The position numbers were made by a program, and so were the translations under genes. A model generated the notes under the pieces. It saw only the letters and a program-made list of their open reading frames with translations. It was not told the DNA's origin and searched no databases. This document shows, piece by piece, positions 1 through 64,000 of a stretch of 64,000 bases of DNA; within the stretch, counting starts at the first letter, position 1; each line of letters starts with the position of its first letter. Source of the DNA: Cherax quadricarinatus (taxonomy: Eukaryota; Arthropoda; Malacostraca; Decapoda; Parastacidae). The DNA lies in NCBI RefSeq assembly GCF_038502225.1, contig NW_027195244.1, positions 62,001 through 126,000 on the forward strand. The letters are read 5' to 3'.

Positions 1-139
1 ACGACAACTACTGCTACAACTAACCCATCTCTTTGGGTATGACCTACTTTCACTGGGGAATCCCGCCTAACAATGACAATGTCCTCGTCTGCTACCCGTC
101 CCATTTCCACCTGACGTTAGTATATAAGCGTCAGGCGCC

Positions 140-350
140 TTGCTTCCGCTTCAGAATCTCCACGACTACGGTGCTCTTTGCACCTACTCCAAGGTTGAGG
201 GACTGATTACCTCATCTTCTGTACATAGTTCTACTGTCTTCAAGTTATGTCCTGGAATTTGTATTGATAAAGCCACTGGATGGCGAAACATCTACAATAA
301 ATATACCCAGATGTTGCACATATGTCTTAATTTTATTTCTCGGATTGGTT
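140..350 (+). repeat. PLE terminal (pLTR)-like fragment with hammerhead-like core
   Basis: Non-coding. At about 268-297 there is GATAAA, then a short hairpin (GCCA paired with TGGC), then GAAAC. This is the order of a hammerhead ribozyme core: CUGANGA box, stem II, GAAA. The following stretch at about 303-337 (TACCCAGATGTTGCACAT) recurs in diverged form at 20,765-20,796. Penelope-like elements are known to carry hammerhead motifs in their terminal repeats, so I read this as a decayed terminus. The first box departs from consensus, so activity is doubtful. The 70-codon open frame here shows no recognisable protein. Confidence 0.35.
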
Positions 351-960
351 GAGCCGATTTTGTAAATAGTTTTTTCCCTCTGTAAAGTAAATTATTTCCT
401 CCGAATGTGTTTTGGAAAGGAAGTTATGTGAGGGAAAAGCAGTTAAAATGAACTTATGGTTGTTTAGGCTCCTGGGAACCGTTAGTGTGTCACCATCAGC
501 ACTCCCATCTAGTGGGTTGCTAGAAAACTTCAATTTCCTCGAGTGTTAGTTTCTTTAGGTTTTACTCCTGATAGTATTAACCTTAGCTGGTGTGGGTTGA
601 AGTTTGGGGAATCACTTCACCTCCAGTCTTCTCCTGATTAGTAAGGTGATATATCAGGAGTATTTCATTTCTTTATTTCTATCCTGGTTACCAGTTAGGA
701 CACTGAAGCAAATTTACCACCCCTTGTCTTTCTTCAATATTATACTTAATAACCATCTTGCAACCTGTGTCTGTGTTCATTATCAACTCTGTTGCTGGCT
801 TGGTCATCCAGAGTTGACTCTAGGTTTAGTGTAGAGAGAAACCAGTCAACGAGACATACTGGGACATAGCCACTCCTCATCTCTCCTTGATATATGGAGT
901 GAGATACTACGAACCATTATTGACAGGATTTCCTAAACATCTGACTAACACCGCCTACCC
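351..960. other. Intergenic, nothing recognised
   Basis: AT-rich sequence with short chance open frames only (for example 604-834). No conserved domain, repeat period or RNA gene is visible. Confidence 0.5.
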
Positions 961-1039
961 AGGATAACTAGCATTAGTTCTTCACATCCCAAGAAGATCT
1001 TCTGGACTTAGAACATTCCCCAACAGCTTGATACATTTA

Positions 1040-1871
1040 GACCGATCTCCTTAACTAGCTGTCTTTGTAAAACTTTTGAAAGAATGCTACTTAACAGACT
1101 ATACTACAGAATCAGACACCAACTTTCCCCTCATCTCTGTGGGTTCATGAAAGGTAAAAGTGTGCAGAATTGTACTTCCACCTTTCTCACTGCACACACC
1201 TCTGCTTGTCTTACCACATTTCTTGATCTAAAATCTGCATTTGATATCGCAAACAGAACCGTTATAATACACGAACTAGCCAAAATAAATATTGGTCATA
1301 GCCTACTTTGTTGAATAATAGGATACTTGTCAAATACCAAGTCTTTGGAAGCGAGTCTAAAGAAATGTCCCTAGGTATCCCACAGGTAGGAGTTCTCAGT
1401 CCCATGATATATAATTTTCTGATTAATGCTCTCCTAAATGCTCTACCTGCCTCACCTAAACATATAGCTATAAGCTATGCTGATGACATCATGATCCATA
1501 CAATAGGGCATAAGAAGATGAGTACCATTTTTAATGAAGTTCAAGCAATTTGTATTCCATTAGGCCTCATAATATCGTCCACTAAAACAAAGATATTAAC
1601 AAGCAAATGACATTCCCCACCCATCTATTTGCAGAGTGAAAACATTAGCTACGTTAAATCTTACAGATACCTTGGTGTAGATGTGCCCTTTAATAAATCC
1701 ACCATACCACAACTAAATAAGACATGTAAAGATAGGCTAAATGCTCTCGAAGCTGCCGCTGGCTACAACCCCAACCATGGTGCTAATGTAAGAATCGTGG
1801 GAATGATGTACATAACCTATGTTAGGTACTTAATTGATTATGCTGCTCCCATGTTGATATTAGCTAGATAA
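1040..1871 (+). pseudogene. Reverse transcriptase domain of I-group LINE, broken
   Basis: Conceptual translation gives an RPISLTSCLCKTFERM block just before 1,084, a motif A block LDLKSAFD (1,224-1,247), motif B GIPQ.GVLSPMIYNF (about 1,373-1,420) and motif C SYADDIMIHT (about 1,473-1,502). A YRYLGVDV thumb segment follows in the next piece (1,629-1,871). The catalytic aspartates of motifs A and C are present. The domain is split into at least three frames, with junctions near 1,310 and 1,610, so no functional polymerase can be made. It belongs with the RNase H and zinc motif downstream. Confidence 0.8.
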
Positions 1872-2219
1872 AGTTCTCTCCGACCCTTGGAGTTAATGTA
1901 ATATGAAGCTTTCAGTATTATTCTTCTCTGTCCCAAATCTACTAAGGTTCTTAATATGAGGAAGGAGCTTGGTATTTCTAGTATCAGTGATAGGATTATT
2001 GAGATTAACACTGTACTCGGTATTAGAATGTTAAGAAATGAACCAGACACTGTCACTATGACTCTTACTAAATGTCTGGAAGTAAATATACAGAGAGAGA
2101 AATGGATTTTGAAAACATGCAGTTATATTAAGTTTTATAACCTGCATAAATTTTATCACTATAGACAACAAGAGCATTTCACCCCTCCATGAAAGACGTG
2201 TTCATTTAATATCACCTAC

Positions 2220-3072
2220 CTGCAAGTCCTTTCTAAGAAGCTCATTGATAGTAATCCCTTCGTTAAATCACTTGTTAAAGCAACTGCTCAAGAAGGAACT
2301 TCTCGCCTAGCTGGTACTAATAAGTTATCACAAGTTACATACACTGATGGATCTAAACATGAGTCTTCTGGCAGGGCTGCATCTGCTCTTGTTGCCACCT
2401 CCCTAGTTAAGGACGATAATAAATTTGAGTTAAGAATAAGAATTAACATCTGGGCGTCTACCCAGCAAACTGAATAGTTTCCGATCCTAATGGCACTGAA
2501 GCTAACTTATGACACTGAGCTCACTCATCATTACTAATACTATGTCATCATTGAAGGCTCTTGACTCATATAATGACTCCAACAACATGCTCATTGGAGG
2601 AGCCAGGTATAGATACTCAAAAATCCAAGAAAAATGAATTAATGTACGATTGCTATGGATCCCATCATATACTGGATTACACCTTCATGATAAAGTTAGC
2701 CAAGAAGAGTACCCTGAATGTAACTTCGGTATATCTGTGTCTAGCATTAGGAATAATATTAGGAGAGAAGTAAATAATGAAAATGATTGTTATAGGAATG
2801 CAATTAAAAGTCTGAGTAGATCTATAACCCACTATGATAACATGAACGTAGATAAGTATGTTTATGGAGCAACTTGCAATGTGAACAGACTGACTGATGT
2901 TGTAGTGGCCAGACTTAGGCTTGGTTACAAGTACTTCTGGAAGTTTGGGAGACACACAGATGATGATCTAACTAAGTGCAAATTATGTAGTCAGGCATAT
3001 TTTCACTATGTGCTTAATTGTCCACTAACTGATGAATATAGAGATAGTATAATAACCTATGTGACGTCATGA
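2220..3072 (+). pseudogene. RNase H and C-terminal zinc motif of the same LINE, broken
   Basis: The first RNase H motif is visible as YTDGSKHESSGRAAS (about 2,340-2,384). The last RNase H motif appears as LWIPSYTGLHLHDKV (about 2,650-2,700). A CKLC...H...C pattern follows at about 2,977-3,030, typical of the C-terminus of RNase H-bearing LINEs. Stop codons and frame changes separate the two RNase H halves (around 2,475-2,640). RNase H in these elements removes the RNA template during target-primed reverse transcription; this copy is dead. Confidence 0.7.
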
Positions 3073-3305
3073 TATTTTGTTAATGAAAATAAGATACCAG
3101 ATATACTAAGCAAATTTTCTAAATTTGCTTGTAAGAGATAAGTGAACTGTAGATATAAATCCAAATGTACACCTGTAACCCTCCTGGGGCCTAGTTACTA
3201 GGATTTTTGTGTATCCATATGCTCTTGGGCTACCGTCTACAAGATGGATATTGGGTGCACAATAAACTAGCCACTTCCGTGGCAAAATCTAATATCTATA
3301 TCTAA

Positions 3306-3640
3306 TCTGACATGACAAATTCATTGCATTCAGTTTCCATTTAGCTGCAAAATTCACAACCCATGCTTCTCACTCACTATTATGTTGTAATATATTCCCC
3401 TATTTTGCCTACATGGAAAACGTTATGTCTTCACAGATGCTTTAATACACACCCTTTCTTCCCATTCTCTGTTTTATGGTTCATATCATCTTTCATTGAC
3501 CCTTTTACCAACAAGTACAGTTACAACTATCTGAAAGCATTTACTTCATCCATTCTCACTTATAATTTGAAAACAAATCATTCATTACCCTTTTTTTAAA
3601 CTCATCATCTTGCTCATTCGTAAGTTCTCTTTTAATGAGT
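3306..3640. other. Intergenic, nothing recognised
   Basis: AT-rich sequence between two LINE fragments. The 78-codon open frame at 3,363-3,599 has no recognisable motif. Confidence 0.5.
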
Positions 3641-3649
3641 GTGTTTCTT

Positions 3650-4700
3650 TTACATACCCTCTAAAATTTCATCCATCAACCTTGGCAGCTTCTCAGAATC
3701 TCCCGAGAGAACAGTGTCAGCAGCCAAAAGCAACTTTGACCACTTCAGCTTAGCGTTAGTTCCTGCATCTTTTAATTCTGTAATTATCCCCAAAACCCTT
3801 GAAAAAATGAATTCTGTGGTTCTTGAGATCTGCTCAAGACACATTCCATTAAGAGAAAGAAGGAGAAGATGTAAACTAGAAAGAGACGTTCCCTATACAG
3901 ACGAAGGTGAAGAGTCACAGAGCTGCTGAGTGGGGCAAAAATATCTGAAATTCGAAGGGAGGCACTAGTCAATGAAATTGCAAATGTCGAACTTAAGCTG
4001 AAGGAATCTTATAGAAGACAAGAATCTCAGGAAGAACTAAAAGCCTTTATATAAAGGAAACTGACAAAAATACCTCTTCTCTTATGCCAAATCTAAGGGA
4101 AAAACAACATACAGTATTGGGCCCCTGCTTAGGCGGGATGGGACATACACAGATGATAGCCAAGAAATGAGTGAGATACTTAAGTCCCAATATGACTCAG
4201 TGTTCAACGAGCCACTGCCCAGACTAAGGGTCGACAATCCAAGTGAATTCTTTATGAACGAAACCCAAAATTTGGTAATCTCAAAAATCTCGGAAATTAT
4301 TCTAACTCCACAAGACTCTGAAGAGACAATTAATGACATGCCCATGCACTCTGCCCCAGGCCCAGTCTCGTGGAACTCCGTGTTCATCAAGAATTGCAAG
4401 AAGCCCCTATCGCGAGCCTTCAGCATTTTATGGAGAGGGAGCATGGATACAGGGATCATCGTACACACACTAAAAACAACAGACATAGCCCCACTCCACA
4501 AAGGTGGCAGTAAAGCAACTGCAAAGAATTACAGACCGAAAGCACTAACATCCCATATCATAAAAAGGAAATCTTTGAGAGGGTTCAAAGAAGCAAAATA
4601 GGCAACTACCTAGATACCCATTAATTACACAACCCAGGGCAACACGGGTTTAAAGCAGGTCGCTCCTGCTTTTTTCAGCTACTTAACTACTATGACAAGA
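3650..4700 (+). pseudogene. 5' RT portion of a second LINE (Jockey/CR1/RTE-like)
   Basis: Three frames together give a typical pre-RT and early-RT region. There is a basic IPLRERRRR segment near 3,850, a coiled EIRREALVNEIANVELKLK segment near 3,950-4,010, and FSYAKSKGKTTYSIGPLLR near 4,080. At 4,167-4,601 comes an open frame with SAPGPVSWNSVFIKN and ADIAPLHKGGSK-type RT motifs. A GQHGF.AGRSC block follows at about 4,637-4,680, and then the homology stops, before RT motif A. The clade cannot be fixed from this part. The 3' half is missing, so this is an internal fragment, not a normal 5'-truncated insertion. Confidence 0.7.
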
Positions 4701-4845
4701 ATTCTTTTGCCCCATTACCACCTGGCATACAAACTTACCTATTACTTCCTCTACAACAGATTCTCCCGCTTTAGCATTTAGATTCCTCTCAATTATCTTC
4801 TCGCTTGGTTCAAAACTCTCTATATACTCGCTTAATATCTCCCTA
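4701..4845. other. Unassigned spacer
   Basis: Short AT-rich sequence leading into the TC microsatellite; no features seen. Confidence 0.4.
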
Positions 4846-4908
4846 AACTTCTCTCTCTCTTCTCTGTCTGTCTGTCTATCTGTCTGTCAGTCTGTCTGTC
4901 CCTCTCTG

Positions 4909-4940
<32 letters not shown>

Positions 4941-4955
4941 CGTCTCTCTGTCTCT

Positions 4956-5051
<96 letters not shown>
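4846..5051. repeat. TC/TCTG microsatellite
   Basis: A TCTG-interrupted stretch (about 4,846-4,960) passes into a nearly pure TC run (about 4,961-5,050). On the minus strand this produces Arg-Glu dipeptide open frames, which are artefacts. Confidence 0.95.
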
Positions 5052-5054
<3 letters not shown>

Positions 5055-5688
5055 ACTCCTCTGCACTTCTCTCATTTCCAAGTGCATTAACACATAATAT
5101 AAACCTCTTATCACATGCTGTCCTTATTTTAATCCTCATTATCCTTGAATTTATAAAATATTTTTTTCCTTCCATAACTGATCATTCAACATTATGATAA
5201 CTTTCTTTATTTCAAATTCTTTCTGATATACAAGACTTAATCCCATTAATTTCTCCCCACTAAAAATCTCATACCCCCTTCACTTTGTTTCACTTAGAAC
5301 TTGGACATTCAGCTTCTTGTCATTCATAACATTCACAATAAACTTTTTCATCCTTTGTATTACATTCAAACTCATTTAAACATCCCAACTTTAAAAGGTT
5401 TTTATTTTTAAATTTAGGAAATAAATGTGTTCGGATATATTGAAGTGGACATATCGGCGGATGGGTCTATGAAAGATGTGGTGAACCATAGAAGCGACCA
5501 GTGGAAAAAAGACAAGAGGTGTATTAAGACATATGTGAAGAAGAAGACATTTATCCATGGAGACAAAAAGGACAACTGACCATAGTTGTGGTACCAAGAC
5601 TGTTATTTGGGCTGGAAGCACTGGTTTTAAATGTTGCAGAGAAGAGAAGGTTAGTGGCGTTGAGGTTGTGCTTGTGATCAATGTTTGG
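5052..5688. other. Intergenic, nothing recognised
   Basis: AT-rich DNA between the microsatellite and the first Tx1-like LINE. The 127-codon minus-strand frame at 5,391-5,774 crosses the LINE boundary at 5,699 and has no known motif, so it is not a gene. Confidence 0.5.
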
Positions 5689-5698
5689 TATGAACATT
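5689..5698 (-). repeat. Target-site duplication of LINE copy A (3' side)
   Basis: TATGAACATT (AATGTTCATA on the element's sense strand) directly follows the element's A-rich tail. It is repeated at 11,185-11,194. Confidence 0.8.
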
Positions 5699-6541
5699 TT
5701 TTTTTATTTAAAACATCATAAATTACAAGGTAGTATAAAATATTAAATACCACAATAATACAGGATCTGGACAAGATTACGAAGAATTATATCACAAGTG
5801 CAAGAGAAAAATTTTGAAACACGCAAAATACATACACACCATGCACTGACACACATTATACAAAATGATAATATATCTGACACATACACACAAAACAGTT
5901 GGAGGGGGGACCCCCCCCCCATGAAAACTCATCTATAAATACACCCACATCATTCACACACGTATTGATCACAGCAGTGATCAAACATAAATTTTTGTAA
6001 CTTTATATATACATGCAACTGATTATGAAATTTAACTTAAGAACAAAGTCTGGTAATTATCCGTCAACATTACTCTATAACAAAAATAAGCATTACACAA
6101 AATTGCATAAGCGTATAAAGCATCAACAACTGCAAGATGTTTACAGCATACGTTGCATCAGCAACGAAACTTAATAACATTACAAAAGTGATGGAAAACA
6201 AATTATGTAAAAACAAATATCAACCCCATCTAAGAGGAAAGAAATTCCCTACAAAATTACAATAAAAAACTGCGAAAATACATACCAGAAAAATTATATT
6301 TGCTAAAACTGGTAGACTAACATGGACAGTGACTTCTATAACTCTCTTTTAAGCTCAAGGACATATTTTATACAAATCTTGGACACAATCTTGCACACAA
6401 AACTTACATGTCAACACAGCACCACTCAGTACATACCTTCCCGACCCTCACATTCCTTCGCAAGCCCTTTACCTCACACACTCTCCCTCCAAAAACCTAA
6501 TGGCAACCCGCTTATAAAGGAAACCAGTCCTTTACGTATAA
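5699..6541 (-). other. 3' UTR of LINE copy A
   Basis: About 840 bp downstream of ORF2. It is rich in GT/CA runs, with a homopolymer block of G then C near 5,901-5,920 (as seen on plus), and ends in an A-rich tail carrying AATAAA. No ORF or secondary structure was recognised. Confidence 0.6.
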
Positions 6542-9500
6542 TTAGCTCGCCAACTGAATGAGGCAATTGACCGTAAGTTTGCAGTAGGTCTCCGGAAAAC
6601 GTGTCCTCCACTGTCCCCCATAAATATGTCTGTTTCTGCAAACCGTTCTATATATACCCGCCGCAATTGCCCTAATCCTAATTCTTCCTACTCCCGTGTC
6701 CCTCATCCCCCAGGAAATATACAGAAAATCCACCACTACATACATAATCACCCTTTTCACTTCTCTGGAGACCCCGTGTACTTCTAATGTTAAGGCTCTC
6801 AGGGTCTCTACATTACCCCCACCCATCAAGCTAAAAACCTTCGCTAACCACACCCTTACCTCCCTCAACTCTTCACAGAAATAAACCGCATGAAAAGCTG
6901 TTTCCTATTCTCCACAGTGATCGCAGGTCTGTTCCCTCACCAATCATATTGAACACAAAACAGCTTTCGATGCTAATATCCCCATTATAAACCTATATAC
7001 AAACTCCCGTACTCTCGGCATTAACTTAAGCTTTCGAAAGTCATTCCATATCATACCCCAATCATACAAGGGATAAACCGATACCCCCTGTATGATTTCC
7101 GGCCTTCTGCTCATCGTCACCAAACGCTCCACCCTAAGATTTTCCACCTCCCTAATCAATAACAATAACCTCAGCATATCCTCGCATTCAATTAATTCTT
7201 TTCCGCTCCACCATCTCCGCACATCCTTCATCACTTTCCCCACTCTAACCCCTCTTTCCCCCCCCTCCCTAACGAACCTCTGTTTCACATATAAAGCCTT
7301 TACTCTCGGCCCCAACGCTAAAAGGCCTACTCCTCCACTGCGTATATTCGACATCACCACCTCCTTGCTTAGCCATGCCCTCCCGAAACCCCAAACATAA
7401 CGTAATGCCATCCTTTGAATCTCGTGTACGTCTGGAGTCCTCAGTGGATACACCACAGCCATACTCCACACTTTACTATAAACTAATGAATTTTCAATTA
7501 TCGCACGCTGTTGTAAGGTGACGTCCCCCGCCCGTAAACTCCTCAACCTTTTTACTGCCTTCTCCACCACCACCTCCGAATTCACCTGCCTAGCCTCCCG
7601 TGCATCTGTCATGTATATAACTCCACAAATTTTTAGCCTAGCCACTACTTCCCACCCAAACTCCAACCCCAAGCCCCCCCCCAACCCAGGCACCCACCTC
7701 CAGCAAACTTGATTTTGCTCTGTTCACCCGCATGCCAGATGCCGTCCCGAAAGGCTCTAACACACTTTCCACCGTACGCAATCCCTCCACACCGGCCATC
7801 AGAACAGTGGTATCATCCACATACCCCACCACATATATACACCCATCCTTCTCCCCATTTAAAATCCCCCTCCCCTCAACGAGCCCATAAAATGGATGCT
7901 GCATACACGCAAACAATATTTGAGACAGGGGGACACCCCTGTCTCAAACCCCTCTCCATCCTTACAGGCCTTCCCAACCTGCAATTAATTTGTACTCGCA
8001 CCATTGCAGATGAATACATTGTATCAACCCACCTCACCACTCCCATGCCAAAACCGAGCTGCAACAAACTAGCCCTCAGAAAATTTCTATCCACACAGTC
8101 GTGTGCATTTTCTCAATCAATGCCCAAAAGCCCTCCCCTGCTGCAACCCTCCAAAAAATCCCTAATGTGGCCATGCCCATCTCTCATGCTTCTGCCCAGA
8201 ATACCCATCTGCCCCTTATGAATAACCCCACCTAACACCTTCTTCATCCTATTGCCCAGTATCTTCGCGAAAATCTTGTAGTCGGCACACATTAGCGAAA
8301 TAGCTCTGTACTCACTCAATACTCTTCCCTCTTGCTTTTTGCGTACTAATACGACTACACCCGTTCGCTGAGTCTGTCCTAACTGTCCCTCCCGTCGCAT
8401 ACAATTCATGACCCTCACCAGACAGTACTTAATGTGCTCCCATTGAATTCTATAAAAATCATTTGATATCCCATCTATACCCGGTGCCTTGCCAGTATTC
8501 ATATTGAACACAGCCTCCTCAACTTCCCCTATGCTAATCTCACCTCCCATCCCCATGCCCTCCTCTCCACATGACCCTAAACCTCTCCCCCCACACCTCC
8601 TCAATAGCATCGCCCTCCTCCCCCTTCCCCCACTTCTTTTGGAACCAAAAATCAGCATAATTGCTCATGCCTTCTGTAGTATTCAGTACCTGTCCCTTAT
8701 GATAACCCCCCATATCCTCACTTACCTCCAAGTTTAAAATAGTCGAATCCTTCTGTCTTACCCTAAAACCTCGCAAAACACTTCCCAAAGGCTTATCACC
8801 CCACAGCACAGCTTCCATTCCCGCCCTTACACGTACTGCATCAAATCTACCATTATGTAACTCTGCCAACCTGTCCTTGAGTTGAACCATGTTTCCGTAC
8901 TGCCGCCCCCCCCTTCCTCATAACACCCATTTAGCTGATATTCAAAATAATTTTGCAACCCATACCTCCACCCTGCCTCTTCCCTTCCCTTCCTCTTATA
9001 GAAACCTGCTATACCCGGCTTAGCATGCCTTTCCCACCATTCTAAGACACATGACTCTACCTCTCTAGAATCCCAAAAAGTTTGCCACCATTCCCCAAAA
9101 GCCATACTCACCTCCTCACTCCTCACGAGTCTTGCATTTAATTTCCAAAAACCCGATTGTATCCTAACCATACCTTCCCAATCAAGATCTGCTATAACTG
9201 CCCTATGATCAGAAAACCCCACATCAAAAGTCCTAACTCCCAACACATGTACAGCTTCCGTTGCATAGATCCTATCTAATCTTGCAGCATAATCCTGTCT
9301 GACAAACGTATACTCAACCTGCCAACCCCCCTCCCCACAACATCCAAACCCCCCACGTCTCCAAACACATTACGTAACAAGCCCAACATACACCCCGCCC
9401 CCCTCGGTTCCACATCCCCACCCCGAATAACACAATTCCAATCGCCCCCCTATTACAGTGACTAAAGTTCCTCACAAAGTTCTCCTTGACTCGTGCGTTG

Positions 9501-9815
9501 CCATCCGCCGGCATATATACTCCTATAAAACAAACCCTAGTTGCACCCCATTCCCCCCTCCACCCTCACGACCCTCCCCCCCCCTTCTAACACCCCAAAA
9601 TACGCAATGGACTGGTTTCCTCTACAGCCACAGCAACCCCACCTTTCAACCTCAACGAGCCACTCACATACAACTTATATCCTTTCAAAGACATCTCACA
9701 ACCAAACTTATAATTATGCTTCTGAATGAAACATATATCTACATTAAATCTCCTTAAAAACCATTCCACCCATACTCTTTTAACCTCGGCTCTCAGGCCA
9801 TTATCATTGATTGTT
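6542..9815 (-). pseudogene. LINE copy A ORF2, endonuclease and reverse transcriptase, broken
   Basis: ORF2 begins just after ORF1 with VVTINDNGLRAEV, the first strand of an APE-type endonuclease. The catalytic-Glu block reads FIQKHN where copy C has FIQEHN, so the metal-binding Glu is lost. The endonuclease C-terminus GFSDHRAVIADLDW is at about 9,220-9,180. RT follows: NTGKAPGIDGISNDFYR (about 8,490), MCADYKIFAKILGNRMKK (about 8,260), motif A GID-stop-ENA (TGA at 8,112-8,110 where copy C has Trp), motif B GLRQGC with a frameshift near 7,935, and an intact motif C GYVDDTTVLM (about 7,830). The thumb and C-terminal region run to 6,542 with a C-x2-C...H...C finger near 6,890-6,950. At least four frames are needed, so it cannot be functional. 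Confidence 0.85.
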
Positions 9816-9826
9816 ACAACCTTGAA

Positions 9827-11086
9827 TTATGACAGTATAGGCGGCTTGCCCCGCCGCCTTGGAATGGTACCCGCGTGACCTGGCTGCTGACTAGAGCCCC
9901 GTTTGTCACCTTGTCTGTCCAGTCCCCCAACCCCCCCTTTATCCTTTGAACCTTTCAGTACTTCAGTACCGCTACACCCACTCTCCGGGAGGTCCAACCT
10001 GGGCTTCCAAGACTTCTTCCCAGGTCTCTGCCTTGGCATTAAGACATCATCCATATCAGACGTCGCAGCTGTTCTCTTGCGTGAACCTCCATCTCCACAT
10101 GTAACCTCCTCTTCCATGCACGCTCTGTGCACCTCAGCCACTACCGTGTGCTTCTTCCCCTCATTGCACACGGTCTTCCCACGTCCCGATGATACTGTAG
10201 TCTCCTCCAACGAGCGTCCACGCTGCTCATCATCCAAACTCCCCTCCACCTCACTCAGGAAGGTATTCAAAACCTCATCTAACATTTCATCCTGTTGCAT
10301 TACAGGCTCACCGTCATCGTTCGTCGTCGTCGTCTGCTCAGGCCCCGTCTCCACAGGTAACGTAGCACATGAGTCTGCCTCCGCATCTGCTTTATCCACT
10401 TCCTCACTCCAACTGCACGATGCCTGCCTTTCGGCCGCATCTGTCTCCTGCACCACAGGACCCAACTGCTGATCCACCGGTGTTGGCATCTGTTCCCTCC
10501 GTCCTGGTTTCCTATGGCATTGGGCAGCCTTATGGTCAAATGATCTGCACAGCCTACAAGTCCGCCTCTGTCCTGCATAGTATATGTAGACCTGCGTTCG
10601 GAACTCTTCCAGTAAAACATACGAAGGAATTGATTGCCGTAACGTCATCTTCAGATTGAAGGATCCCTCGGGCAGTCCCACATAAGGCCCATCCTTCCAC
10701 ACTCCCAATTCCGCCGCATGAATCTTGCCATAACGACGGAAGACCGCAACCACATCATACTCACTAGCTTCAAAGGGCACATTCCTGACTTTTACGTATG
10801 TCACATAGCTGGATACATCATGTAGACATACCTCCACTGCTGCATTCACGGCCATCCTCTTCTCGTGGTACTTGTCAACTATGCTTGAATAAAATCCAGC
10901 ATTTATAAATTTGATGAAAATCCTCGTAACTCCGTTAACAGCCACACCATAAAGCTCTTCATTGGGTATCCCATACACATCACGAATAATCGTAGGGAGT
11001 AGCACCTGCATTGCAGAACTGCTTAGGGCCCCACGTACTAATTCCACTCAGACAGTATTCACACGTCTGCCATGTCTATCCACCAT
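9827..11086 (-). pseudogene. LINE copy A ORF1, RNA-binding protein with one nonsense codon
   Basis: ORF1 reads from the ATG at 11,086 (MVDRHGRRVNTV) for 420 codons. Codon 13 is TGA (11,050-11,048); the sister copy C has TGT there. The rest, from codon 14, is a single uninterrupted frame. A conserved N-terminal domain (about codons 25-165, with VKVRNVPFEASEYDVVAVF) resembles an RRM-like fold. It is followed by a CCHC zinc knuckle at codons 177, 180, 185 and 190 (CRLCRSFDHKAAQC) and a polar, acidic tail ending in a basic RRRGKPP patch. The role would be binding element RNA in the RNP. Only one lesion suggests a fairly young copy. The assignment to Tx1-type ORF1 rests on domain order. Confidence 0.8.
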
Positions 11087-11184
11087 GTTGATTGCTCAAA
11101 ACAGGTAAACTGTGCAGAAAATCAACTGAATCGGGAGCGCCTGCGCAGCACGTCCACTCGGTCCGGAAGCGAAGAGGACAATCC

Positions 11185-11194
11185 TATGAACATT
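11185..11194 (-). repeat. Target-site duplication of LINE copy A (5' side)
   Basis: TATGAACATT, an exact match to 5,689-5,698 across the 5,486-bp insertion. Confidence 0.8.
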
Positions 11195-11514
11195 ATGCAG
11201 AGATAGGAGTGGAGTGGATAGGAGTGGAGACGAGTAGTTTTTATGATTACTTGCTGTTAGAATGAGAGCAGGATTATATTTAGTAAGGGATTCAGGGAAA
11301 TTGGTTAGCTTGCCTTGAGTCCTGGAGGTGGTAAGTGCAGCTCCTGCACTTGAAGGATAGGTAGCAACGTAGATATGCTGCAGATCGAACGGACATATGA
11401 ACTATGATGTCAGCACACTTCTGACAAAGTGATTGAATCAGTGATAGTTAATGTGCTTCCTCGTTTATGGATCACCCAACCTCAGTGAAAGAAGGCCAGT
11501 GTTTTAAGGGAATA
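11195..11514. other. Intergenic, nothing recognised
   Basis: Flanking DNA with a local GGAGTGGA-type duplication at about 11,207-11,236; otherwise featureless. Confidence 0.45.
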
Positions 11515-11515
11515 C

Positions 11516-11608
<93 letters not shown>

Positions 11609-11667
11609 TAATAATAATAGTAATAGTAATAATATTCTATTCTATTCTATTTGATTTGCCGGTATGG

Positions 11668-11732
<65 letters not shown>

Positions 11733-11747
11733 TAAAAGGAAAAAATA

Positions 11748-11788
<41 letters not shown>

Positions 11789-11855
11789 GGAAAAAATAAT
11801 ATAATAATAATTATTATTATTATTAGTTTTAGCATTATTATTAATATTATTATTA
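11515..11855. repeat. Compound AAT/ATT microsatellite
   Basis: Three AAT runs (about 11,515-11,633, 11,670-11,730 and 11,752-11,785) are separated by a TATTC-rich spacer and two copies of an AAAGGAAAAAATAATAT spacer. Then comes a short AAT to ATT inversion (11,800-11,855) that can form a hairpin. The poly-Ile and poly-Asn open frames over it are artefacts. Confidence 0.95.
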
Positions 11856-12037
11856 CAAATTCTTTCTTCAAAACCAAAATGTAAAACCCACAGGCATTAT
11901 ACTTACATTCGAAGATTATAATCACTTTCATATAAGTCAACATTGACCAGGTCACCACCCATGGATGAACATTCAGCTCTGGCTCCCTCGTATGTCTCAG
12001 CGTCGACAAACAACTGTCAGAGAATATTGTGAATTAG

Positions 12038-12411
12038 TGTTGATACATCGTACATGATAGTGTTCTCCCAAAAGTAACATACAATATTTCAATTACTTTA
12101 ATAACACCAAGTTACTATTATTATAGTATAGATAATCATTTCATAGTAACAGACTATGTTACTATTATAGTAAGTGGTACGTTTATATCATAGTAACAGG
12201 TCATGTTTCCTTCACTATAATAGTCCATGGTTCTATCAGTCCAACAGTTAATGCTCCAGTTACTGTTATAGACAAAGTTCCTCTGACTGTAAAAGGCAAA
12301 GTTCCAACCGCTAAAATGTACAAAAATCGAGTCAATGTAATGGTAAAAGCTTCTATCACTGTAATTGACAAAAATCTTTTCACAGTAAGAGTCACTGCTC
12401 TTGTAATACCT
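12038..12411. repeat. Degenerate 24-bp tandem repeat
   Basis: About 13-15 units of close to 24 bp can be aligned by eye, each close to GTTCCTRTCACTGTAATRGT followed by CAAA or similar. Clear consecutive units start with GTTTCCTTCACTATAATAGT, GGTTCTATCAGTCCAACAGT, GCTCCAGTTACTGTTATAGA and GTTCCTCTGACTGTAAAAGG, then GTTCCAACCGCTAAAATGTA. Units are diverged, so the array is old. Because 24 is divisible by 3, the minus strand keeps a 99-codon open frame (12,500-12,201) with an 8-residue hydrophobic period. No homologue is recognised. Confidence 0.75.
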
Positions 12412-12685
12412 TGTGATTTTTTTAATCTCAGGATTTGCAAAGAGAAATTTTCCACCAAAGTCAACGAGTCAAAAAAGAAATTACATTCGCCATAACTCAT
12501 TCAATAGCTATCTTACCACAAGCATTTCCCACAAGCATTTCCACATTACTCATTCATATATCTTGTGAGAAATATTTTACAATAAGGAAGGTTGAACCAT
12601 AGATAGAAACACATTCACTCTTAATGATTCAATAATTGTCGTGTAGGAAGTTTTCTCACTTACGAGTAAGGAAAAAATAAAATAC
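12412..12685. repeat. Old ~78-bp tandem repeat, degenerate block 1
   Basis: Diverged units of the same family as 16,181-17,060 and 22,600-23,365. Recurring words are AGAAACACATTCAC, CACTCATTCAATAGCTGTCT, AGAAATGTTTCCCA and AAGGTAGAGTGAGCCA, in that order. This block leads directly into the 74-bp array. Confidence 0.65.
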
Positions 12686-13209
12686 ATTGACCATAGTTCA
12701 TCCAACAGCTGTCTGACTGGAAGAGATTCATCAAGTTATGTTGTTATAAAGGAGGAAACATTGACCATGGTTCATCCAACAGCTGTCTGACTTGAAGAGA
12801 TTCATCAAGTTATGTTGTTATAAAGGAGGAAACATTGACCATGGTTCATCCAACAGCTGTCTGACTTGAAGAGATTCATCAAGTTATGTTGTTATAAAGG
12901 AGGAAACATTGACCATGGTTCATCCAACAGCTGTCTGACTTGAAGAGATTCATCAAGTTATGTTGTTATAAAGGAGGAAACATTGACCATGGTTCATCCA
13001 ACAGCTGTCTGACTGGAAGAGATTCATCAAGTTATCTTGTTATAAAGGAGGAAACATTGACCATGGTTCATCCAACAGCTGTCTGACTGGAAGAGATTCA
13101 TCAAGTTATCTTGTTATAAAGGAGGAAACATTGACCATGGTTCATCCAAAAGCTGTCTGACTGGAAGAGATTCATCAAGTTATCTTGTTATAAAGGAGGA
13201 AACATTTTA
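12686..13209. repeat. 74-bp minisatellite (whole ancestral unit re-amplified)
   Basis: Seven nearly identical units. The word GGAGGAAACATTGACC starts at 12,751, then 12,825, 12,899 and onward every 74 bp to 13,195. Each unit contains TTCATCCAACAGCTGTCTGA and GAGATTCATCAAGTTAT, recognisably the older 78-bp repeat unit. Internal variants (TTATGTTGTT in the left units, TTATCTTGTT in the right units; ACTTGAAG in the middle, ACTGGAAG at the ends) show stepwise duplication. Confidence 0.95.
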
Positions 13210-13239
13210 ACCATCACTCTTCATAACTACAGTTTAACG

Positions 13240-13895
13240 ACAGCAGAAATGTTTCTCATCAAGGCAGAAACAATCAACAAATGTTCCTCATCAAGGCAGA
13301 AACAATCAACAAATGTTCCTCATCAAGGCAGAAACAATCAACAAATGTTCCTCATCAAGGCAGAAACAATCAACAAATGTTCCTCATCCAGGCAGAAACA
13401 ATCAACAAATGTTCCTCATCAAGGCAGAAACAATCAACAAATGTTCCTCATCAAGGCAGAAACAATCAAAAAATGTTCCTCATCAAGGCACAAACAATCA
13501 ACAAATGTTCCTCATCAAGGCAGAAACAATCAACAAATGTTCCTCATCAAGACACAAACAATCAACAAATGTTCCTCATCAAGGCACAAACAATCAACAA
13601 ATGTTCCTCATCAAGGCACAAACAATCAACAAATGTTCCTCATCAAGACACAAACAATCAACAAATGTTCCTCATCAAGGCACAAACAATCAACAAATGT
13701 TCCTCATCAAGGCACAAACAATCAACAAATGTTCCTCATCAAGACACAAACAATCAACAAATGTTCCTCATCAAGGCACAAACAACAAATGTTCCTCATC
13801 AAGGCAGAAACAATCAACAAATGTTCCTCATCAAGGCAGAAACAATCAACAAATGTTCCTCATCAAGGCAGAAACAATCAACAAATAAACACATT
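13240..13895. repeat. 32-bp minisatellite
   Basis: About 20 units of 32 bp, each starting AAATGTTCCTCATCAAGGCA and continuing GAAACAATCAAC. One 28-bp unit near 13,770 lacks AATC. Three variants (AAGGCAG, AAGGCAC, AAGACAC) are ordered, not random: the middle follows a 96-bp three-unit cycle. Because 32 is not divisible by 3, the frame rotates, so all three plus frames stay open (Met-Phe-Leu-Ile-Lys type peptides). These are artefacts. Confidence 0.95.
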
Positions 13896-13931
13896 CTCAC
13901 TCACACTTCCAGTAGCATTCTTGCCAGAGGT

Positions 13932-16179
13932 GTGGAGTGAGTCACAAGGTGGAGTGAGTCACAAGGTGGAGTGAGTCACAAGGTGGAGTGAGTCACAAGG
14001 TGGAGTGAGTCACAAGGTGGAGTGAGTCATAAGGTAGAGTGAGTCACAAAGTGGAGTGAGTCACAAGGTGGAGTGAGTCACAAGGTGGAGTGAGTCATAA
14101 GGTAGAGTGAGTCACAAGGTGGAGTGAGCCACAAGGTGGAGTGAGTCACAAGGTAGAGTAAGTCACAAGGTGGAGTGAGTCACAAGGTGGAGTGAGTCAC
14201 AAGGTGGAGTGAGTCGCAAGGTGGAGTGAGTCACAAGGTGGAGTGAGTCACAAGGTGGAGTGAGTCATAAGGTAGAGTGAGTCATAAGGTAGAGTGAGTC
14301 ACAAGGTGGAGTGAGTCACAAGGTGGAGTGAGTCACAAGGTGGAGTGAGTCACAAGGTGGAGTGAGTCACAAGGTAGAGTGAGTCACAAGGTGGAGTGAG
14401 TCACAAGGTGGAGTGAGTCACAAGGTGGAGTGAGTCACAAGGTGGAGTGAGTCATAAGGTAGAGTGAGTCACAAGGTGGAGTGAGCCACAAGGTGGAGTG
14501 AGTCACAAGGTAGAGTAAGTCACAAGGTGGAGTGAGTCACAAAGTGGAGTGAGTCACAAGGTGGAGTGAGTCACAAGGTGGAGTGAGTCACAAAGTGGAG
14601 TTAGTCACAAAGTGGAGTGAGTCACAAAGTGGAGCGAGTCACAAGGTGGAGTGAGTCACAAGGTGGAGTGAGTCACAAGGTGGAGTGAGTCACAAGGTGG
14701 AGTGAGTCACAAAGTGGAGTGAGTCACAAGGTGGAGTGAGTCACAAGGTGGAGTGAGTCACAAGGTGGAGTGAGTCACAAGGTGGAGTGAGTCACAAAGT
14801 GGAGTGAGTCATAAGGTAGAGTGAGTCACAAGGTGGAGTGAGTCACAAGGTGGAGTGAGTCACAAAGTGGAGTGAGTCATAAGGTAGAGTGAGTCACAAG
14901 GTGGAGTGAGTCACAAGGTGGAGTGAGTCACAAGGTGGAGTGAGTCACAAAGTGGAGTGAGTCACAAAGTGGAGTGAGTCACAAGGTGGAGTGAGTCACA
15001 AGGTGGAGTGAGTCACAAAGTGGAGTGAGTCACAAGGTGGAGTGAGTCACAAAGTGGAGTGAGTCACAAGGTGGAGTGAGTCACAAAGTGGAGTGAGTCA
15101 CAAAGTGGAGTGAGTCACAAAGTGGAGTGAGTCACAAGGTGGAGTGAGTCACAAGGTGGAGTGAGTCACAAGGTGGAGTGAGTCACAAGGTGGAGTGAGT
15201 CACAAAGTGGAGTGAGTCACAAAGTGGAGTGAGTCACAAGGTGGTGTGAGTCACAAGGTGGAGTGAGTCACAAGGTGGAGTGAGTCACAAGGTGGAGTGA
15301 GTCACAAAGTGGAGTGAGTCACAAGGTGGAGTGAGTCACAAGGTGGAGTGAGTCACAAGGTGGAGTGAGTCACAAGGTAGAGTGAGTCACAAGGTGGAGG
15401 GAGTCACAAAGTGGAGTGAGTCATAAGGTAGAGTCACAAGGTAGAGTGAGTCACAAGGTAGAGTGAGTCACAAAGTGGAGTGAGTCACAAAGTGGAGTGA
15501 GTCATAAAGTAGAGTGAGTCACAAGGTGGAGTGAGTCACAAGGTGGAGTGAGTCACAAAGTGGAGTGAGTCATAAGGTAGAGTGAGTCACAAGGTGGAGT
15601 GAGTCACAAGGTGGAGTGAGTCACAAGGTGGAGTGAGTCACAAAGTGGAGTGAGTCATAAGGTAGAGTCACAAGGTAGAGTGAGTCACAAGGTAGAGTGA
15701 GTCACAAGGTAGAGTCACAAAATGGAGTGAGTCATAAGGTAGAGTCACAAGGTAGAGTCACAAGGTAGAGTCACAACGTGGAGTGAGTCACAACGTGGAG
15801 TGAGTCGCAACATGGAGTGAGTAACAAAGTGGAGTGAGTCACAAGGTGGAGTGAGTCACAACGTGGAGTGAGTAACAAGGTGGAGTGAGTCACAAGGTGG
15901 AGGGAGTCACAAAGTGGAGTGAGTCATAAGGTGGAGTGAGTCACAAAGTGGAGTGAGTCATAAGGTAGAGTCACAAGGTAGAGTGAGTCACAAGGTGGAG
16001 TGAGTCACAATGTGGAGTGAGTCACAAGGTAGAGTGAGTCACAAGGTGGAGTGAGTCACAAGGTAGAGTGAGTCACAAGGTGGAGTGAGTCACAACGTGG
16101 AGTGAGTAACAAAGTGGAGTGAGTCACAAGGTGGAGTGAGTCACAAGGTAGAGTGAGTCACAAGGTGGAGTGAGTCACA
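13932..16179. repeat. 17-bp minisatellite carrying TGAGTCA
   Basis: About 2.25 kb, or about 130 units, of GGTGGAGTGAGTCACAA. Frequent variants are GGTAGAG, AGTGGAG, GTCATAA and, toward the right, shortened units (GGTAGAGTCACAA) and CGTGGAG. Nearly every full unit contains TGAGTCA, the palindromic core bound by AP-1-type bZIP factors. It has no coding potential (17 is not divisible by 3). The unit matches the AAGGTAGAGTGAGCCAAAG segment of the surrounding old repeat. Confidence 0.95.
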
Positions 16180-17060
16180 TCACTCAATATAATGTTGTCT
16201 ATATTGAATTATATTCCATTTAGGTATTAATAGTTAAACATGGAAATATATTCACCATCACATACAAATAATTAATAGTTGTCTTTCCAGAAGTTATTCC
16301 CAGACAGTTAGGAAGAATAAATAAAAATCATAGCAAGATATATCACCAAAGTGATCCATAGAAGGAAACTTGTTCACCGTCACTCAGCAGCTCTTCTGCC
16401 AGAAATTATTCCCACAGAGGTTGAGCGAGCCAAAGAACGAAGTACATTCACCATCATTTATTTACTAACAGTGTTGTTAGAAGTATGTCTCACCATGGTA
16501 GTGTCAGCCAAGGAGAACAACACATTGAACGTCACTCATTCAATGTCTCTCTTGTTGGAAATATTTATCTCCGAGGTAGGATGACCCAAAGAAAGAAACA
16601 CAGGCACAATTACTAATACAATAACTGTCTTGTTAGACTTTTTTCATCATGGTATGGTGAGCCATAGAAAGAAACAAATTCACCATCACTCAGTCAACAG
16701 GTGTTTCACCAGAAATGTTTCCATGCAAGAAGGTTTGAGCCCAAAAAATGAAACATATTCATCTTCACTAACTTAGATGCTGTTTTCCCATAAATGTTTT
16801 CCATCAAGATAAAGTAAGCCAAACAAGATAAATATCCACCATCACTAATTCAGTCGTTGTCTCTTGTGAAGTCTTTCCACCGAGGTAAAGTGGACCAGGG
16901 AAGGAAGCTTTGATATACTTCTTGCAGTCTTGCCACAAGTATTTCTAAGTAAAGAAGAAAACTCACTCGGCATCACTAATCAGTAGGTCTTTAGCCAGTA
17001 GATATACAGGTGGTAAATTTTTACACAAAAACATAATTAAATTCCCAATTTAGTGGGAAC
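16180..17060. repeat. Old ~78-bp tandem repeat, degenerate block 2
   Basis: About ten diverged units. Boundaries near CCAAAGAAAGAAACA recur at about 16,430, 16,510, 16,592, 16,669, 16,747 and 16,820, spaced about 77-80 bp. Each contains forms of TTCACCATCACTCATTCA, AGCTGTCTTG, AGAAATGTTTCC and GGTAGAGTGAGCC. The 77-codon frame at 16,351-16,584 lies inside and is not a gene. Confidence 0.8.
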
Positions 17061-17275
17061 TCTGTGAAATAATTATAATTATTAGTATAAAAGTTTGATC
17101 TTGAGTTAATTGAGAATGTTTTCAAATAAAGATCCTCAGATGCAGATTATGTACGTAATTCTTCCTTTCTGAAATTATGAGACAATATAATTTAAAGGCA
17201 AATAAATTAATGTCAGAAGCAAATATATTAGTGTCAGAAGCATTACTAAATTGAGGAGTCATTTCTACCGACGTC
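17061..17275. other. Unassigned spacer
   Basis: AT-rich flank of LINE copy B, with a short local duplication of GTCAGAAGCA near 17,213 and 17,233. Confidence 0.4.
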
Positions 17276-17288
17276 AATGAAAATTCTC
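17276..17288 (+). repeat. Target-site duplication of LINE copy B (5' side)
   Basis: AATGAAAATTCTC, an exact 13-bp match to 20,337-20,349. Confidence 0.85.
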
Positions 17289-17416
17289 ATTGACCTCATC
17301 GCTCTAGGGCCGTGAGGTTGTGCTACGCATTCGTCATTCGTCACTCAACCTTGGTGGAGGACGGACATTGGCGGTTGAGCTAGCACCTGTTGGTAGCACT
17401 GAGTGATTTTCACAAA

Positions 17417-18190
17417 ATGGCGCAGGATATCAGGCGGAGAATCAACACTGTGTATATTGAGGTGTTGGAAGGAACGGTTTATCAAACCAATGCTTCTGTT
17501 ATGCTGCCTGCCATACTACGAGATACCTACTGCATCAACAACGACGATCTGTATGGCATTGCCTTAAACGGAGCTACAAGGATCTTTGTGAAATTCGTGA
17601 CGGCTGCGACATATGACAAGATGGTAGAAAAATACCAAGACGTGTGTATGAAGGTTAATCCTGGTTTAGAAGTACGACTGAGAGACGTATCCAAGTATTA
17701 TATTTGGGTAAAGTTACGGAATGTCCCATTTGAAGTGGATGAAGAAGATATAAAAGCAACATTCAATGAGTATGGTGTTATACATCAGGCATCAGTTGGA
17801 AGGTGGTCAGATGGTATGTATGCTGGACTGCGTGAGGGCTCCTTTACCCTCAAAATGTCTTCGCGCAAATCTATACCATCATATGTGACACTGAGTGACT
17901 TTAGAACTCAGGTATATGTAACATATGCGGGGCAGAGACGAACCTGTAGACTGTGTGGAGCCTTTGATCATATGGCAGAAATGTGTCCTCGTCGATCGAC
18001 ACCTGAGAAACATGGAGAGGGGAAAGGAGTGGGGAAGGAGAGAGTGCAAATAAATGGAAGGGTGGGGAAGATGGTTAGTATGGGTAGGGGGCTGAGGCAG
18101 GGATGCCCCATGTCTCAGATCCTATTTGCATGTCTGCAAGACCCATTATATAGGTTGATAAATGTAGAAGTGAGGGGGGGTAAAACTTAG
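17417..18190 (+). CDS. ORF1-RT fusion frame of LINE copy B
   Basis: The frame opens at ATG 17,417 (MAQDIRRRINTV, aligned with the starts of copies A and C) and runs 257 codons. Codons 1-195 are ORF1: an RRM-like domain including VKLRNVPFEVDEEDI, then a complete CCHC knuckle C177, C180, H185, C190 (CRLCGAFDHMAEMC). After about codon 200 it passes without a frame break into the RT palm of ORF2: VQINGRVGKM, then GLRQGCPMSQILFACLQDPL (codons 225-244, motif B). It ends about ten codons later. The join is a deletion. The product would keep RNA binding but no catalysis. Whether it is expressed cannot be told from sequence. Confidence 0.65.
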   Translation: MAQDIRRRINTVYIEVLEGTVYQTNASVMLPAILRDTYCINNDDLYGIALNGATRIFVKFVTAATYDKMVEKYQDVCMKVNPGLEVRLRDVSKYYIWVKLRNVPFEVDEEDIKATFNEYGVIHQASVGRWSDGMYAGLREGSFTLKMSSRKSIPSYVTLSDFRTQVYVTYAGQRRTCRLCGAFDHMAEMCPRRSTPEKHGEGKGVGKERVQINGRVGKMVSMGRGLRQGCPMSQILFACLQDPLYRLINVEVRGGKT

Positions 18191-19470
18191 GGGTGCTACG
18201 GGTATAGTTGATTATGTGGATGGCACGACGGTCTTAGTGGGGGGAGAGGAGGGGTTAAAGAATGTAAGCAGAATTGTTGAAATATTTAGTGGAGCAACAG
18301 GTATGAGTGCTAATAGTGAAAAGTCGAAATTACTGGAGGTTGGGTCATGGGTGGGAGGGAAACTGGGAAAAAGTATGGATGGCAGGTAGTAGAGCAGATA
18401 AAAATTTGTGGAGTATTGTACAGAGGGGCAGCGCAGGGGGCTAGAGAGGCAAATTCTAAAAGGGTAGTGCAAAGGGTATTGCTTAGGTTAGGGGGAATAA
18501 GAACGAGTGGTTTGACTATACAACAGAGTCATTGTAGTTAATACACTCATTTATCCTAAATTGTGGCACGTGGCTGTGGTGTACCCCTTGATGGGGAAAG
18601 ATGTGCAGCAAGTGCAAAGGAAAGTACTGAATTTTATATTGGGTTATGGTTGTCATTGGCTGAGGCAGACGGTTGTAATGACACCGCTGGCGAAAGTGGG
18701 TTTAGGTTTAATTCCTTTGGGTAGCAGACTGATGAGCATGTATGTGAAGCATTGTTATCTGAGATTGGGTGGGGAACGTGGTGTCAGAGTGAGAAATGTG
18801 ATTGAAGATGTGAGGCGGTGGTGGGGGGGTAGGGACTTAGGGGAGTGTATGAGTATGTTGAGATACTTATTACAAGTAAGAATTCCGGGAGGTTGGTAAG
18901 GTGTCAAGAGGTGTTGGAAGGAGAGGCTGTTTTTCCATTATATAATTGGACACGAATCTGGGGAGAATTCAGTAAGTTACGGTTGAAGTCAAGGGTGACG
19001 GAAACTATGTATAGGTTTTTACATTGGATTTTGCCAACTAAAGTACGACTGTATCAGATGGGAATTTTGCAGTCTCAATGTTGTGTTTTGTGTGGGGGGG
19101 GAGGAAACAGTATATCATGTGGTGTATTTCTGTGAGCATATCAAGAAGGCACGTCTATGGTTTCGCAGTGTTGGATATGGTGGGTGGGAGTAGGTTAGTG
19201 GTATTAAGGGCACTGAGTTTGGATATAGAGGGAGTGGGAGATAGTGTGAGGAGGGCCGTCATGTATTTAGTGGCAGATTATTTCTATATATCGTGGCGAT
19301 GAGGGAGGTGGGGGGGGAGGAACGAACAAGGGCTTTAGCAGGACATTCCTATAAACAAAGTGTATAAATGAGGTAGTGTATAGACGTAGATGGGCTATAG
19401 ATTTTCCGGCATCGTATAGAGGTATGACTGTGAGAGGGTTGCGCGATTTAGTGTTGTAATGGTTGGGTGG
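18191..19470 (+). pseudogene. LINE copy B, RT C-terminal half, broken
   Basis: This continues ORF2 after motif B in several frames. Motif C reads DYVDGTTVLV (18,210-18,239), so the second catalytic Asp of the usual YVDD is Gly (GGC, 18,222-18,224). Thumb and connection segments follow: EQIKICGVLYR (about 18,390), WHVAVVYPLMGKDV (about 18,563), GRDLGECMSMLRYL and YNWTRIWGEFSKL (about 18,943). A CCVLCGGG...HVVYFC zinc finger lies around 19,080-19,135. Frameshifts fall near 18,190, 18,540, 18,880 and 19,100. It could not polymerise DNA even without the deletion. Confidence 0.8.
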
Positions 19471-20336
19471 ACTGGTCTCTGTATAAGGGGGGGGGAGAAT
19501 GAATTACATTCGTCGCATAGGGATGTGACGAGGCTTAATAAATTGATTCGGTATTTTTATAATCTTATGTAAGTTAATGGGCATGTATGACACTGATATA
19601 ATTCCTGTGAACATAAATTTTCATAAGTCATGTAATATGTATCAATTTTTGTACATATGAGAATATGTAATATGTGAGTCCGTGACTATATCATGTGTAA
19701 AGGTCTCATGGATGACGGCAATCATAATTATATAAATGGTTTTTTGTTAGTCATAATACTAAGTTCAATCTTATGTTCTTTTTTCTAAATATTATTTGTC
19801 ATGTTGGCATCATCTATGATTCTTATACTAAAGAGGAATTTTTTTTTATTGTCAACAAGATATTATGTTCAAGATTTAAATCATGTTAGTTATTCGTTTC
19901 TGTGTTCAGTGAACAATGGTATGATCTGTGGTGCCGTGGGGGGGGGGGTTGTGGGTGTACTGCTCAAACATATTTTATTACATGTACTTAATTAATGTAT
20001 ATGTTGCTTATAGGAAGGGGTAATTGAGGATTGTTTTTTTAAATAGTATTGCTTGCACAGTTTTCCTTAGTTTTTGTATGAAGACATTTTACATGTATCA
20101 TGTGTGTACAGTGTACTAAGTCACATTGATTGATGTTGGGCACAATATTGTGTAATCTTGTTTTTTCACACACGTGTTGGGGGTTGTACTGAGTCATGTG
20201 AAGAGGAAATTTTCTAAAGACAATGTAACACGAGCAGTATGTTTTGTTTATGAAAACATAATTGTTTTTGTATTATCTGACTCTGTATGCTTTTATTTAT
20301 TTATCATAACGTGTATTTTAAATAAAATATAAAAAA
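19471..20336 (+). other. 3' UTR of LINE copy B
   Basis: About 865 bp with T-rich stretches and a run of G near 19,940, ending in AATAAA (about 20,321) and an A-rich tail. No coding signal. Confidence 0.6.
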
Positions 20337-20349
20337 AATGAAAATTCTC
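20337..20349 (+). repeat. Target-site duplication of LINE copy B (3' side)
   Basis: AATGAAAATTCTC directly follows the A tail. Confidence 0.85.
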
Positions 20350-20722
20350 TTGTTCATTCTTCATCTACATGTGAGAATGAATGAGATGGTTTAAGTGTAG
20401 AATCGATCGTTTCCCTGTTGCTAGGGTCGAGTGAGCTCACTTGACTTCCCATCTTCCTTGCACACATAAGTAGTATCCTCTGTTGACTTTGGCTTGCACA
20501 GTATTTTGTTTGTCAACTCTCTTACAACTGTTACCTACTGCTACAAGTGACTGCTATTCTGGGTGCGTTGATGAATCTCTGATGTCAACTGATCGTTTAC
20601 ACGAGACTTCAAAAGTTTAATCTGATGAGCTCGTCGTCTTATTAACTGTTCACTCATGTGTGAGTTGTAAGGTTTACGCATATTCTTCCACGGGTGTAGG
20701 AAGAGATGAGATCGACTCTTCT
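20350..20722. other. Intergenic, nothing recognised
   Basis: Unique-looking sequence. The 79-codon minus frame (20,780-20,541) has no known domain. Confidence 0.45.
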
Positions 20723-20796
20723 GATAAATTAGACACATGTGCAAACATTTGGGCATCTTTAAGGTACCCAAGTGTTGCACATGTGTCTAATTTATC
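20723..20796. repeat. Near-perfect inverted repeat
   Basis: Arms 20,723-20,753 and 20,767-20,796 pair over about 30 bp with about two mismatches around a 13-nt loop. The outer 22 bp, including TTAGACACATGTGCA, are perfect. The right arm matches the sequence at about 303-340 (TACCCA, GTTGCACAT, GTCT, AATTT). Two opposed copies of a dispersed element terminus is the simplest reading. Confidence 0.85.
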
Positions 20797-21340
20797 AACT
20801 TGTCGGTTCTCTGAACCATTCATCTATCTTCTGTTTCTATGTACACCTCTACAAGTGGCTGAACCACCTAAGTCACTCTTTGGCCATAGTGTATATTTAG
20901 TTATTCCAGTGTTTCTATCACCTAGATTATCTTGTATGTTTTATTTTTATAATTTAGGTAAATCGTATTAAAATATTGTCTATTTTTCACTTCCAACGTT
21001 GGATTATATTTTGCAGAAATAATCTAGGTTTTTTCATTATTTTTATGCTAAAGTATAGTGAATCCCGAATTGTTTTTGAAGGTTCACGGCTTCACTCTTT
21101 TTATATCCAGGAATTATTTACTAACAGGTGACATAACCCCAGAATAACTGACAATCATTTACAACCACCTGAGCGACATATGATGTATAAATATGGACAT
21201 AATTTGGAAATTTGAATCTTTTGTCAGACCAAGTAACATAACTCATTTACGTTTAAGCTAAACAATTCTAGCTTGCAGGTAGGGAAGGGAAGTGTTACGT
21301 GATGCCATCTTTAAAAAAACTCGAGTATAGATTTTGTAAG
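20797..21340. other. Intergenic, possible element remnants
   Basis: Contains TTGTCGGTTCTCTGAACCAT next to the palindrome, probably part of the same dispersed element. No ORF with known motifs. Confidence 0.4.
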
Positions 21341-22270
21341 TAATGTTGATGATGATTTGAATAGACTGATGCAGTGGTCAGAGAAGTGGCATATGCAGTT
21401 TAATATAGACAAATGCAAAGTTCTAAATGTTGGACAGGAAAATAACCATGCTACCTATAAACTAAATAATGTAGATCTTAATATTACGGATTGCATAAAG
21501 GATTTAGGAGTTCATGTTAGCAGTAATCTGAATCCAAGACAACAGTGCATAAGTGTTCGCAATAAAGCTAACAGAATCCTTGGCTTCATAGCAATAAGTA
21601 TAAATAATAGAAGTCCTCAGGTTGTTCTTCAACTCTACATATCTTTGGTTAGGCCTCATTTAGATTATTCTGCACAGTTTTGGTCACCGTAATACAGAAT
21701 GGTTATAAATCCTCTGGAAAACATACAAAGGAGGATGACAAAGTTGATCCCATGTATCAGAAATCTTCCCTATGAGGATAGATTGAGGGCCCTGAATCTG
21801 CACTCTCTAGAAAGGCGTAGAATTGGAGGGATTTGATTGAGGTGTATAAATGGAAAACAGAAATTTATAAAAGGGATGTAAATAGCATGCTAAAAATATC
21901 TAACACAGACAGGACTCGAAGCAATGGTTTTAATTTGGAAAAATTCAGATTCAGGAAGGATATAGAAAACCACTGGTTTGGTAATAGAGTTGTGGATGAG
22001 TGGAACAAACTCCCGAGTACCGTCATAGAAGCTAAAACATTGTGTAGTTTTAAAAATAGGTTGGATAAATATATGATTAGGTGTGTGAGGATGTGAGTTG
22101 GACATGACTAGCTTGTGCTACTAGGTCGGATGCCGTGCTCCTCCTTCAAGTGACGTGTCTGACCTCACTAGGTCAAGGCATTGGCTTAAGCCGGTGTAAG
22201 AATTGGACCTGCCTCGCATGGGCCAGTAGGTCTGTTGCAATGTTCCTTCTTTCTTATGTTCTTATGTTAG
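21341..22270 (+). mobile_element. 5'-truncated CR1/Jockey-like LINE
   Basis: Starts inside the RT C-terminal part and runs through the ORF2 stop at about 22,096 into a 3' UTR of about 170 bp that ends in TTCTTTCTTATGTTCTTATG. 5' truncation with an intact 3' end is the normal outcome of target-primed reverse transcription. The terminal CTTATGTT duplication suggests a short tandem 3' tail in place of poly-A, as in CR1-type elements. No TSD was identified. Confidence 0.75.
21350..22096 (+). pseudogene. RT thumb and C-terminus of CR1/Jockey-like LINE
   Basis: The first frame (about 21,350-21,690) reads LMQWSEKWHMQFNIDKCKVL, KDLGVHVSSNLNP, NKANRILGFI and LYISLVRPHLDYSAQFWSP, the standard post-motif-C region of Jockey/CR1 RTs. 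A TAA after WSP (about 21,691) interrupts it. The homology resumes as RMTKLIPCIRNLPYEDRL (about 21,735) and after a frameshift near 21,830 as LIEVYKWKTEI through KNRLDKYMIRCVRM. Only three lesions are visible, so this insertion is moderately young. The catalytic motifs A-C are not included. Confidence 0.8.
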
Positions 22271-22599
22271 TGTCTCTCCATATATTATTGCTCAGTTTAT
22301 TTAGCCTTTATTCACAGTAATTTCTACTGAGTCTTAGATTAGTTTGTGTGAGAACAGATATTTTTAAACGTAACTCTTACAATTGTTAGAATGACTAAAA
22401 GAATAGCATTGTATTTCTCATCACGGTCAAGTGGGAACGGATAATGGGCTCTCAGTAGGCATGACATCGAAGGAATCAGAAGTTTGAGACCGAGTTTCAT
22501 CTGAACGATATACCTGCAGGTTCTCAAAGCCACACAGAGGTTCAACAGTGATCTCACATAGTAAGTCAAAATTGTTATTCGTTAAAATTTATCTACATT
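22271..22599. other. Intergenic, nothing recognised
   Basis: AT-rich flank between the LINE tail and the old repeat block. Confidence 0.45.
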
Positions 22600-23365
22600 T
22601 TCCCCAAATAAAGCATTACCCAACACTCAGACAAAAGTTGTCTTGCAAGAGCAGAAATGTTTCCCAGAATGGTAGAGTCAAAGAATGAATCACACAGCCA
22701 TCAACATTTCAATAACTATCATTGCAAGGAGTGTTTCCCACTAAAAAAATAGAGGCCAAAGAAATAAATACTGTACATTTACTATCACTCATTCAATAAC
22801 TATATTGTCAGAATTTTTCCTATCATTTTCCCAACTATTACTTTTTCAGTACATGTCTCACCAAAGTGTTTTCTTACAATATAGTTTCAACAAAAGAAGG
22901 AAGCAGATTAATCATTAATGAAAAGTAATCATGTCAGAAGTGTTTCCTAGTAAGGTAATGAACCAAATAAGGAAACAAATTCTGCTTCACTTATTCATTA
23001 GCTGCCAAGCCAAAAGTTATTTTCATCAATGTATTGTAATCCAAAGAAAGACATACATTCGTCATTACTTCATTACATTATGTTTCAGGTCAGAAATGTT
23101 TCCCAGCAATGATTCAACGTTGTCATTCTAGTGTTTCTCACTTAAGAAGTTTTCGCCAAAAATATGAAAACAGCTCATTCACCATCGCTTGTTCAATTGC
23201 TGTTTATTCAGTTATGTTTATCACCAAGGTAATGATTGACCCAAGGCAGAAAACATTCAGAAACCGAACTTTCACCATCACTCACACAATAGCTGTCAGA
23301 ATTGTTTTCTACTAAGTTAGAATGAGTAAAATGAAAAAAGCATTCACTTTCATTCTTTCTTTATC
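22600..23365. repeat. Old ~78-bp tandem repeat, degenerate block 3
   Basis: The same family as 12,412-12,685 and 16,180-17,060. AGAAATGTTTCCCAG (22,644), TATCACTCATTCAATAACTA (about 22,784), AGAAGTGTTTCCTAGTAAGG (about 22,936), TCAGAAATGTTTCCCAGCAA (about 23,090) and ACCATCACTCACACAATAGC (about 23,273) recur about every 75-85 bp. LINE copy C is inserted at its right edge. The small frames inside (22,931-23,315) are not genes. Confidence 0.75.
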
Positions 23366-23467
23366 TAGACATCGTCCTCATCGCTCTCGGGCCGTGTGGA
23401 CCTGCTGTACAGACGCTCCTGTTTAAGCTGGTTTTCTGCGCAGTTTTCCCTGTTTTGAATATTCAAA

Positions 23468-24715
23468 ATGGCGGATAGACATGGGCGTCGTGTGAACACG
23501 GTCTGTGTCGAATTGGTACGTGGCACGCTTACAAGCACAGCGATGCAGGTGCTCCTGCCTACGATCGGAGAAGTATATGGCATCCCGAATGACGAATTGT
23601 ATGGAGCAGCCATAAATGGAATTACAAAATATTCATCAAGTTCAAGGAGGCAGGCTTCTACTCTAGCATCGTTACAAAATATCAAGAGAGACGACTGGCC
23701 GTGAACACTGCAGTGGAGGTATGCCTCCATGATGTGTCGAGTTACGTGACGTTGGTAAAAGTAAGGAATGTTCCATTTGAGGCAACAGGACATGATGTGG
23801 TAGCAGTGTTCCGTAACCATGGAAAAATCCACGCAGCAGAGTTGGGGGTGTGGAAGAATGGACCTTATGAGGGGTTGCCTGAGGGATCATTTACACTGAA
23901 AATGACCTTAGGGCAGCCAATTCCATCGCATGTGCTATTGGACGACTTCAGGACTCAGGTCTACGTGCATTACTCAGGACAGAGGAAGACTTGCAGATTG
24001 TGTGGGTCTTATGACCATATGGCAGATCAATGGCATAAGAAAGCGGGAAGGACGGATCAGATACCATTACCTATAAATCAGCAGTTAGGTATAGATGCGT
24101 TGGAGACAGGGGTACTCCCCAATAAGACAATTTGCCGGTGGAGTGAGGAAGTTGACAAGGTGGAGGAGGTAATGGACGAATGTGTAACGTTACCGGCAGG
24201 CACGGAGACTGCAACAACAACGACGAGAACGAATGATAACGAGTGTGTAGGAACACAGGATGGATTGCTGGAGGAGGTTATAAGCTCCTTTCTGAGTGAA
24301 GTTGAGGGTAGTCTGGAGGAAGCAAGAGTGAACACATGTCGGTGACATCACATAATGATTTAGTGATTGGGGAAAATTTGCGCACTCATGGCACTGTGAA
24401 CACAGTTGTGGCAGTACATAGGGAAGGAACGAGAGATGATGAAGTGTGTGGTGACGGAAATTCACGTAAGCGAACGGCTGGAACGTCGGAGATGGACGAC
24501 GTTCTCACTCCAGGGCAGCGATCAGGGATAAAGTCTTGAAAAAAGGAAGTGAGCCACACGGGGAGTGAGGGGAAGGGGAATGCAGGGATGAACAGTTCTA
24601 AGAACAAGGGGGGTAGGGGGAGTGACCAGGCAGGCTGCCAAGAGAGAACCTATCCAACAGGCAGGTTTAGTAGGACATCTACCTAGAAGGAGGGGAAAGC
24701 CGCCACTATTAAAGT
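23468..24715 (+). pseudogene. LINE copy C ORF1, frameshifted
   Basis: Starts MADRHGRRVNTVCVELVRGT at ATG 23,468. Near 23,626 one base of an A run is missing relative to copy A, moving the frame; the continuation is the frame of 23,701-24,345 (VEVCLHDVSSYVTLVKVRNV and onward). The zinc knuckle reads CRLCGSYDHMADQW: the last Cys is Trp, so zinc binding is lost. A TGA at 24,343 and a further shift separate the acidic tail, which continues as GDGNSRKRTAGTSEMDDVL (about 24,453) and ends near a RRRGKPPLLK-type basic patch (about 24,690). Confidence 0.8.
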
Positions 24716-24726
24716 AATTCAAGGTA

Positions 24727-27700
24727 GTAACAATTAATGTAAATGGTTTGAGGGCTGAAGTGAAAAGAATCTGGATGGAATGGTTCCTAAGGAGGTATAA
24801 TATAGATGTATGTTTTATTCAAGAGCATAATTATAAGGTTGGCTGTGCATTGCTACTAAAAGAATATAAGTTGTATGTGAGTGGGTCTATGAGGTTAAAA
24901 GGCGGAGTGGCTGTAGCTCTGAAGGAAAACAGTCCCTTATGTATATTGAAATGGGAAGAGGGGGGAGGGGGGAGGGGGTAGGGGGGATGGTGAGTGGGGA
25001 GAAACTAGGGTATGTTTTATAGGGGTTTACGTGTCAGCGGAGAGTACAGTCAGAGTAAAAGAGGATTTTGTAAGAGAGATTTTGATATATCATTTACGGG
25101 GTTTACCTTTAGTCACTATAATTGGAGGAGATTGGAACTGTGTCATAAGGGAGGGGGCGTGGAGCCGAGGGGGACGGGGTGTGTGTTAGAGGCATTATGC
25201 AATGTTTTGCAGGATGTGGGGGTTAGGGATTGGGGGGAGGGGTGCATGGCGAATAGAGTTTACTTTTGTCAGAAGAGGTTATGCAGCGCGGTCAGATAGA
25301 ATCTATACGTCGGAGACAGTTAGTGTGAGGAAAGTAAGAACTTTAGATGTGGGGTTTTCTGACCATAGGGCAGTTTTGGCAGAGCTGGATTGGGGGGGGT
25401 TAAGATACAATCAGGGTTTTGGAAGTTAAATGAGCGACTAGTGAGGAGAGAGGAGGTGAGTGTGGAGTTTGGTGAATGGTTGCAAAATTTGTGGGGTGCC
25501 AGGGAAGGGGAGACGAGTCTCTTGGAATGGTGGGAAAATAGAGCCAAACCAGGTATAGCGAGTTTTTATAAAAGAAAGGGACAGGAGGAGGCTAGGTGGA
25601 AGTATGGATTACAAAATTATTTGGAGCATCAGCTCAATGAGTGTGATGAGGAAGGGGAGGGAAGGCAGTACGAAAAAATAATGCTGCTAAGAGATATATT
25701 GAAGGAAATACATAATGAAAGATTTGATGAGATAAGGGTAAGGGCGGGGATGGAAGCGGTACTGTGGGGAGACAAGCCTTCGGGAAGTGTTTTGAGAAGT
25801 TTTAGAACCAGGCAAAAGGAGCCAACGATTTTAAACTTAGAGGTTAGTGAAGATTTGGGAGGATATTATAAGGGGCAAACGCTAGAGACAACGGAAGGCA
25901 TGAGTAATTATGCCGATTATTGGTTTCAAAGGAAGTGGGCGAAGGGGAACGTTGGGATAGTTTGTGAGGAAGGGGAAGGGGTGCATGCCTTGGGGACGTG
26001 TGGGGAGGAGATAGTTGGGATGGATGGTGTAATTAGTATGGATGAAGTGAAAGAGGCGGTGTTCAATTTAAATACTGGAAAAGCGCCAGGAATAGATGGG
26101 ATTTCGAATGATTTTTATAGAGTTCAATGGGACCATATAAAGTATTGTCTGGTACAGGTAATGAATTGCATGCTGAGGGAAGGTAAGTTAGGAATGACAC
26201 AGAGGACGGGAGTGGTTGTGTTAGAAAAAGCAGGAGGGTAGAACACTGAGCACGTACAGGGCCATATCTTTAATGTGTACAGACTATAAGATTTTTGCGA
26301 AGATACTAGGGAATAGGATGAAGAGGGTGATAGGGAATATACTACATAAGGGACAGTTGGGGATTCCTGGACGTAGCATGAGAGATGGGCATAGCCGAAT
26401 TCGGGAATTTTTGAAGGATTGCAATGGGGGTGGAATTTTAGGCATTGATTGGGAAAATGCATATGACGGTGTGAATAGGGAGTTTCTGGGGGCCAGTTTG
26501 AGACGTCTGGGTTTTGGTGAGGGAGTTGTAAAGTGGGTTGAGATACTGTATTCTGGGTCGGTGGTACAGGTGCAAATTAATGGTAGGTTGGGCAGAAGTA
26601 TAGAAATGGAGAAGGGTCTGAGACAAGGGTGTTCTATGTCTCAAATTTTGTTCGCATGCATACAGCACCCATTTTATAAAATGGTTGAAGGAGAGGGAAG
26701 TTTAAATGGGGAGGGGGTGGGGTTTAATGTGGTGGTGGGATATGTAGATGATACAACTGTACTGATCACTGGTGTAGAAGGGTTGCAAACGATAGGGAGG
26801 GTGTTGAAGGTTTTTGGGAGGGCGTAAGGAATGCGTGTCAACAGAGCTAAATCAAGATTATTAGAGATAGGTGCTTGGATGGGGGGAGGAATGGGGTTGG
26901 AGTTCAAATGGGAAGTGGAGGAACGGTTGAAAATTTGTGGAGTTTTATATATGGCTGATGAGCAAGAGGCTTGACGAGTGAACTCGGAGTTGGTTGGGGA
27001 GAAGGTAGTGAAAAGGATACGAAGCCTAAGAGCGGGGAATGTTACCTTATTGCAAAGGGCGATTATAATAAATTCATTGGTGTATAGTAAAGTGTGGAAT
27101 GTTGCTGTGGTGTATCCATAAGGATGTAGGAGGTGCGTGAGATACAGAGGAGGGCGCTCCGTTATGTGTGGGGTTTTGGGAGGGAATTGCTCAGTAAAGA
27201 GGTGGTCATGTCAACTATACGCAGAGGAGGAGTAGGACTTTTGGCACTGGGGCCGAGAGTAAAGGCCATGTATGTAAAACAGAGGTTTGTGCGGGAAGGG
27301 GGTGGTGAGAAGAGTACGAGTTGGGAGGGTGATGGAGGATGTGGGAAGGTAGTGGGGTGGAAAGGAATTAATTGAATGCGAGAATATGCTCAGGTTATTG
27401 TTAGCCGTCGGGAAGGCAACAAAACTTATTAAGGTTGGAAGGTTGGTGGAGATGAGTAGGAAAACTGAAACAATGCAAGGGGTAGCGGTATACCCCCTTG
27501 TATAATTGGGGAAAGATTTGGTATGATTTCAGGAAGCTTAGATTAATGCCGAGGCTGCGGGAGTTGGTGTATAGATTTATAATGGGAATTTTAGCTTCAT
27601 AGTCTGCCTTGTGTGTAATGGGTTTGGTGAGGGAAGCGATCTGCGAACATTGTAAGGAACCGGAAACAGCTTTTCATGCCGTTTATTTCTGTAAAGAGTT

Positions 27701-27990
27701 GGAGGAGGTACGGTTGTGGTTGGCAAGAGTTTTCAGGTTGATGGGTGGGGGTAACGTAGAGATTATGAGAGCCCTAACATTCGAAGTACGAGGAGTTTCT
27801 GAGGTCGTAAGAAGAGCTATTATGTACGTAGTGGCAGATTTCTTGTATCTTTCTTGGGGATTGAGGGACAAAGGATTAGAATTAGGGCAATTGCGGCAGG
27901 AATTTATCGCACGGTCGGCAGGAATAAACTCATTTATGGGGAACAGTGGAGAACATTTTTTCCGGACTCACACAGAAATATTACAGTAAA
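24727..27990 (+). pseudogene. LINE copy C ORF2, endonuclease and reverse transcriptase, broken
   Basis: The endonuclease starts VTINVNGLRAEVKRIWMEWF (about 24,728) with an intact FIQEHN Glu block and ends GFSDHRAVLAELDW (about 25,350). The frame 25,390-26,241 carries the linker and NTGKAPGIDGISNDFYRVQW. A shift near 26,210-26,270 is followed by 26,273-26,827 with DYKIFAKILGNRMKRV, motif A GIDWENAYDGVNREFL, motif B GLRQGCSMSQILFACIQHPF and motif C GYVDDTTVLI, all with key residues present. A TAA at about 26,825, further shifts, and the C-terminal finger CEHCKEPETAFHAVYFC (about 27,645-27,695) follow. The catalytic motifs survive but in at least five frames, so it is inactive. Confidence 0.85.
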
Positions 27991-28425
27991 GGGACTCATT
28001 AATTTGGCAGATTACGTATAGACTAAGGGACCGTTTTCCTTTTTAGAGGTGACATATAAGTATTGGAGTGTGAGTGCAAGAGGTACAGTTCTCGGGAGAG
28101 TTTGTATGGATTGGGCGGGTATGTCAAAAGTGGTGATTTTTTGAGAGGTATGTTGCATAAAATTTTTTTTTGTACAGCCCAGTATTGAAAAAACTACAGT
28201 TTTGTGCTTAACAAAGAATTATTTAGATAACGTGTCATGTGCAGTAGCACGACTAACGAGGAGAGGCTCAACGTGTTATGAGCGTTTGGGTACATCAACT
28301 ATATTGAGCTTATGTAGGTTATACATAATGTTCATATCTTGTGTATTTTGCAGTATATATAAAGTCAAAAGAGATGATTTTTTTTAAATTTTCAATTATT
28401 GTGTTAAGCATAATAAAATACGTAT

Positions 28426-29437
<1,012 letters not shown>

Positions 29438-30268
29438 TTACGGTCCTGCTGGACACATTAACACATCACACTTACGGTCCTGCTGGACACATTAACACAT
29501 CACACTTACGGTCCTGCTGGACACATTAACACATCACACTTACGGTCCTGCTGGACACATTAACACATCACACTTACGGTCCTGCTGGACACATTAACAC
29601 ATCACACTTACGGTCCTGCTGGACACATTAACACATCACACTTACGGTCCTGCTGGACTGGACACATTAACACATCACACTTACGGTCCTGCTGGACACA
29701 TTAACACATCACACTTACGGTCCTGCTGGACACATTAACACATCACACTTACGGTCCTGCTGGACACATTAACACATCACACTTACGGTCCTGCTGGACA
29801 CATTAACACATCACACTTACGGTCCTGCTGGACACATTAACACATCACACTTACGGTCCTGCTGGACACATTAACACATCACACTTACGGTCCTGCTGGA
29901 CACATTAACACATCACACTTACGGTCCTGCTGGACACATTAACACATCACACTTACGGTCCTGCTGGACACATTAACACATCACACTTACGGTCCTGCTG
30001 GACACATTAACACATCACACTTACGGTCCTGCTGGACGGTCCTGCTGGACATTAACACATCACACTTACGGTCCTGCTGGACACATTAACACATCACACT
30101 TACGGTCCTGCTGGACACATTAACACATCACACTTACGGTCCTGCTGGACACATTAACACATCACACTTACGGTCCTGCTGGACACATTAACACATCACA
30201 CTTACGGTCCTGCTGGACACATTAACACATCACACTTACGGTCCTGCTGGACACATTAACACATCACA
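29438..30268. repeat. 34-bp minisatellite
   Basis: About 24 almost identical units of 34 bp, each with CGGTCCTGCTGGACACATTA then ACACATCACACTTA. Two irregular units: 5 extra bases (GGACT) at about 29,655, and a slipped unit at about 30,030 where GGTCCTGCTGGAC is doubled. Near identity implies recent expansion or homogenisation. Confidence 0.97.
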
Positions 30269-31080
30269 CTTACGTTCATCCACATCTACTTCCCGACTTA
30301 CAATCTATGTGACTTACGTCCATCAACATCTACTTCCCGACTTACAATCTATGTGACTTACGTCCATCAACATCTACTTCCCGACTTACAATCTATGTGA
30401 CTTATGTCCATCAACATCTACTTCCCGACTTACAATCTATGTGACTTACGTCCATCAACATCTACTTCCCGACTTACAATCTATGTGACTTACGTCCATC
30501 CACATCTACTTCCCGACTTACAATCTATGTGACTTACGTCCATCAACATCTACTTCCCGACTTACAATCTATGTGACTTACGTCCATCCACATCTACTTC
30601 CCGACTTACAATCTATGTGACTTACGTCCATCCACATCTACTTCCCGACTTACAATCTATGTGACTTACGTCCATCCACATCTACTTCCCGACTTACAAT
30701 CTATGTGACTTACGTCCATCCACATCTACTTCCCGACTTACAATCTATGTGACTTACGTCCATCCACATCTACTTCCAGACTTACAATCTATGTGACTTA
30801 CGTCCATCCACATCTACTTCCCGACTTACAATCTATGTGACTTACGTCCATCCACATCTACTTCCCGACTTACAATCTATGTGACTTACGTCCATCCACA
30901 TCTACTTCCCGACTTACAATCTATGTGACTTACGTCCATCAACATCTACTTCCAGACTTACAATCTATGTGACTTACGTCCATCCACATCTACTTCCCGA
31001 CTTACAATCTATGTGACTTACGTCCATCCACATCTACTTCCCGACTTACAATCTATGTGACTTACGTCCATTAACATCTA
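30269..31080. repeat. 44-bp minisatellite
   Basis: Exactly 18 periods of 44 bp between the first CTTACG (30,269) and the last (31,061). Each unit contains CTTACGTCCATCCACATCTA and TTCCCGACTTACAATCTATG. Variants: ATCAACATC versus ATCCACATC, and CCAGAC in two units. It abuts the 34-bp array at a shared CACTTACG, with no spacer. Confidence 0.97.
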
Positions 31081-31173
31081 CCACCCAAAAAATGCCATAG
31101 AAGTTAGAAAAATAAAAACTATAAATGTACGTAAAAATATAAATTACTCTTGGTGATACGTTTTTGAATTTTG

Positions 31174-31275
31174 AATGGAAGCAATTAACCAACGAAGATT
31201 TAACCCAACTACAACAAGAAAGAGTTGAGGAGGAAGAAAGAAGGAAAGTGGAAGAAGAGGAGACGCAGAGGCTCA
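31174..31275 (+). pseudogene. Tigger/pogo-type transposase C-terminal remnant
   Basis: In one frame: WKQLTNEDLTQLQQERVEEE followed by ERRKVEEEETQRLTV, then a TAG. The LTNE-D/E-L...E..R..EEE acidic stretch followed by a (F/L)TVKGLAE-type helix is characteristic of the C-terminal region of Tigger/TIGD-type DDE transposases (pogo group of Tc1/mariner). Only about 35 codons are recognisable, with no DDE core, inverted repeats or start. The frame stops exactly at the first unit of the 27-bp minisatellite. An acidic low-complexity peptide could match other families by chance, so confidence is moderate. Confidence 0.55.
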
Positions 31276-31611
31276 CTGTATAGAGGTTGCCAAGTGTTTT
31301 CACTGTACAGGGGTTTCCACTGTATAGAGGTTGCCACTGTATAGGTGTTGCCAAGTGTTTTTACTGTATAGGGGTTGCCAAGTGTTTTCACTGTATAGGG
31401 GTTGCCAAGTGTTTTCACTGTATAGGGGTTGCCAAGTGTTTTCACTGTATAGGGGTTGCCAAGTGTTTTCACTGTACAGGGGTTGCTAAGTGTTTTCACT
31501 GTATAGGGGTTGCCAAGTGTTTTCACTGTATAGAGGTTGCTAAGTGTTTTCACTGTATAGGGGTTGGTAAGTGTTTTCACTGTATAGAAGTTGCTAAGTG
31601 TTTTCACTAAA
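31276..31611. repeat. 27-bp minisatellite, left block (TTGCC variant)
   Basis: About 12 units resembling the main array but with GGTTGCCAAG or GGTTGCTAAG where the main array has GGTTACCAAG. They are more variable (TAGAGG, ACAGGGG, TAGGTG) and include partial units near 31,310-31,350. The block ends at TTTTCACTAAATAAC where PLE 2 starts. Confidence 0.9.
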
Positions 31612-31681
31612 TAACAAAAAAAGGCACAATACCGTGACTGGAATGACACACAAACAACCTGCACATAGAAGAGAGGAGCTT

Positions 31682-31720
31682 ACGACGACGTTTCGGTCCG
31701 ACTTGGACCATTTTCAAAGT
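31682..31720 (-). ncRNA. Candidate hammerhead-like core in left PLE terminus
   Basis: On the minus strand: TTTGAAAAT, then a hairpin GGTCC-AAGTC-GGACC, then GAAAC and GTCGTC. The GAAA box and stem II fit the hammerhead layout known from PLE terminal repeats, but the CUGANGA box is poorly matched. The inverted copy at about 32,905-32,940 has GATAC in place of GAAAC. Probably an inactive relic. Confidence 0.35.
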
Positions 31721-31773
31721 CACACTAACGAGAAGTGGAGCAGGATGGGTATATATAGGCAGGAAGAGGTAGT

Positions 31774-31805
31774 GGTGGTGGTGGTAGTAGTAGTAATAGT
31801 AGTAA

Positions 31806-31862
<57 letters not shown>

Positions 31863-31875
31863 TGGTAGTAGTAGT
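31774..31875. repeat. GTA/GTG trinucleotide microsatellite in left PLE terminus
   Basis: About 100 bp of GTG and GTA triplets. Poly-Val and poly-Tyr frames here are artefacts. Confidence 0.95.
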
Positions 31876-31914
31876 GGGGAATTAAGGAGGAGGAGGAGCC
31901 AGTCAAATACAAAG

Positions 31915-32505
31915 ATTAATAATGAAAAAACAGAATCACAAGACAGAAGAAAGAAAGACAACCCTTTCCATTTCATAGACTCTTCCCTCTCACGTGCTAA
32001 ACATAATTTCTTCTCTCCCAAACTCTCTACTCCTGGGAACTCTTCTGTCCTCTGCCTTCCCTACATTTCCGGTCTTTCTAATCTCAACAATTCTCTCCGT
32101 CCCTTAGACATCAAGCTTACTTTCCGCCAGACTAACACTCTTCGCACTAATCTCGTTCATACCTCTCCTCCCTCTACAGATGTTCCTGGTGTCTACTCTA
32201 TTTCTTGCTCTTCCTGTCCTCTTCAATACTTTGGAGAAACTGGTCGATCTCTTTCTGACAGACTTAGTGAGCATAAAAATAGTGTTATGCTTGCCGACAC
32301 TAATAATGCTCTGTTCTGTCACGTCAGAGATCATAGCCATCCTATTGACTGGTCTTCTGCTAAAACTGTCTTCCCTTCTTCCAACTTTAACAGTCGCCGT
32401 CTGGTTGAATCTTCCCTAATACACAATTTTCCTTGTATGAATTTTAGTCCTGGCTTCGTCTCTGTAGATGCTTACAGACTTCAGAACACCCTTGACTTAA
32501 CCTGA
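31915..32505 (+). pseudogene. Penelope C-terminal region with GIY-YIG endonuclease
   Basis: A continuous frame without stops from the inner edge of the left terminus to TGA 32,503-32,505. It contains NPFHFIDSSLSRAKHNFF, VLCLPYISGLSNLNNSL and IKLTFRQTNTLRTNLVHT, the PLE linker between RT and endonuclease. Then comes GVYSISCSSCPLQYFGETGR (G-x-Y, CxxC insert, YFG), catalytic Arg in DRLSEHKNSV, NALFCHVRDHSHPIDW, and Glu in RRLVESSLIH. All expected catalytic positions are present and the frame is intact, but no RT and no good start codon remain. It is a 5'-truncated copy, diverged from remnant 1 and from a different PLE family. Confidence 0.85.
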
Positions 32506-32744
32506 TTCCTCCTTTTTTCTTCTTCTTTTTCTTCTTCTCCCTCTTCCCCTTTCCTCTTTCCTTTTTTCTTTTCTCTTATGGGTTGTCTTTCTTTCTTCTG
32601 TCTTGTGTTTCTGTTTTTTCATTATTTATTTCATTACCTACCCTCCCCCCACCTCTGTGTACTTGCTCTCCGTCTGTGGGCACCTAGGTCCCTTACAGTG
32701 CTCCCCTTTCTTTGTATTTGACTGGCTCCTCCTCCTCGTTAATT

Positions 32745-32771
32745 CCCCACTACTACTACCACTACCACTAT

Positions 32772-32837
<66 letters not shown>

Positions 32838-32850
32838 AACCACCACCACC
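32745..32850. repeat. TAC/CAC trinucleotide microsatellite in right PLE terminus
   Basis: The inverted counterpart of the GTA microsatellite at 31,774-31,875. Confidence 0.95.
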
Positions 32851-32945
32851 ACTACCTCTTCCTGCCTATATATACCCGTCCTGCTCCACTTCTCGTTAGT
32901 GTAACTTTGTAAATGGTCCAAGTCGGACCGATACGTGCGGTTCGT

Positions 32946-35900
32946 GTGTGTTTTCACTGTATAGGGGTTACCAAGTGTTTTCACTGTATAGGGGTTACCA
33001 AGTGTTTTCACTGTATAGGGGTTACCAAGTGTTTTCACTGTATAGGGGTTACCAAGTGTTTTCACTGTATAGGGGTTACCAAGTGTTTTCACTGTATAGG
33101 GGTTACCAAGTGTTTTCACTGTATAGGGGTTACCAAGTGTTTTCACTGTATAGGGGTTACCAAGTGTTTTCACTGTATAGGGGTTACCAAGTGTTTTCAC
33201 TGTATAGGGGTTACCAAGGTTTTCACTGTTACCAAGTGTTTTCACTGTATAGGGGTTACCAAGTGTATTACCAAGTGTTTTCACTGTATAGGGGTTACCA
33301 AGTGTTTTCACTGTATAGGGGTTACCAAGTGTTTTCACTGTATAGGGGTTACCAAGTGTTTTCACTGTATAGGGGTTACCAAGTGTTTTCACTGTATAGG
33401 GGTTACCAAGGGTTACCAAGTGTTTTCACTGTATAGGGGTTACCAAGTGTTTTCACTGTATAGGGGTTACCAAGTGTTTTCACTGTATAGGGGTTACAAA
33501 GTGTTTTCACTGTATAGGGGTTACCAAGTGTTTTCACTGTATAGGGGTTACCAAGTGTTTTCTCTGTATAGGGGTTATGAAGTGTTTTCACTGTATAGAG
33601 GTTACCAAGTGTTTTCACTGTATAGGGGTTACCAAGTGTTTTCACTGTATAGGGGTTACCAAGTGTTTTCACTGTATAGGGGTTACCAAGTGTTTTCACT
33701 GTATAGGGGTTACCAAGTGTTTTCACTGTATAGGGGTTACCAAGTGTTTTCACTGTATAGGGGTTACCAAGTGTTTTCACTGTATAGGGGTTACCAAGTG
33801 TTTTCACTGTATAGGGGTTACCAAGTGTTTTCACTGTATAGGGGTTATGAAGTGTTTTCACTGGGGTTACCAAGTGTTTTCACTGTATAGGGGTTACCAA
33901 GTGTTTTCACTGTATAGGGGTTACCAAGTGTTTTCACTGTATAGGGGTTACCAAGTGTTTTCACTGTATAGGGGTTACCAAGTGTTTTCACTGTATAGGG
34001 GTTACCAAGTGTTTTCACTGTATAGGGGTTACCAAGTGTTTTCACTGTATAGGGGTTACCAAGTGTTTTCACTGTATAGGGGTTACCAAGTGTTTTCACT
34101 GTATAGGGGTTACCAAGTGTTTTCACTGTTTTCACTGTATAGGGGTTACCAAGTGTTTTCACTGTATAGGGGTTACCAAGTGTTTTCACTGTATAGGGGG
34201 TTACCAAGTGTTTTCACTGTATAGGGGTTACCAATTACCAAGTGTTTTCACTGTATAGGGGTTACCAAGTGTTTTCACTGTATAGGGGTTACCAAGTGTT
34301 TTCACTGTATAGGGGTTACCAAGTGTTTTCACTGTATAGGGGTTACCAAGTGTTTTCACTGTATAGGGGTTACCAAGTGTTTTCACTGTATAGGGGTTAC
34401 CAAGTGTTTTCACTGTATAGGGGTTACCAAGTGTTTTCACTGTATAGGGGTTACCAAGTGTTTTCACTGTATAGGGGTTACCAAGTGTTTTCACTGTATA
34501 GGGGTTACCAAGTGTTTTCACTGTATAGGGGTTACCAAGTGTTTTCACATATATGGGTTACCAAGTGTTTTCACTGTATAGGGGTAACCAAGTGTTTTCA
34601 CTGTATAGGGGTTACCAAGTGTTTTCACTGTATAGGGGTTACCAAGTGTTTTCACTGTATAGGGGTTACCAAGTGTTTTCACTGTATAGGGGTTACCAAG
34701 TGTTTTCACTGTATAGGGGTTACCAAGTGTTTTCACTGTATAGGGGTTACCAAGTGTTTTCACTGTATAGGGGTTACCAAGTGTTTTCACTGTATAGGGC
34801 TTAGTAATTGTGTTTTCACTGTATAGGGGTTACCAAGTGTTTTCACTGTATAGGGGTTACCAAGTGTTTTCACTGTATAGGGGTTACCAAGTGTTTTCAC
34901 TGTATAGGGGTTACCAAGTGTTTTCACTGTATAGGGGTTACCAAGTGTTTTCACTGTATAGGGGTTACCAAGTGTTTTCACTGTATAGGGGTTACCAAGT
35001 GTTTTCACTGTATAGGGGTTACCAAGTGTTTTCACTGTATAGGGGTTACCAAGTGTTTTCACTGTATAGGGGTTACCAAGTGTTTTCACTGTATAGGGGT
35101 TACCAAGTGTTTTCACTGTATAGGGGTTACCAAGTGTTTTCACTGTATAGGGGTTACCAAGTGTTTTCACTGTATAGGGGTTACCAAGTGTTTTCACTGT
35201 ATAGGGGTTACCAAGTGTTTTCACTGTATAGGGGTTACCAAGTGTTTTCACTGTATAGGGGTTACCAAGTGTTTTCACTGTATAGGGGTTACCAAGTGTT
35301 TTCACTGTATAGGGGTTACCAAGTGTTTTCACTGTATAGGGGTTACCAAGTGTTTTCACTGTATAGGGGTTACCAAGTGTTTTCACTGTATATATTGGTT
35401 AATATGTGTTTTCCCTGTATAGGGGTTCCAAGTGTTTTCACTGTATAGGGGTTACCAAGCGTTTTCACTCTATAGGGGTTACCAAGTGTTTTCACTGTAT
35501 AGGGGTTACCAAGTGTTTTCACTGTATAGGGGTTACCAAGTGTTTTCACTGTACCAAGTGTTTTCACTGGGGTTACCAAGTGTTTTCACTGTATAGGGGT
35601 TACCAAGTGTTTTCACTGTATAGGGGTTACCAAGTGTTTTCACTGTATAGGGGTTACCAAGTGTTTTCACTGTATAGGGGTTACCAAGTGTTTTCACTGT
35701 ATAGGGGTTACCAAGTGGTTACCAAGTGTTTTCACTGTATAGGGGTTACCAAGTGTTTTCACTGTTTTCACTGTATAGGGGTTACCAAGTGTTTTCACTG
35801 TATAAGGGTTACCAAGTGTTTTCACTGTATAGGGGTTACCAAGTGTTTTCACTGTATAGGGGTTACAAAGTGTTTTCACTGTATAGATTTTACCAAGTGT

Positions 35901-38900
35901 TTTCACTGTGTAGGGGTTACCAAGTGTTTTCACTGTATAGGGGTTACCAAGTGTTTTCACTGTATAGGGTTTACCAAGTGTTTTCACTGTATAGGGGTTA
36001 CCAAGTGTTTTCACTGTATAGGGGTTACCAAGTGTTTTCACTGTATAGGGGTTACCAAGTTTTTTCACTGTATAGGGGTTACCAAGTGTTTTCACTGTAT
36101 AGGGGTTACCAAGTGTTTTCACTGTATAGGGGTTACCAAGTGTTTTCACTGTATAGGGGTTACTGTATAGGGGTTACCAAGTGTTTTCACTGTATAGGGG
36201 TTACCAAGTGTTTTCACTGTATAGGGGTTACCAAGTGTTTTCACTGTATAGGGGTTACCAAGTTTTTTCACTGTATAGGGGTTACCAAGTGTTTTCACTG
36301 TATAGGGGTTACCAAGTGTTTTCACTGTATAGGGGTTACCAAGTGTTTTCACTGTATAGGGGTTACCAAGTGTTTTCACTGTATAGGGGTTACCAAGTGT
36401 TTTCACTGTATAGGGGGTTACCAAGTGTTTTCACTGTATAGGGGTTACCAAGTGGGGTGTTTTACCAAGTGTTTTCACTGTATAGGGTTTACCAAGTGTT
36501 TTCACTGTATAGGGGTTACCAAGTGTTTTCACTGTATAGGGGTTACCAAGTGTTTTCACTGTATAGGGGTAACCAAGTGTTTTCACTGTACAGGGGTTAC
36601 CAAGTGTTTTCACTGTATAGGGGGTTACCAAGTGTTTTCACTGTATAGGGGTTACCAAGTGTTTTCACTGTATAGGGGTTACCAAGTGTTTTCACTGTAT
36701 AGGGGTTACCAAGTGTTTTCACTGTATAGGGGTTACCAAGTGTATAGGGGTTACCAAGTGTTTTCACTGTATAGGGGTTACCAAGTGTTTTCACTGTTTA
36801 GGGGTTACCAAGTGTTTTCACTGTATAGGGGTTACCAAGTGTTTTCACTGTATAGGGGTTACCAAGTGTTTTCACTGTATAGGGGTTACCAAGTGTTTTC
36901 ACTGTATAGGGGTTACCAAGTGTTTTCACTGTATAGGGGTTACCAAGTGTTTTCACTGTATAGGGGTTACCAAGTGTTTTCACTGTATAGGGGTTACCAA
37001 GTGTTTTCACTGTATAGGGGTTACCAAGTGTTTTCACTGTATAGGGGTTACCAAGTGTTTTCACTGTATAGGGGTTACCAAGTGTTTTCACTGTATAGGG
37101 GTTACCAAGTGTTTTCACTGTATAGGGGTTACCAAGTGTTTTCACTGTATAGGGGTTACCAAGTGTTTTCACTGTATAGGGGTTACCAAGTGTTTTCACT
37201 GTATAGGGGGTTACCAAGTGTTTTCACTGTATAGGGGTTACCAAGTGTTTTCACTGTATAGGGGTTACCAAGTTTTTTCACTGTACCAAGTGTTTTCACT
37301 GGGGTTACCAAGTGTTTTCACTGTATAGGGGTTACCAAGTGTTTTCACTGTATAGGGGTTACCAAGTGTTTTCACTGTATAGGGGTTACCAAGTGTTTTC
37401 ACTGTATAGGGGTTACCAAGTGTTTTCACTGTATAGGGGTTACCAAGTGTTTTCACTGTATAGGGGTTACCAAGTGTTTTCACTGTATAGGGGTTACCAA
37501 GTGTTTTCACTGTATAGGGGTTACCAAGTGTTTTCACTGTATAGGGGTTACCAAGTGTTTTCACTGTATAGGGGTTACCAAGTGTTTTCACTGTATAGGG
37601 GTTACCAAGTGTTTTCACACAAGTGTTTTCACTGTATGTTACCAAGTGTTTTCACTGGGGTTACCAAGTGTTTTCACTGTATTTTACCAACTGTATAGGG
37701 GTTACCAAGTGTTTTCACTGTATAGGGGTTACCAAGTGTTTTCACTGTATAGGGGTTACCAAGTGTTTTCACTGTATAGGGGTTACCAAGGGTTACCAAG
37801 TGTTTTCACTGTATAGGGGTTACCAAGTGTTTTCACTGTATAGGGGTTACCAAGTGTTTTCACTGTATAGGGGTTACCAAGTGTTTTCACTGTATAGGGG
37901 TTACCAAGTGTTTTCACTGTATAGGGGTTACCAAGTGTTTTCACTGTATAGGGGTTACCAAGTGTTTTCACTGTATAGGGGTTACCAAGTGTTTTCACTG
38001 TATAGGGGTTACCAAGTGTTTTCACTGTATAGGGGTTACCAAGTGTTTTCACTGTATAGGGGTTACCAAGTGTTTTCACTGTATAGGGGTTACCAAGTGT
38101 TTTCACTGTATAGGGGTTACCAAGTGTTTTCACTGTATAGGGGTTACCAAGTGTTTTCACTGTATAGGGGTTACCAAGTGTTTTCACTGTATAGGGGTTA
38201 CCAAGTGTTTTCACTGTATAGGGGTTACCAAGTGTTTTCACTGTATAGGGGTTACCAAGTGTTTTCACTGTATAGGGGTTACCAAGTGTTTTCACTGTAT
38301 AGGGGTTACCAAGTGTTTTCACTGTATAGGGGTTACCAAGTGTTTTCTCTGTATAGGGCTTACCAAGTGTTTTCACTGTAAGGGTTACCAAGTGTTTTCA
38401 CTGTATAGGGGTTACCAAGTGTTTTCACTGTATTGTGGTTACCAAGTGTTTTCACTGTATAGGGGTTACCAAGTGTTTTCACTGTATAGGGGTTACCAAG
38501 TGTTTTCACTGTATAGGGGTTACCAAGTGTTTTCACTGTATAGGGGTTACCAAGTGTTTTCACTGTATAGGGGTTACCAAGTGTTTTCACTGTATAGGGG
38601 TTACCAAGTGTTTTCACTGTATAGGGGTTACCAAGTGTTTTCACTGTATAGGGGTTACCAAGTGTTTTCACTGTATAGGGGTTACCAAGTGTTTTCACTG
38701 TATAGGGGTTACCAAGTGTTTTCACTGTATAGGGGTTACCAAGTGTTTTCACTGTATAGGGGTTACCAAGTGTTTTCACTGTATAGGGGTTACCAAGTGT
38801 TTTCACTGTATAGGGGTTACCAAGTGTTTTCACTGTATAGGGGTTACCAAGTGTTTTCACTGTATAGGGGTTACCAAGTGTTTTCACTGTATAGGGGTTA

Positions 38901-41264
38901 CCAAGTGTTTTCACTGTATAGGGGTTACCAAGTACCAAGTGTTTTCACTGTATAGGGGTTACCAAGTGTTTTCACTGTATAGGGGTTACCAAGTGTTTTC
39001 ACTGTATAGGGGTTACCAAGTGTTTTCACTGTATAGGGGTTACCAAGTGTTTTCACTGTATAGGGGTTACCAAGTGTTTTCACTGTATAGGGGTTACCAA
39101 GTGTTTTCACTGTATAGGGGTTACCAAGTGTTTACACTGTATAGGGGTTACCAAGTGTTTTTGCTGGATAGGGGTTACCAAGTGTTTTCACTGTATAGGG
39201 GTTACCAAGTGTTTTCACTGTATAGGGGTTACCAAGTGTTTTCACTGTATAGGGGTTACCAAGTGTTTTCACTGTATAGGGGTTACCAAGTGTTTTCACT
39301 GTATAGGGGTTACCAAGTGTTTTCACTGTATAGGGGTTACCAAGTGTTTTCACTGTATAGGGGTTACCAAGTGTTTTCACTGTATAGGGGTTACCAAGTG
39401 TTTTCACTGTATAGGGGTTACCAAGTGTTTTCACTGTATAGGGGTTACCAAGTGTTTTCACTGTATAGGGGTTACCAAGTGTTTTCACTGTATAGGGGTT
39501 ACCAAGTGTTTTCACTGTATAGGGGTTACCAAGTGTTTTCACTGTATAGGGGTTGTTTTCACTGTATAGGGGTTACCAAGTGTTTTCACTGTATAGGGGT
39601 TACCAAGTGTTTTCACTGTATAGGGGTTACCAAGTGTTTTCACTGTATAGGGGTTACCAAGTGTTTTCACTGTATAGGGGTTACCAAGTGTTTTCACTGT
39701 ATAGGGGTTACCAAGTGTTTCAACTGTATAGGGGTTACCAAGTGTTTTCACTGTATAGGGGTTACCAAGTGTTTTCACTGTATATGGGTTACCAAGTGTT
39801 TTCACTGTATAGGGGTTACCAAGTGTTTTCACTGTATAGGGGTTACCAAGTGTTTTCACTGTATAGGGGTTACCAAGTGTTTTCACTGTATAGGGGTTAC
39901 CAAGTGTTTTCACTGTATAGGGGTTACCAAGTGTTTTCACTGTATAGGGGTTACCAAGTGTTTTCACTGTATAGGGGTTACCAACCAAGTGTTTTCACTG
40001 TATAGGGGTTACCAAGTGTTTTCACTGTATAGGGGTTACCAAGTGTTTTCACTGTATTTACCAACTGTATAGGGGTTACCAAGTGTTTTCACTGTATAGG
40101 GGTTACCAAGTGTTTTCACTGTATAGGGGTTACCAAGTGTTTTCACTGTATAGGGGTTACCAAGTGTTTTCACTGTATAGGGGTTACCAAGTGTTTTCAC
40201 TGTATAGGGGTTACCAAGTGTTTTCACTGTATAGGGGTTACCAAGTGGGGTTACCAAGTGTTTTCACTGTATAGGGGTTACCAAGTGTTTTCACTGTATA
40301 GGGGTTACCAAGTGTTTTCACTGTATAGGGGTTACCAAGTGTTTTCACTGTATAGGGGTTACCAAGTGTTTTCACTGTATAGGGGTGTTTTTACTGTATA
40401 GGGGTTACCAAGTGTTTTCACTGTATAGGGGTTACCAAGTGTTTTCACTGTATAGGGGTTACCAAGTGTTTTCACTGTATAGGGGTTACCAAGTGTTTTC
40501 ACTGTATAGGGGTTACCAAGTGTTTTCACTGTATAGGGGTTACCAAGTGTTTTCACTGTATAGGGGTTACCAAGTGTTTTCACCACTGTATAGGGGTTAC
40601 CAAGTGTTTTCACTGTATAGGGGTTACCAAGTGTTTTCACTGTATAGGGGTTACCAAGTGTTTTCACTGTATAGGGGTTACCAAGTGTTTTCACTGTATA
40701 GGGGTTACCAAGTGTTTTCACTGTATAGGGGTTACCAAGTGTTTTCACTGTATAGGGGTTACCAAGTGTTTTCACTGTATAGGGTTACCAAGTGTTTTCA
40801 CTGTATAGGGGTTACCAAGTGTTTTCACTGTATAGGGGTTACCAAGTGTTTTCACTGTATAGGGGTTACCAAGTGTTTTCACTGTATAGGGGTTACCAAG
40901 TGTTTTCACTGTATAGGGGTTACCAAGTGTTTTCACTGTATAGGGGTTACCAAGTGTTTTCACTGCATAGGGGTTACCAAGTGTTTTCACTGTATAGGGG
41001 TTACCAAGTGTTTTCACTGTATAGGGGTTACCAAGTGTTTTCACTGTATAGGGGTTACCAAGTGTTTTCACTGCATAGGGGTTACCAAGTGTTTTCACTG
41101 TATAGGGGTTACCAAGTGTTTTCACCAAGTGTTTTCACTGTATAGGGGTTACCAAGTGTTTTCACTGTATAGGGGTTACCAAGTGTTTTCACTGTATAGG
41201 GGTTACCAAGTGTTTTCACTGTATAGAGGTTACCAAGTGTTTTCACTGCATAGGGGTTACCAAG
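32946..41264. repeat. 27-bp minisatellite, homogeneous core
   Basis: About 8.3 kb, or about 305 units of 27 bp: TTTTCACTGTATAGGGG followed by TTACCAAGTG. Almost every unit is identical. Departures are mainly isolated partial units joined at short matching words (about 33,222, 33,285, 33,410, 34,125, 34,232, 35,548, 35,712, 36,455, 37,285, 37,615-37,690, 38,935, 39,553, 40,245, 40,386, 41,123) and rare substitutions (TACAGGGG, CTGCATAG). Because 27 is 9 codons, three of six frames stay open for hundreds of codons (VFSLYRGYQ, CFHCIGVTK and minus-strand GNPYTVKTL repeats). These have no start context, domain or codon bias and are not genes. Confidence 0.97.
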
Positions 41265-44200
41265 TGTTTGTAGGGGTTAGGGCTACCAAGGTTTTCCACT
41301 GGTATAGGGTTACCAAGGTCACTTGCACCAGGGGTTTACCAAGCGTTTTGCACCGTAGGGTTAGGCACCAAGCATTTTCACCCGTAAGAATGGTTACCAA
41401 GCGTTTTCAACTTGCATAGGGGCTTACCGCAAGGTTTTCACCTGTATCAGGTTACCAAGCGTTTCACTGCATAGGGTTACCAAGCGTTTCAACTTGCATA
41501 GGGTTCACCGCGGATGTTCTCACCAGATAGGGGTTACCAAGGTCACGCCAAGTAGGGTTTCACCGTATGGAGCCTTAACTGCCATAGGGGTTTTACACAC
41601 GTTTTCACCATAGGGGTTACCGAAAGGTTTTCACCTGCATAGGGGCTTACCCAAGGTTTTCAATCCTGTATAGGGGCTTAACCACGTTTTCACCTGTATA
41701 GGGGTTACCAATGGTATTCACCACTGTATAGGGTTTTCAAGCTTAGTTTTCAACCTTCCATAGGGGTTACTCCAAGTGTCACCTGTATAGGGGTTACCAA
41801 GGTATTTTCAATTGCATAGGGGTTACCAAGTGTGATTCACCCTGTATAGGGGTTTACCAAGCGTTTTCACTGTATTAGGGTTACTGCTTGTTCTTTTCAC
41901 TGAATAGGTGGGGTTAACCAAGTGTTTTCAACTTGTATAGGGGTTACCAAGTGGTTTTCAACTTGCATAGGTTTACTCCAAGGTGTATAATTGCATAGGG
42001 TTTCCATTGTTTCTCACCTCGCATAGGGGTTACCAATGCTAAGCCACCAGAGTCGGTTACCAAGCCACTATATGGGTTACCAAGGTTACCAAGGTTTTCA
42101 CCTGGCATTAGGGGTTAACCAAGTAGTTTTCACCGTACAGGGGTTAGGGCTACCAAGGTGTTTTCACTGCATAGGGGTTACCAAGCAAGTTTCTCCACCG
42201 TATAGGGGTTACCAAGTGGTTTTCACCTGTATAGGGGTTACAAAGCAGTTTTTCGCACTGCACAGGGGCTTACCAAAGCGCTTTTCACTGCATAGGGTTA
42301 ACAAGCCAAGGTTTCTCACCCGTCATAGGGGTTTACAAAGTGGGCGTTTCGCTGCATAGGGGTTCACCAAGCGTTTTCACCTGTATAGGGTTCACCAAGG
42401 CATTTCACTGCAGAGGGTTCCAAGGTCAATTGCCATAGGGGTTACCAAGGGGTTTTCACTGAACAGGCCACCAAGGTCACTGCATAGGGTCTTCACTTTC
42501 CAAGCGTTTTCAATTAAGAAGCTACCAACTGTCACTGGGTTATAGGGTTACCTGTTTTCACTTGCATAGGGTTACCAAGGTTTCCAATTTGCATAGGGCT
42601 TCACTCCAAGAGCCTTTCACCGCATAGGGGTCACCAAGCGTTTCGCTGCTAAGGGCTACCAAGGTTTCCAATTGCATAGGGCCTACTCCAAGAGCTCACA
42701 ATTGCATAGGTGGTTAACCAAGCTGAATCTCAATTGCATAGGGGTTACCAAGCTGTCTTTCTAATTGTCTGCATAGGGGCCACTGGGCTTATTTTCCACT
42801 GAATAGGCGTTACCAAGTGTTTCCCACTGTATAGGGGTTACCAAGTGGTTTTCACTGTATAGGGTTCACCAAGGTATCCACCTGTATAGGGCTACCGAGT
42901 GTTTCTCACTTGCATAGGGGCTTACCAATGGCTTTTCCAATATAGGGGAAGCCACCTAAGGCATTTCACTGCATAGGGGTTACCAAGCTGCCTTTTCCGT
43001 ATAGGGCCTTCACCAAGTACTGACTGCTGGGCTACCAATGTCTTTTTCACTGCATAGGTTCACTCGCCTACTATCACTGCATTAGGGGCTGGTTACCGAA
43101 GGTTTCTAATTGCATAGGGCTTACCAAGCGTTTTCACCTCGCATAGGGGCTTACCAAAGTACGTTTTCACCTGCATAGGGCCACCAAGGTTTTGGTTTTG
43201 CACCTGAAGGGTCTACCAAGTGGTTTCAACTTGCATAGGGTCACCAAGGTGCTCAACTTGTGCATAGGGGTTACCAAAGTGCTTTTCACCTGCATAGGGG
43301 TTACTGCCAAGGCCTTTTCACTGTATAGGGGTTACCAAGTGGTTTTCACTGTATAGGGGTTACCAAGGCATTTTCACCTGTACAGGGGCTTACCAAGAGT
43401 TTTCAATTGCCCATAGGGGCTTACCGAAGTGTTTTCACCTGCATAGGGCCTACCAAGCTGTTTTCACTGTATAGGGGTCCATACTCAAGTGTATCCACTG
43501 CATAGGGTTTAACCAAGCGGTTTTCAACTTGCATAGGGGCTTACCAAGGCAAGTTTTCCAACTTGCAATAGGGGTAACCACTAGCTTTCAACCGTATAGG
43601 GGTTACCTACGTTTTCAACCGTACAGGGGTTACCAAGCTAGTTTTCACCGTATTAGGGGTTACCAAGCGTTTTCAACCCGCATAGGGGTTACCAATGGAT
43701 TTCACAATTGCATAAGTGGGTTACCAAGCCAGCCGTATTAAGGGCTACCAAGGTCTTATACCGGGGTTACCCAAGGGGTTACCGCGTTTTCTCCAGGTAT
43801 AGGGGCTTACCGGGCTGCTTTTCAATTGCATAAGGGGTTACCGAAGGTTTTCAACTGCATAGGGGTTACCGAAGGTTTTCACCTGCATAGGGGCAATCCG
43901 GAAGGTTTTCAACAGATAGGAGGGTTACCAAGCTGCATTTCAACTTGGTATAGGGGTTACCAAGCGTATTCAACTTGGTATAGGGGCTTTACCAAGTGTT
44001 TTCACTTTATAGGGGTTGTTACCAAGTGCTTTTCACTGCATAGTGGTTACCAAGCTAAGTTTTCCACAGCATAGGGGCTTACCAAGCGTTTTCACTGTAT
44101 TAGGGTTAACCAACTGGTTTTCACTGTATAGGGGTTACCAAGTGTTTCACTGTAGAGGATTTTACCAATGCATTTTCACTGTATTAGGGTTACCAAGGTT

Positions 44201-47200
44201 TTCACTGTATAGGGGTTACTATGTGATCAATTGCATAGGGGATTGCTTCAACTGTTTTCAACTTGTGCAGCGGGGTTTACAAAGCTGTTTTCAACTTGCA
44301 TAGGGGTTGCCACCAAGCTGCTTTCACTGTATGTTAACGGTTACTCCAAGTAGTTTTCCAATTGTATTAGGGTTACCGTCAAGTTGCATAGGGCTACCAA
44401 GCGTTTTCGCCATAGGGGTTACCAAGTGTTTTCACTGCATAGGGTTACCATGGCGGTTTTCAACTTGTGATTAGAGGGGTTACCAAGGCCTTTTCAACCT
44501 GGGCATAGGGGTTAGCAAGTGTTTCAATTGCATAGAGATTACCAAGGTTTTCCACTTGTATAGGGGTTACCATGCGTTTCAACCGCATAGGGGTTCACCA
44601 AGCGTTTTCACTGCATAGGGGTTTACCTAAGTGTTTTCAACTTGCATAGGGGTTTACCGCGGTTTTCTTCAATTGGCTAGGGTTTTCAACGTTGTTTCCA
44701 GATAGGGGTTACCAAGTGTTTTCACAGCATAGGGGCTTACCGCTGTTTTCAATTGCATATGGGTTACCAAACGGTCTTCAATTGCATAGGGTTACCAAGC
44801 GTTTTACCAATTGTATAGGGATTTATCAAGTGTCACTGTATCAGGCTTACCAAGTAAGGTTTTCAATTGCATAGGGGTTACCAAGTGTTTTCAACTTATT
44901 ATAAGGGGTTACCAAAGTGTTTTCACTGTATAGGGTTACTCCAAGCTGTTTTCAATTGCATGGAGGGGTTACCGCGTTTCTACCAAGCATAGGGTTAATA
45001 AGGGGCCACTTGCACCAGGGGTTACCAAGATTTCACTCGCACAGGGGTTACCTTAAGTGGTTTTCAATTGCATAGAGGGGTTACCAAGGTATTTTCAACT
45101 TGCACAGGGGTAACTTAACCAAGGTTTTCAGCATAGGGGTTACCAAGGGGTTTCAACCGCATAGGTTTTACCAAGCGTCAATTCATAGGGGTTACCAAGG
45201 TATACCAAGTAGGGGTTTACCAAGGTTTTCAATTGCATAGGGGTTACTCCAATTGGTTTTCACTGGGTATAGGGGTTACCAAGTATTTTCCTGCAATTGC
45301 ATAGGTTAACTCAAGGTCTTTCCACCCTGTATAGGGGTTACCAAAGCGTTTTTCACCTGCATAGGGGTTACCAACCGTTTCACCGTATAGGCCACTTACC
45401 AAGCGTTTTCAATTCGCATAGTTGGGGTTACCAAGCGATTTTCACCTGCATAGGGGTTACCAAGGTCACTGTTATCGGGCTACCAAGTATCCACAGGGGT
45501 TACCCAAGCGTTTTCAACCGCAATAGGGGTTACCAAGCGTTTTCAACCGTTAGATGAGGTTACCAAGGCATTTCACCGCATAGGGGTTACCGTTTTCAAT
45601 TGCATAGGGGTTACCAAGGTGACAATTGTATAGGGGTTACCAAGTAGTTTTCAACGTTATAGGGGTTACCAAGCGTTTTCACTGGTATAGGGGTTACCAA
45701 GTGTTTTCAACTTGCATAGGGGTTAACTCCGCGTTTTCTCCAATTAGGGGCAACCAAGTAGGTTTTCACCGTATAGGGGTTACCAAGGTTTTCAATTGCA
45801 TAGGTTACCATGGTTTTCACCATTGGATTGGGGCAACCGGTTTTCACTGTATAGGGGTTACCTTAAGTGTTTCCATAGTAGGTAATGGTTTTCACTATAT
45901 TACCGCGGGAGCTTTTCAATTGCATAGGGGTTACCAAGTGGTTTTCACTGCATAGGGGCTTATCCAAGGTTTTCAATTGGCATAGGGGTTACCAAAGTGT
46001 TTTCACTATATAGGGGTTACCAACGCGTTTTCAATTGGTATAGGGGTTACCATGTTTTCTAATTGTACAGGAGTTTTAACCGCGTCACCGTATTAGGTTA
46101 ACCGGGCGTTTTCACTGTATAGGGGTTTTACCAAGCGTCACTGTGGTTAGGCCAAAGCGCTTTTCAATTCGCATAGGGGTTACCAAGGTTTTCAACCGTG
46201 TTACATTGGGGTTTACCAAGGTTTTCCAATTCGTATTAGGGTTTTACCAAGTAACTCAATTGCACAGGGTTACCATGTTTCACTGCATAGGGGTTACCAA
46301 GGTTTCCACTGCATAGGGTAACCGGGTTTCTCTAATTGCACAGGGGTTACCAAGTGTTTCAATTTGCATATGGGTTACCAAGCGTCACCGGGGTATAGGA
46401 GCTACCAATTGGTTTTCCACCAGCATAGGGGTTACCAAGCGTTTTCCCTGCATAGGGGTTTGCCACAAGTCTCTTTCATCTGTATAGGGGTTACCAAGGT
46501 TTTTACTGGGTATAGGGGTTTTCAACAAGTGTCACTAGGGCATTAGGGGCCAAGGTTTTCTGTACTAGGTTACCAAGGGGCATTTCTTCACTGCCATAGG
46601 TTACCAAGTGTTTTCACTGCATAGATGTTACCAAGGGTTTTCACCTGTATTGGGGTTACCAAGTGTTTTCAATGCATAGTGGTTAACCAAGGTTTTCACA
46701 GCATAGGCTGGGGCTTACCAAGGTTTTCAATCTGCATATGGGGTTTACCATAGCTCTACCATGCTAGGGCCTACCAAGGGGGTTTTCATCTGCAAGGGGT
46801 TTTTACCAAGTGTTTTCACCTAGGGGTATTAGCCAATAAGGCTTTCACTGCATAGGGTTACCAGTGTTTTCACTGTATAGGGGATGGGTTCACAAGGTCA
46901 CCGTGTAAGGGGTTTGCACTGCCTTCACCCCACCAGGGGCTACCGCAGGCCACCGTTGAGGCCACCAAGGTCACCACAGGGGTCACTGGGCGTTTCTCAC
47001 CTGTATAGCCTGGCCTTCACCGCATAGGGGTTTCACTGCTGCTTTCCCACCTGTATAGGGGTTCACAAGTGTCTTCTCCATAGGGGTTACCAAGGTTTTC
47101 ACCGTATAGGGGTTACCAAGGTTTTCATTACAGAGGTTGCCACCAAGGTTTTCCAATTGTATAGGGTTTAGCAAGCCGTTTCACCAGATTAGAGGATTTC

Positions 47201-50200
47201 ACCTTTTAAGGTCTTTTCACTGTATAGGAGTTACCATATTCACTGGGGTTACCAAGGGGTTATCGCGTTTTCTGCACCAGTAATAGGCCACCTAAGTGGT
47301 TTTCAATTGCCATAGGGGTTAACTTCCTAAGGGGCTTCTTCACCAAGCATAGGGTTTTACCAAGGTTTTCAATTGTATAGGGGTTACCAAGGTTTTCTGA
47401 CCTCACCAGGGGCTTCAAGTAGGTTTTCTTACCTATGTATTAAGTTACCAAGTGTTTTCACTGCATAGGGGTTTTTACCAAGTGTTTTCACTGCATAGGG
47501 TTACCAAGTGGTTTTCAATTGCCATAAGGGGTTACTATGACAATTGTATAGGGGTTACTTCAAGGTTTTCAACCAAGCATAGGTTTTACCACATTTTCCA
47601 ATTGCATAGGGCTTTACCCTAAGTGGTTTCACTGCATAGGTTACCAAGTTGGGGTTTTCACCTTATAGGGTTAACTGCTGGTTTTCACTGCACAGGGTTA
47701 GGTTACCAAGTTGGTTTACAGTATAGGGGCTGCCAAGGGTTTTCACCTGTATAAGGGGTTACCAATTTCTCACCTGTATAGGCCACAAGTGTTTTTACTG
47801 GATACTCCAAGTGTTTCACCTGTATAGGGGTTAACAAGTTAAGCCACTGTAGTTTTACAGCCTGTCAACAGTATAGATGGGGTTACCATGTTTTCACTGT
47901 GCAGGTTAAGGTGCCTGTTTCACTGCATAGGCTACCAAGGCTCACTGTATAATGGCTTACCAAGTGGGGTTTTCACCTGTATACTTACCGCCGTTTTCAC
48001 CGTTAGGCCACCAAGGTTTTCTCTGTATAGGGTTACCAAGGGGTTTCAATTGCCATAAGGTTACCAAGGGTTTCTTCACCTGTATAGAGGTCATCATGGC
48101 TCTCACTGATAGGGGGTTAGGGCAAGTGTTTTCACTGTATGAGATCACCAAGGGTTTCAATCCGTAAAGGTCATGCTTTTCACTGTAGGGGTTACCAAGT
48201 GTTTCAATTGTATAGGGTTACCAAGGTTTTCAATTGGGATAGCTTACCAAGGTTTCACCTGTATGTGGAGTTACCATGGTCAATTGGGGTATAGGGCCTA
48301 CCGTTGCCTTCTCTTCCACTGTATAGGGGCTTACCAAGGTTTCAACTTGTATAGGTTACCAAGGTTTTCAATTGCCAAGGCGTGTTTACCACACCTGCAT
48401 AGGGCAACGTTGTTTGTTCGTATAGGGATTCTCACCTAAGCGGTTTTCAATTTGCATTAGGTTTTAACGGGGTTGTTTTCAATTACAGGGTCATCGCGGG
48501 GTTTCTTACCATAAGGGCCACCTGCGTTTTCAATTGTATAGGGGTTACCAACTGTTTTCACACCAGAAAACATGGTTTTCACAGCCATAGGGGCTAATAT
48601 GTTTCACCCGTATAGGCTAATGGGGCATCAATCCGTATGGGGCTACCAAGGTTTCCACCTGTATAGAGGTCACTACATTTTCACTGCCATAAGTGTGGTT
48701 TACCAATGCTTTCAAAGCATAGGGGGTTACCAAGGTTTTCCAATTGGTATAAGGGGTTACCAAGGTTTCACCTTTATAGGGTTACCAAGGTTTTTTAACA
48801 TAGGGGTTAACCAATGGTTTCTCACTGTATAGGGTTACCAAGGTTTTCACTGTATAGGGGTTACCAAGTGTTTTCTAATTGTATAAGGATGCCAACTGCT
48901 TAAGCCTCACTGTGTAGGGGTTACCAAAGTGGGTTTCCACTGTAATTAGGTTACCAAGTGTCATTGGGTGGGTAGAGGTTACCAAGTGGCTTTCACCTGC
49001 ATAGGGTTCTTACCTTTTTAAGTTGCTTTCACTGTATAGGGGTTACCTCAAGGTCACCTGTAATGTAAGGCCTATTCCCATGCTTTCCTGTATAGGGTTA
49101 CCAAGCGTTTTCAATTGCATAAGGGGTTACTTCAAGGTTTTCCACCTGCAGAGGTTACCGGGCATTTTCAATTGCCATAGGGTTTTTACCAAGGTCAATT
49201 GTATTAGGGGTTACCAAGGTTTTGAACTGTATAGGTTTACCAACTAGGTCAACATAGGGGCCTACCAAGGTCAAGCACTGTATAGCTACCATGTCAATTG
49301 TACAGGGGTTACTGCTTTCCAGATAGGGTTGACCAAGTGTTTTCAACTTGCATAGGCGGCTTACCAAGTGTTTTCACTCGTATAGGCACCAAGGTTTCAC
49401 CTGCATTGGGGTTACCAAGGGTTTTCAATTGCATAGGGCCACCATTGGCTCCATAGCCATAGGGGTTGGTTTTTAAGTAAGGTTTTCACCATAGGTTGAC
49501 TAAGGGCTTCAAAATTGCATAGGGGTTTACCAAGGTTTCCTCAATTGCATAGGGGTTACTGCTGCTTTCACTGTATAGGGGTTAACCAAGGTTTTCACTG
49601 TATAGGGGTTACCAAGTGGTTTTCACCTGCCCATAGGATAACCAAGGTTTCTAACTGTATAGTTACCAAGGTTTTCACTGTATAGGGGTTACCAAAGTTG
49701 TTTTCCACTGCATAGGGGTCACCAAGTTTCACTGTGTATAGGCTTACCAAGCAAGCACCATGCCATATTGTTACCAAGCTGCTTTCACTGTATAGGGATT
49801 ACCAAGGTTTTCACTGTATAGGGGTATCAAGTTTCACTGCATAGGGGTACCAAGTGTTTTCTAATTGCCATAGGGTTCCACAATATAGGGGTTACCAAGG
49901 TTTTCACTGTATGAGGTTTTCTTCCACAGGGGTCACTTCACAGTATAGGGTTAACCAAGTGGTTTCACTGTATAGGGTTCCAAGGTGCCTAAGCCACTGT
50001 ATAGCTACTGTTTTCATTGCAGGGGGTTACCAAGCGTTTTCAATTGTATAGGGGTTACAAGTTGCTTTCTAATTAGGGGTATAGGGGTTACTGCCTCTTC
50101 AATGCCATTAGTTACTACCAATGCTTTTCTAATTGCATAGGGTTACCAAGGTCTTCTCAACTTGCATAGGGGCTTACCAAGTGGTTTTCACTGCATAGGG

Positions 50201-53200
50201 GTTACCAAGCGTTTCTTCAATTGGTACAGGGTTCACTCCAAGTGTTTTCAACTTGCATAGGGGTTACCAAGCGTTTCTCTAATTGGCATAGGGTTACCAA
50301 GGTTTTCACTGTATAGGGTTACCAAGCCAAGTCACCTACATAGGTTACCAAGGTTTCACCTGCATAGGGGCTTACCGAGCGTCAACTGTATAGGCCACCA
50401 AGGTTTTCACTGCATAGGGGTTTACTGTCACTGTATAGGTTAAATGCTGTCAACTTGTATAGGGGTTACCAAGGTTTCCTTTTTCCACTGTATAGGCTTA
50501 CCAAGCAGTTTCTTCAATTGCATAAGGGCTACCAAGGTTTTCACTGCATAAGGTTCACCAAGTCTCCCACTGTATGGGGTAATTACCAAGTGTTTTCACT
50601 GTATAGGGTTACCAAGGTCTTCTCAATTGCACCAAGGGGTTACCATGTTCTCAATTGCATAGGGGTTACCAAGGGTTTTCACTGTACCAGTTACCAAGGT
50701 TTTCACTGCATAGGGGTTACCATGGGGTTTTAACTGCATAGAGGTTAACCGGTTTTCACTGCATAGGGTTACTTGGGGCTTAGTTTCATTGTATAGGGGT
50801 TTACCAAGGTTTCACTGTATAGGGCAACTTGTCTTTCACTCAGTAGGGGTTACCAAGTGTTTTCACTGTGTAGAGGTTACCAAGGGTCACTGTATAGGGG
50901 TTACCAAGTGTTTTCACAGCACAGGGGTTATGAAGTTGTTTTCACTGTATAGGGGTTAACCAAGGTTTTCTCTGTATAGGGGTTACCAAGTGTTTTCAAT
51001 TGTATAGGGGTTACAAGTTTCTTTTACTGCATAGGGGTTACCAAGGTGTTTTCAATTGCATAGGGGTTACCAATGTTTCTCAATTGTATAGGTTACCAAG
51101 GTTTTCAATTGTATAGGGTTACCAAGGTTTTCAATTGCATAGGGTTACCAAGGTTTTAACTATACTGTTACCAAGGTTTTCTACTGCATAGGTTACCAAG
51201 TGTTTTCACATAGGGGTCCACGCCTTCATATTAGGGGTTACCAAGTGTTTTCACGTGCTTACTACCAAGGTTTCACCGCCATAGGGGTTTACCATGTTTT
51301 CATTATAGGGGGTTACCAAGTGTTTTCACTGTATAGGGTTACCCTCGCTGACTGTATAGGGGTTACCAAAGTGTTTTCACTGTATAGGGTTACCAAGGTT
51401 TTCACTGTATAGGGGTTTACAAGGTTTTCAACCACAATTACCTGTTTTCAATTGTATAGGGGTTACCAAGGTTTCCACTGTATAGGGGTTACCAAGTGTT
51501 TTCTTACATAGGGTTACCAAGGTTTCACCTGCATAGGGGTTACTAAGTTATTTTCCTGTATAGGGCTTGTCACTGTATATGGGGGTTACCAAGTTTTCAC
51601 TGTATAGGGGTTACCAAGTTTTCACTGTATAGGGGCAAGGTTACCAAGTAGTTTTCACTGCAATCATAGGGGTTACTGCGTTTTCACCTTGTATAGGGTA
51701 CCAAGGTATTTCACTGCATAGGGTAGGGCTACCAAGGTTTTCACTGTATAGGGGTACTAAGCTGTTTCAATGCATAGGGTTCCACCAAGTTTTCACTGTA
51801 TTGGGGTTACCAAGTGTTTTCACCTGATAGGGGTTACCAAGGTTTCACCTGTATACTGGGCTCCAAGGTTTTCACTGTATAGGGGTTACCAAGTGTTTTC
51901 ACTGCATAGGGGTTACCAAGGTCTTTCACTGATAGGGGTTACCAAGAAGTCTTCAACTGTATAGGGGTTACAAGTGTTTTCACCTCAATGTATAGGGTTT
52001 CAATTGTATTTCACCAAGTATAGGGGTTCCAAGGCTCACATGGGGTTACACTGTAGGGTTACAAGTGTTTTCTGCCATATTGGTTACCGTTGCACTGCAT
52101 AGGGGCTTACCAAGTGTTTCAATGTATAGGGTTACTGCTGTTTTCCTTCACCTATAGGGGTTACCAAGGTTTTCAATTGCATTACTGGTTAAGCACTGTA
52201 TAGGGGTTACTTCAAGTTTAACTCCCTGTATAGGGGCTACCAAGGTTTCACCTTGTATACCGTTGTCTCCACCTGTCTACCAAGCATAGGGCTACCTGGC
52301 AAGCTTCACTGTATAGGGGTTACCAAGGTTTCACTGTATAGGGCTTCATGTTTCAACCGTATAGGGGTTACCAACTGTTTCATGTATAGGGGTTACCAAG
52401 GTTTCAACAATTGTATAGGCTACATTGCAAAGGTTACTTCAAGCATAGTTATAAGTTGTCAACTGTACTGGGGTTACCAAGTTGCCGTCACTGTATTAGG
52501 GGTTACACTGCTAGGTTCAACTGTATAGGGGCTTTACTTAAGGCTTTCCAATTGTATAGGGTTACCAAGGTTTTCAACTTGTATAGGGTTACCAATGTTT
52601 TCCACTGTATAGGGGTTACCAAGGTTTTCAATTGCATAGGGTACCAAGGTTTCACTGCATAGGATTACCAAGGTTTTCAATTGCATAGGGTTAACAAGCC
52701 AAGTTTTCACCTGTATAGGGGTTTCACATGCTGCCTCTTCACTCGTAATATTACCAAGGCTTTCACTGTAGGGGTTCCAACCAGATAGGGGTTGTTACTA
52801 AGGGTTTTCACTGCATAGGGGTTACCAAGGTTTTCACTGCATAGGGGTTACCAAGGTGTTTCACCTGTATTGGGGTTACCAAGGTGTTTCAATTCATAGT
52901 TTAGGGGTCATGTAACTGTTTTCAATTGTATAGGGGTTACCTACCTTTCACTGTATAGGGTTACCAAGTGTTTTCACTGTATTAGGGGTTACCAAGGTTT
53001 TCACTGTATAGGGGTTACCAAGGTTTCAACACTGTTATAGGCTTACTAAGTGTTTTCAACTGTATAGGTTACCAAGTCAATGTATAGGGGCCACAAGGCT
53101 TTAATGTATGGGGACCTATTTACCAAGTAAGTTTCACTGCATAGGGTTACCAAGTGCTCTTCACCTGCATAGGGGTTACCAAGGTCTCAAATTTCACTGT

Positions 53201-56200
53201 ATAGGGTTCCTTTTACCTGCCAGTTTTCAATGCATAGGGTTACCATGTTTCAATTGCATAGGGCTTACCAAGGGGTTCATCTGTCATAGGGGATACCTGC
53301 TGGTTCACGTATAGGGGCTACTGGGCTGGTTTCACTGTAGGGGAGGGGGTTACAAAGGTTTTCACCTGTATAGGGTTACCAAGTGTTTCACCTGTATAGG
53401 GGTTACCACATTGGGGTAACCTGTTTTTTCACTTGTATAGGGTTACCAAGGTTTTCACTGTATAGGGCTTACCAAGCACCTTTCAACTGCATAGGGTTAA
53501 CAAGTGTTTCACCTGTATAGGGGTTCAAGGTTTCTTTTTAATTGCATAGGGGTTACCAAGGTTTAATAGGCTATAAGGTGTTAATGCAACCTGTTTTCAC
53601 TGCATAGGTTACCAAGTGTTTTCTACTGTAGGATTACTGCTGTTTTCACTGCATAGGGTTACCAGGGTCAGTAAGTTTTCAATGTCAGTTAGGGGGTTAC
53701 CAAGGCAATTGTATAGGGGTTACCAAGGTCAATTGTATAGGGTTACTTAAGTGTTTTCCTTGTATAGGGTTACTAAGTGTTTTCAATGTCACTAGGTTAC
53801 CAAGGTTTTCAATTGCCATAGGTTACCGAAGGCGTTTTTCAATTGCATAGGGGTTACTGGGCAAGCCTTTTCACCTGCATAGGGGTTACCAAGTGTTTCA
53901 CCTGCATACCAAGGTGGGCTTACAAGGTAGTTTTCACTAATGCATAGGGTTACCAAGGTGGTTTTCAATTGCATAGGGGTTACCAAGGTTTTCACTGTAT
54001 AGGGGTTACCAAGTGTTTCACTATTAGGGATACCAAGTGTTTCACTGTATAGGGCTACCAAGGTTTTCACTGCATAGGGTTACCAATGGTTTTCACTGTA
54101 TAGGGGTTACCAAGGTAATCTTAACACTGTATTACCAAGGTTTTCACCTAGTTTACCTAAGTCAAGCGGGCTCACTGCATAGGGTTACCAAGCGGTTTTC
54201 ACCTGATAGGGGTTAACTAAGTGTTTCTACTGTATAGTTACCAAGTTTCACTTGTATACTGGTTACCAAGGTGTCTGTAATTAGGGTTACTCAAGTGGGG
54301 TTTCACTGCCATAAGGGGTTACTCTGCCAGTCACCTGTGATAGGGGTTGGGATCATTGTCAACTGTATAGGTTTTACCAAGTTGTTTTCACTGTAATAGG
54401 GGTTACCAAGGTTTTCAATTGCATAGGGGTTACCAAGGTTTTCAACTTGTATAGTTACCAAGGGTTTTCACCGTTTTAAGGGGTTACCAAGGTTTTCTAA
54501 TTGCATAGGGGTTACCAAGGTTTTCACTGTATAGGGCCACCTAAGTTGCTCAATTGCTCCACAGGGGTTACCAAGGTTTTCACTGCATTAGGGGCTTACC
54601 TGATCACTGCACCGTAGGGTTACCAAGTGGTTTTCAACTTGTATAGGGGTTACCAAGCTGTTTCACCATAGGGGCAATGCTGTTCTTATTGTATAGGTCA
54701 CCAAGTGTTTCAACTTGCATAGGGGTTGACCAATGGTTTTCACCTGTATAGGGCTTACCAAGCAGTTTTCAATTGCATAGGGGTTACCAAGGTTTTCACT
54801 GCACTAGGGGTTACCCAAGTGGGTTTCTTCAATTGCCATAAGGTTACCAAGGTTTCACTGCAATTAGGGTACCAAGTCACTGGCTTACCAATATGGGTTT
54901 ACCACACTGTATAGGGGTTAACCAATGGTTTCATCAGATAGGGGTTACCAAAGCGTTTTCAACTTGTATAGGTTACTTCAAAAGGTTTTCAACTTGTATA
55001 AGGTTACCAAGGTTTTCCAATTGTGATAGGGGCACCGTTGTCAATTGTAGGGGTTACCAAGCGTTTCTCAACCTTGTAAAGGGGTTACCAAGGTTTTCAA
55101 TTGTATAGAGGGTTTACCAAGTGTTTTCACCTGTATAGGGGTTTACCTAAGTGTTTTCACTGCATAGGGGTTACCAAGTTTCTTCTCATTATATATGGGT
55201 TACCAAGGTTTTCCCTGTCCCATAGGGGGTTACCAAGTGGTTTTCAACCTTGTATAGGGGTTACCAAGGTTTCAATTGCACAGGCTACCAAGGTCACTGC
55301 ATAGGGACTTAGCCAAGGTCACCGCACAGGGGCTACCAAGCGTCACTCATAGAGGTTAATGCCAAGCCACTGTCATAGGGCTACCAAGCCAAGGTTTTCA
55401 CCTGTATAGGGGTTCACCAATGGCTCTCACCAGGGGTCATAGGGCCAACCAAGCATAGGAACTGCCCAAGTTGGGGTTTTCACCATAAGGGGTTACCAAG
55501 GTTTTCACCTGTATAGGGGTTACCAAGGTATTTTCACTGGCATAGGGGCGGCCACCAAGGTTTTCACTGGTATAGGGGCAACCAAGTTAGAAGCCACCGT
55601 ATTAGGGGCCTAACTGCTGTTTCACTGTATAGGGGCGGTTAACCAAAGGTTTTCACCTGGAGGTGGTCATAGGGCTGCCACCTAAGGTCCGTCCATGCAG
55701 CCACCAAAACAGGGCTTACCATGTTCTCACCATGAATTAGGGTCATCAGGTTTATTTCATCAATAAATGTCAACGCTGTCAATAGGCTACCAATGTCCTT
55801 TTCACCAATTAGGGGTTACCAAGTGGGTCTTCTTACTGCAAGGGGTTACTAAGGTTTTCACCTGCATACTGGGTTCAGCCAAGGTTTTCAACTTGTAGGG
55901 GTTACTGGGCAAGCCACTGCAAGAGGGGTTTACTAACTGTCAATTGGGTAGGGGAAGGGTTACCAAGGTTTTCAACTTGTATAGGGTTACCAAGTGGTTT
56001 TCTAATTGCAATAGGGTTACCTGAAGGTTTTCACTGTATAGTGGGGTTACCAAGTGGTTTTCAACTTGCATAGGGGCCTACCATACGTTTCACTGTATAG
56101 GGGCTTACCAAGGTTTTTTCAACTTGTATATGGGGTTACCAAGTGTTTTCTAATTGTATATGCGGGGTTTACCAAGGTTTTCAATTGTATTAGGGTTGGT

Positions 56201-59200
56201 TACCAAGTGGTTTTCACCTGTATAGGGTTTACCAAAGTAAGGTTTTCAACTTGTATAGGGGTTAACCAAGCGTTTTCACTGCATAGGGGTTAACCAAGGT
56301 TTCTACTGTGATAGGGGTTACCAAGCCAAGGTTTTCACTGTATACTGGGGTTTACCAAGTAGTTTTCAATTGTATAGAGGGTTACCAATGGTTTTCACTG
56401 TGATAGGGTTACCAAGCTGTTTTCACTGTATAGGGGTTACCAAGGTTTTCACTTGTATATGGGTTACCTAAGGTCACCTGTATATAGGGGTTACCAAGGT
56501 TTTCAATTGCATAGGGGTTACCAAGGTCAATTGCACAGGGGTTACCAAGGTTTTCACTGTATAGGGCCAGGTTAAGCAAGGTTTTCACTGTATAGGGTTA
56601 CCAAGGTCACTGAGCAATTAGGGTTACCAAGGGTTTTACCAACTGTCAATTAGTTACCAAGTGTAACTGGTTACCAAGTTACTGTTTTCAATTGCATAGG
56701 GGTTACCACCAAGGTTTCTACCTGTATAGGGGCTACTTCAAGTGGGGTTTTAACCTGTAATTGGGGTTTTACTAAGGTCACTGGTATAGGGGTTACCTAA
56801 GGTACACTGTATAGGGTTGGAATACTAAGTATTTTCACCTGTATAGGGTTGAACCAAGGTTTCTACTGTATAGGGCTTACCTAAGTGTTTTCACTGCCAT
56901 AGGGGCTACTTGGCAAGGCCACCTGTATAGGGGCACAAGGTTTTCCAATTGTGGATAATCGGTTTACCTTGCAAGTAGGCTCACCGATAAGGGTTACCAA
57001 GGTTTTCAACTGTGCATAGGGTTACCAAGGTCTTTTCAACTCGCATAGGGGCTTACCAAAGGTTTTCATCTGTCATAGGGCTACTCAAGCGTTTCAATTG
57101 TATTAAGGGGTTGCACCAAGCAGTCACTGGGTTTAGGGGCTTCCAACCGCTGTTTTCTGACTGCATAGGGCCACCTAAGGCTGCCTAATGACTGCCATAG
57201 GGGTTTACCAAGGCTCTCACTTGCAGTTAGGGGCTTACTGCCAAGGCCTTTTCAATTGCATAGGGGAGGTTACCAAGGTTTCAACTGTACAGGGGTCTAA
57301 GGTTTCAACGGGGCATAGGGCCTAACCGCTGTCAATCTTGTATAGGGCTAAACGGGTTTCAATTGCCATAAGGCTCTGCTGGTTTTCAACTTGTATACTG
57401 GGTTCACCAAGCGGTTTCTCAACTTGTATAGGTCACCAAGGTTTTCACTACAGGGTTACCAAGCGTTTTCCAGATAGGGGTTACCAAGGCTTTCAATTGC
57501 ATAGGGGTTACCAAGGTTTTCAATTACAGAGGGGTTACCAAGCGTTTTCCGGCATAGGGGTTACCGTTTTCAATTGTATAGGGATCAACTTAAGGCATTT
57601 TCACTGAACAAGGTTACCAAGTGCTTTCACCGTATAGGGGTTACCAAGCGTTTTCACCGAACAGGGGTTTACCAAGGTTTTCACTGAATAGGGCCAAGTG
57701 TTTTCAATTGCACAGGGGTTACCAAGGTTTTCACTACAGGGGTTACCAAGGTTTTCACTGTATAGGGGTTACCAAGGTTTTCACCGATAGGGGTTACCAA
57801 GGCTCTTGCATAGGGGTTACCAAGGTCTTTTAATTGGTATTACTTACCAAGGTTTTCACCGCATAGGGGTTACCAAGGTTTTCACTGTATAGGGGTTACC
57901 AAGGTTTTCACTGCATAGGGGTTACAAGTGTTTTCACTGTATAGGGGTTACCAAGGTTTTCACCGTATAGGGGTTACCAAGGTTTTCACTGTATAGGGTT
58001 ACCAAGGTTTTCAATTGCATAGGGGTTACCAAGTTTTTTCAATTGCATAGGGTTACCAAGTGTTTTCACCGTATTACCGCCAAGGTTTTCAACTGTATTA
58101 GGGGTTACCAAGGTTTTCTAATTGCATAGGGGTTACCAAGGTTTTCAATTGCATAGGGGTTACCAAGGTTTTCACCTATAGTTGTTTACCAAGGTTTCAA
58201 TTGCATAGGGGTTACCAAGGTTTTCACCGCATAGGGGTTACCAAGCGTTTTCACTGTAGGGTTACCGGGCGTTTTCACCGTATAGGGTTACCAAGGTTTT
58301 CAATTGGTAGAGGGTTAACCAAGCGTTTTCACCGTAGGGGTTTTATTGCGGTTTTCACTGGGGTTAATAGGGGTACCATTGGTTTTCAATTGCATAGGGG
58401 TTACCAAGCGTTTTCAATTGTATAGGGGTTACCAAGCATTTTCAATTGTATAGAGGTTACCAAGTGTTTTCACTGTACAGGGTTACCAAGTGTCCTGTAT
58501 TAGGGTTTTACAAAGGTTAAGGCTACCACTGCATAGGGGTTACCAAGTTTTTTCACCGTATAGGGGTTACCAAGGCCTTTTCACCCTGAATGGTTACCAA
58601 GGTTTTCACCGCATAAGGGTTACCATGTCAATTGCATAGGGGTTACCAAGTGTTTTCACCTGGGTTAATAAGGGGTTAAGGGTTTTCCAATTGCATAGGG
58701 TTACCAAGGTTTTCAATTGTATAGGGTTACCAAGTGTTTTCACTTGGGGTTAACTGCCGGTTTTCAATTGGCATAGGGGTTACCAAGTGTTTTCACCTAT
58801 GGGGTAGGGTTACCAAGGTTTTCACTGTATTAGGGTTTTACCTGCTGTTTTCAATTGCATAGGGGTTACCAAGGTTTTCACTGTAGAGGGGTTACCAATG
58901 TTTTCTTCTGTATTACCAAGTTTACCGGGGAAGCGGTTTTCACCATATAGGGTTACCTTGGCCTCCACCGCATAGGGGTTAAAAGTCTTTTCAACCGCAT
59001 AGGGGTTACCAAGGTTTTCAACATAGGGATACCAAGTGTTTTCTAATTGCATAGGGGTTACCAAGGTTTTCACTGTATTATGAGCTTACCAAGGGGCCAA
59101 TTTTCAATTGTATAGGGCAAACTACTCAAGTATTACTTAACGCTACTTTCCAACCGTAATAGGAGGTTAATGTTTTCACTGCATAGGGGTTACCAAGGTT

Positions 59201-62200
59201 TTCACTGTATTAAGGTTACTCCAAGTAAGGTTTTCCAACTGCATAGGGTTACCAAGCGTTTTCCACAGGTTACCAAGGCTTTTACTAAGTTGTTTTCACT
59301 GTATAGGTTACCAAGTGTTTTCAATTGAACAGGGGTTACCGCGTTTTCACTGCATAGGGGTTACCGCGTTTTCACCGTACAGGGGTTACCAAGTGTTTTC
59401 AATTGCATAGGGGTTACCTTTTCCTGCCTTGTTTTACTGTATAGGGGTTACCAAGGTTTTCACTGTATAGGGGTTACAAGTGTTCACTGGCAGGGGTTAC
59501 CGTGTTTTCACTCCGTATAGGTTACAAGGTTTTCTCTGTAGAAGGGGTTACCAACTTTCACTGTGGGGTTAAGGGGTTGTACGTATGTTTCCTCAACTGG
59601 GGTTATAGGTGTTTCCAGGGGCATTTTCACTGTATAGGGGTTACCAAGTTTTCACTGTATAGGGGTTAACAAGTGTTTTCACTGTGTAGGGGTTACCGTA
59701 AGCCACCTTGGTTAATAAGGGTTTTACTCAATGTTCACTGGGTCAGGGGTACCAAGGGGCCAAGTTTTCACCTGCATAGGGGTTACCAAGTGTTTTCAAT
59801 TGTGGGTTATAAGGGGTTTTACTGTTGGGTTTTCAAGGTATAGTGGGGTTACCAAGTGTTTTCATTGTATATTACCAAGCAACTGTCAATTTTGCATTGG
59901 GGTTACCTAAGCGTTTTCACGCCATAGTTTCCCCAAATGTTTTCACTGTATATGGGTTACCAACCTGTTTCACTGTATAGGGGTTACCAACTGTTTTCAC
60001 TGCATAGGGGTTACCAAGTGCCTTTCCTGCATAGGGGTTACAAGTCTTTCAATTGTATAGGGGTTACCATGTTTTACTGTACAGAGGTTACCAAGTGTTT
60101 CAATTGTATTGGGGTTACCAAGTATTTTCACTGTATAGGGTTACCAAGTATTTTCACCATAGGGTTACCAAGTGTTTTTACTGTACAGAGGTTACCAAGT
60201 GTTTTCAATTGTATTTGGGGTTACCAAGGTTTTCACCTGCATAGGGGTTACCAAGTGCTTTCACTGAGACAGGGGCAACCAAGGTTTTCACTGTACAGGT
60301 TACTCAAATGTTTCTCACTGTATAGGGGCTACCAAGTGTTTCACCTGTATAGGGGCTACCAAGGTTTCCAACTGCAGGCGTTACCAAGAGTTTCACTTGA
60401 ATAGGCTACCAAGGTTTCTAATGCATAGGGGTTACCAAGGTTTTCACCTGCTAGGGGTTACCAAGTGTTTCACCGTATAGGGTTACCAAGGTTTTCAATC
60501 GTATAGGGCTACCGCGTTTCACTGTATAGAGGTTTTGCTAAGGTCTTCACCGTATATGAGGATCGCTGGGCGTCAATTCCATAAGGGGCTTCAAGCATTT
60601 CAACCTTGTATAGGGTCACTGGCTAGTTTCACCTGTATAGGTTAACTGGCTATTTTCACCAAGTTAGGGGTTACCAAGTGTTTTCAATTGCATAAGGGTT
60701 ACCAAGGTTTCACTTTATAGGGGTTACCTGCGCTTCCAATTGTATTAGGGGTTACTCAAGTAGGGTTTTCCACCTGTATAAGGGGTTTTTACCAAGTTGC
60801 CAACTTAGTAGGGGCTACCAAGGCATTTCTCACCTGTATAGGTTACCAAGTGGTTTTCTAATTGTATAGGGGTTACCAAGTGCTTAATCATAGGGTTACC
60901 AAGTGGTTTTCAATTTGCATAGGGGTTACCAAGTGTTTTCAATTGTATAGGGTTATTCAAGTGCTTAATTGTATATGGTTACCAAGGTTTTCACCAGATA
61001 GGTTACCAAGTGCTTTCACCATAGGGTTACCAAGGGGTTTTCTTACCTGTATAGGAAGTTACCGTTTTAAGCCACCTGTATTAGGGGTTACCAAGTGTTT
61101 TCCAATTGTATAGGTCATCACCAAGTGTTTTCACTGTATAGGCTACCAAGAAGGGCCTTCACCTGTATAAGGGTTACCAAGAGCTTCTCACTGCATAGGG
61201 GTTACCATGTTTTCCAATTGCATAGCTACCAAGGTCAACTTGTATAGGCTAAACAAGTGGGTTTTCACCTGTATAAGGGGTTTTGGCCAAGTTGTCACTC
61301 AGGGGTTACCAAGGTTTTCCAACTGTATAGAGGTTTGCTAAGTAAGCCAATTGCATAGATATTGCCAAGTGGGTTCTCAATTGTATAGGGGTTACTACAT
61401 TTTCACCGTAGTAAGGGGTTACCAAGTGTCACTGTATAGGGTTTACCATGTTTTCCAACTGCATAGGGGTTTTACCATGCTCTTCATAATTGCATAAGGT
61501 CACTGGGGCTTCCACCTTATAAGGCTACCTGGCGCTTTTCACTGCATAGGGTTACCAATGCTTCACCAGAGAGGGGCTTACCAAGGTTTCGTTCGTATAG
61601 GTTACCAAGTGTTTTCAGCACTGTGTATATGGCTACCAAGTTGGGGTTTCACTGCATAGGATACCAAGGCTTCTTTCACTTGCATGAAGTTACCATGGGC
61701 TCTCTTACCTTGTATAAGGGGTTTACCATTGCTCTCAATTGTGTAGGGGCTTACTTACAAGCGCTCAACTGTATAGGGCCACCAAGCATTTTCACCGCAT
61801 AGGGCTACTCAAGGGGTTTCACCTGTATAAGGGGTTACTCAAGGTTTTCACTGTACAGTATAGGGGTTTTCACAAGGGGTTGTCACCTGTATAGGGTTAC
61901 CAAGGTTTTCACTTGGGTTATAGGGTTTTACTGCTGCCCTTTCCAACAGCATTAAGGGTTTAACCAAGGGGTTAAGTTTTCACTTGGCATTAAGGGTTAC
62001 CAAGGGGCCAAGCCTTCAATTGGTTATAGGGGAAGGTTTACTGCTCAACAGTTTCAACTGTTATAGTGGGGTTACCAAGTGTTTTCTAATTGTATAGGGT
62101 TTACCAATATTTTCATATAGGGGTTAACAAGTGTTTTCACTGTATAGGTTACTGTTTTCTGACCTATAGGGGTTACCAAGTGTTTCTTCACTCATAGGTT

Positions 62201-64000
62201 TACCAAGAGTTTCACCAGATAGGGGTTACCAAGTGTTTTCGCCAATAGGGGTTAACAAGTGTTTTCACCTGTATAGGCTTGTCAAGAGTTTTCAATTGTA
62301 TAGTGGTTACCGCGTTTTCGCTGTATAGGCTACCAAGCGCTTTCAATTGCATAGGGTTACCAAGCGTTTTCACCGAATAGGCGTTACCAAGTGTTTTCAC
62401 TGTATAGGTTACTTTCATGCTCTCTTCAATTGTATAGGGTTACCTGGGCGTATTCACTGTATAGGGTTTCCGAGTGTTTTCACTGTATAGGGTTACCGCG
62501 CTTTCTGCATAGGGGTTACCGCGTTTTCACCAGAACAAGTGTTTTCTCCTGTATAGGGCTTACCAAGCATTTTCACCAAGGGCTACCGCGTTTTCACTGC
62601 ATAGGGGTTACCAAGTGTTTTCACTGTATTAGGTTACTTAAGTGTTCTGTGTATAGGGGCACGTCCCATTACTTCGTTCTCGCCTTCTTCTCTCTCTCTC
62701 TTGCATAGGGGTCGTGTTTCTCACTGCATAGGGTTACCAAGTGCCTGCATAGGGTTACCAAGTGTTTTCAATTAGATAGGTTACTAAATGTTTTCACTGT
62801 ATAGGGGTTACAAAGTGTTTTCACCTAGGAAGCCAAGTGTTTTCACTGTATAGGTTACTAAGTGTTTTCAATTTATAGGGTTACCAAGGTATTCACTGTA
62901 TAGGGTTTTCACAGCTTTCAATTTATAGGGGTTACTGCAGCCACTGTATAGGGGTTACTAAGTAGTTTTCACCAGAGCAGGGGTTACCAAGTGTATCCAC
63001 TGTATAGGGATTCCAAGTGTTTCACTGGGCATAGGGTCATCAAGTGCTTTGACTGAATAGGGGTAACCAAGTGTTTTCACTGGTATAGGTTACCAAGTGT
63101 TTTCACCTGCATAGGTTTTCACCAAGTGTATTTACTTCGTATAGGGTTTCCAAGTGTTTTCACCTAGGGTTTTACCAAGTGTTTCACACTGTACTGTGGT
63201 TACTCAAGCAAGCCTCTGTGTATAGGGTCACTCAAGTATAGGGTTACCAAGTGTTTCACTGCATAGGGTTACCATGTTTTTGCTGCATAGGGGTTCACAA
63301 GTGTTTTCACTGTATAGGTTACCAAGGTTTTCAATTGTATAGGTTACAAAGTGTTTTCACTGCATAGGGGTTACCAAGGTTTCACTGTATAGGGGTTTTA
63401 CCAAGGTTTTCAATCGCATAGGGGTTCACAAAGTTTCTCATGCATAGGGGTTTTCTACCAAGTGTTTTCACTGCATAGGGTTACCAAGTGTATTCACTGT
63501 ATAGGGTTTCCAAGGTTTCCTTCAATTGTATAGGGGTTCAAGCCACCTGAATAGGGTACCAAGGTTTTCAATTGTACAGGGGTTACCAAGAGGTTTTCAA
63601 TTGCATAGGGGTTTGACCAAACGGTATCTACCTTGCATAGGGCTCCAAGCGGGTTTTCACCTGTATAGGGTTAACCGCGGTTTTCAACTTGGTTACCATG
63701 TCTGGGGCATTAGGGCCACCGCGTTTCCAACCGTGTTTTAGGCCATCGGGCGTTTTTCTTCACTGCATAGGGTTACCAAGCGTTTCACCGTGTAAGGGGT
63801 TTTACCAAGCGTTTTCCTGTATAGGGGTTACCGCGGGGTTTCTTCACTGCATAAGGTTTTCCAAGCGTCACCGTATAGGGTTTCACCAAGTGTTTCTCAA
63901 CTGCATAGGTTTTACCAAGCAGCCACCGTATAGCCTATAATTGGTGTGTGGGTTTCACTGTATAGGGTTACCAAGGTTTTCAATTTTCTGTAGGGGCTAC
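41265..64000. repeat. 27-bp minisatellite, noisy continuation to window end
   Basis: About 22.7 kb of the same 27-bp unit, but nearly every unit has different small insertions, deletions and C/T changes. The change from the clean part takes about 100 bp. Certain errors recur throughout: CTGTATAGG becomes CTGCATAGG, AATTGCATAGG or ACTTGCATAGG; CACTG becomes CACCTG; GTGTTTTC becomes GCGTTTTC or GGTTTTC; ACCAAGTG becomes ACCGCG. Patches of nearly clean units exist (for example 57,720-57,990, 59,937-60,240). No non-satellite gene was seen; the short frames are degraded satellite reading. The array reaches the window edge. Confidence 0.93.

Follow-up and report, generated by a model that had tools for sequence, protein, structure and literature searches.

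The window, i.e., the whole stretch of 64,000 nucleotides that was analyzed (C318:62001-126000; the assembly searched comprises 3.95 Gb), contains a succession of tandem arrays and transposon remnants, the largest of which is a 27-bp array interrupted by a retroelement copy (Table 1).

Table 1. Features of the locus, in window coordinates
Feature	Position	Strand	Remarks
34-bp tandem array	29438..30274	+	host DNA left of the Tigger element; common to C157 and C43
44-bp tandem array, 18.5 copies	30268..31081	+	probable source: 5' terminus of a Tigger-family transposon flanked by TA
Subterminal transposon sequence (spacer) separating the 44-bp array from the coding remnant	31082..31160	+	present at 11 further loci
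Tigger transposase C-terminal coding remnant (acidic stretch, ending ..TQRLTV)	31161..31280	+	C43 orthologue aligns to P0001 451-493, E 9e-7
Left 27-bp array	31273..31608	+	apparently older TTGCC type; two 17-bp short units within
GIY-YIG-bearing retroelement copy (Penelope-like, by eye)	31609..32947	+	splits the 27-bp array; Pfam GIY-YIG E 8e-4, end sequences
Clean right block of the 27-bp array	32948..41000	+	apparently derived TTACC type; 230 of 296 units identical (cut from 32930-41100)
27-bp array, error-rich sequence	41001..64000	+	continues past the window to C318:141568

Arrays at the locus and their sequence quality

The two blocks of the 27-bp array differ in unit type. The sequence GGGGTTACC occurs 269 times in 32941-41000 and is absent from the left array; conversely, GGGGTTGCC occurs 5 times in the left array and is absent from 32941-41000. 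These counts agree with the distinction between left TTGCC units and a right TTACC block that was drawn in the preliminary description. The old left units are parted from the TTACC block in C318 by the retroelement, whose GIY-YIG match is weak (20.1 bits, E 8e-4, below the Pfam cut-off of 22.6).

The 27-bp array is rich in errors between window position 41001 and about C318:140600, with both ends clean. In 11 sampled 500-base windows from ~42950 to 63450, mismatches amount to ~9% on average (6-11%), in addition to insertions and deletions; in the region counted, the commonest change is T>C (727), followed by C>T (192). The matches listed in C318:126001-138000 show ~70-82% identity, and clean sequence is found in the initial 6.5 kb sampled from the right block as well as in the last sampled 500 bases (C318:141001-141500). 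The error-rich part is most simply explained as uncorrected long-read sequence, so that the satellite size of more than 30 kb noted previously holds for the assembly, but the actual length of the array is uncertain given the heavy errors from about position 41000 onwards.

Several other features of the window were noted in passing. A minus-strand ORF at 28881-29243 resembles, by eye, a second GIY-YIG (Penelope-like) endonuclease. Three distinct tandem arrays, with units of 74, 32 and 17 bp, nearly adjoin within 12684-16179; the first of these is a minisatellite of 7 copies (12684-13206), and C43 contains one match to this place, without the 74-bp array, which is possibly another single-copy ancestral state. 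At 30230-30330, the 34-bp and 44-bp arrays appear by eye to be fused at a common CTTACG; the fusion lacks ~100 bp and the transposon terminus, both of which are retained between the arrays in C43 and C157 (by eye).

The coding remnant and the two edges of the 27-bp array

The open frame WKQLTNEDLTQLQQERVEEEERRKVEEEETQRLTV (31176-31280) ends, as previously described, at a TAG (31281-31283) that lies within the first 27-bp unit. This TAG is a changed lysine codon rather than the end of the gene because the codon at this place is AAG in C2 and AAA in C72, two satellite-free relatives. The fragment recurs beside a 27-bp array on C43, with 87% identity over 38 residues, and this C43 counterpart can be aligned with a Tigger protein of full length; hence the window fragment is no chance frame, and its initial assignment to a Tigger-type transposase is borne out.

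A protein database search started with a piece of C72 yields 25 candidates, among them four proteins at E <= 0.1. The best match is P0001, a protein of 579 aa (E 1.2e-8) with the domains PF03184, PF03221 and PF04218, named DDE_1, HTH_Tnp_Tc5 and CENP-B_N. It is followed by P0002, "tigger transposable element-derived protein 1-like" from Macrobrachium nipponense (E 2e-6), and by P0003 (E 2.3e-4) and P0004 (E 8.6e-4; source name, COX assembly protein homolog), both with PF03184 and PF03221. A shorter frame used as the query of the database yielded no match. A Pfam search identifies no domain in the window fragment (38-39 aa), the C2 piece (43 aa) or the C72 piece (59 aa), so that the Tigger identity comes from the protein database.

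The left and right flanks of the C43 array align to P0001 residues 451-493 (E 9e-7) and 507-547 (E 8e-9), respectively, both E-values being calculated for six short subjects. The 27-bp array accordingly occupies residues 494-506, AKGLSDSFSQLNK, i.e., 13 residues. By alignment, C72 corresponds to residues 151-223 and 495-569, and C2 corresponds to residues 457-549 and, weakly, to 428-451 (E 0.011). At E 1, the window's own left flank has no match to the three proteins compared, and the C318 right flank yields against the same proteins only a spurious match on the other strand; these flanks are therefore tied to the Tigger protein through C43. As judged from the alignment to P0001, the source element would have encoded a Tigger/pogo-like transposase (CENP-B_N/HTH_Tnp_Tc5 and DDE_1); the Tigger copies examined are fragments in which the N-terminal domains themselves were not seen.

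To the right of the array, 175 bp are common to C318 and C43 (88% identity). In one frame, this flank reads NMNQNVRRFAKVDR-stop-IQNVLKSNRLIFEDKTRQTLHLQTYD in C318 and LADLLNIDQNNQRFA-stop-VDKQIQNVLKCCRQIYEDKTRQTVHLQTYD in C43, so the DNA past the far end of the array encodes the next stretch of the Tigger transposase. Thus, the founder edge thought to be visible at the left is indeed a Tigger edge, and a second, right edge exists outside the window, after C318:141568. Transposon sequence is present on both flanks of the 27-bp array in C318 and C43 and on neither flank in C157.

Single-copy counterparts of the satellite units and related segments

A DNA search with 31082-31280 identifies 14 places, namely C318, C43, C2 (80% identity, over the coding remnant) and 11 loci that match only the spacer. 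A search started with the tail of C2 detects C72 (79%) and C2 itself among the best 40 of 727 candidates; the other 38 of the 40 scored match over no more than ~70 bases, at one query end. The search with the C318 right flank identifies C318, C43 and C72 (3 of 3 candidates) without C2, which shows 70% identity to this flank in a direct comparison. The C2 copy is heavily decayed, and in C72 the upstream coding part of the remnant is missing.

At the array site, C2 reads FSVKGSARVFF and C72 reads IKGLAKVFSLMN, so each contains one unit-like segment (FSVKGSARVF and KGLAKVF). The corresponding DNA is TTCAGTGTAAAGGGGTCGGCAAGAGTGTTTT in C2 and TAAAAGGGTTGGCAAAAGTGTTTTCTCT in C72. Aligned to C2, the unit takes the form TTCACTGTATAGGGGTTGCCA--AGTGTTTT over TTCAGTGTAAAGGGGTCGGCAAGAGTGTTTT: it is 2 bp shorter, and the lysine codon is replaced by TAG. 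An ancestor of the TVKGLAKVF type, exceeding the unit by a couple of bases and located beside the acidic stretch, had been proposed from the window alone, and it is this form that C2 and C72 possess. The 27-bp satellite thereby qualifies as transposon-derived, its unit being present singly in the transposon family.

The likeness of the seeds to the unit was compared with chance in several ways. Among 6994 overlapping background windows, taken from the window and four fetched stretches, none reaches the score of the C2 seed and 9 reach that of the C72 seed. Of 5000 dinucleotide shuffles of each seed, the score is reached in C2 and C72, respectively, by 2 and 0 with the TTGCC unit, by 5 and 3 with the TTACC unit, and by 12 and 2 with the first unit. 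When the C43 flanks joined by 0, 1, 2 or 3 units are aligned to C2, the scores are 84, 109.5, 104 and 95, and no shuffled unit out of 2000 attains the one-unit score; against C72, the scores are 64, 66.5, 66.5 and 66.5, with 24 of 2000 shuffled units attaining the one-unit score. The support from C72 is therefore weaker than that from C2, given the 9 background windows, the 24 shuffles, and the equal fit of one, two and three units.

The genome is Tigger-rich. A genome search with P0001, in which 75 of 52,445 first-look candidates were scored, lists 76 matches; many of these have long open frames without stops. The C-terminal part was compared for 16 of the matches listed, 15 of which span the array site (L056 falls short). 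At the homologous place, L044 has TTTTTTCACTGATA and resembles the unit beyond shuffles (2/200 reach its score); L042 and L043 align there without exceeding chance (46/200 and 51/200), and the remaining 12 of the 15 copies are unlike the unit. The copies compared belong to more distant subfamilies, so that this comparison restricts the result without contradicting it.

The 44-bp unit also has single-copy counterparts. The 11 spacer loci (L020-L030) were aligned to the window. In ten of them (all but L025), a single 44-bp-like segment directly adjoins the spacer on its left side; the likeness among these ten stops at the outer end of this segment. Taking the ten loci together with C2, the outer end reads CAGATCC or nearly so and is directly preceded by TA in 9 of 11 copies. 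An inverted 3' end of the ..GGATCTG type, each time followed by TA, is recognized in 6 of the 11 (scores 13-16, compared with 6-9 in the others, where none is recognized), delimiting elements of 260 to 1451 bp. In these features, the source element agrees with a Tigger/pogo-like DNA transposon, having inverted terminal repeats and a TA target site. Ten of the 11 termini score above all 300 shuffles; L026 fails, and its near-twin L028 barely passes. In C2, the terminus lies 1.2 kb upstream of the coding remnant on the same strand, so that both seeds are present in this copy; the spacer behind the terminus aligns poorly to the window, and the weak match to residues 428-451 (E 0.011) is found ~90 bp behind the terminus.

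The 44-bp array starts with the terminus in C43 (..CTA followed by CAGGTCC) and C157 (..CTA followed by CAGATCC), the 5' terminus of the array-bearing copy being kept at the array edge in both. Neither to the right of the C318 and C43 arrays nor downstream in C2 is a 3' terminus found. The 44-bp satellite thus seems to derive from the 5' terminus of the same Tigger family as the 27-bp seed. Given that the 44-bp array begins with the terminus in C43 and C157 and that the terminus is single elsewhere, the best interpretation of the array-bearing copy is a Tigger in which an internal deletion moved the 5' terminus close to the sequence coding for the C-terminal part, each of the two having given rise to one satellite. 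The 34-bp array lies outside the Tigger element.

A genome search with 31174-31611 yields 219 matches (35 candidates scored); beyond the window, only C43 spans nearly all of the query among the matches listed (1-435 of 438, 86% identity). The order in C43 is the same as in the window, i.e., 34-bp array, 44-bp array, spacer, Tigger edge and 27-bp array; its coding remnant reads VEWKQLNNEGLIQLQQERVEEEERRKVEEEETQRFTV-stop, its 27-bp array consists mostly of TTGCC units, and the first unit and the 17-bp second unit are as in the window. In C157, the 44-bp array joins a TTACC-type 27-bp array directly; there is no Tigger edge on either side of this array, and at its right end other sequence follows, with no match to the right side of C43. 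On the left-hand side, the flanks in C43, C157 and C318 align collinearly, and the aligned blocks show 78-100% identity, in most cases 83-95%; the three segments are therefore paralogs or divergent alleles. Different arrays have expanded in them: the 27-bp array measures ~48 kb in C318 (retroelement included), ~0.77 kb in C43 and ~2.8 kb in C157, and the 44-bp array measures ~0.8 kb in C318 and ~23 kb in C43.

Units of the TTGCC type occur in C43 and along the left edge of C318, and the blocks of C318 and C157 are made up of TTACC units; the seeds have TTGGC (C72) and TCGGC (C2). C43, the left edge and the seeds strongly suggest that TTGCC is the older unit type and TTACC the derived one, which probably spread later. 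Two further candidates were rejected as relatives: the C3 match belongs to a different 26-bp satellite, and the 30-bp satellite of C61 (L014:4142-4983) has TTTCACTGTATA in common with the unit, but nothing in the surrounding 10 kb matches the Tigger flanks.

Origin of the two satellites and comparison with known systems

The founder edges of the 27-bp array, the single-copy states at both seeds and the three related segments are established by these comparisons, and they make it very probable that one dead, internally deleted Tigger copy seeded two unrelated satellites, the 27-bp one from a coding seed and the 44-bp one from its terminus, in at least three related segments. The original suggestion that a dead transposase segment was the seed is upheld by the single unit-like segment in the satellite-free C2 and C72 and by the edges on both sides of the array. 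In the proposed scenario, a Tigger (pogo-like) transposon with an internal deletion, its 5' end thus near the C-terminal part of the transposase, would have resided in one chromosomal segment, and tandem duplication would have affected two short stretches of this dead copy. The 44-bp satellite would have arisen from 44 bp at the 5' terminus, and the 27-bp satellite from ~29 bp of transposase coding sequence (F-T/S-V-K-G-L/S-A-K/R-V-F) minus 2 bp. At least three copies of the segment exist, as paralogs or alleles (C43, C157 and C318), and different arrays would have grown or shrunk in them, with the TTACC variant spreading in C318 and C157. The 27-bp seed is bounded on the left by TTCACTG (C43; CTCACTG in the window) and on the right by TTCTCT (C318, C43 and C72; TTCTAA in C2), a short imperfect direct repeat at about unit spacing. 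The first 27-bp duplication likely arose via such short direct repeats (TTC-n-CT at both seed ends), by slippage or recombination between them, and later growth may have proceeded by unequal exchange or replication slippage.

Alternatively, a Tigger copy might have acquired a pre-existing 27-bp satellite by insertion or capture, the coding likeness being due to chance. Another array, the 34-bp one, does adjoin outside the element, and C72 taken alone is weak evidence of seeding. However, both satellite-free relatives have the seed where it is expected, and a single unit best restores co-linearity with C2 (from 84 to 109.5). Moreover, among the matches listed (219; 35 candidates scored), the strong matches to the window fragment are in C318, C157 and C43, and those on C3 and C61, which are weaker, belong to other satellites; we consider the chances of capture to be very slim. 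It is likewise improbable, to nearly the same degree, that only the 27-bp satellite is Tigger-derived and that the 44-bp array is a host satellite whose likeness to the terminus has some other cause. The borderline shuffle results for L026 and L028 and the poorly aligned C2 spacer past the terminus could be taken in this sense, but ten dispersed copies have the 44-bp segment as their very terminus, with the same spacer behind it, TA is found at 9 of 11 5' junctions and after all 6 recognized 3' ends, and the Tigger copy in C2 also bears the terminus.

That the long 27-bp array is an assembly artefact has hardly any probability at all. The large, error-rich middle part with its T>C bias would fit such an explanation, but the ends of the array are clean and separate arrays exist on C43 (~0.77 kb) and C157 (~2.8 kb), which limits the doubt to the length. 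We thus retain the origin of both satellites from one dead Tigger copy.

The hint at a centromere function through CENP-B finds no support. The CENP-B box core is TTCGNNNNANNCGGG; the 27-bp unit agrees with it at 7 of 9 bases (TTCACTGTATAGGGG, window 31273-64000), and with two core mismatches it does not constitute a CENP-B box. The partial fit was discarded as evidence of a centromere, given that one sequence repeated many times amounts to one coincidence, and a centromere role of the 27-bp satellite is not supported.

The origins of satellites are usually lost because arrays overwrite their own beginnings. Here, one genome displays the source gene, the seed, both edges, older and younger units and three segments, for two satellites in one element, so that the first steps of satellite birth, i.e., the starting repeats, the bases lost and the winning array, become testable. 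A broader conjecture, which we consider rather unlikely, is that dead pogo/Tigger copies are repeated sources of satellites, with something about such copies starting tandem growth; short internal direct repeats, heterochromatin, or transposase breaks at the ends suggest themselves as candidate starters. If this is true, other satellites in this Tigger-rich genome may share the origin, and some might serve CENP-B-like proteins.

Titles and abstract openings of the papers listed on Tigger and satellites contain no case of a satellite derived from Tigger coding sequence, which leaves its absence unproven; the main text of a crayfish satellitome paper (PMC13130569) does not contain the word Tigger. 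Satellites that originate from transposon ends and coding parts are known, according to the reviews PMC9659126 and PMC12628747. From these and the abstract-level accounts cited below, the nearest case appears to be CficCl-61-40 of Chenopodium, a satellite started by ~40 bp of the tnp2 transposase domain of the CACTA-like Jozin element, with arrays likewise associated with transposase remnants (PMC7320549). That case concerns a CACTA-like element of plants and, per the abstract, one seed (PMC7320549), whereas the present one involves pogo/Tigger in an animal genome, where the array has Tigger sequence on either side and the element end supplied a second satellite. For element ends, the nearest case seems to be Tetris of Drosophila virilis, where, as described in PMC4079207, the terminal region of a DNA transposon (TIR-220) supplied satellite units, as here; the Tetris repeats lie inside the terminal repeats of a mobile family, whereas the relatives examined here bear a single unit. 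A further parallel is the Xenopus MITE miDNA4 and its satellite (Scalvenzi and Pollet, as reviewed in PMC12628747). In the account of this review, miDNA4 is of the Tc1/mariner type, shows a single unit versus variable arrays, and has short flanking direct repeats as the proposed cause; this MITE is thought to have captured a tandem repeat, whereas here the seeds would be transposase coding sequence and a terminus. It is thus already known that transposons, and even their transposase coding sequence, can give rise to satellites, and the locus described here is an unusually well-resolved animal case with a double origin.
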